A stretch of DNA of 64,000 nucleotides, from positions 142,697,308 to 142,761,307 of the forward strand of contig OZ023273.1 in NCBI GenBank assembly GCA_964007475.1, given 5' to 3'. Made by a program: the position numbers and the translations under genes. Under the pieces are notes generated by a model. The model was not told where the DNA came from. It worked only from the letters and a program-made list of their open reading frames with translations, and ran no database searches. Source of the DNA: Hybos culiciformis. Lineage: Eukaryota; Arthropoda; Insecta; Diptera; Hybotidae. Shown piece by piece: positions 1 to 64,000 of the stretch (the first letter of the stretch is position 1; every line of letters begins with the position of its first letter).

Positions 1-1226
1 TTAATTATTGGAGAATCAAATCGGATTCAATATATGAAACGTTAAAACTTATCGACGAAAACAATAATTCCCAATAAAATGTGCTCTTTAAAGGAATTCC
101 AAATTGGAAAAACGTTTCAAATTAAACTCTATCAGTATAAAAATAGGAAACAGTTGGCCAACTCACAATATAATCTTAAAATAATTTATTAAAAGGTATT
201 TAGAGGAAATTATTTTTTAGTTGATCGGTGTTTCTAACTTGAAAGAAAATTGAAATTGTTTTTTTTTAATTTCAACATCATTTTTCAATGTAAATAAAAT
301 GTGACTTAAAAAAAGTGATATAAAGCAAAATTCACAAAATAAAAGCCACATATAATATGGGAATATGCAAAGAGAAATATCATGTCAATCAGTTTTCATA
401 TCCCGTGTCATCGTCGTTCGAATGAAAATTTAAATTTCATGTACATATAAGTATTTCTAGTTTAAATTTTATAAATGTTGCGTTTCCGATTAAAATTCGT
501 TTCTTTCTGCTGACAGTGTTAATATAATAAAAAAAAAATTTAATTTTTTTTCTACTTTTTGCATTTTATAATTAATTTTTTTTTATAATTCGTTTTTTTT
601 TTTTTAAATCATTGTTTAGCTAATCGATAATATCAAGTTGAAAGGTTTTTTGTGTCATCGAAATTTAACAAAAAATTAAATAAATTTTATGGTAGTAAAT
701 CGATTTTTTTTTTTGCAAATTATTTTCCAATATTGATTTGATCGCTTAGTGCGGTACATCTAAATAGCAGGCAATTAATTTAATACTCATGCATGTGAAG
801 TATTTGTATTTGTTTATTTATGTTATAAATTGTATCGTGAAATCGGTTTGAAGATTGCTGTCAACTCTGGCTTTCGGTTTAGTAAAATTTTTTCACTAAA
901 TTAAAATATTATAATTATTTTTATTATTCATAACAACATTAACTTAAAAATATATAAAAAAAAAAATCCAACTATGCAACAATGACAATGAAACTTCTAT
1001 TTTCTACACGGCTGATAATTTTTCCAATAATTGTTTTTATACTTTACACAAGAAAAAAAAATAACTTTGCTGTATCTGCAGAAATTTAAACCCTCCTAAT
1101 AATTTTGAATTAAGAATTTTTTTTTTATTCCAGACATAATTCACAAAAAACATATAAAATTTCATTTATTTTTATGAAAAATACAAAAAAATATAATTAT
1201 TTTTTTAACTCATATGTACTAAATTC
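1..1226. other. AT-rich noncoding stretch
   Basis: Homopolymer A and T runs with no supportable reading frame, RNA gene or repeat. If full-length spire starts left of the window, this would be intron. Confidence 0.5.
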
Positions 1227-1484
1227 TTATTGATAATAATATATTGGTCGACGAATTGAAGTCCGATTATATGGACGACGATTATTCCAATACGGATTAG
1301 ATGTAAAATTATAATAATTTCGACGTGGATTCATAATACTCCTGGGAGTTGTATGTCGTCTAAATGACGACGGGAAATTAGGATATTGACCATTATTGTG
1401 TTTGTAATATTGATATCCATTATTTTGGGCCAATATTATGCCGATGAAAGATAAAAAAATAATTACTTTCAAAATTAAGCCCAT
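1227..1484 (-). CDS. small secreted Asn/Tyr/Arg-rich protein
   Basis: An open frame of 113 codons exists here, but its second methionine (ATG ending at 1484) is the better start. From there the 85-residue product opens with a classic signal peptide: Met, a short polar stretch, a hydrophobic core (LKVIIFLSFIGIILA) and a likely cleavage site near residues 19-20. The mature part has no acidic residues and is rich in Asn, Tyr, Arg and Pro, ending in a tyrosine triplet plus Gln. Such low-complexity secreted basic proteins are common among insect cuticular, silk-gland and salivary products, but I do not recognise a family. It stands alone on the minus strand of a noncoding region. Function unknown; that it is a real gene is inferred from the signal peptide and biased mature composition. 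Confidence 0.5.
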   Translation of the reverse strand: MGLILKVIIFLSFIGIILAQNNGYQYYKHNNGQYPNFPSSFRRHTTPRSIMNPRRNYYNFTSNPYWNNRRPYNRTSIRRPIYYYQ

Positions 1485-4400
1485 TATACTGTTGAATTGA
1501 AGAATGACTAAACTTAAACGACAAGATTTTAAATTTGTTTTTTTTTTTTTATTGCAAACACTGTCCAAATAAGATTTATGGTTTTATTTTTTATCAAACT
1601 GCAAATTTAAAAGATAAAATGAAGCAAAATTATAATGTGTTATTGTGAATAATTTTAACCCTATTGCCATTTCGAAGTATAATTATAAACGAACTCGATA
1701 GACAACACTTTAAACTTTTAATGAAGAAATCAAATACTGAAATAGACGAGTGCTCGTAATTTTATTTTTTTTAAGTTTTAACAGGCATAGAGTATGAGTA
1801 TTCCAAAAATTTTCATGAATTTTCACATAGAATTCATACAGAATCATAACAATGACGAACTACTTTTCACAGCACAAACATGGTTTATTGAAGTTCTAAA
1901 GAAAATCTTTCAAGTTTTTTTTTTAATCATTCAAATAAACACCTATTTCATTTTGCTAATAATTTAGTTGAAACTGTCTACTACCTAAACTATGAAAATA
2001 AATACGAAATTCCTATGTGACCGTTAATTAAAGTACTACCGTAGAAAGTAAAAATGTTAAACGAACCAAATTAAAAAATTAACATAGCATAGCATTTGTT
2101 TACATATAAATTTACAAATTAGAAATTAAGACGCTTCCAGAAAAAAAAAAGGTATATACAAAATGAAGAACTCTTTATTGTTGTCGTAAAAATTAATAGT
2201 AGGTATATATTTTGGTAAATTTTTTTTTTGATCTCGTTAACAATAGTTTTTTACATACATTATATGAATAAGTTTAAAATTTGAATGAAATTTGATGAAA
2301 TTGCTTTCTCTTAAAGCTTTCGTCACACATATGCGTAGACTTAGGTTTACATATTATATCAAAAATATTATTTACTGTTTTTATTTATATAAAAAAATAA
2401 AAAATTTCAAATAAAAAATACGCACTCAATATTCAAAATATTTCAATAAAAATTTTCCTCACAGTATATATTTCTTGTTTTGATTGAAGAGCTAGAGGCA
2501 AAATAAAGTCAACCAACTGTATATGATAAAATTTGTTTTGCGGAATGAGAAATAGCTATGTTCCATGAAACAGAGGTACATACCTATACTTTACAAAAAT
2601 TGTGTTATAGGTTAAGATTTATTGTCACGAAAAATTATTACAAAAGTTATTATAGAAGCTTTAAAAATTTACGAAAAAAACAACATATAAAAATTTATAA
2701 GTCTATTAAAGTTAAGTACATAATGCTATATTCATTATGCGTTATTATTATCAATTTTAGGCACTTATTGCATAAAAATTTTATTTTCGTGTTAGCTATT
2801 AATTCAATCAAATTTTTTTTTTTAAAAAGTACTTTTAATGTATACAACATAATTATAATATCATCGTGCATGATTTCCTTAAGTTTTCAATAAATTTAAT
2901 TATGGGAAAATTTTTATCAACTAAGTATTTATATAATTATAAATTCCTGGTACATGTAAGCGAATCTATGCTCTTGATGAAGATTCATATTGTCGTCATA
3001 ATGATCTCAATTTCAAATGTTTGTTGAATCTCTCGGGTCAGCTGAAAATCTAAAAAATTCAGTAAACCTTCTTAATTGGAAATCATAATAATTTTTGTTG
3101 CTTAAATTTTTTACAGGTTATTACGTAATTCAATCGATTACATTTAAAAACAATTTCAATAAAAATAGATGTGCCATTTCATAAGATATGACCCCAACCA
3201 ATTACATCAAACTGTCGAAATTATAGATACTTTTTTGTCAAGTCCACAGAATTTATGTCAATAATAATAACATGATGAAATGTAGGAGGACATTATTTTG
3301 ATTGATGTATCATTTTATTTTTATTTTTATATTGAACCATAGTGTTGTTGTTATTGAATTTGTTTTAGTTTCAATGTGGAATTTGAATAAATAAAATCAT
3401 TATGTATAGGTATACGATTATGTATTGCACATATATTGATAGATTGATCCAGAAATATTGAAATTACTTGAAATCTATGTTTAGGTTTTTATTTTGCAAA
3501 TATTTATGAACTGAATGCTTCAGAAAAAATTGTATTCAAAATTATGGAGGCCAATATTTACCAAGAAGATGCCTATTCTTGTGTCACAATGTCATAAAAC
3601 TTGGGATCGAACCCCTTTAAGATTAAGAAGCTACTGGTATTGAATATGTAGTTTATAAATCAGTTTTATTCAAGATCGCACTACAATCAAAATCTCGTGT
3701 TACTTTGAACTTAATAGTCTCAGTCCAATGTTATTAGAAACATAATTAAAGTATTACTTTCAACAATCTTCGATTTTCTATTAGTTCATACTTATGTCTT
3801 GAATATTTATTTATTTATTTATTACGATCTATCAGAAAAAAAAAACCAAAAAATTCAACTTAATACTTTATTCGTTTTGTCTTTAGTTCTTCTTCAATTT
3901 TATTTCAGAAAAGTTTTTAAATATATATAGGTTCCTACACAATTTTCATTCAATTTTGGATTTAATTTTTATTCTATAGAAATATCTTAAATATCATATA
4001 GATAACACCAATTCAATTCAATGAATGATATCTAATTATTGTAATTTTCGAAATATTTATTATTTCAATTCAAAGAGTAGTATTAATATCAAAAACCACA
4101 ATTTACAAATAAGTTAATGATATCTTTTTTCAATACAGTGGTAGTGTTCTTTAGAATTCTGAATCTATTAAAATTATGAAACTATCTATATAACAGATGT
4201 TAATGGGAAAAATTTGATCTTGCATCTAACAAAAATTATAAAATATGTCTTTGCTATCTGTTTAGGACTTAACTCAGATGTAAAGTATTTAGCTTTCAAT
4301 GTCCCAAAGGTATGAAGATAGTTATTTTTCTATGGTGATCTATAATTTATAAAGTTAAAACAAAGAAATATAAATACAGTTTGCAATTTGGAATTTTTTC

Positions 4401-7400
4401 TTTCTCGATCTAAATGCTTGCTTACCTTTTTACCCATAAAATTTTTAATTTTCAGCTTAAAACTTATTCTCAGAATACTTTTTAAAAAAAAAATATTGTA
4501 TTTTATTTTCCTACAGAACATTCTTGAGCATTTGTACTTATACGCATATATATAGATATGTACATGAATGAATAAGTGTATCTATTTAGGTATACATAAT
4601 ATCTGTTAAATTTTTACTAACCACAATATAAACAAACTGGTATTTTGTTTATTATTGTGACGTAAAAAAATACCTAGAAATAATATATTGTATATTATAA
4701 TTCAAACCTGAAACGTTAGAAATTATTGAAAAGAGAAAGAAAACATAAAAAAATAAAACTACAATTCCCGTTTACTTGAGCTTGAGATACATACATATAA
4801 TAATATATAAATTGAGTTTTATAATTTTTTTAATATTGTATATTCTATGAAAATAAAAAGCAAAGATTTTTTTTTAACAAGGTATACATGTTGATAATTT
4901 AGTTTTTCTCATAGCGAATGCGCGCAAAATATTTTTCTCAATAATAGGGTAAATATATTTTAATAGTGCTTTATTCATTATTAGTTAATAATAGTTATTA
5001 AAATTTTTGTTCGTTGATAAAGTAATTCAACTTTTTTTTTAACACTCTTCTTACGATTTCAAAGGAAATTTTATAAAAACTTTGAAAATTTAAAAACAGT
5101 GCAAATCTACTGTTTCTAGCGATTTTCTCTATTTTTTAACATTTTCGGCAAACTTTATTAGTACTTTTTCTTAAGCCTTCATTATCCTATTTTCACAAAT
5201 GGTTTTTTAAATTTAAAAAAGAACTTTCGAATTTTTATTTTTTATATTAATTATGATTAACATAGAAAAAAATCTCTACTAATTCTAATTATATCATCAC
5301 CCTAACTGTATTGTCTTTATAAAAATAACATAAACTTATGTATTTATTCTCCAACAGTGATGAAAAAAAAAATAACATCTATGTGTGCCTGTGCATCTTT
5401 GAGTAACTTTTTTAGTTATGTTTTGAGTTTTAAACGTTTCGGGGAAAAAAAGACACGGAAAGTGTAATTTTTATCTTTAAATTAATTTTATAAAAAAAAT
5501 GTAATTTCATAAAACATAAAAAATATAAATTTTCTTTTTAAAGTTAATTTCAGTAAGCTCAAAAAACCTAAAATTTTTGTGTCTTCCGGGAGCATTAAAG
5601 AAAAAAAAGTAAAGAATATTTGTGCTGAATAAAAATCTATGTAAATAAATAACAAAAGCCCCTAAAATAATAATTGGTAGAAAAAAAAATTAATAAGTTG
5701 GTCAACCTATTTTTTTTTTTTTCATAAAATACTATAAATTCTAGAAAATGGAATATCTTTTATAGCTTTTATAAAATATTGCCTGACATAGTTATCTGAA
5801 GTTTTGGCTTAAAGCCAAAAAAAAAAAAAAGTATTTACCAAGAACTTGTTAAATTACAAAAATTTTTTAAATGTTCAAAAAAATTTCTTTCCTTTTTTCA
5901 ATTCTAACTTATTACAGAACATCAGATATTTTCATCTTTTTTACGATTTTTTTTATGATTCGAATTTAATCACGCCCTATGTTTATTAGTTTTCTTTTAG
6001 CAAAAATATAGATTGGGGTTATTTAACACCGATTTAAATGATAAACGCATTTTCGATTAAATAGTGCCTTATCCAAACATAAAAAATCATATTTAACATA
6101 TTAAATTCTATATATAAAAATGTATGCAAGTGCAGAAACCAATTCGCAGAAACAAATTTTAAATATTGCACTAAAAGCGGAGTACACCATTTTAAACATA
6201 ATGCTTGAGGATTCATCTGAGAAATAAAACTTGTTAAAAATCAAAAATTATTGAACTTAGTTCTCGCAAACTTTTGTAGCGTGAAATTTCAAATAAAATT
6301 TATAAAATTTTTTTTCTCTCCACAAGTCACCCACATTTCTTGGCATTGAATAATGTTGTGTCAATTTCGAAAATTTTGAACGTTAATTTTCTAAACTTTT
6401 ATGTTGGAAAAACAAAAAACAAAAAAAAAAAAAAAATGTGGTAAAAATTTCAAGGATATTTTCATTATTGTATGTAGAATTTGTATGGCATAAAATTATA
6501 ATCAAATTTTTAATCCTTGAATCAATATTGTTTTTTGTTTTTTATATATTTTACATGTTTTCATTTTTTATACTAGGTATATATTTGTTATTTGAAAATC
6601 TCACCCACATTATCTAAGTGAAATTTTTTTGCTTTAGTTACATTTATAAAAACTGCTTATAAAAATCCTTTTTCCAGATATATGTATATATACTGATTAA
6701 AGAAAATATAGGTTATGCCTATTATTCCAACAACTATAAAACCTACATATATATTTATGAGAAAAAAAAAATTATACACCTTTAGTTGTACATAAAATAA
6801 ATATGTCACCATTAAATTACAAAATATATATGACAATAAAATAGAGGAAAAGGAAACAAATATAAAATATTATATCCAAAAGTGTAATGGAATGTTAATA
6901 TTTATAATATTGAATGTTTCTTCGTGCAGTTGAAATTACCGATATTTAAATTTATATTCCATGTTTCAGGTTCATAAATGTTTTTAGAATTAGAAAAATT
7001 GTTCATTAAAATAATTTTCTAAAAAAAATAGAGATATTCTAAATCGATATTTGGATTAAAATTTAATATAAAATAAACATTTTTTTTTTGTTTTTAATTT
7101 TTAATGAATTCGACTAGACACAATTTTATACATACAATACATACATATATGTAATAACTATTCTAAATAAAATTCCTCACATGGCTACCGACGTTATTCC
7201 TGAATGAGTATATTATTATTATTTTACAATTTCTTACAATTTTTGTAAACCAATTCAAAATGTGCTAAATTTTGACACAAACAAAAGACCAAAACTCTTA
7301 AAGTGTTAATAAATTCATTCTTAAAGCCTTGAGTATAATGCTAACTATAATGCTTTTTTCCTTCCAATTTTCACATTATTTTTAAAATCCAGATGTCAGT

Positions 7401-8462
7401 GAAACTTATATTTTCGTATAATTTTTTTTCATGGCCGTACAGGTTTTATTTACATACTAAAAAAAAAAAAACGTTGCAAATTAAAAACAAAATTAACAAA
7501 ACATTCCCTTCTCTTTTAAGCAACACACAATTAATTTTCTACACGAACAGGCGGTAAATATGGAAAATCAATATTTCCTTGAGAAAATGCAATTTTCAAA
7601 TAGGAAATTTATTTTATTTGTTAAAAACACTCAAATTTATGGGTAATTTTATTTTTCAGTATCTCTTAGTTATAAATACTCGAATTGCTTGTAGTTGTTT
7701 AATTCATTCCATCTAATGTCATGCAAATTTCCGATCTAAATCTAACTAAAACAAAAATTCTAAAGAGATCTGAGAAAAATTAATATACCTTTATTGATTT
7801 TAAGAAGTTGCTTTTGAAAACAGGTTCTAATTCTAAGTTCATATATGTTTTTTGTTTTCGTCAAATTTTGATTCAAACTCTGATACAATAATGTCTAGGT
7901 AGTAAAATGTCATGCAATACGAAAGAAAATTTCACGTAAAGATGATATAAAATATCAAGGATTCCCATATAAACTATATTGTGCCATTAATTATTAGGGC
8001 AGAAATATCCTTGGAAACAAAATTTTGTTAGTATTGGTTAGTGACACATGTTATCTCCACAATTTATACATAAAGTGTACAAATGAGTGAAAATTTTCAT
8101 TTTCATAGTACCTACACATATACTTTAATTTCTGTTGAAATGTTTTTATTATTATTTATTTTCCATTTTCCGTTGCCAGACAAAAATAAAAGCAAAAAAA
8201 AATTAGAAAATAATTGTATTTAACAAAAAAAATTTATTTAGAAGTAAAAAGATTTTCCATTTTCTATATTACAAAACAAAACTAAAAAATTTTGTATGAA
8301 TTTATTTAAAAGCTCGCCTATTTTTCTCAGGAAATATTTGTTGATTTTAGTATTTTGTTTTCTGAAAAATATCAATAAAATGAGAAAAACTAAAGTACAT
8401 AATTTAAAGTAAAACAAAAAAAAAACAAAAAAACAAATTATTTAAATAAATAATAAATCCAA
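1485..8462. other. AT-rich noncoding stretch
   Basis: About 7 kb with no convincing gene. The longest frame (2558-2893, plus) translates to Lys/Tyr/Ile/Phe-rich low-complexity sequence as expected by chance in this composition. It probably contains the promoter of the short spire transcript near its right end. Confidence 0.5.
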
Positions 8463-8652
8463 ATGAAAATGACTACAACTGGTGGCTTGTCGCCATCCGA
8501 TGGTCATGGTCCTGTTGATGCAGCACGTGATGCAAAATATTGCCCACAGGATCCTATTATAACACCACGTTCATCACGCGCACGGCCGCCAAAAGCGACT
8601 CCTCGTAACAATTCAACAACCAACAACCCACCAACACCAAAACCGCGTTCAG
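8463..8652 (+). other. spire: alternative first coding exon of spire
   Basis: This 63-codon exon is much less AT-rich than its surroundings and ends at a good donor (TTCAG|GTAAAA). It leaves one base that completes a Val codon with the acceptor at 27181. Its product is rich in Pro, Arg, Thr and Asn and has no domain of its own. An in-frame TAA at 8454 excludes read-in from an upstream exon in this frame. Confidence 0.6.
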
Positions 8653-11600
8653 GTAAAATCTGTATGTAAAAGGAAAATGCATTTTAAACAAATATAATTT
8701 GAACATAAATATAATCAAACAAAAAATTCAGCAATGAAACGTCAAAAAAAAAATTAATATTGAAATATTTTTAATTAAAAATGCATAAAGGATTTTTTCT
8801 TATATTATCCTCGTGCGAAGAGAATTCGCAAAAGTATTTTGATTTTCATGAATATATAGATTTTCTTTTTTTTGGAAATATTTAATAAATTAAAAAATTG
8901 TTTCTATAGATACAACTTTATTATTATTTTCATTATATTTCTGATATTTGGGTAACCACACCTTGGGCAATGTTTTCTTTTTTATAGTTTTAAATTTTTT
9001 CATAACTATACATGAAAAAATTTCATAATAATATTTTATCAGGCTAGGACGATCCACAGTTTACATGATTATAATTTTTTAAATGGTTCTGTCAAGCTGT
9101 TATATCAAGCTGTTATATCAAGCTGAGACGATAGATTTCTTTCTACATTATGTTCTACCCGTGATAGAAAGAATTTTTCAATTCTATTCTTCCCATAATA
9201 TTGTTGATTGCGATTTCAATTGAACTAAAAGGTTCATATGTTTAATAATTTGTTGTCCACTTGAGTTAAAATGTTTACGTTATTTTATTTTAATTACAAT
9301 ATAGTGCAAAAGGCTCTTACATTTTCCACCATATGTTGTTAAATTTTCATTTCTTGCCTTTTTATAAAATATACTTTATTTATCTGCGTTAACCACAAAT
9401 TTTATTATCCCCATATTTTAGAATTTAATTTATCGATTTTCCAATACCTACAAAATAATAATTATAATTAGAGTACAAATTTTTTTCAAGTCCTTTGACC
9501 TGAAAATCTTTATTCTATGTATACCTTGTACATATATTTTGTTTAACTTTTATAAATGGAAAGATACCAAACAAAAAACTAGATTTTTAGTTCAAAGCTA
9601 TTAAATTTCAATTTCTTCCCTATATACATACAAGCTTCAAATAAAAAAGGAACTAAAAGGAGGGATTATTTTGATTCTCTTTTGAAATGATCTTTTCTAA
9701 TGCGTTGATAATTAATTTGCTTCTAATAAAACTAGTAAATTTATTATATCCCCTGCTTGTAATTTATTTTTTATTCATGAAAATTGAACAAGTAAGTATG
9801 ATTATATTCTTTCTTATGAAGTTATTAATCATAGATGACTCAGTCCACAATAAACGTAAAAAACATTAATGAAGTCAATTTTATACTTAAAAAATTTCAG
9901 TCTGGATTGAAATGAAACTAGACCATAAACTAAATACATAACTATATATGGTAACATGGTATTCTCCAACTCAAAGCCATATAGTATACCTGTGCTGTTT
10001 GTTTTCTATAAAGATATTTTATAATGACACAAAAACGGTATTCTTAAATTTTTGATGTTAATTATACTTTATTTTTGTACTTAGTTTTTTTTATGATATC
10101 TTTATTCTGGCAAAAGACTAGAGTTTCTTAATTTAACAATAATTTACGGAGTCTGATAAAATTGAAAGTGAAATAAAAGGTTTCCCATCTAAAATTATAT
10201 AAGCTTTTATGAGCTTAATTCAGTACAGTGTAGGATAGGGGATACCTACTTTATATTTTGAAGCTATAATTTTTTTATTTACGACAATTACGAAAAATTC
10301 CAAGTTTTTATGTTTAATAAATGATATATTATTATATGAGACTAATAAAGTCTATTTTATTTATCCTTGTCTTGTTTTCCTTTTCGAGGAATCAAGATAA
10401 ATTTATTAACCCCTTTTATTTTGTTTTTGAAATATACTTTTCACGATAACATTCTTTCAATTTTAGTATAAGATACATCAAAAAAAAATTTCTGGAATTT
10501 GTAAATATTGACGCCATGCACACCATAGTGTAGAACTGTTTTAACTTCCAAATTTTGTGTTTTATGTATTTGATTTTGAACATATCAAATTTATTTAAAA
10601 TTATTCGAATAGTACGTTACATTACACTCATACCAAATAAATGTTAAATAAATATTAAGTATGTTAAGAATTATTAACTATCTATTTGCTTCACATCATA
10701 TTAGTGACATTAGAAATTCATTTATATATAAAATATTCCATTCCCAGTTGGTACCATTGGTAGTAAAAATTAGAATTTAGAAACTTAACAACTCTAAGTG
10801 AAACGTTCAGAAAAGCAAGTTTTATTAATATTACCAAAAAAAACTTTTAACATTAAATTAATTTTACTTTAGTTATACTCAAAAACTTTTTACTTTACAT
10901 CAAAATATTCTCAAGGCTTTAATCCTTTTTCCGAAAAAAAAGAAGAAAATTTATGTGTGAATTAAGTTATACAAATGACATGAATTATTAATAATAATAA
11001 ACAAAATGTATACTTTTACATAAGCCTTAAAAAATGTATATAAATTTGTTATAGTTATGTTATAAATCTCTGGTGTTTTTCTTCATGAAACAAAAAAAAA
11101 ATTCAAAAATATGAACATTTTTCCTGCTGAGTTTCATATTTTAATCAAAAATGTTTCTTAATATATATTTCTACGTGATTAATTGTTTCACAATCTCTAT
11201 GTAGACAGTTTTGATTTCACTAGCAAACTCTTAAATCTCATTTAATTAAATTAATAAAGAAGAAATTATGTTTGATAATAAAATAAATATAAATATAAGT
11301 AAATGATTACAAAGCACATAATATTAAGAATATTACAATAATGTAATATATTTTCTAACACAAATGATAAAAAAATATTATTAATTTATTTTCAATTTAT
11401 GTTTCCCAATTAATAAAATTAGCACATTTTTGTCATTTTCTAATTCCACTTTGTTTTCATATAAAGGTGTTGTCAGAGCTAACATTTCAAAATGTTTGCA
11501 AATTTGCTCTTTCTTTATACTTATTATGTAGGATTAAGGTTTTTTTTTAAGAAATATGTATTCGTATTTATTTCCCAAACTTCTTATGAATTAGCAGATA

Positions 11601-14600
11601 AGATAAGATAAAGTATAACATAATTATTTAACCAAACATTTGATCCCAGTGCGTGTAGTTTTAGAAATAATAATAATCGAAAAAAAAAACATTTATTATA
11701 ATTATCCTTGGCAAAAATATCTAAAAATAAAATTTATATGTCAAAAAATTTTAGTTCTATGTACATATAATATATTTTTAAGCCTCTCTGACCTTCAATT
11801 ATTTTTATCTCTGATTTCCCAAATGCATTATAAAATGAAAATTAATTTATTTTCTAAAAAAAAATTAATGAGTGGATAAATTTCAAATAAGAAAACTTTT
11901 GCAAAACTTTCAAGGACTCAATTTTGTAGAAAGAAAATTTTTATTTTATTTTTTCTATAAATTCTTTTTTTAAACAAAATTTTTTTACAATAAATTTCTT
12001 TAAAAAAAAACAATTATGTTTCTACAAATTTCTATTTGTAGGATAAAAAAAAATTGTAGGTACATCGATAGTTGGAAAATTAAAAAAGCTACTGCTACGG
12101 ACCATTTTCCGTTTCTAGTTTCTAATTCGATTAGTTCGGTTTTGCTGGGAATTATTGTTTTTCCAGGACTTACTTGTTCTTTATTTGGTTTTCATGCAGA
12201 TGTGGTTTGAATAAATTTCAGAGACAGAAACAGAATTATAAATGACATCATAAAAACAGACCCTTTACAGACGTTTCGAAATGCGCTCTATAATTCTTTC
12301 TCAATAAACTTTTTTATATTGATGTTTATAGGTATTTTATATTCAGCATCCCAAAAACCTTCAAAACATATAGTGGTATACCTAGATAAAACTATGTAAA
12401 ATTTAATATTATCTATTTCTAAGATTTCAAAAAAAAATATTTTGTTTTTTTACATTTTCCTTTTCCCCTCCCCAGCATTAAAGTTTTATCAATTTTCATA
12501 TCATCTTGTTATTTCCTTATCAACTAAATAGACTGAGAAAAATAACACTTGACTTGAATTGCCAATAGGGGCTTTTTTCATTATCATTAATAGCCGTAAA
12601 AAAAACAAAATTATCTAAATAAAGATAAAATACATACTAAAAGTGAAATACATTTCTTTTTGTTTTGTTTTAGAAAAAAAAAAACTCTTATCTAATGAAT
12701 ATAAATTAACTATTTGGATGAAAATTTATCTAATGTAAAATCCTATTTTGGGATTTGGAATTTATCGTTTAAGTTTATACAATTTTCAAGTTAAATTCAT
12801 ATACATCTATCTATATTATTATATTACGTATGTAATGTTTGCATAACTTTCCTTATTTTTATGTTTTTTTTTTTTCTTTACTATCGTATTCACTTCTTGT
12901 GCTGACCTTACGTAACTTATTTTAATCAAACAATTTTAATTAAGCAAGGGTTCGCAAACTTTTTTGGGTGCAAACTGCAATGACTTGAAATTGAAGGTCT
13001 TGCTATATTTAATAAACTAGAATTTGGGGCCTGTACTTCGGCTTAGATATTTTAGAATTATGATTATGACCAAAACTAAGGTTGATAATATTAAAGTTTT
13101 TCTTAATAACTTCGAATTATGCAAATAATATTTTTATATGCATTTGGGTTCTTTTCAATAAAGTTACAGAAAATGAAAGCAAATAAATATTCTCATAAAA
13201 TTTTTAATTTTTCACAAACAATTTGAATTATTAATATTATTTATAAATCAATCTAGCTCACCTGTTGAACCATATTTACAGAAAAAAAAAATTGTGTATT
13301 CGCAATGGGTTGAAACGAAGTTGAAAATTACTATACTTTTTCTTTCAGTTTTTAAAGCTTTTATGTCAACAACTTTAATGGTTTGTAATTATTACACAAT
13401 TTTTATGTTCTGTAAAAATAATTCTCGATTGCGGGTAAGAGGCATTTAAGTAGGTTGATTCTAAAAATAAATTCTAATAGAAGATTTGTTTTTTAATGCT
13501 AGATAGTATACAATATGAAATATATATAGTTTTTATTGCAAAATGTGTTTAAAAAATGTCTTTATTTTTCCATCCCATATTCCACTTTTCTGATATTTAC
13601 AGAAGAAAATTCTACCACATCCTTGATGTAATTAACACAACATACTTAAGTTACATAACTTTATTTAAGCTTATTAAATACTATAAACAAAAAAAAATTT
13701 AATGAATGAGTTTTATAATAATAAAATTGTAGCCCCAAAAAAAAAAATTTTTTTTTATTACATCTATATTGATTAATTGCTTTTTCAATAAAAAAAAAAG
13801 GCGCCAATTATATTTGGTTTATCACCACATTTAATTTTATTTCAAAAAATAAATCAATATATAATATGATTTAATATGAATGTAATATTTTTCCGCCTAG
13901 TTAAGTGAAGGAATTTTTAGATGACACATAAATTCAGTATTAATAAAAATTTTATGTACATTGCATATAATATAGATAAAAATAAACAGATCCTAGCCAT
14001 CTTATTTCAAATTTATTTTTTATTTAAAAAGATAATGTTTAGTAGTAACTTAAAAAAAAATATTATTCTTCAAAGAAAACATCCTCAGGTTTTGGGATGA
14101 TTCAAGAATTTTAATATCGTTCACCATGGGTTTAAGATGGACGACAGATATACATATTTTTTCTTCAAAATAACTTTCTTTTTATTTTCTAATTAATTGT
14201 TATTAAGGTTTTATGCAAAATTCAAAGATTGAGAGTTCATTAACTCTATATATATGATTTGGTATAGCAAATCAACGTTGATTCGGTAATTTATTAATTA
14301 TTATTATTATTGTAAGTGCTTGTTGAAAGTTGTCTTAAATTTTCTATAAAGGAAAATTTTTCACTATTTTCCAGCTGTCTAAAACACCGTGCAACGCCAT
14401 AAAATTTCTAAGTTCATTTAAAAAGAAATATAAAAAAAAAACAAATCTTCCAAAAGTTAATTATTGTAAAAATTTTTTTTTGCTGTGAAATGTGTAATTA
14501 AATATTTAATTAAATAATATAAATTAAATAAAAATATTATAAATAAACTCGTTGTAAATGCATTGTTATAAAAGGCATATTAATTTATCATTTTTGTAAC

Positions 14601-17600
14601 TAGCAGCAGCAGCGTAGTAGTTTTAAGTTATTTTTCAACTTGCATACACTACTATGGAATTATACTACGTATGTTGTTTTGTTTTTCTCAAACAACTTTT
14701 ACTCTTTTTTTATTTTATTTTTTTTTCTTTAATTTTTTTTTTATTTCAACAACAAAACCAAACAATTTATTAATGAAATTACAACAGAAAAAAAATCTTA
14801 TTTATGTACGTTGATAGCATCCAAAGTTATTTCATCAAAGATTCCATAAATTTTTTATAAGAGATTTTTTTTAGTCAGACAAAAAATAAAATCGTCAATA
14901 AATTCAAATTCAGTGAATGGAGGGAGTTAAAATTCTATTTCCTATTTTCTTGTTGAGAAAAAATAAAATCGTAAATTTTAGAATTCTCAATTTTTATCGC
15001 AATTTTGTGCATCTCATTTGAAGACGAAGTGAAAATTTTATAGTTAAGAACATTTCTATACGTAAATTCATTTTAATTTTATTTTGAAATTTAAGTGAAT
15101 GAAAAAAAAAATATGTTTTTTATTATGTGCTTTTAATATATGTTTTTTTTTTTTAATGACAGGTTTTTTAAATTTTTATTTTGCCAAGTTTTACAAAATT
15201 AAATAAAAATTTCTTAAGCATTAAATGAAATTTGTTTTTGTTTTATTATTATTATTTTTATTGCGGACTTACTTAACAATACACATATAATTTAAATTGC
15301 AAAATTTTTGTGAGAAAACTTACAAAAAGGTTAAAAGAAAATTCTATATATATAAAAAATAAGCGAAACATTACACAACAAGTAATTTTGAAGCTGACAC
15401 TTAAATACGGAAAATTTGATATCGTCGAAACTTCAAATATATAGTTGCTGATGCTGTGTAAAACCTTGATGCTATTTATATAATCATTTCAATTGTCGGG
15501 CATTCACGTCTTAAATATGAATAGGTTTTGCCGAAAGAATGATCATTGAAGTTAATTATATGCATTTATTTTACTACTCTACTTTATGTTTCGCAATAAA
15601 ACAAAGCTTAAATTTATCTAAATTAATCCATAAATAAAAAAAAAATTAATTCGATTCACAGCAATACAAATATTTAATTGTCGTTTATTCACAAATGATT
15701 AATAAAAAAAAAATTAAAAAATAATATGCTACTATGCTGTGCTGAAGTTGCCCCACACGTACATTATTGGGATATATTTAAAACATTGAATTTTTTTTCT
15801 TCATAAAAACAATAGAGATTTATTATAGGTAGGAGACCCTAATTAACATTTTATATAAACAAAATATTTTTTTTACACTTTTTGTAACATTAATTTTATT
15901 AATTAACAAAAAAAACAATTATTTAAACGTAAAAACAACGAAATTTTTACAAAAAAAAAAAACATTTTTTTTCTTACATGCTTTTTTCATTATGTGTACA
16001 TAATTGCTCTTAAATATCTGGAACCAACATGCAAGAAAATAACATAAGATTCTTTTTTTTTTTTATTCTCATTCATAATATTATAACCTAAATTAAACCC
16101 TTTTTTTAAGTGGAAATTCACTGAAAATTACATACTTTTACAAGTTTTTAAAGTTTTTTATTATTATTATTTTTTTTGTGCTTCCTTTAATAAAGCTCAT
16201 CATCCATATAATAAGAATTTTTTCATGAATAAGAACATTAAATAAAATTTGAACAAAAAAAAAAAGCTAAAAAACCTAAACCTAAAAAATTTTTTATGAA
16301 AAATATTTACATTGAAGTTATTCGGGAAGTGTTCAAATTATTTTGAAGTTCCCATACCATTCTCCTACTAAATACCTGTGCTTCAATATTGGATGTATAA
16401 TATCATTTGAGCCATCATGTGTGCTTACTTTTATTTCTATGTATTCTAATTATTTTTTAACACTTCGTTACTAATTTTATTTTATATGGTAACATCAAAT
16501 TCGTGCTGTATATTTACTATGTTTTGTTTACACACAAAAATTATGCTAATCAAAAATATTTAGAATTTAAATTTAGGGCAGTTAATTACTAACTCATTCA
16601 TCAGTTATCACACAAAATGTTAAAAAAAAAACAATAAAAAGTTGGAAACTAAGTAAATATTATTTTACTTAATTTCAATTTTAAAAAAATGAAAGAATTT
16701 GCTTTCATGTTGTCCTTGCAAGTTAACCTATATATTTTTTGTTATAATATTGCGGCAAAATACAATGAAATAACAACAATCATCAACAAATCTGACATTT
16801 ATAAAAAAATAAATTTTCAGTACAAAATGAGTCAAAGCCATCAAGGAAGAACTTCCATTAATTAAAAAAAAAAGAAACGAAATTTAAATTTAATTAAAAA
16901 AAAAGCTTCGATCTAGATTTTATGTAATCAAACAAACATATACTCTTTGTATTCTTTCTTTTTCCTCTTTTGTTAAATCATGTTTTATGCTTCAATTGTA
17001 ATTAAATTTTATGCTTATTTTTATGATAACACTATACTTTAGTAGTATTCATTTAATTTTGTTTAAGAAGATAATTAAAATAAAAATATGGTGTAGAGAT
17101 AAAAATAAATGGTTTCAAAAAAAAAAAGTATTATATGAAAACACATTAAGAGTATAAATGTTATTTATGATACAAATTTTTATGAAATTCATAAAAAATA
17201 TAGACCTTGATACATGAAAAAAATATTCCCAAAATGTATTTATTCATTTAATGAACAAAAAAAAAACCCCCACTTCCGAAAGAAAACTTAAGTTTCTATT
17301 TGAACTTATTCAATATAAATTTTCTACTGTTGTTGGCACAAACATAATGAAGCTTTTTTAACTTATTCTCAAATGTTAAACTAATTAAACGTAGCAATTT
17401 TTTTTTTAAGTTTATTATGCTCCAAATATTTATTTGAAAAGATGTTTTTCTAATTAATTTTCGATTGAAATAAATTACGTTTTTTTTGGCATAATATCAT
17501 TGATATATTTAGGCCGTATTATTTTAAAATTTAATCAAATAATTTTTAAACTTAAAGCTTGTCAATTTCGCAAAACAAAGTAAAATAAGAAAATGTATTG

Positions 17601-20600
17601 TATTATTGTTAAAATTATCCTTTAATTACGATTTGAAATAAATTTTCGATTTAAGATAAATATCATAAATCTCTCCATTAATCTTATATATTATGAAATT
17701 GACATACCTATTTTTACAATATACAATATTTTTTTAAGTTATATCAAAAGAATCCAGCGGTTAAATTTCAATATGGTATTTGTTATTTTATACCTTATCC
17801 ACAAATACATTTCATAAATTCTTAGAAAAATCATATTTTAACAATTTGCTTGAAAAAAAAATGTAGCAAATAAAATAATATTATTTGGTAGCATTATTTC
17901 GGTTCAATAAACTGTATGTAGTTTATATTGAAAACTATGGTGTTCATGATATTCATTGTGATTTATCTTTTGCAACATGAACTGTATAAAACATGTAAAA
18001 ATTGATTTTTTACAATATTTAATTTTATTTTACTTTTTTTTTTTTATTAAATTAAATATATTTGTTTATTTTTTTTTTATAAATTCTTTTTATTAATTAG
18101 AATAATCTAAACAAAATTTAATTTAATTATACTTAAAGACAATCGTATTTTTAGTTCGAACGAAATTCTAAAACTGAAACTTATTTTACCTTTCTTTCTT
18201 ATATTTATGATTTTACATTCAATATTAGAAATATTAAATTCGTAATTTAACACCTCTTTAAGTTTATTAAGAAATATAAAAATTGCACAATTAAAATAAC
18301 TTACGTTTTAGTTTTTTTATAAGAATAAAATTTAAGTTCATAAAAATAAGCAAATTAAGTAAAAAGTAAAAAGCTCGTGGAGGAAATTTGGATATTTGTA
18401 ATAAGTTAAAATCTTATAGGAGCGGAAATGGGTTTTTTATAAGGGAAGTTGGATTCGGAGTATATGACTCCCCCTTCCTCAAGATTTTTGCACTCCTGGG
18501 CAAAACTTTTAGATTGCTTATTTATTAGAATTGTTCGAGTTTTCTTTTTTAAATAACATTTTATAAAAATTACAAAAACTATAATTAGCAAAATGATTAC
18601 AATAACAGATATATTAAAATAAATTAGTAGACTGTTTTGTTTTCTTTTATAAACAACTTCTTCTATTTTTTTGTTATTTTCTATTTGTTTGATATGTAAA
18701 TCTTTTAAATTTAGTGTTAAATTCAAATTTTTTATGTGTTTATAGCTTGGTAGAACAATATTATGTTTGAATTCTTTTTGTTTGTTAGAAAACTCTATTT
18801 CATTTAATTTTACAGAACAATTGTTGAAAGAAATTAAGTGATTTTTGTTTAATTTATACTCTACGTTATTACAAGTGTTAATTAAACTCATGTTTTTTAC
18901 ATTTTTAACAATAATTAAACCTAAATCTATTTCTATTATTTCTGAATTTTTGTTTGTTATTTTATGACAATCGACATAAGAATTATTTAATAAATTCGAA
19001 ATACAATTATTCGTAGGTTTTAGTTTGTTTTTATATTTTTCTTGATCCAGATAGTATGATTTATTTTCAAAACTTATTACATCTACAATGTTTATGTCTA
19101 CTTGTTCATTTTCTAAATTTGGAACCGGTATAATTTTATAATGAATCGCTTTGAATTGATTTAGTACAGGAATTTCCAACACAAAAATTAATTTTGATTC
19201 ACTAATAGCTAAGGAACTTTTGAGTTCTTGAATTTTAAAAATATCTATTTCATAAAAATCTATTTCTTCTGGGGTAAGAATGGACCTACTCATTATTTTA
19301 TGTTTTGAGAATATAACGTTTTCCTGAAGTTTTTCAATTTCATCATTTAAAAGGTTAATATTTGTTAGTAATTGTAAAAATTGAATTTGTTTAATAGTAT
19401 TGCGATTTTCGAAAGTCACAAAATTTAAAAGTTTATCAATTGCGAGATGGTTATCATTGATACTGGTTTGTAATTTTTGTATGTTTTTCTGAATTGAGAA
19501 ATTTATTTTTATTTGTTGATTTGAACTTTGGATATTATTATGAATATTTTCGTCTACAGTTTTTAAGTGATCTTCTATTTCTGTCTTATCCTCATCATCC
19601 ATTGTGCCAAAAAGCCATTTTAACGCAGATCCGCCACGATTGATCAAACCTCTTTTTTTTCTTATCGGTATTAGAGTTTTAAATGTATGTTCTACTTTTT
19701 TTTGTTTCTCTTTAAGAGTTCTAATAATACTTTGATCTTCCGGCAAATTAAATGTCGTTGTAATCTGGTCCTCTATAGTTCTTAGGATTATTTCTAATTC
19801 TTTTAAATCAATAATATGGATAATTTTGTCATACGAATCGATTATTGGAATATCTTCTTGTCGAATTGTCACAAAACCACTTTCTGTTTCTAATTTTTCT
19901 ATGTTAATTGCGGCTTGACACGGACTGATTAACATCGCGCCTATTGTTAGAACCGTTAAAACCACCTAAAAAATTTTTGAAATTTCTTTTAATACGAGAT
20001 GGATGGATATTTCGTTTTTTTTTGTCAATTATTTTGTTATCAGTTTTAAAGCATTTAATTTTCTTATATCTAGGCTCATCTTTATATCTAACAATTGCTG
20101 GATTTTTGATAAGAATTTCATCAGAATCTGGGGCAAAAAAATTTTTTCGGTTTTCATTTAATTTTGAAATAACTTTTTCTTTTTTTTGTAAAATTTTTTG
20201 TTTAATGTTTTCAAAATCTAAAGGTTTATTTCCGAGAAAATCAATTGGTTTTTCGCCCGTAGTGGAATGAATAGTATTATTATATATTTCTACTGCTTTT
20301 AGGATTTTGGACTCAATATCAAGATTAGGTTGTGTTATTTTAAAAATTCTAATATGTTCATTTATTGTTCCATGGGCTCTTTCAATGTCAGCATTACCTG
20401 TACAAGATCTTGGTGATGAAAAATGAATTTCTATATTTTCTGATCTACAAAAATCCTTTAAATTTAAATTGTCAAACTCATTGTCAAATATAAATTTCTC
20501 TGGTTTCCCTAAAAGAGAATTACGAAGTCTTAATGCTTGAACAATTGTTACACTATTTCGATCGTTTAATTTAGACACGTATAAATGTTTGCTAAACTTA

Positions 20601-23600
20601 TCAATCGCTGTTAAAAATATTGTTTTATTTATGTAAAATATATCAACGTGAACTATTTTATTCGTCTCAGAAGGTGTTTCAGATAAATGATATTTATATT
20701 TGATTGGGTTTCTGTCATATTTCGTCAGATTGCATACATCGCAATTATTTACGAATTTATGGACAAAACTTTTCAGATTAGGGAAATAATATAAATCTTT
20801 TATTTCAAGAAAGTTTTCAAGGATCCCCCTATGATTTGTATTTTCGTGAAAGTTTTTTATTATTTGAATTAGCTCATCTTCACTTTCTAAATTTTTTGCT
20901 ATTCTGGTACATCTAATAAATTTAATTCGGGGTTCACCACTGAATAACTGGATTAATATATTTTGGAGAATTTTGTAATCATTTTCCTGCAATTCAGAAT
21001 AAATTCCAGTGGTTCCGATTTTAATTAATCTACGCAAAAGGTCGTTTAAGTACACAGAAAAAAATTTGCTCGTACTCATTACGTCAAAAAAGTTCGTTAA
21101 TGACATTCTCGTTAAGATAACGAAAAATAATGAATAACTACGTTTTTGTAACGTAAATTTCGTTTATTTTCTTATTACGAACATTTTTTTCATTTTTAGT
21201 ACTCGTTAAAAAAGTTCGTTATCGTTAAATACGGGAAACAAAAATTTCAATCCATATAGAACTTATATTTTCCATTTTACACATTGCCGTAAATGTAGTT
21301 CATAGCTCAGTGGCAGAGTTGATGGATTGCAATGTTTAGGACAGTGGTTCGAAGCCACAAGCGGGCATAAAAAAAATTATTAAAAAAAAATTTTAAAAAT
21401 AAATAAAAAAATAGAAACATAAATAAAAAAAATAAATAAAATAAAAAAAAATAAATAAATAAAAAAAATAAAAAAAATAAAAGAAAAATAAAAAAAAATA
21501 AAAAAAAAAAATAAAAAAAATAAAAAAAAAATAAAAAAAATAAAAAAGAAATAAATAAAAAATTAAATAAATAAAAAAAGTCTAGTAAATTTTTTCTTTC
21601 GTATTTGCGGTGTTTTTGCTGAAGAATTTGAAAGGTTTTTGGTTTTGGGGTATAACGAACTTTTTTAACGAACTACGAGCTTTTTTCAACAAAATGTTCG
21701 TTGTAGCCAAAATAACGAATTTTTCGTTGATTTTAACGAATTATTTAGTTATTAGTACGAGCAGATTTTTTTCTGTGTAATTTTCGTTATTTAAATCGTT
21801 TTTTGAAATAATTATTATTCTGTATTTTTTATATTTTGTAATTAATTCATCTGTCCTTTCTTCTACTAAATGAATTTGAGTTAAATATTTATTTACTATG
21901 CTTTCCGAAATAGGAATTTGATTATCTAAATTCTGAACATTACTATGGATTGTGGCTAACTCACTGCTTTCGTCACCAATATCAATATTTTCAGTTTCAA
22001 TGACATTTATTTCATTTTTATTTACATCTATTCTACTTAGAAAGTCGGCCACTTTATTATCTTTGCCCTTGAGGTATTCTACACTGAAGTCGAACTCGTT
22101 TAGTTTTATTCTCCATCTTTGTAGCTTTGAATTGGGTTCGTTTAAAGAATGCAACCAAGCTAATGGTTGATGATCTGTTTTTATGTTAAATTTTACGCCA
22201 TATAGATATGGTCTAAAGTATTTTGTAGACCATACTATAGCCAAGAGTTCTTTTTCAATAGTACTATATTTTATTTCATGTTCGTTAAGTGTTCGACTTG
22301 CAAAAGATATAGGGTGACCATTTTGTGATAAAACGGCTCCAATTGCATACTGGCTTGCGTCAGTAGTTAATGTAAATCTTTTATTAAAATCGGGATATTT
22401 TAGAATCGGATCGTTGGTAATAATTTCTTTCAATTTATTAAAAGCTTGAATATAATTCACATTATTTTCATCAATTTTATTATTTTTTTTCAAACAATTA
22501 GTTAGGGGCTGTGCTATCTTAGCATAGTCTTTTATGAACTTCCTATAATATCCAGTTATCCCCAAAAAACTTTTAATGGATTTTCTTGTTTTAGGAATTT
22601 TAAGTGACTTAATGACTTGAACTTTACTTGGGTTGGGCTTAATGCCTTCATTAGTTAAAACATGTCCTAAATATTCTGATTCTTTTGATAAAAATGAACA
22701 CTTGTCGACTTGAATCTTTAGATTAAATTCTCGAAGTTTCTGAAAAATTTTGTTAATTGATTGAATATGTTCTTGAAGAGAAGTACTAAAAATTAAGATA
22801 TCGTCAAGGTATACGACACAATTAATATTAATGAATTCGCGTAATACGTGATTCATAATTCTTTGGAAAGTGGCAGGAGCGTTTTTTAAACCGAATGGCA
22901 TCCTGACATATTCGTAGTGACCCTGGGGGGTCGAAAAAGCAGTTTTAGCTTGGTCCTTTTCGTCAACAAGAATTTGATGAAACCCTTTTGCCAAATCTAA
23001 AGTTGTGAAATATTGAGATTTACCCAATTTGTCAAAAAGTGATTCTATGTTTGGAATCGGAAACTTGTCATCTACAGTTATCTCGTTGAGCTTTCTGTAA
23101 TCGACGACAATTCTCCATTTCTTAACACCTGAATGGTCTAGTTTTTTCGGCACTACCCAAATTGGTGAATTATATGGAGAATTACTATGTTTTATGATAC
23201 CTTGTTCTAGCATTTCAGAAATTTGTTTTTCAACCTCTTGCTCATGTATTTTAGGGAATCTGTAAATTTTGGAATAAATGGGTTGGCTATGTTTCGTAAT
23301 AATTTGATGTTTGATATTTGAAATATTTGTTAATTGTTGTCCCTCTTGAAAAAATAAATCTTTATTTTCATAAATAATTTTTTTCAACATTTTCTTTTCT
23401 TCATAATTAAGATGTTCAGTTTTAATAAAATCAACAATATTTTTGTTGTCAAAATTTAATGAATTTAATTCGATTATATCGTTGTAAGGGCAGGAATTTT
23501 TAAATTTAGTGACTTTGCCTTTAATTTCAACATGTCCTTTTTCTAAATCAATTTTCGCGCCAATAGCACGAAGTATATTTTGTCCCAATATTGCTTCGAA

Positions 23601-26600
23601 TTTTTTATTACAAAATTTCAGTAATTTCCATGTCATTGTGGCGTCATGGTCAAATTCTAAAGGTACCTCAGTAATTATTTCATGGGTAATTTGGTTTTTT
23701 CCAAATAATGTAACAAGTTCAATTTGATTCATTAATTTATTTCGTTTTATATTAGGGAAAAGATGGTCACTAATTATTGATATAGAAGCACCTGTATCTA
23801 TTAGGCAATTAATTTTTTTATTGTGAATTGAGAATTCTACTATTGGTAATGGGTTTTCCGAGGTTGTAAACGAAAATTTTGTTCAATGTTATTTGAATCA
23901 ACTTCCATAGGTTCAAAACTTCCATGATTATTGTTAGCATTAGCGTTTAAAGAATTTTGATCATAATTCTGTTTTCGAGAAAAATTATTGAAATTCGAAT
24001 TTCGATTGGAATTAAAATTGTAGGTTTGATTAGAAGTGGGATATCTTTGAGGAACACTATTATTGTAATTATTATTGTTAAAATTTTGAGATTTATTAGG
24101 CGTGGGATAAGTTTGAGGAACACTATTAGTGTAATTGTTATTATTGGAAAAATTATGTCTTATATGTCCCTGATATTGGTTATTATTGTTAAAAGAGTTA
24201 CGCTGGAAATTATTTTGTTTATTATTAGCTTTAACAATATTTTTTTGAAAAGGTGTCGGGTTATCTTGGATTCCTGTTTTTATTAGTTCAAAATAAGCTT
24301 CTTCAAGAGATTCAATGTTCTTAATTCTTAAAAACATACTATCTGATCGTGGAAGTTTATTTAAAAATTTTTCTAATATGCTTTTTTCATTATTAATTGT
24401 ATTAAATTCTGCTGGCTTTTCATCATCTAACTTATATTTTAAATTTAACTTATCCAATACTTGAGATAACTCTTTATAATATTGACTTACACTACAGAAC
24501 CTGATTGAATCTGCTTCCTCCTTTAATTTCAAGTATGATTGTTGAACACCGAACGATTTCTTCAATTGTAATTTTATTTCGTCCCAAGTAGCGTTTTCCA
24601 ATCTTCTAATCGACAAAGCAGCCGGTCCTTGAATTTTACTCACCATTACATTCAACAAATAATTTTTCATATTTTGGTCTGCGGTCAACCCAACAATTGT
24701 CTCTACTTCTCTTATAAAATGTGTTAATTCAAAGGTGTCATCGCCACGAAATATTGGAATAGCTCTAGCTTCAGTAATTAGATCTCTACCTGTGATATTA
24801 TTTAATGCCATGTTATTAGTTGTTTCAAAAATATTATTAACTTTTTGTTGTGCTTCAGCTAATTCTTCGTTATATTTTTCTTCAGTGATTACTCTGAGTC
24901 TAGGTTTATTCAAACTTGAAGGTTTACGATATGGTCTCATAAGTTGATACCAATAAATTCTTAAAAGAACACCAATTTCACAAAAAAAAAAATTTTTTTT
25001 TTTTTCTTATTTATTTGTAAAAATGGTTTGGTATCCTACCGACTGCGCCAAACATGTAAAAATTGATTTTTTACAATATTTAATTTTATTTTACTTTTTT
25101 TTTTTTATTAAATTAAATATATTTGTTTATTTTTTTTTTATAAATTCTTTTTATTAATTAGAATAATCTAAACAAAATTTAATTTAATTATACTTAAAGA
25201 CAATCGTATTTTTAGTTCGAACGAAATTCTAAAACTGAAACTTATTTTACCTTTCTTTCTTATATTTATGATTTTACATTCAATATTAGAAATATTAAAT
25301 TCGTAATTTAACACCTCTTTAAGTTTATTAAGAAATATAAAAATTGCACAATTAAAATAACTTACGTTTTAGTTTTTTTATAAGAATAAAATTTAAGTTC
25401 ATAAAAATAAGCAAATTAAGTAAAAAGTAAAAAGCTCGTGGAGGAAATTTGGATATTTGTAATAAGTTAAAATCTTATAGGAGCGGAAATGGGTTTTTTA
25501 TAAGGGAAGTTGGATTCGGAGTATATGACTTATACAATTAAAAAAGACACTATGAAAAACACTGATCAAAGTTGATCAGATATGTGGATTTATTGATGTG
25601 ACATATAGTTTTAGGTTTTTATGTTTGTTTTTTAATTCAGCTAATATATTATAAAATATATTAGTATGTACATTAAGTTGGGGATTAAATTATTGACTAA
25701 AAATATTAATCTATCTTAAATAATTTCAAGGGAGTTTACTTTATTTTATTACTTTTTATTTAAAGCATAATCTATGTAAAAAGTAAATTGAATTATGATC
25801 TGATCGTACTGATAGAATTCATCCATGCGTCTCCTCAATGCAAAAAAACATAATTTCTTAAAAACTCTTATTGAATTACCACAATATTTATTGAATAGCT
25901 GGCTTCTAATCATTTTATTTAATTTACTCGTAAGATTAAATTTCAAGACTAATTTTTATAAAAAAAAAAAGTTTATTTTGCGAGACGAGGGGAAAAATAT
26001 AATATTTTTATAAGTAATCGTAAGTCAAATTTCAATCAAATTAAATTAATCTGAAAGCTGTAATTTCCATTTTAATAGGCATTAATTTTTATGTTTGTCC
26101 ACGAAAAGAAACAAATCAAAAATTTATGAGCTTCGAATACGATGAGTTGTTTAAAACTATATGAAAATCTATAATATAGTTAGCTTCAAATTAAACCAAG
26201 GCGTTCCACCCTCTAATCATTATTTTTGATAGTTTTTAGACGGTTACGAAAAAAGAATAGTTTTTTATTCTTATTTTCATTTATTTTTTTAGAATCAAAT
26301 ATTTTTTTATTTTTTTTTAACATAAAAACGAAAACAAAATATTATGCTATTCGCCCACATTTTGAATTTATATTCAAATTTGTTTACCTTTTTAACTTTA
26401 TGAACTTTTATGTGAAATTTTAGGTCAAATTTTTTACTAAAAAAAAAAATATTGGCGTAAAAAATTTACCATAAAGAAATCTAATTTCTGAAAAGCCTTG
26501 TTATAGTTTTTTTTTATGAATGTATATATAAAGTTAATAAAAGATAAATGGAATTTTGAAAAATAAAGTCACGTTTTAAAAGTAGTTCAGCTCAATTATT

Positions 26601-29600
26601 CATATAATGTCTATCAAAATTGTTTTCATTAATTAAAAAAAAATTAGAAATACATATTCAAATTAAATTATTTTTGCAAAGAATTGTAAAAAAAAAATAA
26701 GATATTAAGATTTAAAAGTTATGAAGCATTCTCTTTTGATATAATTTGAACTAAAATATCATCGATAATTATAAAAATGAGAAAAATTTAAAACAAATAT
26801 TTTGTTATTTTGATTAAAGAAAAAACTAAATTAATTCTGTGGAAATATTAAAAAAACATACGAGTCACTTTGTATACGAGAAAGCTTGTTCCATCTAAAA
26901 AAGTAAAAATAAAGTTTGGTTTCTATCTCTGAGAGATCATAGTTGTTATAAAGTACGGAATCCTATAATGTCGATAAAACTCAGAAATAGGACGATATTA
27001 TTATCTATATTATAGTTCGAAAATAAGTCCTTTGGGACGTTTCCAATTAAGGACAGATTTACATTACATTTTCTAAAAATGTGTATGAGACTGACAAAAC
27101 AAAGTCTATAATAAAAAACAAAAACCTTTTATATAAACATACATTTTTTTTTATTTAACTTTCTTTTTCTTTATTTTTCAGTGCTTCCACCATCAACTCA
27201 ACAAGTTGAAAATTTGAAACGTGACAAACGTAATGATAGTGATAAATCTATTGATATACAACAATCACCAAGAACTAAACAAAGACTTATTAAAGTGGAT
27301 TTCTCATTACTACAGGTATTACTATATAAAAAATTATATATTTCGGAATCTGCCAGATAATATAAACACTATCTATTATAAAATACAGTATATAATAATT
27401 TTTCCCTTATTAAAAAAACACTTCCTTGTAGTAACTCTTATATTATTATATTTTATATAATGTATGTATTGTTAAAGGTGTATTATTTAAACATAATAAC
27501 GAATCATAATTTTAATGTATTTCAAGATTCAGATCATCAACACTATGTATAATTTTTAGCTTGAATAGCTAAAATTTAAAATATTATCACTGACTTATTT
27601 TTAATACAATTAATAGAAGGATAGTCGAATATCTATATAATATAAAATTCAGTGTTTTGAGAGTTAAAAGTTTAGTCAATAAGTTAAGTTTAAATAAAAA
27701 TCTATAAACTTGTAATAAAAATAGGTAGTCCTTAGTTACACAAAATAATCCCCAAAACATAAAACGCATACAGTAACTTCTCACATTTATGAATGCTTAA
27801 AGTATAATATATATTTTTAGATCAATTTTATATATGTTAAAGTATAAGCAAAAGACGAAACACGTTCAAAAATAATAATGTATACCTATAATTAACAAAA
27901 AATTATTCTGAATTCATAACTAATAATTTTTAATAAAGAATTTAATTTTTAGCGTAATTTTGCGGTTATTTAAAACAAAATAATTTAACAAATTTATTAT
28001 TATTAATGGTAATTTGTAACTACTTTTTGTTACTCATTATACAGAAAAAAAAAGTTGACGAAGGCGTTATTTATGATCAAAAAAATACCACAAATCATAA
28101 TTTAAATTTTTTAAAATGATAATGATAATTAGGAAAAATTATTTTTTAGCACTTTTTTTTTGTGGTAATCTCTAATATTTTTTTGATAAATTAATTTTAA
28201 TATACCTATTACTTTATTTCATAACTTCATAGTCTAAAATAATTATAACTTTTTTTTCATGATTTTTAAAATAAAAATGTTTGCTATTTGTTACATTTTT
28301 TAATTGAAAATTATGATGATTGAAGATAACGAAAAATAAATTTAATTAAGCAAACAAAATAAGAATGTACCTAATATATTTTAATATGATATTGATAATT
28401 GTAATTATCAATATCATCTTAAAAATTATTTCTAAGAAAAATATTTCGTTAATTTTTGGGGTCAATACCAAATCATTTATATCAGTATAATTAAAGTTAT
28501 ATTAAAAAATTATGCTCTTGCGGGCTAAAATTCTAAAGCCAACCTGTGCCCATTATCTTTTAATGTTAATTTATTTTTCCGCCTTTCATAACATAAAATT
28601 CTGTTTAAACAAAAATCAATAAATATTAAAGCTAAAGTTATTTAAATTCTTGTCCCAAATATGTACGTAGATCTGAAATCAAATGTAAATTTTCATAACT
28701 TGAATTCTTGGAACTAATAAGCAACAAACTGTTTTACAAGAAAAATAAGATAAAAATATATCCCCAAAGAAAAAAAATTTTTTTGCTATTCTATTTCTTC
28801 GCGAAAATTTTCTCAATATTTTTATATTTTTCTTAGACTGTATTAATAATATTCGGCAAATTATTGAATTATTGAAATGGGAACAAACAAATTGAACTAT
28901 AAAAGAGTATTTAAAAAAATAAAAATAAATATTTTTACAAAGTATTTATTTATATTTTTTTTTTATTTTATTTTCAAACCAAATTTCGTCCTACAGAAAT
29001 TACAAATATTTTTTCAACAATTTTCATTTGGATTCAGAAAATAAAATTCCTAAAATATATACAATATATTTCTTTTTCCAATTTCAGTTTCTCGTTCAAT
29101 ATTTATTTAATCTTGTTCGTGAATGGATTTGGCCTTGAAGATCAACAATATAAATTTTCGCAAATTTGAAGACATAAATTTCGATTTTTACCTAAATTTT
29201 AGTTCATTTATTTTTATTCATGTAACATTTAAAAAAAAACAAAATAAAAATCAACGTTTTTTTAAAATCTTAAAAGTGTTTTTAATCGAATCAATCTGTT
29301 TTGAGGCCTACCTTGTAAATTAAATAAATTATTTAAATATTTTTGTCTAAACTCTGAATTAAAATAAAAAAAAAAAATATTTTTGCCAATTTCTTTTACA
29401 ATGAAATAACTACGATAAATTGAATATAACCGTTTTTTTTTCTAAAAAGACATAATTGCTCACAAATCAAAGATTATAATAAGAAGAAAAGCTAAAATTA
29501 TTTTAACGTAGTTTCAAATAAAAAATTTTAGATTCAAATTCCAAAAAAAAAAAAAAAAGTTTACATTCGTTTATTTCTAAAGTTCACCGCAAAATATTCT

Positions 29601-32600
29601 TGTTGTAGGATTAAGAATATGAATTGTATTTAACGTCATAATTTATATTGTAAAATATAATTTTAAAAACTATTATCCTTTCCCACATATTATGAAATTC
29701 AGAATTTTATGCTTTGGATTTTCACTGTCACATTTATAGTTTATAATATATTTTATTTAAGTTAATATCAGCAGGAAAACATTAATAATTTCAGTCTTAA
29801 CTTTTTTATCCTTCATATAAATTTTATCAGAATTAAAACTATACTGAAAATAAATTTTAAGGATTTTTGAAAAAATTTTTAAAATCAAAAAAAATTGTCG
29901 TACTTATTCAAATAACATTCCGAAAACCATTTTTTAAAGTTTATTTTATGTTGTTTATTATGTTGCACGTAAGTGGTAGTTTATTATGTAGAGTATATAA
30001 GTGGTATTCTCTTCGATTTTTAAAATTTCTAAATACCCAATGTTGAATCAAATTCTTGAAACAAATAAGTAAAGTAGTTCTTAACGAAATTAATTAAAAA
30101 AACTCAAACTTTTATCAATAGCTAGGAATCCGCAAAAAAAATAAGAATTCCTTATTACCAAAAAATAAATACATGGCATGGTTTCCGAATTTCATAATTT
30201 TTCTGCACCTCACCACTTGATTTTTTATATTTTCTTCAATTACAGGATGATGATGATGACATGACTATTGCTTCCGGTTCTCCTTCTTTACAATCTTCAA
30301 TATGTTCACAACCTCGAATGCCACCTTATCCAATAGCCGGTGCATACACAAATAATGAAAACAATCCAAATAAAATGAATACAACAGTTTTAAGACGAAC
30401 AAGTAAGAGTTTTTAAATCAAATAAAATTCGAATTTTTTTTTTTTTGGGATTTTTTTTTAATTAACACATTAATGCACTAAAAAAAATTAAATTTATTTT
30501 TGGATAACTATATGAGGCTTACAAATCCAACTAATGGTGATAGCGTTGCTTATATACATAATATTTATAAATGGCTAGATGGGATTATATTAATTTAAAA
30601 TGTACACAATTAGTAGTTATAATTAGAAATAAAATGTAATACATATACATAATGTATGTACTATTTATTTAATACCTATAATATTTGGGAAAATATAGAA
30701 TTATATACTAAGTAAAAAAAAAAAAGTTAAAAAAAAAATCAAAATGTTAGCTTATCTCATTTTGATGTAGTATATATGAATTGTTGTTTTGTAAAAGTAA
30801 AACATAATCATTTAATCACATAATATTATTAATTATATTTGTGGTCTTTTGTTTTTTTGAAAACAGAAAAATTTGATTGAATTGCGGATAATTTAAAGAA
30901 GAATAGTTTTATCTACACATATTTATAAAACATTTATTTAAATATTTATAAAAAAAAAGAGCTAACAAAACCATAAAATTAAGTGTGCACTGTGTACTCC
31001 ATTTCTTCTTATACCCTTGTAATTTTAAAACTATAGTGAATTATAATTTTTGGTACTTAAAGAGTTAATTTTATTGCTATATAAGTTTTAATAAAAAAAA
31101 ACAAATATGTGTTTATAATAATTAAATATATTATTTGTTTTGCACAAATTATCAAAATGTATAATAAAACAACTTAAAAAAAAATATATTATTATAAAAA
31201 TCGCATAAATTTTTTTCATAGAGCAAATATATTTATATTATTCCTATATATGTATTTTAATCTCCATAAGCTCAAGCCATTTAAATTTGAAATAATCTTA
31301 TCTTTACAGAGGATACTATAACCCAAGATGAATATCATAGATTTTTTGACAACGCTCTTGAATGTAATTTACTATAACTATAACATAATTTTTTTTTTTT
31401 TTTTAATTTATAGAATGATTTTATTTAATAAAAATAATTTGTTTTGTGTCTAGGCATTTTAAAATTAAAATTTAATTTTGAATACTTTTATTTTAATTTC
31501 AGTTTAATTGCCTTCGATTTTAAATTCTTGATATTTTATATGTTTATTTAGGTATATTTTTTATTGTATATAAATCAAATATATTTTAAATATAAAGGGC
31601 AAATTTTCTATAATTAATATACATATTCCGAAAATAGGATAAATATAGAGTTTTTGAAATTAATTTCGATGACAAAACAGTTCATTGATGCGTAACTACA
31701 TTTTGAAAATATCGAGTTTTCAAATTTTTTGATTAAACACTTATGATAAACTAATTTTGATAGGAATTTTAAAAATTTACAATTCACTGTAACTTCATAT
31801 TAACATTAAGAAAACTAACTAGGTATATATTATACTGAGAATGAATTTCTATGTTTCCAATACATATATAATTTGATTAATAAAACTATTAAAATGGCTT
31901 TGACCGTCTTTCAAGTCAAAAAGTCAAAAAGTCAAAGTCAAAAATCACAAAAATCTTTATTTTTATTTTCTAATTGAACCTGTTGATTTCAATTGACTTA
32001 TTTTTATTATAATTATAGTTATATATACAATTAAAGCTTATTTAATTAGAGCTTATTTAATTAGAGCTTATTTCAGTTTAGCAAAATACTATTAATTGTC
32101 AAGCTTTTATTTAAAAAAAAAAAATTTTGAATTCACAACCAATTATAATTATAAATTTATTATTTAAAAATTAATTAAGATTTACATATAAAATTATTTT
32201 AATATTTTAGGTGTATAATTTTGGCTTTATTTATACAGATAATTATACAAATAACAAAATTATAAATAAATAAATTTAAAAAAAAATTGTTTAATTTAAC
32301 AAAGTCTATTTTTTTTTTGTTTTATTTTATTGTTTACCTGCATGTTTTAATTTTTTAAGCTTATACATTTTTACATTTAAGAGATATCTAAAGTTGAATG
32401 AAAATTGAAATACAAAATTAGCAAAATGTAAATCTGATATGTATAAATATAAATTTCATTTCTGGAAAAATTTTAAACTTATCAATTCCCAAAAACTTAG
32501 ATTGACTAATAATTTTTTTTAATTTCTTTGAATAAGAATTTAAAACCAAAACTTTTTGAAGGCCTTGGTATTTTAATTATCAGATCAAAAAAATGTTTTC

Positions 32601-34454
32601 AACAAAGTAAAATTTGATTTCTGGGAAATATCGTAACAAATCAATGACTCCAGAAGACTGATTAAAATTTTTTTTAATTTCTTTCAATAAGTACTTAGCT
32701 GAAAAAAACACTTTTTGAATGCCTTGTATTTGAACGATATATTCTAAATATTTTAACGCAAGCTTACAAAACATTTACTAGAACTCTCCATATTATAAAA
32801 AATGTTAAGAGTTGCTTTTAACATTTAACTTATTTTATACTAATTAGTAATTATAACAATTTTTATACGGCCAAAGTAAGTTCAATATATAATAAAATTT
32901 GCATGCTTAGTATTTTGTATACATATTATCAAAATTTAGTTTTTTTTTTATTTTGAATTTTTTTCTGGCTTTAATTTTGTAGCATACACTTTTTTGAATA
33001 TTGTTAAAAAAAATGTTTTTTTCAAAAATCAATTCATTTTTATAATAATCTTTTCTTAGCTTATGATCTGGCAACTCAGTGTGAGTCAAGGCGAGCCTCA
33101 ATGCGTCGTCATACCATAGTTGGTTGTCAAAGTCATGCATTCAAATTGAATGAAAGTTCCCAATCAGTGCCTCCATCAAGGCCAGATTCAAGGCAATCAG
33201 AACATTCAAATACAATTGTTGTTAATCATAAAGTCACAAACTCTAAGCCACCGTCGTCAGCTGCTGCAGCTGCTACAACTTCCAGAAAGCTTTCTCAACA
33301 AATAAACACCGACGCTTCTACAAAAAATAGTACAACAAATTTGACATCAATGGAAACATGGACTAAAAATTCACTAGATGAAAGTCAATGGACAGATAAA
33401 CTGTCTGACCGATTGTCATTGACTTTAGAGGAAATCGTGCATATCCGATCGGTAATGACTAAGGCTGAACTAGAGGGTCTACCAGTTGGAGTTCGAGTTA
33501 AAGAAGATGTTGAACGTAAGAAAATTTGTTTTCTTTGCTTGAGGACGAGGTTTAGTATTTTCGGGCAATGGGGTATTTTATGTAAATTATGCCAAAGAAC
33601 GGTATGCTCAAAATGTTCAACAAAAATGCGAATACCAACAGAACACTTTCGAAATGTTCCAGTTGTTTTATTATCACCATCATTGATGGGAAGTCCGGCG
33701 GGTTCGAGCACACCATCACCTTCACATCATGCACAACACAACAGTGGTAATATACTAGACGAATCATTCCCAAAATCACTGATGGAAAGATTATTGAGAT
33801 CTGAATCTGATCGCAAGGTAACAAATTAATATAGTAAAATCAAAATCATTTTTCTTTACATATTTATAGATCTTTTTTAAAACAATTTTCACATTAAAAA
33901 TAAATAACACACATTTATTTCAGACTCGAAATTCAGTTGGCAGTGCCCCATCATCACCAAAAAATCAGCGTTCTAATATGAGTACACCAGGTTCATCAAT
34001 AACAGAATCAAATATTATTCAAGCAAATATTAATAATAATAAAGAAAACAATAACGCATACAATGGTACTATTACTATGCCATCAAATAAACAAGTGGCA
34101 AATGTTATGTCTAGGAGTATGGAGGGCCCCAGAAGTTTACCAATGCATAGTCCTGGTCGACCACATTCTAATAGCAGTACTCTGGACAGAAAGTATGTAA
34201 AATTTTAAATTTTTATCTAAATTTTTTTAATTAATTTATTTTTCCCGTATTCAAGGTATAATCGTTTTCGGGCATTCACTTCGGCCCATATGGCAGCTGA
34301 AAAAGAAAAAATTTGTGGTGAATTAATGTCAGTTTGTAATGATTGTCGATGTTTAGTTTTAGAAATTATCAAATCGTCTCACCAAACAAGATCATTGGCT
34401 CGGAATAGAGCACTTAAAAATTTAACACTAGATTTATCACCTGTTTACAAGTGA
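8463..34454 (+). CDS. spire: protein spire, C-terminal isoform (actin nucleation factor)
   Basis: Seven exons join in frame: 8463-8652, 27182-27315, 30246-30402, 31310-31363, 33060-33817, 33924-34192, 34256-34454. All introns are GT-AG and the total is 1761 nt (586 residues plus TGA). Spire nucleates actin filaments and works with formins on vesicles and in oocytes. Diagnostic features: YDLATQC followed by [10 protein letters not shown] (about residues 180-197), the Spir-box (about 298-318, [15 protein letters not shown]), and a modified FYVE-type zinc finger with CxxC pairs (about 333-370). The C-terminus ends in [10 protein letters not shown], as expected for the family. The N-terminal KIND domain and WH2 repeats are absent. 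Exon 1 opens with ATG; a TAA lies three codons upstream in frame and no acceptor is nearby, so it looks like an alternative first exon resembling the Drosophila Spir-C form. Longer isoforms may start left of the window and share exons from 27182 on. Exon 1 membership is inferred from its donor and matching phase. Confidence 0.87.
8653..17984 (+). other. left part of giant spire intron 1
   Basis: About 9.3 kb of AT-rich intron before the retrovirus. The only local structure noted is a 13-bp unit (TCAAGCTGTTATA) repeated 2.6 times at 9092-9125. No exon, RNA gene or intact mobile element recognised. Confidence 0.6.
17989..18469 (-). repeat. 3' LTR of the errantivirus
   Basis: 481 bp, matching 25050-25530 base for base in my reading. 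In element orientation it begins AGTCATATAC, the AGT start usual for gypsy/17.6-type LTRs. The env frame ends inside it at 18406. Confidence 0.93.
18406..19965 (-). CDS. env: errantivirus envelope glycoprotein (baculovirus F-like Env)
   Basis: The 519-codon open frame encodes an insect-retrovirus envelope of the F-protein type, a surface fusion protein. Visible parts: a hydrophobic N-terminus compatible with a signal peptide, a furin-type site RKKR at about residues 102-105, a fusion-peptide-like Gly/Leu-rich segment immediately after it, a heptad-rich region, several N-glycosylation sequons, one strong transmembrane helix near 450-472, and a cytoplasmic tail of about 45 residues. The open frame begins with a GTG directly after an acceptor-like TTTTTTAG (19966-19967), and the first ATG is ten codons in (19935). 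Expression from a spliced subgenomic RNA, as in gypsy, is therefore likely. It overlaps the end of pol by 62 nt and its last codons lie in the 3' LTR. The frame is intact. Confidence 0.9.
   Translation of the reverse strand: MVLTVLTIGAMLISPCQAAINIEKLETESGFVTIRQEDIPIIDSYDKIIHIIDLKELEIILRTIEDQITTTFNLPEDQSIIRTLKEKQKKVEHTFKTLIPIRKKRGLINRGGSALKWLFGTMDDEDKTEIEDHLKTVDENIHNNIQSSNQQIKINFSIQKNIQKLQTSINDNHLAIDKLLNFVTFENRNTIKQIQFLQLLTNINLLNDEIEKLQENVIFSKHKIMSRSILTPEEIDFYEIDIFKIQELKSSLAISESKLIFVLEIPVLNQFKAIHYKIIPVPNLENEQVDINIVDVISFENKSYYLDQEKYKNKLKPTNNCISNLLNNSYVDCHKITNKNSEIIEIDLGLIIVKNVKNMSLINTCNNVEYKLNKNHLISFNNCSVKLNEIEFSNKQKEFKHNIVLPSYKHIKNLNLTLNLKDLHIKQIENNKKIEEVVYKRKQNSLLIYFNISVIVIILLIIVFVIFIKCYLKKKTRTILINKQSKSFAQECKNLEEGGVIYSESNFPYKKPISAPIRF
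18470..18480 (-). other. polypurine tract (plus-strand primer) of the errantivirus
   Basis: On the minus strand GAGGAAGGGGG abuts the 3' LTR start (AGTCAT). This is the position and composition expected for the RNase H-resistant primer. Confidence 0.85.
19904..21050 (-). pseudogene. pol: errantivirus pol, distal part: integrase
   Basis: This is the continuation of pol after the MITE. It has the zinc-binding HHCC region (His residues near NHRG and a CDVC pair) and the DDE core: D in HVDIF, D in FDNEFD, and E in ADIERAHG. The frame continues to 19904 with a basic C-terminal domain. An open frame reaches 21106, but its first 18 or so codons are MITE sequence, so the apparent ATG there is accidental. 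The genuine pol sequence resumes at about 21050. Integrase joins viral DNA to the host chromosome; here it is cut off from the rest of Pol, so I call it broken. Confidence 0.88.
21053..21777. mobile_element. MITE inserted in the retroviral pol gene (TA target)
   Basis: A 725-bp nonautonomous DNA element with inverted termini beginning CACAGAAAAAAAT; the outer 24 bases of the two ends match at 23 positions. It is flanked on both sides by TA (21051-21052 and 21778-21779), as for Tc1/mariner-like targets. Near both ends the motif GTTCGTTA recurs in both orientations. The centre holds a tRNA-like promoter and a long A-rich tract. No protein is encoded. Insertion adds a frameshift and stops within pol. 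Confidence 0.88.
21293..21590 (+). repeat. tRNA-derived SINE-like segment inside the MITE
   Basis: TAGCTCAGTGGC at 21303-21314 fits the RNA polymerase III A box, and GGTTCGAAGCC at 21346-21356 fits the B box at tRNA-like spacing. They are followed by a roughly 220-bp A-rich tail of AAAT/AAAAAT repeats. A tRNA-like head plus A-rich tail is SINE organisation. It may be a SINE inserted in the MITE or a part of the MITE family itself. Confidence 0.6.
21741..23880 (-). pseudogene. pol: errantivirus pol, proximal part: protease, reverse transcriptase, RNase H
   Basis: Read in the -1 frame relative to gag from about 23879. Protease has the DTG active site at 23790-23798 (context LIDTGAS). Downstream, counted from the internal Met at 23732, RT carries the YLDD catalytic motif at residues 308-311. 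RNase H follows with TDAS (457-460) and TDHQPL (about 519-524). The frame runs into the MITE and ends at a TAA supplied by it (21741), before the integrase. Family Pol proteins are one continuous PR-RT-RH-IN product, so this one is truncated although each encoded domain looks intact. Confidence 0.9.
23840..24940 (-). CDS. gag: errantivirus Gag
   Basis: The 366-residue capsid precursor starts at an ATG at 24940, shortly after the primer site. The first two thirds form a helical capsid-like region. The last third is very rich in Asn, Phe, Gln and Tyr with repeated NNN blocks and no CCHC zinc knuckle, as is common in insect errantivirus Gag. It stops at 23840 and overlaps pol, which is in the -1 frame. 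The sequence AAATTTT (minus strand, 23873-23879) fits the X XXY YYZ slip pattern in the gag frame just before the stop. No internal break seen. Confidence 0.88.
   Translation of the reverse strand: MRPYRKPSSLNKPRLRVITEEKYNEELAEAQQKVNNIFETTNNMALNNITGRDLITEARAIPIFRGDDTFELTHFIREVETIVGLTADQNMKNYLLNVMVSKIQGPAALSIRRLENATWDEIKLQLKKSFGVQQSYLKLKEEADSIRFCSVSQYYKELSQVLDKLNLKYKLDDEKPAEFNTINNEKSILEKFLNKLPRSDSMFLRIKNIESLEEAYFELIKTGIQDNPTPFQKNIVKANNKQNNFQRNSFNNNNQYQGHIRHNFSNNNNYTNSVPQTYPTPNKSQNFNNNNYNNSVPQRYPTSNQTYNFNSNRNSNFNNFSRKQNYDQNSLNANANNNHGSFEPMEVDSNNIEQNFRLQPRKTHYQ
23873..23879 (-). promoter_or_regulatory. probable -1 ribosomal frameshift site between gag and pol
   Basis: In the gag frame the bases read A AAT TTT, matching the X XXY YYZ pattern. 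The -1 frame is open from here through the protease DTG motif, and gag stops 31 bases further on. No pseudoknot was evaluated. Confidence 0.5.
25033..25050 (-). other. primer binding site (tRNA-Ser type)
   Basis: The minus strand reads TGGCGCAGTCGGTAGGAT next to the 5' LTR, as in the 17.6/297 group. The plus strand shows the matching tRNA 3' end with CCA. It overlaps the LTR border by one base. Confidence 0.85.
25050..25530 (-). repeat. 5' LTR of the errantivirus
   Basis: 481 bp, the partner of 17989-18469. Both LTRs read the same along their length. Promoter of the element is presumed to lie here; I did not identify a specific start site. Confidence 0.93.
25535..27181 (+). other. right part of spire intron 1
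   Basis: AT-rich, no gene seen. It ends in a T-rich stretch and CAG acceptor at 27179-27181. Confidence 0.6.
27316..30245 (+). other. spire intron 2
   Basis: About 2.9 kb, AT-rich. Contains a perfect 14-bp inverted repeat at 28387-28416 with a 2-base gap. No coding sequence supported. Confidence 0.65.
30403..31309 (+). other. spire intron 3
   Basis: AT-rich, GT-AG bounded, nothing else seen. Confidence 0.65.
31364..33059 (+). other. spire intron 4
   Basis: AT-rich, GT-AG bounded. Small tandem repeats at about 31915-31945 (GTCAAAAA-like) and 32035-32075 (a 17-bp unit about three times). Nothing else seen. Confidence 0.65.
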
Positions 34455-37400
34455 AGAATAAAATTATCCGAAGATATAGATTCAAATCCTAGAGCGTAAA
34501 TGCAATGAAAATTAGTTTTAATAAATAAGAAAATTTTAAGACTTTTTTTTTTAAATAAAAGAGATTATTTTATTTATTTTTTGCCATTTCGAAATGTTTT
34601 TTTTTATTGTAATTTTGATTATGATTAAAACAGAGATAAATTTGATTTTATAATACCGTAATAAAATTTTTAATCAATAATTGATTCGAAAAAGTATTCT
34701 TCTAACAATGTGATGAGAAAGTATTTTTTGACCTAAGTTGTACTTACGTAATTATACTTTAAAAACATAACTTTTCACTTTCATTTTGTTCTTATCAAAA
34801 TACCAACATGTGAACATCTAAATGGCTATATTTGATATAAATAAAATTGAATAAGGTCGATAATGGATTCAAAAATATGCAGGCAACTGAAAAAAAAGAT
34901 TTCACAGAATATTTCAGGAAAATTGAACATAAAATCTATATTTCACTCCAAATGAAAGATACGTCACTGCACCTGAAAAATGAACTTAAAAAGAGCCTAT
35001 TTCTCTTTTTTTTATATAATATTTTATTATCAGTTTCACTTAGTACTTACCTTAACAACATATAATTAAACAAAGATCAATATTAATCATCGTTGGTTTA
35101 TTGATGAATATTGCAATTAAAGTATTTGTATATCATTGTGGAAAATTATGTAGTTTAGAAGAAAAGAATTGTGTATCTATTTTTGAAGTTCAAGACAAAT
35201 TAAAAAAAATTATCCTTTTTCAAATAGATTAAATCATAACTTTCTTCCCTGAAAATTATTCTTTGTATAATATTTCAAAGAAAACTTTGTTATTAATAAC
35301 TTCTAAAATGATAATGAATATAAAATTTATTTGAACGGAATATCGTATCAGATTTACTTAGGCTTCTTATATAATTTTTTGTTTTTTTTATTTACATTAA
35401 AAATTAATAAAAACCAATTTTTTGAAAAGAATTTTCTCTGCAGATAAATATTCTTAGATTTCTAATATTTTGTTTGGAAGAAAAGTTAAAAATATATGTA
35501 TGTAGTTTCATTAAGCTTCCAATTCCCAAAAAAAACTTTCGTTTAAGTTAAAAATTTAAATTCATAGGCAGCCCAATTTTCGGATTATATCCAAATGAAT
35601 TAAAATTAACTCAAAAAATATTTTCTTTAACCCTATGTAAGTATATGTATATTATAATTCGTCGACCCAAAAATCTTTTACGACATGAAATCCAAATAAA
35701 TTAGGATATTTTTAAGGTAATCAGCAATGGCTTTTGTTAACTAAATTGCATTGTTCAACTACGTAATAAAGTATTTACATTTATTAATTTTAAATTTTTA
35801 AGTATTAAATTTTTTTGTTATATCCTTTAAAAAAAAAACCAATATTATTAAAATCTAAATTTTAACAAATAAATAATTATAATAAACAAAAATTTTATGT
35901 ATAAATATTGTTAATATTAGAGTTTTAAAAAAAAAAAAAAATGTAATTGTAAATAATATCAAGTAAAATGTCACGAAGGCAAAGAAATTTAATACTAATA
36001 AATTTCATAAAATCAAAAATTAATTAAATTTTTATTTGGAAACCACTAAAAAATTATTGTAATATTTCTCTTAAAAAAAAAAAATATCAATAGTGATATG
36101 AATGAAAACTTTAAGCAAATTTTACACCTTAATGCCAAATTATAAATTGTTCAAAATTTCAATTTCAGGTTTAATAAAAAAAAAAAGTACTTATTATGTT
36201 ATATCCTGCAACTACAATGGGACTGGAAACAAAAAGAATTTGAAATATTTGAAATTTAATAAGCCAACATTATTCAACTAAATAAGAAAAATTATATTGA
36301 AAATTTAATGCCATAAAATTTTAGCTTCGGTCTTCAAAATAAATTATTTCAAAAAATTTAAAGTATAAAAAAGAAATTCTGACAGACTTTTTAATGTCAT
36401 CATAAGCAAATTTTTGTTAAATTAAAAATGGCCTAAATTGTATAATATGTATAATTTATGGATGTTTTCCTTCTGTAAAATTTACAAAAAGTTTTTTAGA
36501 GTTAAATTTATTAAAAACTACTATAAAAATGAATGAGGAAGGAAATACTTAGAAAACAAATTTAAATTCAAATAATTTATTTCAAATTAAATAGATTCAA
36601 ATAATTAAATAGAAATTCATTATAATATAATATTTATTATGAAGAAGGATCAAAACAAAAATAACAAAAGTTAATAATTATTACCTATCAATTTATATAT
36701 ATACTACGTATGTTAGAAACGATTATTCCTTATGATTATTTCTATTGTAAATATTAAAAAAATATTAATAAATATATAATGAATAATATTTTTATTATTT
36801 GTTAAAATACAAATTAATATTATTATAATAAAATATGGAAATATTTATGCATCAAATGAAGAAATATAAAGATTAATATAATATCAATTTTATTATTTAA
36901 AAGAAACTATTGTTATCCTCAAATGAAAATAAAAAAAGAAATTAATGAAGAAAATTGAATTGAAATGGAATCAAAATTAGATTTGAATTTAATGAAATGC
37001 ATTTTATATCAAAAAATTTTCATTTCGTTATTACTTAATAATATTATATAGTAATATATATTACATATACAAAAAAAAAGTATTTTTATTTAATATTATT
37101 ATCATTAGATAGAAATGTCAAATTGTGAATTTTTTTATTATTATTTTTATATTGATATAATAAGTTTTATAATAAATTTATTTTAAGTAAACCTAATTTT
37201 AAATAATTATTTATTAAATAATATGATAATTATATTCAGTCTATGTACCCTTAATATTTTTTTTATGTTATTATTTAATATGAACTTGTTAAATTAATTC
37301 AATACAAGCGGCCGGGAAATGTGAAGTACTAATGAAATTAAGTAGAAATAAATTTTATTAAATTTTTAGTTACAATTAAAACTTAATTTTTAATCTTTCA

Positions 37401-39225
37401 TGATTATGATCATTCAATAAAACTGATATTATCAGTTTCAACCAACTTTTTTCGGTTATTTCGTATTCATTCCAAGCTTGCTATTTCGTTTGATAATTTT
37501 AATATATTATACAGATATTCTTATTTAAAAATTTTAAAATGTTTAAGATATGTATCATTTTTAACAATTAATTTACTATTATTTATACTTTAGCCAGTAT
37601 CTTGAATGATATAAAATAAAATATTACTATTGTATTAATTTATTTTATATTTTTTCATATACAGCGGACGGCCGGCGTGGAAAATCATGTTTTAGATATA
37701 TATTTAGGTTTGGTATTTGTGATAAATTTATAAATATTTCAAATAATTATCCTTATAATATTCTTAGTGTTTTCTGCAGTTATGAATTTAATTGAACGGC
37801 TTCTTAAACCAAATTCTTATTTCTATGATAACGATTTTAATAAAAAAAATATTTATTTTGATATATGATTTTTTTTGTAAATTTAATTATTACATAGGTA
37901 CATGATTTGCAGAAAATTTAATATTATGACATAATTTTGATGTGAAAATATTTTCCTCAACTATTTTATTATTCTATCAATTTTTTTTCATTATTAGTAT
38001 ATAATGGCACTTATACTGGATTTATATATGTACTTCAATTTTAGGAAACGTTACCAAATAAGCAAGAAGTTTTCAGCAAAATCTAAATAAGAAATGAGTA
38101 TTAACGGGCAATATTATTTTATATTTAATATTTTAAAAAATAATTTAATTTTTTAGGAAAATAAAAATGAGTAAGCATTCAGATTCTGGCAAAGAGAAAT
38201 TATAAAATTAATTTAGTTTAAAAAAAAAAATTTATTTTATTAATTATATCATTAAGTTTTTTTAGACATAGCATTCGATTGAAAATGAATGAAAATGAAT
38301 AGAAAATGATTTGTTAAGAAATAGAAAAAAATGAAGAATAAAATATTTAAAAATTGCAAATTTTTTTTTGTTTTTTGTTTAGCAAAAGTTTTACGAAATG
38401 TTTGGTTTTGATCAAGTGGCTTCAATTATTCTTATGAATCGTAAAAACTAAAAACCCTTTAATTCCCAAATTCTTGTTTTATAAGATTCGATGAATAAGC
38501 ATATGTATACCAACGCCGAATTAAAAGTGAATAAGATTTTCGTAAGATTGTTACGATATCGACCATATTTCATAAACCCTTAATTACAAACCACCTAAAA
38601 CTTTACCCAAACTTGAAGATATATAATTTGTTGTAGCAAATATTTGTCGCCAATAATTAAAAAAATCGACAGTCTAGTCAAATAGATATTATGCTAATTA
38701 GGTTGAGAAAAAAAAAACAATTTCTGAGACACTATAAAAATAAAATTTCATATATTTTTTTACTTGTTTATTACTCTTAACGATTCATCAACAATAACAA
38801 AATATATGCAATTCTTTTTTTCTTATAAATTTCTTTAAGGGCTGTGACAAACTGTTTTAGAATTCGAAATCAACAAAGTAACAAGTTGCTCGTTATCGTA
38901 ATAAGTGGAAAAAAAATTAAATTAATCAATCGCCATTTGCCCAGTTTTTGAAGGGCAGGTAGAGGCGTATCCCCAAATATTAAATGATTGCACTTTTAGG
39001 CGAAAACGGTAAGTTTTTTTAAAATTTAAAAAAATTCCAATTGAAGAAAATCTTTTGTTCGATCATTAAACTGATAAATTAATAAATTATGCTTGCTAAC
39101 CCGAAAAATAGATTTTTGTAAAATAAATAAAGTAAATGAATTAATTTCTGTTGTAACGCAGAACATAACATAAATTTACTGTAAATGACTTTGTGAAAAA
39201 TTAAAATTAATTCGTTCCGTCCTTG
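34455..39225. other. intergenic AT-rich spacer between spire and the kelch gene
   Basis: About 4.8 kb. AATAAA signals occur at 34457-34462 and 34520-34525 after spire. Otherwise low-complexity A/T with no supportable gene. Confidence 0.55.
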
Positions 39226-40662
39226 ATGGTTCGAATTTTATTAAAGAGTAATATAGAACAAAATAACGATGATAATGAAAAGAAAATTAAAATATTCGCG
39301 AAACCTTCTAAAGAAGTAATTTTCGCTATAACAGATCAATATATTTTATTTTTACACGAAGGAAAACCAAATCCAAGATTAATTCCGGTAATCAAACATG
39401 ATTTGAATTATACTTTTAAAAAAAATTGTTATCCTAACTGTACCACACGCAATGAATCATTTCAAGTAGCATCATTTCGTGACGAGAATTTATTATTTAG
39501 TGGGATTAATTCTACGACTGAATGTCTAACTTTTAAGTGTGATAAAAAAGAAATATGTAAATTTCCATCAATGAAGGAAGCTCGAACTGACCACGCACTA
39601 ATTGAATTAAATGGAAAAATTTACTCATGTGGTAAGAAGAAAAAACTATAATCATTAATCTATTAACTGAAATTAATTATTATATCATTATATGTACTAT
39701 TGAATTTTTGAGGATGAGACCGAATATATTTATTTAATTAATTTATAGCATTCTGGAAACATTTGCTTTACATTCAAGTGAATGGAAGTAATTACTGAAA
39801 TGTTTAAGCTATTTTTCTTTTTCAATAAAATAATGGAAAAAAACTATTTGGTGATCAGAAAACAACTCTTATTAAAGTACAAACTATGTTGTTCTATCTC
39901 TAGGTTCTTAATCTCAATTTAATTTAATAATTTAGTTCTTGTAAAAACATATTTTTTCCAAAAAATACTCTTAAAATATACTTTTTAATTTTTTTTTTAT
40001 AATATAATACTTTTGCTTAATAATTATATTTATTTTATTCGAAAGGTAATTCTTTCTCTTTTGGGTCAAATGTTCCTGAATTCTACGATATTGGTAGTGA
40101 AAAATGGTATTTTATGAAGCCTATTTGTAAATATCAAGAAACAAATTTTAAAATGGAAAGTTTCAATGGAAGTATTTATACTTTTGGTGGTTGTATCCAT
40201 TGTGACATTGTTGATTCAGATAATAAAATACAGCGAACAAAAGCTTGCAGTGAACTTGTTCAAAGATTTGATCCACGTGAAGATGAATGGAAAACTGTTA
40301 ATAAAGAAGGAAAAAAATTGCCAGATATTAAAAAAGCTATCCGAATACAAGATGAAATATATTGCTTTGCAGACTATGGCAACGGATTTAAATATGATGT
40401 TAGAATGCATAAATGGAATAATATTCAATACATTTATCGCGAAAATTATTTATATTATGTTGATTTTATTAAAAATGAACTTGATAAAATTTATATTATG
40501 GGTAAAATTAGAAATCAGTTGTTTCCGCCTCTGCCAGTTATCGAAAAAGTGAATTATTTGAATCTAACTCGCATTCGAATTACTGATATAGATTTATCAT
40601 CTTTTCAAGGATATTCTTTATATTTGACTTGTTTGAAAAACAATTACATTTATTCATCTTAA
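39226..40662 (+). CDS. kelch-repeat protein without a BTB domain
   Basis: Two exons, 39226-39631 and 40046-40662, join through a GT-AG intron within a Gly codon to give 340 residues. The first ATG is at 39226, with an in-frame TAA at 39208. Kelch features: a hydrophobic patch before the intron ending in a strand and YSCG; then WYFMKP, IYTFGG, a YDP-like RFDPREDEW, and FKYDVRMHKW. These are the beta-strand/Trp pattern of kelch blades. About four to five degenerate repeats are visible, fewer than the usual six-bladed propeller, and there is no BTB or BACK region as in KLHL ubiquitin-ligase adaptors. It may be a divergent or truncated KLHL-family member; partner unknown. It lies between spire and La, the latter on the opposite strand. 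Confidence 0.75.
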
Positions 40663-41122
40663 ATTTTATTTAATTTCTTATTCTTTAACCACACTTTATT
40701 TTAAAATGTATTTTTTTTAAAATGTATTCCAATTAAAATATTTTATTGTACAGAGCGAATCCTTGGACACACAGTCGAAGTCTCTGCATTTTTTTAGTTT
40801 CCTTCTATGTTCCCATGTAGATACCCAATTAGTTTTCATTTTTGGAATATACTAATTTAAAATGTATAAAATGGAGGTACTAATTTGAATTGAAAGCTAA
40901 GAAATTTACCTCTGAGTTGTACTGAAATTTTTACTTTAAAATACAATTCTCAAACTTTTATACTTTTTATTTAAATTATATTAATAAAAATTTGTAATTC
41001 AAATTACAATAAAAACATAAAAAGTTACAAACTTTAATAATTGAAAATTTAAGATATTCAATTTTTATTTTTGTACAGTTCATACAAATTTCTTAAAAAT
41101 TATGAGGAAAAATAATTTAATT
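40663..41122. other. spacer between convergent kelch and La genes
   Basis: AT-rich, with no reading frame supported. It must hold the 3' ends of both transcripts. Confidence 0.55.
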
Positions 41123-42607
41123 TTATTCTGCTTCAACCTTTCCATGTTTTGATGCCGGTTTGTCATCATCACAACCACTTCCACGACGTTTTCTATTTTT
41201 GTCATAATGGCTATGTTTGTATCCACCCTTATTGCGACCTTTATTTCGTTTTGATTTCATTGAATCAATAGCTCTCTTCAAAAACTCTCGTTCTTCATCA
41301 CCTTCTAATAACTTTAATGTTAATTCAACATCACCTTCTTTAAGTTTTATTTTGTTATCATCGCATTTCTTAATAAATTCTGATGCGGTATTTTCACCAT
41401 TTAGTCGGACATATCCTGCTTTTTCTCCTTTACTGTAATCTATAAATGCAACATCTGCTCCTGAAATTAAATAAAAATTTATGGTTGAATATTAATAAAT
41501 TAATAGGTTTATTAGTGCAATTATATATTAATAAATTAATAGGTTTATTAATTTTTTTTAATTAAATCGAGAATTTTGGGAATACAGATTAGTGACATAA
41601 ATCCCAAATTTAACTGTTAATTTATTTCAATCTTTTTCTTCAATCTTATTTTTATAAAAAATGTTGATACATGTACTAGATTAATTTAGATTTTTTATCA
41701 ATGCAAACAAACCTTTAAGTTCAAAAGCTGATTTAATATGCTCTCTGGTTGTCGAATCTTCTTTTGCTCCTTCAAAATGAATAACTGCTCCTCCGGGCAA
41801 ATGGAAATGATATTTTTCTGATTCTTGATCACGTTTATGTTTCTTATCATCCTTCGATTTTTGTTTTCGTTCAAGATTTTTCTCTTCTATATATTTTTCA
41901 TGCCATTTTCTGATCAATTCCTTTCCATTGTATTCTATTTTATCTTTTCCAATGAACTCCGCACATTGAGCTTTATTCGAAAATGTAACTAATACACTGC
42001 CTTTAAATTTGTATGTTTTTGTTGGTTTATCTAAATATTTTCTCATGCATACATTATCAACTTTTTCAAATGTCTGAAAGTAATCAATTAAATTTGACAT
42101 GACCGAGTCCAAGGGGAAGCCTTTAGCATAAGCAGTACGTGATTGTATTTCTTTACGACGCTCTTCATTATATTCAGGAATTGGTCGCTCTGGATGTCGT
42201 CGTATTTTTGTACCATCTTCACTGACTTCAATCAAACCTTCATCAGATTTTCGAATAGAATTTGCAATAAATTCTATGTCTGTTGATAATTTCGCTAAAC
42301 GATTGAATGTGAGCAAAACTGTTAGAGGAACCCAACCATTTTCATTTGAATTGATTTGTTCCAGCAAAAATTTATCACGATTCAAATTTGAATCGCCAAA
42401 ATAATACTCCAATTGACGGTTAATTTTCTGTTCTTGTGCAACAATATCTCCGCCATTATTTGCTTGATCAGAAGGTTTTTTCTCATTTGTGACATTTTCT
42501 GTTTTATCACAGGCAACATTTGTTTCATCATTCTTTTTCTCGTCGGCAATTTTATCTGCGACTTCATCTTTTTTTGTTTCGTCATTTTTAACTTCAGTGT
42601 CAGTCAT
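41123..42607 (-). CDS. La: La protein (Lupus La / SSB homologue)
   Basis: Two exons, 41713-42607 and 41123-41460, join in frame to 410 residues. La binds the UUU-OH 3' ends of new RNA polymerase III transcripts such as pre-tRNAs, protecting them and helping folding in the nucleus. An acidic/Lys-rich N-terminal leader of about 65 residues precedes the La motif, with QLEYYFGDSNLNRDKFL and the following WVPLTVLLTFNRLAKL. Then comes RRM1 (TAYAKGFPLDS... GSVLVTF), a Lys-rich linker, and the second RRM-like xRRM spanning the intron (AVIHFEG... ADVAFIDYSKGEKAGYVR). The tail is basic, with RNKGRNKGG and KNRKRR nuclear-signal-like runs. Length is near the usual 390-410. The start is the ATG at 42607. 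Confidence 0.95.
41461..41712 (-). other. La intron
   Basis: 252-bp GT-AG intron. It contains an AT-rich direct repeat of about 25 bp (ATTAATAAATTAATAGG core) present twice at about 41490-41550. Confidence 0.8.
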
Positions 42608-43017
42608 CTTTAAAATTTTTTTCAATTAATTTGTTTCCTTTAACAAAAAAAAAAGACACACATTTTATTATTAGTAAGTAGGTAATTATAATACATCGAA
42701 GTGTATCAAACGTTGAAGTTAGAAAAATTTTTAAAATATTAAAACGTTAACAGATATAAATATAACCCATGATGGTAAACAACAGGAATTTTTCCTATCA
42801 AACAGATTCTAATATAAGTTGGCGGTAAGCTAGTAAGATTAAAATTATTATTCTGATACCTATAGTTTTGTGTCGTCATAGTCCATTGGCAGTTTTTACT
42901 TCTAGGGCCAGTTATAAAATTAGATTAAACGTAGGAACAGGTAAGTAGGTATACCTATGTAAGGTAGCCATGGTAGGTATACCTGACAACTCTTCTTTTA
43001 GGAAACAAATTTTTAGT
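42608..43017. other. La upstream region
   Basis: Presumed promoter and 5' UTR of La. No defined element recognised. Confidence 0.45.
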
Positions 43018-43791
43018 GGTTAAAACAGGGTTTCGAACCCCAAAAATTTTTGGTACGGGTACAGGTTCGGGTTCGATGCCTTAAAATTTAGTGGTTTCGG
43101 TTCAGGTTCGAGTTCGGGTTCAACTTTTTTAAGAAAAAAAATTCTATGTAGTGTTTAATTTAAAATGTAATTTTTTTTTTATTGTTTATTTTATTAATTT
43201 TTTAAAAAAAATTTCATTTAAACGAACAAGTAAATATTTTTTAATGAATCTTCCGAATTTCTACGCGGCGCATACTTAGGTAATAATTGCAATTAAAAAT
43301 TGAACGTGAACCGATTTTTTTAGTGGGTTCGGATTCAGGTTCACACAGCGTTACCAACTTAGGGGTTTTCCCCCTAGATTTAGGGGTTTTTTTTGTTGAC
43401 AGAGGGATTTTTAGGGGGTAATTTGTTTCAGGGGTTTTTTTAGGGGTATGATGTACGATCTTAAAAGCGAAGATTTAGATGACATTTGTAATATTTTTGA
43501 TTGCATTTCATAAGATACCTTATTTGCTAATTTTATTATAAATAAATAATTTTATTATTTATATAATTTACGATGTGCGTTACATATTTTTCTTCAAGCA
43601 TCTATTTGAAATCCTCATAGGTATATAAGTATAGCTGTTATAATATCTATAAAAAAAATTTAGGGGTTTTTTAGGGGGAAATTTTATTTTTTTAGGGGGA
43701 AACATTTGAAAAGGTTGGTAACCCTGGGTTCACATAATTTAAAAAAAAAACGAGCGGGTTCAAGGTTCGGGTTCGAAACCCTGAGTTAAAA
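43018..43791. mobile_element. hAT-like MITE (outer) with 8-bp target duplication
   Basis: The element 43026-43783 has inverted ends CAGGGTTTCGAACCC / GGGTTCGAAACCCTG. It is flanked by GGTTAAAA (43018-43025) and AGTTAAAA (43784-43791), 7 of 8 matching, as for hAT insertions. The interior has many GGTTCGGGTTCG-type repeats. Noncoding. It is interrupted by a second MITE at 43346. Confidence 0.85.
43346..43726. mobile_element. hAT-like MITE (inner) nested in the outer MITE
   Basis: 381 bp with inverted ends CAGCGTTACCAAC / GTTGGTAACCCTG and an exact 8-bp duplication GGTTCACA at 43338-43345 and 43727-43734. The interior is rich in TAGGGG blocks in both halves. Noncoding. Confidence 0.9.
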
Positions 43792-44473
43792 CGATACATT
43801 GCTAATTGCTACTCGTTTCACTTCTTAATCCTTATATTTTCTTTGCTAATATACGTAAACTAATTGAATTGGTACTGTCTTTAAAATTAATAGGTATAAA
43901 TTGAAATCAAGCTTAGCTATCAAATTTCTTGGATCAAATTCGAGCAGATGAATAAATGCACATGTTTGAGATTGAGACTTTAATTAATTCAATTTCCTAT
44001 TCATCATCCATTCAACTAAAAATGAAAAGGCTAAAAAAAAACACCCAGATTTGAAAACTCGACACCCGACAAACGGCTTCAACAGAAACAGTACGACGGC
44101 GGAATCATTGAACAGAAAATTCATTAGAATTTTATTTTATTTTATTTTTTTAAGGTTAATTAAACCAAATTAAAATTTTTTTTTATTTTTTATTTCAAAA
44201 AGAAAAATAAATTTAAATCAAAAACAATAATTATATTCACCAGTAAATTTTAATTAAAATCAATGAAATTAGAAGAAAATTTCTATTAAAAATCAAATTT
44301 TTATTTATTTTATTTTTTTTTTCTAAGAAAACCGGCAGTCAAACTAAAGATTCTCTTTTCGAAAGAAAAAAACTTTTTATTATTTTTTTTTTTATTTTAA
44401 TTTTTAAAAACGTGTAGTGTTATTTTCTGAACGCAACACATATAATCAACATCAATCAATTTAATAAAACAAA
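43792..44473. other. spacer and possible 5' UTR
   Basis: AT-rich apart from a more mixed patch at about 44040-44110 (GACACCCGACAAACGG and following), which could be promoter or 5' UTR for the ATG at 44474. Not provable from sequence. Confidence 0.35.
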
Positions 44474-44578
44474 ATGTCAACTGGCGAACGACCGAAAACA
44501 AAAATTGATAAGTCGGCGCTAAATAAAACTAAACTTTGTATTATTAGCACAGCCTGGCAATTGAATTTTTTTCCTTAA
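44474..44578 (+). CDS. possible first exon or broken 5' end of an unidentified gene
   Basis: An ATG in a good insect start context (AACAAAATG) opens a 34-codon frame ending at 44578. The first 20 codons use more G and C than the surroundings and give a basic, hydrophilic N-terminus (MSTGERPKTKIDKSALNKTK). A donor-like GTATTA follows at about 44540. I do not recognise the protein. The transposon stack starts only about 130 bp after the ATG, so the rest of the gene may lie beyond it or have been lost. No continuation exon was identified before MED11. Could also be a short chance frame. Confidence 0.3.
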   Translation: MSTGERPKTKIDKSALNKTKLCIISTAWQLNFFP

Positions 44579-44611
44579 GAAAAGGAAAACAATAACGCAG
44601 AAATTAGACTG

Positions 44612-46740
44612 GATAGTAAACTGGGGTGGAATTATGTAACTTTGTCGTTTTTGTGACAATCGACAATTTCAAACACGATCAATTTGTATGGACAATGAAA
44701 ATTATTGCTTCGCGTATTTAATCATCATCATCTGTTGTATATTATATTTCTTTCTGTCAAAAAAAGAGTTTATTTCCTCTCTTTAAGAGAAAATATATAC
44801 AAAGTAAAGCTTACTTCAAGAAAAGAAGAGTCCAAATTGTAAATGTGTGGGTTATAAAACTTAATAAAAACCTAAAATTTCAACTGATTTATAGAGTGAA
44901 CTTTGATTTATAAAATATTTAAAAAAATGTGAGCGCGGAGAAAAAAAAATTATGTACCTACTTTTTTTGAATTTAATAGACAATTGTCGAAAAAAAGTTT
45001 AGCTTCACATAACTGAAATTATAGACAATTGTCTATCAAATAAAAACGACAGCTATTTTTTGGTCGTCAATTTTAAAACAATAAATTAATAAATCAAAAT
45101 TTTTTTTTTATAAAATGTCAATTTACTTTTATTCAACAAATGATTTTATTTCGTAACCATTGATAAGGATTACGTTTTTTTTTTTTTGTTTTTTTTTAAT
45201 TATTTCCATTTCGTCGAAGGTTCAAACTGTTGTTGAATAAAGAATAAACATCTATAAGCATCTTAAAAAAATAAAACGTTTTATTTTTGAAGTGAATTAA
45301 AAACTTCAATAATAAGAAAGTCTAAATATTTGGCCATTAATTTCTAAATTATAAATTAACAAAAACTACAATGTATCATGTTAAAATTTTGATTTACGAT
45401 TTTATGAATTGTAGGAGGTGAGAAGGGCTAATATTTAATCCTTGAATGGCAGTTTTCAAGATGCCTTATTGAATGTTATTTATTATAGAATTTTTTTATT
45501 TTTGGACCATTTGATAGTTTAATATTTTTATCTGATTGACCATTATTGAAAGAAAATACTTGGCTTATTAATAAAAATAATTAAAATAAATTGTTTATTC
45601 TTAAACAATTGTTTTATAGTTATAATTTATTCTCTAATTAAATTTAATTTTTTAAACACTAAAAATCATTTAAATTAGTTATGGCTCCTAAAACCTAAAT
45701 TTTTATAAAAATGTATTATTTCCTAGATAATGATCAGAAATTAAAATTATAAAATTTGAATTAGATACCAATGTAAATATGTACATAATTCAAGGAAGAT
45801 TATTTGCTTTGACTCAGCTAAAAGATGCAAAACTAAAGAAGCACGTTTGATAAGTCATTCTATTGTTATGTTATTTATCTCTTAGATAATATTGTCAAGG
45901 AAGAAATATGAATCGGAACAAACGAAGTATGTTAAATATTAACACAAAATTTGACCCAAGCAGAAGTACTTAGTTCTGAATAAAATAAAATCGGTTAAGA
46001 AAATAATCATTTTTTAATTAAATAAATACATTTTAATGAAGTAAAATAATGGTTTTGTTTTTCCAAAATTAATGAATTGATTGAAATATTTGTTTAAAAT
46101 TTATCTTAAAAAGAAGTAGGTACTTTTAATCAACATAAAAGCATAAGTTAAATAGATAGTTAAATTTATGATTAACGAATTATAAATAAAACACAATTAT
46201 GAAAAAGTGTAAAATAAGTATGCGTAATTTTCAAAAATTTCATAAAACCTTAAATTCACAATTTATGCGAAATTGAAGTGAACACCACACCACATACGAA
46301 ATAAAAAATTTTCTATATCAATTTTCACGTTGCCATTATAAAGAATACAACTAAAAACTTTTTGTTAGTGTATGTTTTAAAATCATAAATACAGTATAAA
46401 ATTTTTGAGTTTGTTTACTAAATTAAGAAATTATTGAGAGAGAAAAAATGTGGTTTAATATTTAAAAAAAATTCTCTACACTATATTTTTTGCTAAAACG
46501 ATATTTAAAAATTCACGATATTTTTTCATGAAGCAAAAAAGTCGAATTGGTCGTGTTTGTGATCGAAGTCGACAATTAAAAATTTTTTTTTTCGTTAATT
46601 TCTGAATAATATTATGAGAAATGTGATTTCCACCTATTAAAATTACATGAAGCAAAAAGTCAACAATTGTTAAATTTTGTGACAATTGTCGATTGTCGAC
46701 CGGTGACAATTGTTATATGATTCCACCCCTGGATAGTAAA
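44612..46740. mobile_element. 2.11-kb noncoding DNA transposon, copy 1 (uninterrupted)
   Basis: The element 44621-46731 has inverted ends CTGGGGTGGAATTATGTAAC and, from the right, CAGGGGTGGAATCATATAAC. It is flanked on both sides by GATAGTAAA (44612-44620 and 46732-46740), a 9-bp duplication. Several GACAATTGTC or GACAATCGACAATT motifs lie near both ends and inside (for example about 45000 and 45032). No protein-coding frame; nonautonomous. The CAGGGG terminus resembles hAT, but the 9-bp duplication would also suit Mutator-like elements. Confidence 0.85.
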
Positions 46741-48084
46741 CTGGGGTGGAATTATGTAACTTTGTCGTTTTTGTGACAATCGACAATTTCAAACACGATC
46801 AATTTGTATGGACAATGAAAATTATTGCTTCGCGTATTTAATCATCATCATCTGTTGTATATTATATTTCTTTCTGTCAAAAAAAGAGTTTATTTCCTCT
46901 CTTTAAGAGAAAATATATACAAAGTAAAGCTTACTTCAAGAAAAGAAGAGTCCAAATTGTAAATGTGTGGGTTATAAAACTTAATAAAAACCTAAAATTT
47001 CAACTGATTTATAGAGTGAACTTTGATTTATAAAATATTTAAAAAAATGTGAGCGCGGAGAAAAAAAAATTATGTACCTACTTTTTTTGAATTTAATAGA
47101 CAATTGTCGAAAAAAAGTTTAGCTTCACATAACTGAAATTATAGACAATTGTCTATCAAATAAAAACGACAGCTATTTTTTGGTCGTCAATTTTAAAACA
47201 ATAAATTAATAAATCAAAATTTTTTTTTTATAAAATGTCAATTTACTTTTATTCAACAAATGATTTTATTTCGTAACCATTGATAAGGATTACGTTTTTT
47301 TTTTTTTGTTTTTTTTTAATTATTTCCATTTCGTCGAAGGTTCAAACTGTTGTTGAATAAAGAATAAACATCTATAAGCATCTTAAAAAAATAAAACGTT
47401 TTATTTTTGAAGTGAATTAAAAACTTCAATAATAAGAAAGTCTAAATATTTGGCCATTAATTTCTAAATTATAAATTAACAAAAACTACAATGTATCATG
47501 TTAAAATTTTGATTTACGATTTTATGAATTGTAGGAGGTGAGAAGGGCTAATATTTAATCCTTGAATGGCAGTTTTCAAGATGCCTTATTGAATGTTATT
47601 TATTATAGAATTTTTTTATTTTTGGACCATTTGATAGTTTAATATTTTTATCTGATTGACCATTATTGAAAGAAAATACTTGGCTTATTAATAAAAATAA
47701 TTAAAATAAATTGTTTATTCTTAAACAATTGTTTTATAGTTATAATTTATTCTCTAATTAAATTTAATTTTTTAAACACTAAAAATCATTTAAATTAGTT
47801 ATGGCTCCTAAAACCTAAATTTTTATAAAAATGTATTATTTCCTAGATAATGATCAGAAATTAAAATTATAAAATTTGAATTAGATACCAATGTAAATAT
47901 GTACATAATTCAAGGAAGATTATTTGCTTTGACTCAGCTAAAAGATGCAAAACTAAAGAAGCACGTTTGATAAGTCATTCTATTGTTATGTTATTTATCT
48001 CTTAGATAATATTGTCAAGGAAGAAATATGAATCGGAACAAACGAAGTATGTTAAATATTAACACAAAATTTGACCCAAGCAGA
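46741..48084. mobile_element. 2.11-kb DNA transposon, copy 2, left part
   Basis: Matches copy 1 at a constant offset of 2120 bases with no difference found. The copy is interrupted after AGA at 48084 by the 7.4-kb element and resumes at 55480. Confidence 0.9.
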
Positions 48085-48443
48085 CCCAATATACCATCGC
48101 GCCAGTTCGCAAAGAAATGTCAAGTATTTGTACTGGCATGGGCGTCGATTACTGAACCGGCCTACAAGTTCACTCATAGTTAACATATTTTTGGCACACC
48201 GGCTTAAAATATGCCTCCGACTTGTTTGTTAGTTTTGAAACTAACCTGAACACCAATAAACAGGAGTTTGTCCCGGCCGCCAGTTTTAAGGTCAGCTGAA
48301 AAGACCAATTTAAATTACCGACTTTTGTGTCGGATATTGAACTATGTTCTAAGTCGAAACAAATATTTGACCTTGCAGTCTATCTTATTTTTGAGTGTAA
48401 GCGACTTATTACGGTAATCTTTCTCTTCAAACAGTTACTGGTT

Positions 48444-48601
48444 GTACATAAATGTCAGTTTACGTAAAGCTGACAGCAGCGTGAGTTATTTTTGTACAAA
48501 TAACTATTATAAATTGCTTATTATATGTTGCTAAATCAAAGGAAATTGCAAGGCGTACATAAGCGCCAGTTTACGTAAAGCTGACAACAGCGTCAATTAT
48601 T
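48444..48601 (+). repeat. subterminal direct repeat of the 7.4-kb element
   Basis: A roughly 47-bp imperfect unit containing CAGTTTACGTAAAGCTGAC occurs at 48444-48490 and 48555-48601. Related AAAGCTGAC sequence appears inverted near the right end (about 55210-55232). Possible transposase-binding repeats. Confidence 0.6.
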
Positions 48602-48724
48602 TGTTGCTTTGTTGACTTTGTTGATAAGTTGACATTTATAATTTCATTATATTTTGAAAAACAAGCACGTGATGGAAAAAATTTAAACAACAATAAAATA
48701 AAATAAATAAAAAATAAAAAAAAG

Positions 48725-48730
48725 GTAAGT
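48725..48730 (+). other. consensus-quality 5' splice donor within the element
   Basis: AAAG|GTAAGT is a near-perfect donor. It might splice a noncoding leader exon from the element to the acceptor at 49444, giving the cargo genes a transcript start. Inference only. Confidence 0.3.
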
Positions 48731-49059
48731 TTATTTTATTTTATTTATATTTTTTATTTTTTTTTTTTTTAAATTATTAAAGCAAAAAGAGTTAAAAAAA
48801 CAAAAAAACATAATAATAAAGAAAAGAATTCTACATAGGATATTAAAAGAAAATGGACAAATTTTTCGTTTTTCAAGGATAAAAATTTGAATGAAAACAA
48901 ACTTTTTCAAATTATAATAATTTTTTTTTTGGTTTTAAATATTATTATAATTTATAATAATAATAATAAAAAAATATACATAAGCAAACCCCATGGTAAA
49001 TTTTCGGATATAAAAATTAAATTTAAACTTACACTTTTTATTTAATTTTTTTTTTAGAT

Positions 49060-49420
49060 AAACAGTAGAGCCGTCTTTTGAAGAATTTCCGGGAATTCCT
49101 TGTTGTGGTGGTCGGCATAACTACAGTTTCCTTGAACCTCTCAGAATCGGCTGAAATTTGGACGGGGGGCAGAGGTGGTGCCAAACTCCCAAAACTGAAA
49201 TCAGTTCTTGAGACAAAGGCCCCGTTTCGGAGATAGGGGCCTCCAAAGTTTTCATACATTTTAGTATGAAAATTTTTTTTGAGCCTGATTTGCCCTATTT
49301 TTGGGTAGGTAATAGAGGTGGTCCCTAAAATGTTAAATCCGAGACAGTTGGTGTTAGGTACCAAACCTGCCTATACCAATTTTAATTTTCTTTTGTTAAA
49401 CTTTTAGTATCAACAACTGA
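49060..49420. repeat. GC-richer repeat-like segment in the 7.4-kb element
   Basis: Composition differs sharply from the flanks (GGACGGGGGGCAGAGGTGG, GGCCCCGTTTCGGAGATAGG). It contains an inverted patch (TTTTCATAC...GTATGAAAA). A 108-codon minus frame crosses it but resembles no family. Probably a fragment of another mobile repeat. Confidence 0.4.
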
Positions 49421-49444
49421 CATTTTTCTTAACATTTGCCACAG

Positions 49445-49726
49445 ACAACATACCACCATTTGAACCATTAGATATAGAAGACATAAATATAGGGAATGGT
49501 GCTGAATTTCAGACAATCTTAACAAATATGAAAACAACTGGCGGCAGTAATGTTTTGATCGATAAATTTAAGTAATTATTCGTGTTTTTAAAGTTTAAAG
49601 AGAAAGTAAACTTTATTATACTTTTTTTTTATTAGAGCTAATTTAACAACTTTTGAATTCGTGATGTCAGCTACTTTACCACGAATTGATTTCACTGGCA
49701 ATTACAAATTGAATATTACAAATTGA
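49445..49726 (+). pseudogene. takeout/JHBP-family fragment (captured)
   Basis: Two exon pieces, 49445-49571 and 49636-49726, are joined by a 64-bp GT-AG intron. The reading frame gives the start and middle of a takeout/juvenile-hormone-binding-protein domain: IPPFEPLDIEDINI (compare the family pattern IPxLDPLxIxxI), then a strand pair with NMKTTGGSNV, DKFKANL, and LPRIDFTGNY. These proteins are secreted lipid carriers of about 240 residues; only about 70 are present, without a signal peptide. The frame ends at TGA (49724-49726), and the next base starts transporter sequence in the same frame with no intron between, so this is a fusion scar. Family assignment is by pattern recognition. Confidence 0.65.
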
Positions 49727-52700
49727 ACCGCTGGAAAGGAATTCATGGGTATAATTGTGTCCGCTAATCCTTTGGGTCAAATGATATTTTCACCAATTTT
49801 TGGTTATTGGGGTAAAAAAACTAATACGATAAGACTGCCTTTATTATTTTCATTGGTAAAATTTGAATTAAATTTAAAATACCTTTGGTTAATTATTTTT
49901 ATATTTTAAGGCTATGTTCGTTGCTGCTAGCTCTGCTTACTCATCATTGGAAATGATTAATACAAATACAACATATTGGATGTTAGGATCTAGATTTTTA
50001 GTTGGAGTATCCAGCAGCAATGTTGCATTATGTAGAAGTTATTTATCTGCTGCAACTAGAATTTCTGAACGTACTGGAGCTGTTTCTATGGTATCTTTAG
50101 CTCAAGTATTAGGTTTTATTGTTGGTCCAGCATTACAAGCTGGTGTCACTCCGTGAGTATTAGTACTATTAGTTAAAGTCCATAAAAATTATATAAAGTT
50201 GGTTTATAAATTACAATAAACATTTTTTTTCTTTCATTTTCAGACTGGGTGGAACTGGTTATACTTTTTTCAACTTTATTAAGCTTGATATGTATACAAC
50301 TTGTGGATGGTTAAATGCATTGATGGGTGTATTAAATTTTTTCCTATTTCTACCGATATTTTTTCAAGTATGATGAAATACATATGCTAACATTAAAAAA
50401 ATAAAAAAATATTAAGTTTAATAATAATAAGTAAACATTATATTTCAAAGGTGATTGAAATTTTCCAAAATACTCTATTACTGCACTCTTATTTACATTT
50501 TTTAGAAACATATTTCATAATGGCAAAAAAAATTTAACTAATTTAAAAAATACAAAAAAAAAAATTTGCAAAAATTTAGCTTAAAGAACATTTTTTTCCG
50601 TTTTCTCATTATGATTAAAAAAAAAAAATTAATTTGTCTACTTCTATTTGTTTCAATAAAATAGTTATTCTGTAATTGTTAGCAATAGGACAAAATTTTA
50701 AGTTGACTAACAAACATTGTTTCTGTTTTTTGATCGCCTTTGTTAAACTAATTTTTGAATTGTCACTGTTCAGTTAAAGAATAAAAGAAGAGTAATATTA
50801 TAGTAGAATTAATACGAGTAGAATTTAGATTTGCGGGTAAACTCATATTATGCGTCAAAAAGCTTAAAATTATAATCATATTCAAACTTGGTGAAGAAAT
50901 AGCAAATATGTTAACTTAATATTTTATTGAAATTTTTATTTTAAAAAAATTTTTAGCTTTAACAATATTATGTGCAATCTGTGAAATCAATACAACTTTT
51001 GATTTTTTAAACATTTTTGTTTTGAATTTATAGTAAAGAGATAAAATTTAAGTAATTTTTTCTGATTTTTCAATATTCTGATAACAATTTCAACAAATCT
51101 GGAAAATGGACATTGTATTCCAGATTTTTTTTTAAATTTCTCACTTACGTATAAATGTAAAAATGTAGAAATCTGTAAAAATACAAAAAATTAATTTAGT
51201 TTCTGGTAACCAAATTTTAATCATTTTAATCTTCTATGGTGAATGCTTGTATGTACATTGTATTATGATTGAACCTAAAACCTTTTTTATTTACTAAAAT
51301 AATTAAAAATATTTCAATAAATGCTTAGGAATTAAATGCACTGTTTGCAATTTCAATTTTATATTTTTATTAAAGAATTTCCTTTATTTATTTTAAGGAG
51401 AGAAAAATCGCTGCTAAAGAAGTAATGAAAATTCAAAATGCAGAAGCAGAAAAATGGAAAGCACCGAAACCAGATTATATTTCAGCTTGGACTTTGATAA
51501 GTGCTTTCTTTGTACTGGTGTTCAATTTTGTTTTACTTGAAACACTTGGTTCATCATTAACCATGGATCAGTTTGCTTGGACTAAAGATGAAGCAGTTTA
51601 TTATATGGGTATAGTAATGAGTGTAGGAGCCATTGTAGCTTGCGTTACTTTTGCTTTTATAGGAGTTATGTGTAAATATTTTTGCGAAGAAAAAGTTTTA
51701 ATTTATGGTGGATTCTTTTTAATGGTTAGATTTCACTTTATTCAATGTCCAATTAATTTTCAAAATTTAGAAAGTGTCATTCAAAAGTTTTCTAATTGTA
51801 TTAATTTTTTTCAGGTTATTGGAAGACTGGCGTGCATACCCATGGGAGATATGCCACCAAAAATTGGCGAGGTTTATAACAAAACTGAATGTGAAATATT
51901 AAAATGTAATGAAGATGACGAAAAATATTTAGGTTGCCCTCGAGATCAAGAGTGGTGCTTATACACACCAGCTATAACGATATCACAATTTCTACTAGCC
52001 TATTTTTTTACTTCAGTTGGATATCCAATAGGTATTTATAAACCTTTCTATTTTACTTTTAACCCTTTAAGCATTGAATATTACTAATTATTTTACTCAT
52101 TTACTTTTTTTTATTATTACGGTATAAACTGATTAAATTTTTAATGATTCCAATTAATTTATGAATTTATTTTTTAAAAAATTAATCAAAATATCAAAAA
52201 ATTATATATTTTGAGACTTAAAATTAAATAATTTCTATACTCCAAATAAGATAATTTCAGTATAATGTATACATCTATAGATATTTAGATTCATACGTAA
52301 GTTATTTGAAATATTAATACTCATTGTCATTAGATATCTTCTTTCAAAACTCGAAGGCTTAGGGTTAATTAGCATATGGATTTTTTTTTTTTAAATAATT
52401 TAGATCTTGGAGATTTTAATAATTTTTCTTTTATTTATTTACATAAAGGTGTAACGCTCATCCAGACAATATTTTCAAAAATTCTCGGTCCTCGAGATCA
52501 AGGTGTAATGATGGGGTTTATGACTGGGTCTGGATGTTTTTCAAGAGTATTGGGGCCAGTATTTGTTGGTTCTATTTACACTAGATTGGGGACATACTGG
52601 ACGTTTGGTTTTACTGCAGCAATGATGATAATCGCTATGATTTGGTTAATAATGTTCAGGTTAGTATACTTATTTTTTAACAGATAATAATTTATTTCAC

Positions 52701-52881
52701 AATATTATTATTTTGTAGGAAGCGATTAATTCCACCTGTATATGAAAAATCTGAGGATCCAGAAAAATGTATAGAAATGCAAGAATTAGTCACAAATGAT
52801 AATGTTAGAGTTATTTCCAACCAAAATAACGACGTAAATGAGCCATTTTTGATGAAAAAGACAGAAACAAATTCGAATTGA
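49727..52881 (+). CDS. CLN7/MFSD8-like major facilitator transporter, N-terminally truncated
   Basis: Exons 49727-49855, 49911-50152, 50244-50367, 51398-51724, 51815-52031, 52449-52659 and 52719-52881 join in frame to 470 codons and TGA; all introns are GT-AG. CLN7/MFSD8 is a lysosomal membrane transporter of the major facilitator superfamily, usually about 500-520 residues. Recognised blocks: AGKEFMG plus NPLGQMIFSPIFGYWG; RFLVGVSSSNVALCRSYLSA; LAQVLGFIVGPALQA; KPDYISAW; LTMDQFAWT; WCLYTPAITISQFL; GVTLIQTIFSKILGPRDQG; TGSGCFSRVLGPVF; YTRLGTYWTFG. About 45 N-terminal residues including the first helix are missing and replaced by takeout sequence and a stop. The first internal ATG is at 49745. 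The rest is undamaged, suggesting recent capture or continued use. The whole gene sits inside the mobile element. Confidence 0.85.
50368..51397 (+). other. transporter gene intron, about 1 kb
   Basis: AT-rich GT-AG intron retained inside the mobile element. Nothing else seen in it. Confidence 0.75.
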
Positions 52882-53613
52882 AACGAAATTAGTGTACTTT
52901 ATAAAGTTTTTTATGTACTTTACTCAAATTTTAGAAAATTTATTACTATTTAAAACAAAAAAAAAGTACCTTAGATTATTTTATAAGCTGACTATTTACA
53001 AACAAAGAAATTGTATTTTTACAAAGGAAAAAAGTTGTTGTTGCCAAATAATTTTTAAGCGAAATGATATTTTTTTTACTATATTTTATTTAGAATATAA
53101 TTTTTAAGTATAAAGAAATTTTTTTTTTGATATTAATCAATTAAAATCATGATATTCTATTTATTTCAACTAATTAGTAATTTTGTTATAAAAATCACAC
53201 AGTAAGTTAATTAAATAAAGATTTTTTTTTCGACAATTTTTATATATAATAATAATACCTAACCTAACAAGAAAATATGCATTTAACGAAGAAATTTATT
53301 AAAAAAAAATTATCGCAGTCATAATACTATTTAATAAAAATTATTTTTATTTATTTTATTTAATTAAAGCGTTTTTAAAACATTGTGTGTATTTATTTTA
53401 TATGCAAAGCTATATTTCTTAGTATCCAAAAGCACATTGATAATAATAAAAGGATAAAAAAGTGTTTGCAATATAAAATTTCTAATTATAGCTATTTTAA
53501 TTTTAATCGAAAAAACAAATTGGCGGTCGATTGATTGATTCAATTTTCAAAGTATTTTTTTTTAAAATTCTTAAAAATATTATAAATTTTTACATATTAT
53601 TTTTCATTTTAGA
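52882..53613. other. AT-rich stretch after the transporter
   Basis: Probable 3' UTR with AATAAA-like signals; no other feature seen. Confidence 0.5.
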
Positions 53614-53856
53614 ATAATCAAGAATATTATTTTAATAATATTATTATCGATATATAATCCAATTGTTAAATTTAAATGTGATTTGATGGAATTTTTTGAT
53701 CAAGAAGAGAATCAGCTCAGAGCTACGAAAATGATATCATGCAAAAATCTAACAATACCAAGAAATTCTGGATATATCTCTATTATGAATTCTCAGTTGA
53801 ATGAAGACTTTGATACTTTTAGTCATGTGAAGCATTTGAAAATACAGATACAATAA
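53614..53856 (+). other. exon-like frame of unknown identity within the element
   Basis: After an acceptor-like TTTTAG, an 80-codon frame runs to TAA at 53854. From about 53653 it has balanced composition and coding-like content (FKCDLMEFFDQEENQLRA, then SGYISIMNSQL), unlike the low-complexity chance frames around it. I do not recognise a family. It could be the last exon of a third captured gene. Confidence 0.35.
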
Positions 53857-54844
53857 AAACTAATCTATATTTTTTTTACCATGAGATAAATGTATGTATA
53901 TTTTTGTTAAATTTTTGTTAAGTTTAAATAATTTTAACGAGAAAAACCATTTCACTTTTTATGGAAAACAATTCAAAAAATTTCATTTATAATTTATACG
54001 TTTAAAAAAATTTTAATTTCTACGTATCAAGTAAGAAAAACGTTATTTTGCTGAAATTAAAATATTAGATTTATTGTATTTTTTTTTTATCAACGTAAAA
54101 ATGTAAATGTCCAATTTTTAATTGAATTTATAAATTAAATTCGAATTATGGTGAATTCGGCTGTCTTTTTTCTGCAGCAATAATATTTTTGCATTTTTTT
54201 TTTTAATTTTGATAACAAGATATAGGGTATATTGCATAATACGCTTTAATCAAAAATAAAAGAACAATATTTAAAATAAAATTATTTTTACTTTTACATA
54301 TACAAATAATAATTTCATATACAAATAATAATGAGCTCAATCTCAAGAATCCGAAATTTTCGGCCATATTAAGTATCTAAAAATCACAGAAGCTTATTAA
54401 ACGAAAATTCAAGAAATATTCTAAAAGTTTTCAAATATCATTAAAATAAGTTTAGCATACGAAACGTTTTCATCAAAATCAAGTTTTATTTATAAAAATG
54501 TGCAACGATTTTTGCTTTTACAACATATATACATATATATACATATACATCATTTTAATTATATTTATGAAGTACATAAGAAATGTATTTTGTGAAAAAT
54601 AGATTCATTCGATAATTTTAATATTAATTACTAAAATCTTTCGTTTTTGAAAATTTATGTTTTAATTTTTATAAGAGAATTTATGTTAATTTGTTTGTTT
54701 TTATTATTTTTATGTTAAATAATAAATAGTATTTCAACATTAACTGTATCTGATTCTTATTTTTGCCATTTTGGTTACAACAGTTTTTTTTTACTTTAGC
54801 AAAGTTACCATTAAATGAGCTGACATTTTGTTAATTGATGTTAA

Positions 54845-55070
54845 TGTTAATTGTAAAATATACTTTAATATAGGCTCACCATTTTTGTCCTCCTAAAAGG
54901 AGGGCCTATTCAGAATATTTTTAGTTTTTCGCAAATATCTCGAAAATATGAATGGGTAAAAAACGCACCGTTTTCGAAATATTTGCGAAAAACTAAAAAT
55001 ATTCTGAATAGGTCCTCCTTAGGAGGACAAAAATGGTCAGCTTACATTAAAGTATGTTTTACAATTAACA
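54845..55070. repeat. 226-bp near-palindrome (fold-back MITE)
   Basis: The left arm from TGTTAATTGTAAAATATAC through GTCCTCCT and the AAAAACTAAAAATATTCTGAATAGG complement mirrors the right arm ending ACAATTAACA, with about 20 unpaired bases in the centre. A few mismatches and small indels separate the arms. Noncoding; would fold into a long hairpin. Confidence 0.8.
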
Positions 55071-55479
55071 TCGACGGCAGTCATAGAATTGTCCTTCGAT
55101 GTCCGTCATATAAGTGACATTTAAGTAAGATTTACAACTAGCTTAGTAGTCAGCCTGATAACTGATCCTGGAGACAGTTTTAATTCTGACTTATATGTTA
55201 GTTTCATAACTAACGGCTACGTCAGCTTTATTCTTTACCTTAATGCTTGTCGTATACCTAACGTTCAGTCGTAATTTACGGTTACAAATAACTAGCTCGA
55301 AGGCACTTGATGTATGGGCAATGTCAGTTATTTGTCACCTATATACGATCCATGTCGTACTTTTTATATATCCTTGTGGCTAACGTGTTCATATCATTAG
55401 TATACTAAGTTAGTTAACAAATGATGTTTTTTATTTCCGATGAACTAGACAAATAACTGACTCGTGGTATATTGGGAGA

Positions 55480-56246
55480 AGTACTTAGTTCTGAATAAAA
55501 TAAAATCGGTTAAGAAAATAATCATTTTTTAATTAAATAAATACATTTTAATGAAGTAAAATAATGGTTTTGTTTTTCCAAAATTAATGAATTGATTGAA
55601 ATATTTGTTTAAAATTTATCTTAAAAAGAAGTAGGTACTTTTAATCAACATAAAAGCATAAGTTAAATAGATAGTTAAATTTATGATTAACGAATTATAA
55701 ATAAAACACAATTATGAAAAAGTGTAAAATAAGTATGCGTAATTTTCAAAAATTTCATAAAACCTTAAATTCACAATTTATGCGAAATTGAAGTGAACAC
55801 CACACCACATACGAAATAAAAAATTTTCTATATCAATTTTCACGTTGCCATTATAAAGAATACAACTAAAAACTTTTTGTTAGTGTATGTTTTAAAATCA
55901 TAAATACAGTATAAAATTTTTGAGTTTGTTTACTAAATTAAGAAATTATTGAGAGAGAAAAAATGTGGTTTAATATTTAAAAAAAATTCTCTACACTATA
56001 TTTTTTGCTAAAACGATATTTAAAAATTCACGATATTTTTTCATGAAGCAAAAAAGTCGAATTGGTCGTGTTTGTGATCGAAGTCGACAATTAAAAATTT
56101 TTTTTTTCGTTAATTTCTGAATAATATTATGAGAAATGTGATTTCCACCTATTAAAATTACATGAAGCAAAAAGTCAACAATTGTTAAATTTTGTGACAA
56201 TTGTCGATTGTCGACCGGTGACAATTGTTATATGATTCCACCCCTG
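55480..56246. mobile_element. 2.11-kb DNA transposon, copy 2, right part
   Basis: Matches copy 1 from 45965 to 46731 with no difference found, ending CCACCCCTG at 56246. The following flank (ATCATTGTA) is not the GATAGTAAA found on copy 1's right. Confidence 0.9.
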
Positions 56247-56728
56247 ATCATTGTATGTGTTTTTTATCTGTGTTTGTAAGAAGATAGTTGATTGAGTGTC
56301 TTTTTACTATCCTGATTTCTATCAAGATTTTTATCATGTTTTCATTTTTTTGTATTAAATTTTTTTGTTTGTTTTTTTAGTACAGTGATAAAAAAAAAAC
56401 AAGGCATACAATTTTTAATTTTGTATTGTTAAAGTAAAAAAAAAATATTTGTTTTTTTTTTCTGACTGTGACTATCCAGTCAACTATCTTCTCAACTGTC
56501 TTGATTTAAATCCTGCTAGTAGAGAAGATAGTAAATTGCCAATTAATAAAGTAATAAAATTTCACCAATACATTCAACTACTATCTTCGTCAAGATAGTA
56601 AAAAAATCCAGTCTAACCTGGGGGTAAGGAAGTCAAAGTTGTTGTTGTTTAACTGTCAAAATGTACCCCCCCAAGTTTTCACCACTCACTTTCACCACGA
56701 AAAAACCATATCATAGTTTTCCGTTTAT
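56247..56728. other. right remainder of the outer MITE and MED11 upstream spacer
   Basis: Contains repeated AAGATAGT/ACTATCTT motifs up to the MITE end at about 56615, then nonrepetitive sequence with a CCCCCCC run at about 56668. Confidence 0.45.
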
Positions 56729-56929
56729 ATGAAAAAAGTTTTAACAAAAGGGGAATATTGCAATCGGAAACTAACTTTTATTCTTGGGGCACTTCTTACC
56801 ACAGCGTCAATCACCTTTGTTTTACTATTATTTCTATGGTTATTAGACTATATTGTTTGCAAAGAGATAAAACCAAAGTTTATGACAGGAAAATTCGACG
56901 GCTTTTCTTCATTTTTCTGTTTTTTTTGA
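56729..56929 (+). CDS. possible small single-pass membrane protein
   Basis: A 66-codon frame with one strong hydrophobic helix (about residues 19-45, containing TFVLLLFLWLLDYIV) after a basic N-terminus. GC use is slightly higher than nearby noncoding DNA. Its position, about 650 bp upstream of MED11, could make it an independent short gene, an exon, or chance. No family recognised. Confidence 0.22.
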   Translation: MKKVLTKGEYCNRKLTFILGALLTTASITFVLLLFLWLLDYIVCKEIKPKFMTGKFDGFSSFFCFF

Positions 56930-57380
56930 ATTTGTCTCAGAACTAAAACCTTTTTATTTATATGTTGTAATATTATACTAAATAAATTACGATAAAAGTT
57001 CTTGTATGTTTTATGGCGGCTGAGTTGTGAAAATTTTGTTGTTTATATAAATTACCCAGATGCAAGCCGCACAAAATTCAATCAAGTATCGATCGATATG
57101 TTTGTGTTTATTTTGTAATTGGGTTTGTGTTTTTGCTTTGTTCATTTTCATTATTTTTATTATTTATTTTTTGGTAAAAAATTAATTTTAAAATTATTTT
57201 TTAGATAATAAAAATTTTATTCAAATCGAAATAGGAGAATTTAAATTGAATATCAGCTTTTTAATATATTTTTTCGATTTGTTGAAGGATCTCATATTTT
57301 TATAAAATTGATATAGGCATTATTTATAATATTGCTTGTTCAGTTCAGATAGACAACAATAACTAGTTTTGTAAATTGTA

Positions 57381-57891
57381 ATGGCTCATAATCCTTTGGA
57401 TAAAATCACTGCATTGGATAATATCGAAAAAGATATAATCATTTGCCTCCAAAGTGCAGGTATTTTGCTGTTATAAGCTTATAAGTGTATTTTTAGTCAT
57501 ATTTTTATTTAATTTTATGTTTTTTTTAGGCCAATCTCTTCAAGAATTAAGTAAAGAAAAATCTTCATTAAAAGCGGCCGAAAACTCAAATCAAACTTTT
57601 TTAAAATCATTGCAATCTGTTGAATCGAAATTAAGCGAACAAATTAATTATTTAACTCAAGTTTCAACTGGTCAACCACACGAAGGAAGTGGTTATGCAT
57701 CGGCTAAAGTTCTACAAATGGCCTGGCATCGAATGGCTCATGCAAGATCCAGAATAAGGGAATTAGAAGAATGTAAGACAAAGTATGTTCAATTGGCTGC
57801 TAGGCAACGTGTTGTTCCGGGCACTGGTGAATTATTTGTTCAGCAACAACCAAATCAATCCCAACAGCAGCAGCAGCAACAACAGCAATGA
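57381..57891 (+). CDS. MED11: Mediator complex subunit 11
   Basis: Exons 57381-57459 and 57530-57891 join in frame to 146 residues. MED11 is a head-module subunit of Mediator that pairs with MED22 and helps connect RNA polymerase II with TFIIH. The start MAHNPLDKITALDNIEKDI and the two following helices (ICLQSAGQSLQELSKEK, then AENSNQTFLKSLQSVESKLSEQI) match the family. The second half has a SGYASAKVLQMAWHRMAHARSRIRELE helix and a Gln-rich tail encoded by a CAG/CAA repeat. Longer than the vertebrate protein (about 117) because of the tail, as in other insects. It converges on the NUFIP1 gene with about 230 bp between stops. Confidence 0.93.
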
Positions 57892-58123
57892 TTAAATCTG
57901 AAATTTCTAGATATTAAGTATAGAATTAAGAAGACCACATTCAAAATCTATTAAATTTACACAAAATTATAGATACAATTGTTTCATTAATCGAATTGTA
58001 TGAAAATATTTTATTGTAACATAACATAACATCAGAGTAGAAAACTTTTTAATACCTACAATGACACAACTCCCGAAAACTAATATAAATTCAATTTCTT
58101 AAGTAAATAAATAAACAATATTT

Positions 58124-60005
58124 TTATTTCTTTTCACTTTCGATGTCAAAAAAACTATTCTGCACCACATATCGAACACATTGAAGTAATACATTTCTCT
58201 CATGACGAATGTCTTTTTCTAAAAGTTTTGCCAACATTGTGTTTTGATTTCGTAGACAACGAAGTTTTGAATAATTTAAAAGAGGTTTCTTATATTTTTC
58301 TTTTGCATTAGGTAACTTAGAACTTTTGTTTTGATTTGCAGTTGATTTGGATTCTAGATTTGGTTTAATATCTACTTTATCTTTGGATATATTTTCAGAG
58401 CAATTAGTTTTCTCACATATAGTAAACTCTTTAAATATTGGTTGTTCTTCAGGCATTTCATCATCCTGCGAGCATCCAAAATCTAATTTTGTAGGCGAAG
58501 TTATTTCTGTGTTATTTTTCAATTCATTATGTGCGATCGAATTTTCTTTTTCATGTTCTGTTGTTAGTTCCTCTGGAAGTTCGTTCTCACACTTAAGTCT
58601 TGGTTGTGAGTTATTTTGATGATTAATTTCTATTAAAGCACTTCCACACTCTATTGAAGAAACTGAGTTTACATTAGCTTCTTTCTTGTTTGTGTGTTCC
58701 TCGTCCCCATGTTTTTCCTTTGATTGAAATTTAGTTTCGTTATTTGATCCATCTAATTTTGTTTCTTCTTTTTTCTGATGGGTGTTTGCCACTAAGTTTT
58801 TGTTTTCAATTTCGATGGAATTAAGCGATAAATCATCATCGTTATTATTGGAGCCACTTTCACTAGAATCTTCATCACTTTCTGTACCATACATCCCCAA
58901 TAATCCAGCTAAAGGATTATTATTATCATATTTTGATTTTTTTAGAGTTTTAGATTCATATTCAAACAATTTAGATGTTCCTTGAAATTCAGGCAAACTT
59001 CCATTTATTTGGTATTGGTTTATGGAACTGTTTCCCATTGTTTTTGATTTCTTTGAATAATTATCAACAGGTTTGTTTGAATTATCAAATGATTTGTTTG
59101 AGGTATTTTTTCTTTTTATTGCCTTATCAGATCTGTTTAAATTCTTATCCTTCGGTTTGAAGTCAGATGTCTTTTTCAAATGATCTTCATTGTTCATTTG
59201 TCTGCGGTCTTCGGGTTTTCCAAACCTTGATTTATTTTCGCTTATTTTTTCTCCGCGTTTTTGCCTTGCTTCTTTTGCTTGCCTCCGTAGTTCAACATTG
59301 GCTAATGTTGGATAATTTTTTTTTCTTTCTGCTCTCCATTTTTCGATTTCTTCTGGAGAGTTTAAGTTTTTTATTTTTTGAAACAATCCAGTAGAATGTT
59401 GTTCTTCAATGTGAACAGCAAGACTATTCGGATTACCAATGAATGAGCAATTATCAATTGAACATTTTTGATGAGTTTCTTGGTGAGAATTCAATTGTGG
59501 TTGTGTTGAAAATGGAATATCACATATTTCACACCAAAATTTTTGTGACATCTTAAATATTATAAAAAGTTAAATATTTGAAAAAAAATTTATCTAAAAA
59601 TCAATTTTATTACCGAATGTTGAGTTGATTCTTTATAATTTTCATGTCTCTTGTTATTATTCTAAAAATGTAAAAAAAATAGTTAAATACGTCATAAAAA
59701 TGATAATAATATTCAAAATATACTTGGTAATTTTGTCTATTTCCATTATATTTATTTCTATTATGGTTTTGATTGTAACCATTATTATTTCGATGATCGT
59801 TTCTTAAAAATTTTGGAGGAATTGTAGAACCACGTGGACCATACATTGGTGGTGGTTGTTGATTAGTGGGTAATAACATTCCTTCTGGCGTTGAAAAATG
59901 CGGTAAAAGTTTTTTATTTAAAAATTTAGCCTTTGTTATTTCTAAATTTTTAATAGGTACCTTTGGTTTCTCTGGTTGTTTGAAACAAGGTGATGGTAGT
60001 TGTTT
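58124..60005 (-). CDS. NUFIP1: NUFIP1 homologue (snoRNP assembly factor)
   Basis: At least three exons on the minus strand join in phase 0: from 60005 to the donor after NRQNYQ (about 59725); a 48-nt exon at about 59612-59659; and 58124-59551 (475 codons). NUFIP1 is a nuclear RNA-binding platform for box C/D snoRNP assembly with the R2TP/HSP90 system. The last exon begins with two C2H2-like fingers (FWCEICDIPF...HQETH and CSIDNCSF...HIEEQH). The diagnostic NUFIP motif follows (PEEIEKWRAERKKNYPT at about residues 66-82), then LRRQAKEARQKRG, and a long acidic/Ser-rich region. The C-terminal helix contains LLEKDIRHERNVLLQCVRYVVQNSFF. The upstream exon has a Pro and Asn/Arg-rich segment. The true start codon was not found and may lie to the right, near or beyond the LINE insertion. 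Confidence 0.88.
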
Positions 60006-60008
60006 CTG

Positions 60009-60608
60009 TAAATAAAATGTGAAATATTTTTACATTAGATATTTATTACAGAAAAAAATGCTAGGCAAAAACACTGAATTTTGGACGAAAAGTCAAATTG
60101 ATAAAACTTTTGTGAGGCATGCATAAATGTCTACCTATTTCATACGAACTAGGTAGGTGGGTGGGTAGGTACAAAAGAAATTAAAATAAATAGAACTATA
60201 ATTATAAAGGTGTTTAATCAAGCGTCCGTAAATATCGATGATTTATTAAAATGGGAATCAAATGACTTAGGGAAACTTGGAACAAAATAGTGTTTAGACA
60301 GTGTTGGATAAAATCACACATATAATCTTGTATTGTATAAAATTGATAGATAAGTAGGCAGTCATAAGATAGATAGGTAAGATAAAGTTGAAAAATTTTC
60401 GCTCCGTAAAAATTAATAGAAAAATAAAAGAAAAAAAAAAAAAAAAAATCTAAAGGAAAGCAAAGTTTGAACTGATTAAAATAATTAATTTAGTAAATTA
60501 AATAATTAATTTAATCAGTAATTATTGATTGGAGGGCGGGGTGATCGATTGGAATAAGTATTGAAATTGTTCACAGCACGCTGCCTACAGCACACTCAAG
60601 AACCTAAC

Positions 60609-60610
<2 letters not shown>
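60009..60610. other. spacer or NUFIP1 upstream intron
   Basis: After the acceptor CAG (60006-60008) there is a GGTAGGTGGGTGGGTAGG patch at about 60151 and an imperfect AT palindrome at about 60473-60521. No further exon could be fixed. Confidence 0.4.
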
Positions 60611-60672
<62 letters not shown>

Positions 60673-60685
60673 AAACAAATAAATA

Positions 60686-61663
60686 ATGAAAGGTAAGAAT
60701 AAAAAAGTAAACGATAATTCTGATGAATCAACTGCTTCGAATTGTGTAATCTGCAAATTCACAATCAATGATAAAATTGAAACATCAATTGAGTGTTCTA
60801 CCTGTCTCAAGTGGATACACTCTGAATGTTCTTCGCTTACTGAAGAGGAGTTTGATCGTATGAACGATGATGAAGACACATCCTGGCGGTGTCGAAAATG
60901 TTCAGCGAAAAACTGCAAAACCACAAATGAAAAGATTCAATTTCTCTTTGAGGAATTAATAAGCAATATGGGTACAAATAAATTACTTAAAATGTTAACA
61001 AAAAAGTTTGAAGACATATCAACGAATTACCAACATCTTGACTCTAAGGTCAAACAATTAGAAGAAAAAAATCTGTCTCTCGAAACAACAGTATACCAAC
61101 TTCAACTGGAAGTGAACGGGCTGAAACAACTTAACTTAGCGAATGAATTCATAATTAAAGGACTTCCACTAAATATTTCAAACTCCAACTCAAAAGGTAT
61201 TATTAGTACTATTGTTGACGCATCTGAGAAAAGTGGTGGTGAAATATTGGAAACTGACTTTCAGCATATCAGAATCAAAGCAAAAACACCGAGTGACATG
61301 GAAAATAATCGGACTCCAATATTTATCAAGCTGAAAGACGACAATAGTAGACATAAATTTTTCAAGTCTCTCGCTGGCCTAAGAAAAATACTAGGCAAAA
61401 ATCTCCATGTTCATGATGTCCTCACATCGGAAAATCAAGACTTACTAAGGTATGCAAAAATTTTAAAGAATCATAATTTTCAACGAATATATGTCAGAAC
61501 AGGTATTATCTATGTAAAGCAGAATGATACAACAAAACCTATAGCAGTACGTTCAAAAGAAGATATTGATAACATAATTTATAGTATAATGAATAATAAT
61601 GAAGCAAACAGCCCAGATGGTGTTTTAAGCGGAAAATCGAGTGACAATCGGAACAGCGAGTAG
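60686..61663 (+). CDS. LINE ORF1 protein: PHD finger, coiled coil, baculovirus FP-like domain
   Basis: 325 residues. A PHD-type C4HC3 zinc finger occupies about residues 20-75 (CVIC, then CSTC, IHSEC, WRCRKC). A heptad coiled coil lies at about 112-145 (KVKQLEEKNLSLETTVYQL). The C-terminal half starts near LANEFIIKGLP and resembles the FP25-like domain found in many insect LINE ORF1 proteins. ORF1 proteins package the LINE RNA. The start ATG is 15 bases after the A run. Intact, ending TAG at 61663. Confidence 0.85.
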   Translation: MKGKNKKVNDNSDESTASNCVICKFTINDKIETSIECSTCLKWIHSECSSLTEEEFDRMNDDEDTSWRCRKCSAKNCKTTNEKIQFLFEELISNMGTNKLLKMLTKKFEDISTNYQHLDSKVKQLEEKNLSLETTVYQLQLEVNGLKQLNLANEFIIKGLPLNISNSNSKGIISTIVDASEKSGGEILETDFQHIRIKAKTPSDMENNRTPIFIKLKDDNSRHKFFKSLAGLRKILGKNLHVHDVLTSENQDLLRYAKILKNHNFQRIYVRTGIIYVKQNDTTKPIAVRSKEDIDNIIYSIMNNNEANSPDGVLSGKSSDNRNSE

Positions 61664-61826
61664 TTGGCATCATAAGTATTATTTAGTTTATTCCTTATTT
61701 TCTTTTCCTTTCTTTTCCTTATTCCTATAATTTTAATTTTTAACTTTAATTTTAAGATTAATTCAAAACAAATATTTTGAAAATGTTTATAATTTTAGTA
61801 AGGATTATGATTCAAGGAGAGACCGC

Positions 61827-64000
61827 ATGATTAACATCCTGTCAATGAACTGTCATAGTATATCTTCTATTAATAGATTTAATCAATTTCTTAACTTTCT
61901 AACTGAACTTCCCAACTTACCTAGTATAATCTGCCTCCAGGAAACATGGATATCTCAAGAAAATATACAATTATATAAAATACCTGGTTATAAAGGGGAA
62001 TTTTCTCACCGTTCTGATGGTTATGGTGGGGTATGTATCTTTGTACATGAGTCTATTGAATTTAAGCTAATTGGAAATAAACATGGAAACCTTAACTACA
62101 TTGAAATTCAGCTGACGACTCTGAAATTCAATGGGAAATCTTTAGGGCTCTTAGCATATTATCGACCACCACATGTTCCGTGGAATGAACTAATTGAAAT
62201 CATAACTAATAAAATAAGAACACATACACAACATCCTATTATTCTATTAGGGGATTCAAACATTAACATAAATACAGAAACGATTCAATCAGAAGAATTC
62301 TTAAACAACATCCATGCTCATGACTTCCTACTTTGCAACACTCATGTCACTAGATCTGCAGCTCATTCTTTAATTGATCATGCAATATTTAATAGTTCTT
62401 TTGTGGAGGGCATGATTGTTGATACTGTATCGAACCATCTCAGTGACCATAATTTTCTTTATGTAAGCTTGTCACAAGAATTGAAAAACAAAACTGAGAA
62501 GACTTATGTTAAAAAATTTATTGATTTTGCCTCGATAAAGAGTTTACTGTCAGAAAGACTTGAAGTAGTAGAACCCACCGGTTTTAATGACCCAAACACA
62601 CTTTACGATTTCTTAAAGCATGAAATATCCACAGTTACAGATAGTTGTACCAGAATACAGGTCCGCAATTCTAAAAATCGCAACGTAGCCCCTTGGGTCA
62701 ATAAACAGCTTTCTACTTTAATCAATCAAAAAAACAACACTAGGAAGGCTATGAAAAGGCAACCAAGCAGCCCATACCTTCTGGATAAATTTAATCGTTT
62801 AAGTAAACTAACCACTACCTGCTTAAAGGACGCAAAAGCTAAATATTACTCTGAAAACCTAAAACTTTGTAATGGAGACCCACGGAAAACCTGGTCTTTT
62901 CTTAATAGAACGCTAGGTAGAACAAGAACGGAGCCTATTACTGAAATGGAAGATGAAAATGGTACCAGCACAAAAGAAATGATTCAAATTGCAAATTTAT
63001 TAAATAATTATTTCACAGGCGTTGCAAAACAAATGAACTCTCCTAGTTCTATTAATGTCACCAATGACAATTTGGTATTCTGCCCTCAGACCATCGTTCT
63101 TTCAAGTGTTACAACAAGCGAAGTTAAATCTATTATAAAATCCCTGGAAAATGGAAAAGCAGTGGGCTGGGACGGCATATCTAACTTTTTATTAAAACAT
63201 TGTTCAAACATCTTAGTACCCTTCATAGTAAGACTATGTAACCTTATATTAGAAACCAATACTTATCCAGATGGACTTAAAATATCAAAAGTCAGTCCGA
63301 TTTTCAAAACTGGCAGTAAAACAACACCCTCAAACTATAGACCAATATCAGTTCTTCCAACTATAAACAAAATTACAGAAAAAATATTATTCGTAAGGTT
63401 ACATGAATTTTTAAGTAGAACCAATTTCTTTTATTCACATCAATTTGGGTTTCGAGTTGGGTCAAATACTGAAACTGCATTAACCACAATTATGGACAAA
63501 GTAGTTGAAGAAGTTGACAGTGGTAAATGGGTTGGTGGCCTTTTTTTAGACCTCAGCAAAGCTTTTGATGTTGTGGACCACCAGCTACTGATAAACAAAC
63601 TATTTTATGCAGGTATAAGAGGAAATTCCTTAAATCTGTTTAGGGATTATCTAAGCAACAGGAAACAATATGTGTGCCTTCATGAAAATAGCTCTAGTGA
63701 ACTAATGCCAATAAGTGCTGGTGTTCCCCAAGGTAGTGTTTTAGGCCCACTGTTTTTCCTTGTTTTTATTAACGATCTGGGTAATATAAAATTAAATGGT
63801 ACTATAAATCTCTACGCGGATGACTCATCGTTATTTTATTATAATGAATCAATAGATATTATTATTCAAAAACTTGAAGAGGACTTTAAAAATTTAAATA
63901 CATATATGAATAATAATAAACTAAGACTAAATATTGGGAAAACTCAATTTATTGTTTTTGGTACTAAAGGGAAGAGAGTTTCACAAAAAATATTGCCTAG
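61827..64000 (+). CDS. LINE ORF2: AP endonuclease and reverse transcriptase (incomplete at window edge)
   Basis: The open frame from the ATG at 61827 continues past the window for at least 724 codons. The apurinic-type endonuclease shows LSMNCHSI, CLQETW (E39), GVCIFVHES, LLGDSNIN, and SNHLSDHNF. The RT domain shows YRPISVLPTINKITEKIL, QFGFRVGSNTETAL, FLDLSKAFDVVDH (D575 and following), AGVPQGSVLGPLFF, and the catalytic YADD at residues 663-666. These catalyse target nicking and target-primed reverse transcription. The palm-thumb end lies outside. No stop or frameshift seen. Confidence 0.92.
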   Translation, partial: MINILSMNCHSISSINRFNQFLNFLTELPNLPSIICLQETWISQENIQLYKIPGYKGEFSHRSDGYGGVCIFVHESIEFKLIGNKHGNLNYIEIQLTTLKFNGKSLGLLAYYRPPHVPWNELIEIITNKIRTHTQHPIILLGDSNININTETIQSEEFLNNIHAHDFLLCNTHVTRSAAHSLIDHAIFNSSFVEGMIVDTVSNHLSDHNFLYVSLSQELKNKTEKTYVKKFIDFASIKSLLSERLEVVEPTGFNDPNTLYDFLKHEISTVTDSCTRIQVRNSKNRNVAPWVNKQLSTLINQKNNTRKAMKRQPSSPYLLDKFNRLSKLTTTCLKDAKAKYYSENLKLCNGDPRKTWSFLNRTLGRTRTEPITEMEDENGTSTKEMIQIANLLNNYFTGVAKQMNSPSSINVTNDNLVFCPQTIVLSSVTTSEVKSIIKSLENGKAVGWDGISNFLLKHCSNILVPFIVRLCNLILETNTYPDGLKISKVSPIFKTGSKTTPSNYRPISVLPTINKITEKILFVRLHEFLSRTNFFYSHQFGFRVGSNTETALTTIMDKVVEEVDSGKWVGGLFLDLSKAFDVVDHQLLINKLFYAGIRGNSLNLFRDYLSNRKQYVCLHENSSSELMPISAGVPQGSVLGPLFFLVFINDLGNIKLNGTINLYADDSSLFYYNESIDIIIQKLEEDFKNLNTYMNNNKLRLNIGKTQFIVFGTKGKRVSQKILP

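Follow-up and report, generated by a model that had tools for sequence, protein, structure and literature searches.

The segment at positions 48085 to 55476 of the window, the whole stretch of 64,000 nucleotides analyzed here, is very probably (about 0.88) one copy of a non-autonomous cut-and-paste Pack-TIR transposon whose family gains pieces of host genes at the DNA level. This family, which has 12-bp inverted ends, long subterminal arms, and 3-bp target duplications, is young and constitutes a large, recently active Pack-type family in an animal. DNA transposons that take up genes are regarded as a plant speciality, scarcely seen in animals. With its many donors, readable junctions, surviving donor loci, and near-identical copies, the family opens the mechanism of capture to direct testing and offers a natural experiment on the origin of chimeric genes and on the prevalence of one orientation.

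The borders of the element were established by self-comparison of the window (directional features below are on the plus strand unless stated otherwise). Positions 44609 to 45964 are 100% identical to 46729 to 48084 (1356 bases), and 45962 to 46731 are 100% identical to 55477 to 56246 (770 bases). An intact 2120-bp tandem repeat copy thus lies at 44609 to 46728, and a second copy, 100% identical to the first, extends from 46729 to 56243 in two parts (46729 to 48084 and 55477 to 56243). The exact split point of this second copy is AGA, present at both 48082 to 48084 and 55477 to 55479, which leaves an insert of 7392 bp; the element-free copy represents the empty site, with AGA at 45962 to 45964. 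A preliminary description of this DNA had reported a gene-carrying element inserted precisely into one of two identical repeats with AGA duplicated, and the comparison confirms that observation. The repeat itself might be a false haplotype duplication of the assembly, but the reality of the element does not depend on this; a 100% identical copy of the whole element (L026) is located at C1:57.45 Mb.

The inverted ends are perfect over 12 bp, each reading CCCAATATACCA (left, 48085 to 48096; right, 55465 to 55476, minus strand). Because the borders are set by the split repeat and not by the letters of the ends, this match is not a product of chance. Elsewhere in the window the end sequence is absent at 0 or 1 mismatches and occurs at one place at 2 mismatches. 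The left arm of ~690 bp (48085 to 48774) is common to most other types of element. Both arms share an 18-bp near-palindrome, GTTAGTTT..AAACTAAC (48228 to 48245 and 55197 to 55214), which scored 15.5 against 14 for the best of 100 Markov shuffles and bears out the subterminal motifs noted earlier at the two ends. Where the left arm meets the interior lies an intron-like stretch (48725 to 49056) bounded by AG/GTAAGT and TTTTTTTTTTAG/ATAAACAG; of 21 representatives, 15 have the same borders, at varying distances from each other. The inner left module that follows (49057 to 49451) is common to elements L011 and L009 up to 49451, and the right module (53132 to 55476) has 99.07% identity to an element carrying IDH3-gamma (L010). 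A long palindrome (86%) at 54844 to 55071 was considered as a chance nested insert, a reading that we rejected since it recurs in the right arms of most fetched elements. The minus strand of a GC-rich stretch at 49038 to 49364 reads open, and a minus-strand domain scan that included this open reading frame (ORF) returned no domain family that would plausibly fit it.

Between these modules lie pieces of two host genes. A takeout/JHBP piece with two exons and one intron occupies 49448 to 49716 (alignment borders; Pfam JHBP, 4.3e-15), and a CLN7/MFSD8-like piece with seven exons and six introns occupies 49727 to 53134. The latter has a 470-amino-acid open reading over its seven exons, all six introns are GT..AG, and Pfam assigns MFS_1 (2.7e-37) only; the name CLN7/MFSD8 comes from reading. 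A PDB search with the two pieces gave no match at E 0.001. The cargo region was found at six places with 100% identity. Takeout exons and a nearly complete CLN7-like gene with its introns had been described previously; the cargo stands, its exact borders have been amended, and the initial coding part of CLN7 is missing from the captured copy, which departs from the donor 11 nucleotides within an exon.

Both donors were located outside the element, at separate loci. The takeout donor is at C1:137098397-137098665 (minus strand, 99%). The CLN7 donor, which starts at C2:22111587 (C2:22.11 Mb), agrees with the element across both exons and introns at 3306 of 3315 positions (99.7%); the match runs on without difference to element base 5050, and the two sequences diverge abruptly on both sides of it. 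Capture at the DNA level with introns retained, as proposed in the preliminary description, is thereby shown directly, and the earlier interpretation as a whole is supported.

The same ends occur hundreds of times in this genome, many of them paired and flanked by 3-bp duplications. The end 12-mer occurs in 317 exact copies, compared with 19 for the reversed control, and the 20-bp left end occurs in 129, compared with 0. These counts reject a one-off insertion and, with it, the possibility raised earlier that no second element shares these ends. Target duplications of 3 bp flank 32 of the 34 fetched paired elements, all except L026 and L040, as well as the window element, and they include TCG, GTC, AGG, GCA, AAG, and TAC. 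Hits L045 to L047 were rejected as members: they belong to another repeat, continue A[A]GAATCC, and lack the arms. The end of L034, an element outside the representatives scanned, differs by one letter. The left end had 0 matches in viral_contigs, and an arm 28-mer had 0 matches in genome_contigs.

End regions are common across the types while the interiors differ. Most long types carry host genes, and those containing introns include, by Pfam domains, Wee1, IDH3-gamma, KIF1, polyprenyl synthase, EMP70, and others, with Wee1 and IDH3-gamma also backed by PDB matches. In a Pfam search of 20 ORFs, 6 had no match, nor did the ORFs of L009, L027, and L037 in that search. The tyrosine-kinase cargo of L042 has a Trk receptor as its best PDB match (7.8e-12) and a weak SH2_1 match (5e-4), and we take it from reading to be JAK-like. 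Intron-bearing donors were also located for IDH3-gamma, Wee1, and KIF1; for polyprenyl synthase, the locus at C2:8.97 Mb is no more than a candidate donor, since its stretch (L054) did not match L011. The family shows the features of Pack-TIR elements: inverted ends with target duplications, interiors copied from host genes with parental copies elsewhere (CLN7, takeout, IDH3-gamma, Wee1, and KIF1), and no transposase family among the scanned ORFs of 16 representatives. Near-identical copies exist, one chimera reaching up to ~20; finished chimeras occur at several sites with differing target duplications, and modules are combined differently from element to element. The preliminary description had not foreseen this scale, with many genes, many copies, and one orientation.

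Nearly all captured genes share one orientation: 16 read sense to the left arm and 1 antisense, a grouping made after the data had been seen, with domains at E 1e-3 or better. The ORFs compared were 138 of 175 minus-strand and 131 of 225 plus-strand non-redundant ORFs, picked mainly by length. The 16 pieces are JHBP, CLN7, Iso_dh, polyprenyl_synt, EMP70, Wee1, FHA/KIF1B, RhoGEF/PH, RUN/PH_RBD, the MFS of L033, the tyrosine kinase, ABC2, the kinase of L043, Cupin_8, DHC_N1, and 7tm_7, where the last three were counted without assignment to particular elements. Minus-strand matches to MutH, SAS-6_N, Peptidase_C6, and Ferlin_C (0.0012 to 0.0075) were excluded, as were several weak or overlapping plus-strand domain matches. 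Captures sense to the left arm, which resembles a 5' exon equipped with splice sites, may be kept preferentially. It is quite possible, at somewhat below even odds, that the bias arises instead in the capture step itself, for example by transcription-coupled polar template switching, and not from selection against antisense pieces. The 16-to-1 count would fit such polarity, and selection for expression is, as far as is known, seen in no case; against it, 15 of 21 representatives have a pair of splice sites at the end of the left arm, which would let sense captures be expressed and kept. The KIF1 piece starts four bases past the left-arm acceptor, with an ATG immediately after. A more speculative idea, which we consider rather unlikely, is that the family acts as a self-renewing exon trap in which a left-arm promoter, 5' exon, and acceptor express sense captures as new genes while cargo is swapped, the elements being moved by a transposase of a superfamily not yet tied to animal gene capture.

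Like the earlier reading, our scan found no transposase in the element: in the 16 representatives, none of 138 ORFs on the minus strand and 131 on the plus strand had such a domain (for the plus strand, among the 25 of 41 families listed). An autonomous partner bearing these ends was not found. The lack of a transposase and the different target duplications of the copies fit the earlier proposal of mobilization in trans. Short inverted ends, 3-bp duplications, and repeated subterminal motifs are CACTA-like, and the genome has four places with a CACTA-type transposase (Transposase_21), two on C1 and the others on C13 and C37. The family could belong to CACTA (CMC) or another described superfamily that has an autonomous partner, as an ordinary non-autonomous derivative with incidental cargo, although we lean against this. 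CACTA ends start CACTA or CACTG, whereas these start CCC (CCCAATATACCA); the two C1 places lie at least 250 kb from any listed end; and host genes in most long types argue against incidental cargo. PIF/Harbinger elements make 3-bp duplications of the TWA type, unlike the varied duplications seen here. Harbinger-type transposases (DDE_Tnp_4) occupy at least 152 places; on C1 below 92.6 Mb, the 40 listed ones all keep a distance of 44 kb or more from any listed end, and one on C2 is 8.3 kb from a left end, where ~0.6 would be expected by chance.

The inner junctions read so far show either microhomology or a short filler that duplicates sequence adjoining the break. In the window element, a 10-bp filler, TACAAATTGA (49717 to 49726), joins the takeout and CLN7 pieces and repeats 49703 to 49712, and the CLN7 piece overlaps the right module by ATT. 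Donor genes remain in place elsewhere in the genome. We propose that a break or stalled fork within an element would lead repair synthesis to switch template to a distant gene, that the captured copy would be sealed by microhomology-based joining, and that a transposase not yet seen could then multiply the product by working on the shared ends. The tandem insertion and re-mobilization model of Pack-TYPE elements (PMC8903248, in part), by which elements flanking a gene would carry it along between their outer ends and internal deletions would trim it, seems unlikely here. Some same-direction ends do lie close together (e.g., C1:73180381+ and 73188986+; C1:84902284+ and 84908982+), and internal deletion occurs (L016 versus L020 at AAAAAAT; L013 versus L015). 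However, only a 10-bp copied filler separates pieces that stem from two chromosomal places, the right module is also present in an element with another gene (IDH3-gamma, L010), and the end search of the window found no leftover end sequence at the inner junctions. Retroposed genes, a Helitron-like or viral element, or an assembly artifact are highly improbable, despite the long palindrome near the right end, the stepwise gene capture of maize Helitrons (PMC3288121, in part), and the identical tandem repeat: retained introns rule out retroposition, the left end is missing from viral_contigs, many separate copies occupy different sites, and perfect inverted ends with target duplications exclude a Helitron.

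Several known systems resemble this family. Helitrons, including those of maize, are rolling-circle elements and have neither inverted ends nor target duplications; the element has both, which rules out a Helitron identity. The likeness lies in gene fragments captured stepwise within one element family (PMC3288121, in part). Plant Pack-TYPE elements (Pack-MULE and Pack-CACTA) are similarly non-autonomous, with several donors per element, related families, and inter-element reshuffling, but have known autonomous relatives and an acquisition ascribed to tandem insertion and re-mobilization (PMC8903248, in part). The soybean CACTA element Tgm-Express1 (5.7 kb) likewise carries fragments of five unrelated host genes, with exons and introns retained and splice sites usable; it differs as a plant CACTA described from a single insertion with known transcripts, whereas the present family is known from DNA alone (PMC1947982, in part). 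In animals, the survey of Tan et al. (2021) counted 370 Pack-TIR cases in 100 genomes, four of them multicopy, and in the portions consulted reports none in insect reference genomes (PMC8277862). Those cases share with ours host DNA within terminal-inverted-repeat transposons, breakpoint microhomology, and, for the multicopy ones, recurrent transposition with different duplications (PMC8277862, in part). The same source describes Ssk-FB4, a foldback-type element of Drosophila populations that captured a nearly whole gene, which qualifies the earlier claim that such a capture is unusual; Ssk-FB4 has ~700-bp inverted ends, 9- to 10-bp duplications, and three loci (PMC8277862, in part). The present case is set apart from both: a single family has many donors, one of its chimeras reaches up to ~20 copies, its ends are 12 bp long, and its duplications are 3 bp.

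A self-comparison of the window returned a tandem repeat of 2120 bp, in copies 100% identical, the second of which is split at AGA by an insert at 48085-55476 with AGA on each flank and inverted ends of the sequence CCCAATATACCA. These are the borders given in the preliminary description. No further match to the end with 0 or 1 mismatches occurs elsewhere in the window. As in the preliminary description, subterminal motifs are common to both sides of the element (586 bases on the left, 401 on the right); the best of them, an 18-bp near-palindrome, scores 15.5 versus at most 14 in 100 shuffles.

Other loci with these ends and with 3-bp duplications, a search for which the preliminary description proposed as a check, are abundant. 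In the 342-Mb assembly (509 contigs), where the window occupies C1:142.70-142.76 Mb, the 12-mer end occurs at 159 + 158 places (317), versus 11 + 8 (19) for a reversed control, and the left-end 20-mer, with at most 1 mismatch, occurs at 59 + 70 places, versus 0 for the control. Of the 317 12-mer places, the 100 listed fall within the first 92.7 Mb of C1; they include 34 units that run from a + end to a - end over 962 to 12,282 bp, all of which were fetched. A 3-bp duplication, varied in sequence (TAA, TCG, GTC, AGG, GCA, and others), flanks 32 of the 34; it is absent from L026 and L040, for which recombination or a change of flank may be the cause. L026 (C1:57452240-57459831) is 100% identical to the window element across 7392 bp despite having no matching 3-bp flanks. 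Both outer ends match those of the window element in 33/34 oriented comparisons, the exception, L034, having been entered in the wrong orientation. Most fetched elements share approximately 690 bp on the left and 800 to 900 bp on the right, with type-specific interiors. Two elements (L036/L037 and L038/L039) contain nested retroelements beside gene cargo, with gag-like open reading frames (ORFs) and a LINE-type ORF of 1208 codons.

Within the window element, short exons match JHBP (Pfam, 4.3e-15), and a 470-residue reading through seven exons, with GT..AG introns and zero internal stops, matches MFS_1 (Pfam, 2.7e-37); by reading of its sequence, we name the latter CLN7/MFSD8. A PDB search with the CLN7 and JHBP pieces gave no match. 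The JHBP/takeout cargo, together with the gene content, points to an insect genome. Against the genome, the CLN7 protein found six equal-scoring element copies and one other locus, at C2:22.11 Mb. This donor agrees with the element at 3306/3315 positions, in exons and introns alike, and the match extends to element base 5050 (146/146, zero differences), with sharp divergence on both sides; the left break lies 11 nt into the donor exon that begins after ...ATTACAG. Such collinearity, introns included, upholds the proposal of capture at the DNA level. The takeout piece (49448-49716) matches C1:137.10 Mb at 99%, which places the second of the two donor loci that the preliminary description had left to be located. 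The 52 bp ending at 49451 recur at 18 further genomic places (94 to 98% identity). A fast-evolving multi-exon gene ('...ISCKNLTIPRNSGYISIMNSQLNEDFDTF...'), without a confident Pfam match, is common to the CLN7, IDH3-gamma, and L009 elements (window 53575-53853; L009, oriented, 2545-4033).

Pfam searches with 20 chosen ORFs of other family members matched 14: Iso_dh (L010), polyprenyl_synt (L011), EMP70 (L012), Pkinase (L016 and L043), FHA and KIF1B (L022), SOS1-like PH (L030), RUN and PH_RBD (L032), MFS_1 (L033), and tyrosine kinase with ABC2_membrane (L042). PDB matches identify the L010 cargo as IDH3 gamma (1.4e-41) and that of L016 as Wee1 (2.1e-47). Across 131 plus-strand ORFs from 16 representatives, 41 Pfam families were found at E 0.01; the 25 of these that were listed add Cupin_8, DHC_N1, RhoGEF, and 7tm_7. 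In the 138 minus-strand ORFs, MADF was the single strong domain (1.6e-9), with four others scoring 0.001 to 0.008. Relative to the left arm, 16 gene pieces (grouped at E 1e-3) are sense and 1 is antisense, a bias with a two-sided sign test value of 2.7e-4 for pieces grouped after the data were seen.

At a minimum identity of 92%, a four-gene protein query found 5 places for KIF1, 21 for Wee1, 7 for IDH3-gamma, and 6 for polyprenyl synthase. Among places on C1, C2, and the part of C3 up to 27.1 Mb, for which exact left ends were listed, one per gene is 0.7 Mb or more away from every such end: C2:82.77 Mb for KIF1, C1:107.36 Mb for Wee1, C1:5.24 Mb for IDH3-gamma, and C2:8.97 Mb for polyprenyl synthase. 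Sequence at the first three verifies both the donor and the junction on its left, at 97.2%, 98.0%, and 96.3% identity over 287, 296, and 272 alignment columns, respectively, gaps counted; the polyprenyl-synthase candidate stretch does not match the element.

In the window element, the module/takeout junction has an overlap of at most 4 bp (ACAT, with the donor side placed solely by the borders of the alignment), the takeout and CLN7 pieces meet at a 10-bp joint, TACAAATTGA, that copies 49703-49712, and CLN7 overlaps the right module by 3 bp (ATT). Read by eye, the Wee1 (L020) and KIF1 (L022) junctions show 1 bp each, the IDH3-gamma junction an 11-bp tandem duplication, AGCATTAAGAG, and L016 a secondary deletion at AAAAAAT; the IDH3-gamma piece begins at donor codon 2. 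The 1-bp overlaps alone carry no meaning, the junctions being so few. From what is established about repair, these marks would be those left by synthesis-dependent, microhomology-based repair.

The window element shares its right 2.3 kb (99.07%) and first 1090 bp (99.9 to 100%) with the IDH3-gamma elements and its first 1367 bp with the polyprenyl-synthase element (99.7%), which indicates that one frame took in different genes. Identity is 99.9 to 100% within sub-groups (IDH3-gamma, three Wee1 sub-types, L027/L041, and L032/L044), whereas sub-types and looser pairs show approximately 95 to 99.6% over shared parts, and left arms of some Wee1 sub-types fall to 89%; the bursts are thus recent and the frames older. 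Where the left arm meets the interior, 15/21 representatives carry AG/GTAAGT and a T-run before AG/ATA, at a spacing of varying length; this splice-site-like pair is absent from L016, L028, L031, L034, and L040 and variant in L033. In L022, the KIF1 piece starts four bases past the acceptor, with ATG directly there at the fifth to seventh position. We infer that the left arm may drive transcription.

The element had been described as lacking a transposase, and none is among the Pfam families listed for the 16 representatives (25 of 41 for the 131 plus-strand ORFs, and the 138 minus-strand ORFs). CACTA-type transposases occupy 4 genomic places, both of those on C1 at least 250 kb from a listed end, and judged by sequence, the family's ends are not of the CACTA kind. 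Harbinger-type transposases occupy at least 152 places, many of which have long open reading frames and cluster at C1 70-95 Mb and C2 56-65 Mb. No listed end comes within 44 kb of the 40 listed on C1 below 92.6 Mb; on C2, one is separated from a left end by 8.3 kb, with ~0.6 such pairs expected by chance. Duplications as varied as these argue against canonical Harbinger targeting, the known Harbinger target and CACTA end motifs serving for comparison. L028 has a displaced left arm and the minus-strand MADF ORF, the sole domain clearly in antisense; proteins with MADF also occur alongside Harbinger transposases, and this ORF may be a transposon gene, not cargo.

Elsewhere in the window, a Ty3/gypsy-like retroelement (17989-25530) is bounded by a pair of direct repeats of 481 bp, whose 100% identity indicates recent insertion; the ORFs inside resemble gag, pol, and envelope genes (Baculo_F, 9.6e-7). 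An ORF at 60686-61663 with PHD finger and Baculo_FP_2nd domains probably represents ORF1 of a LINE-type element.

For animals, the accessible text of Tan et al. gives 370 cases in 100 genomes, zero in insect reference genomes, and four multicopy cases, and also describes Ssk-FB4, present at three loci in populations of flies (PMC8277862). Mutator-like elements of arthropods were surveyed in 2026, and the accessible part of that work raises gene capture as no more than a possibility (PMC13359780). The literature searched, with most subscription papers outside it, yielded no comparable insect family. By definition, the window family is a Pack-TIR, and it behaves like plant Pack-type elements, above all Tgm-Express1 of soybean as the accessible part of its report describes it (PMC1947982). 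Its novelty lies in its scale and youth, the many donors within a single family, the length of a cargo that keeps introns, and the one-way orientation.
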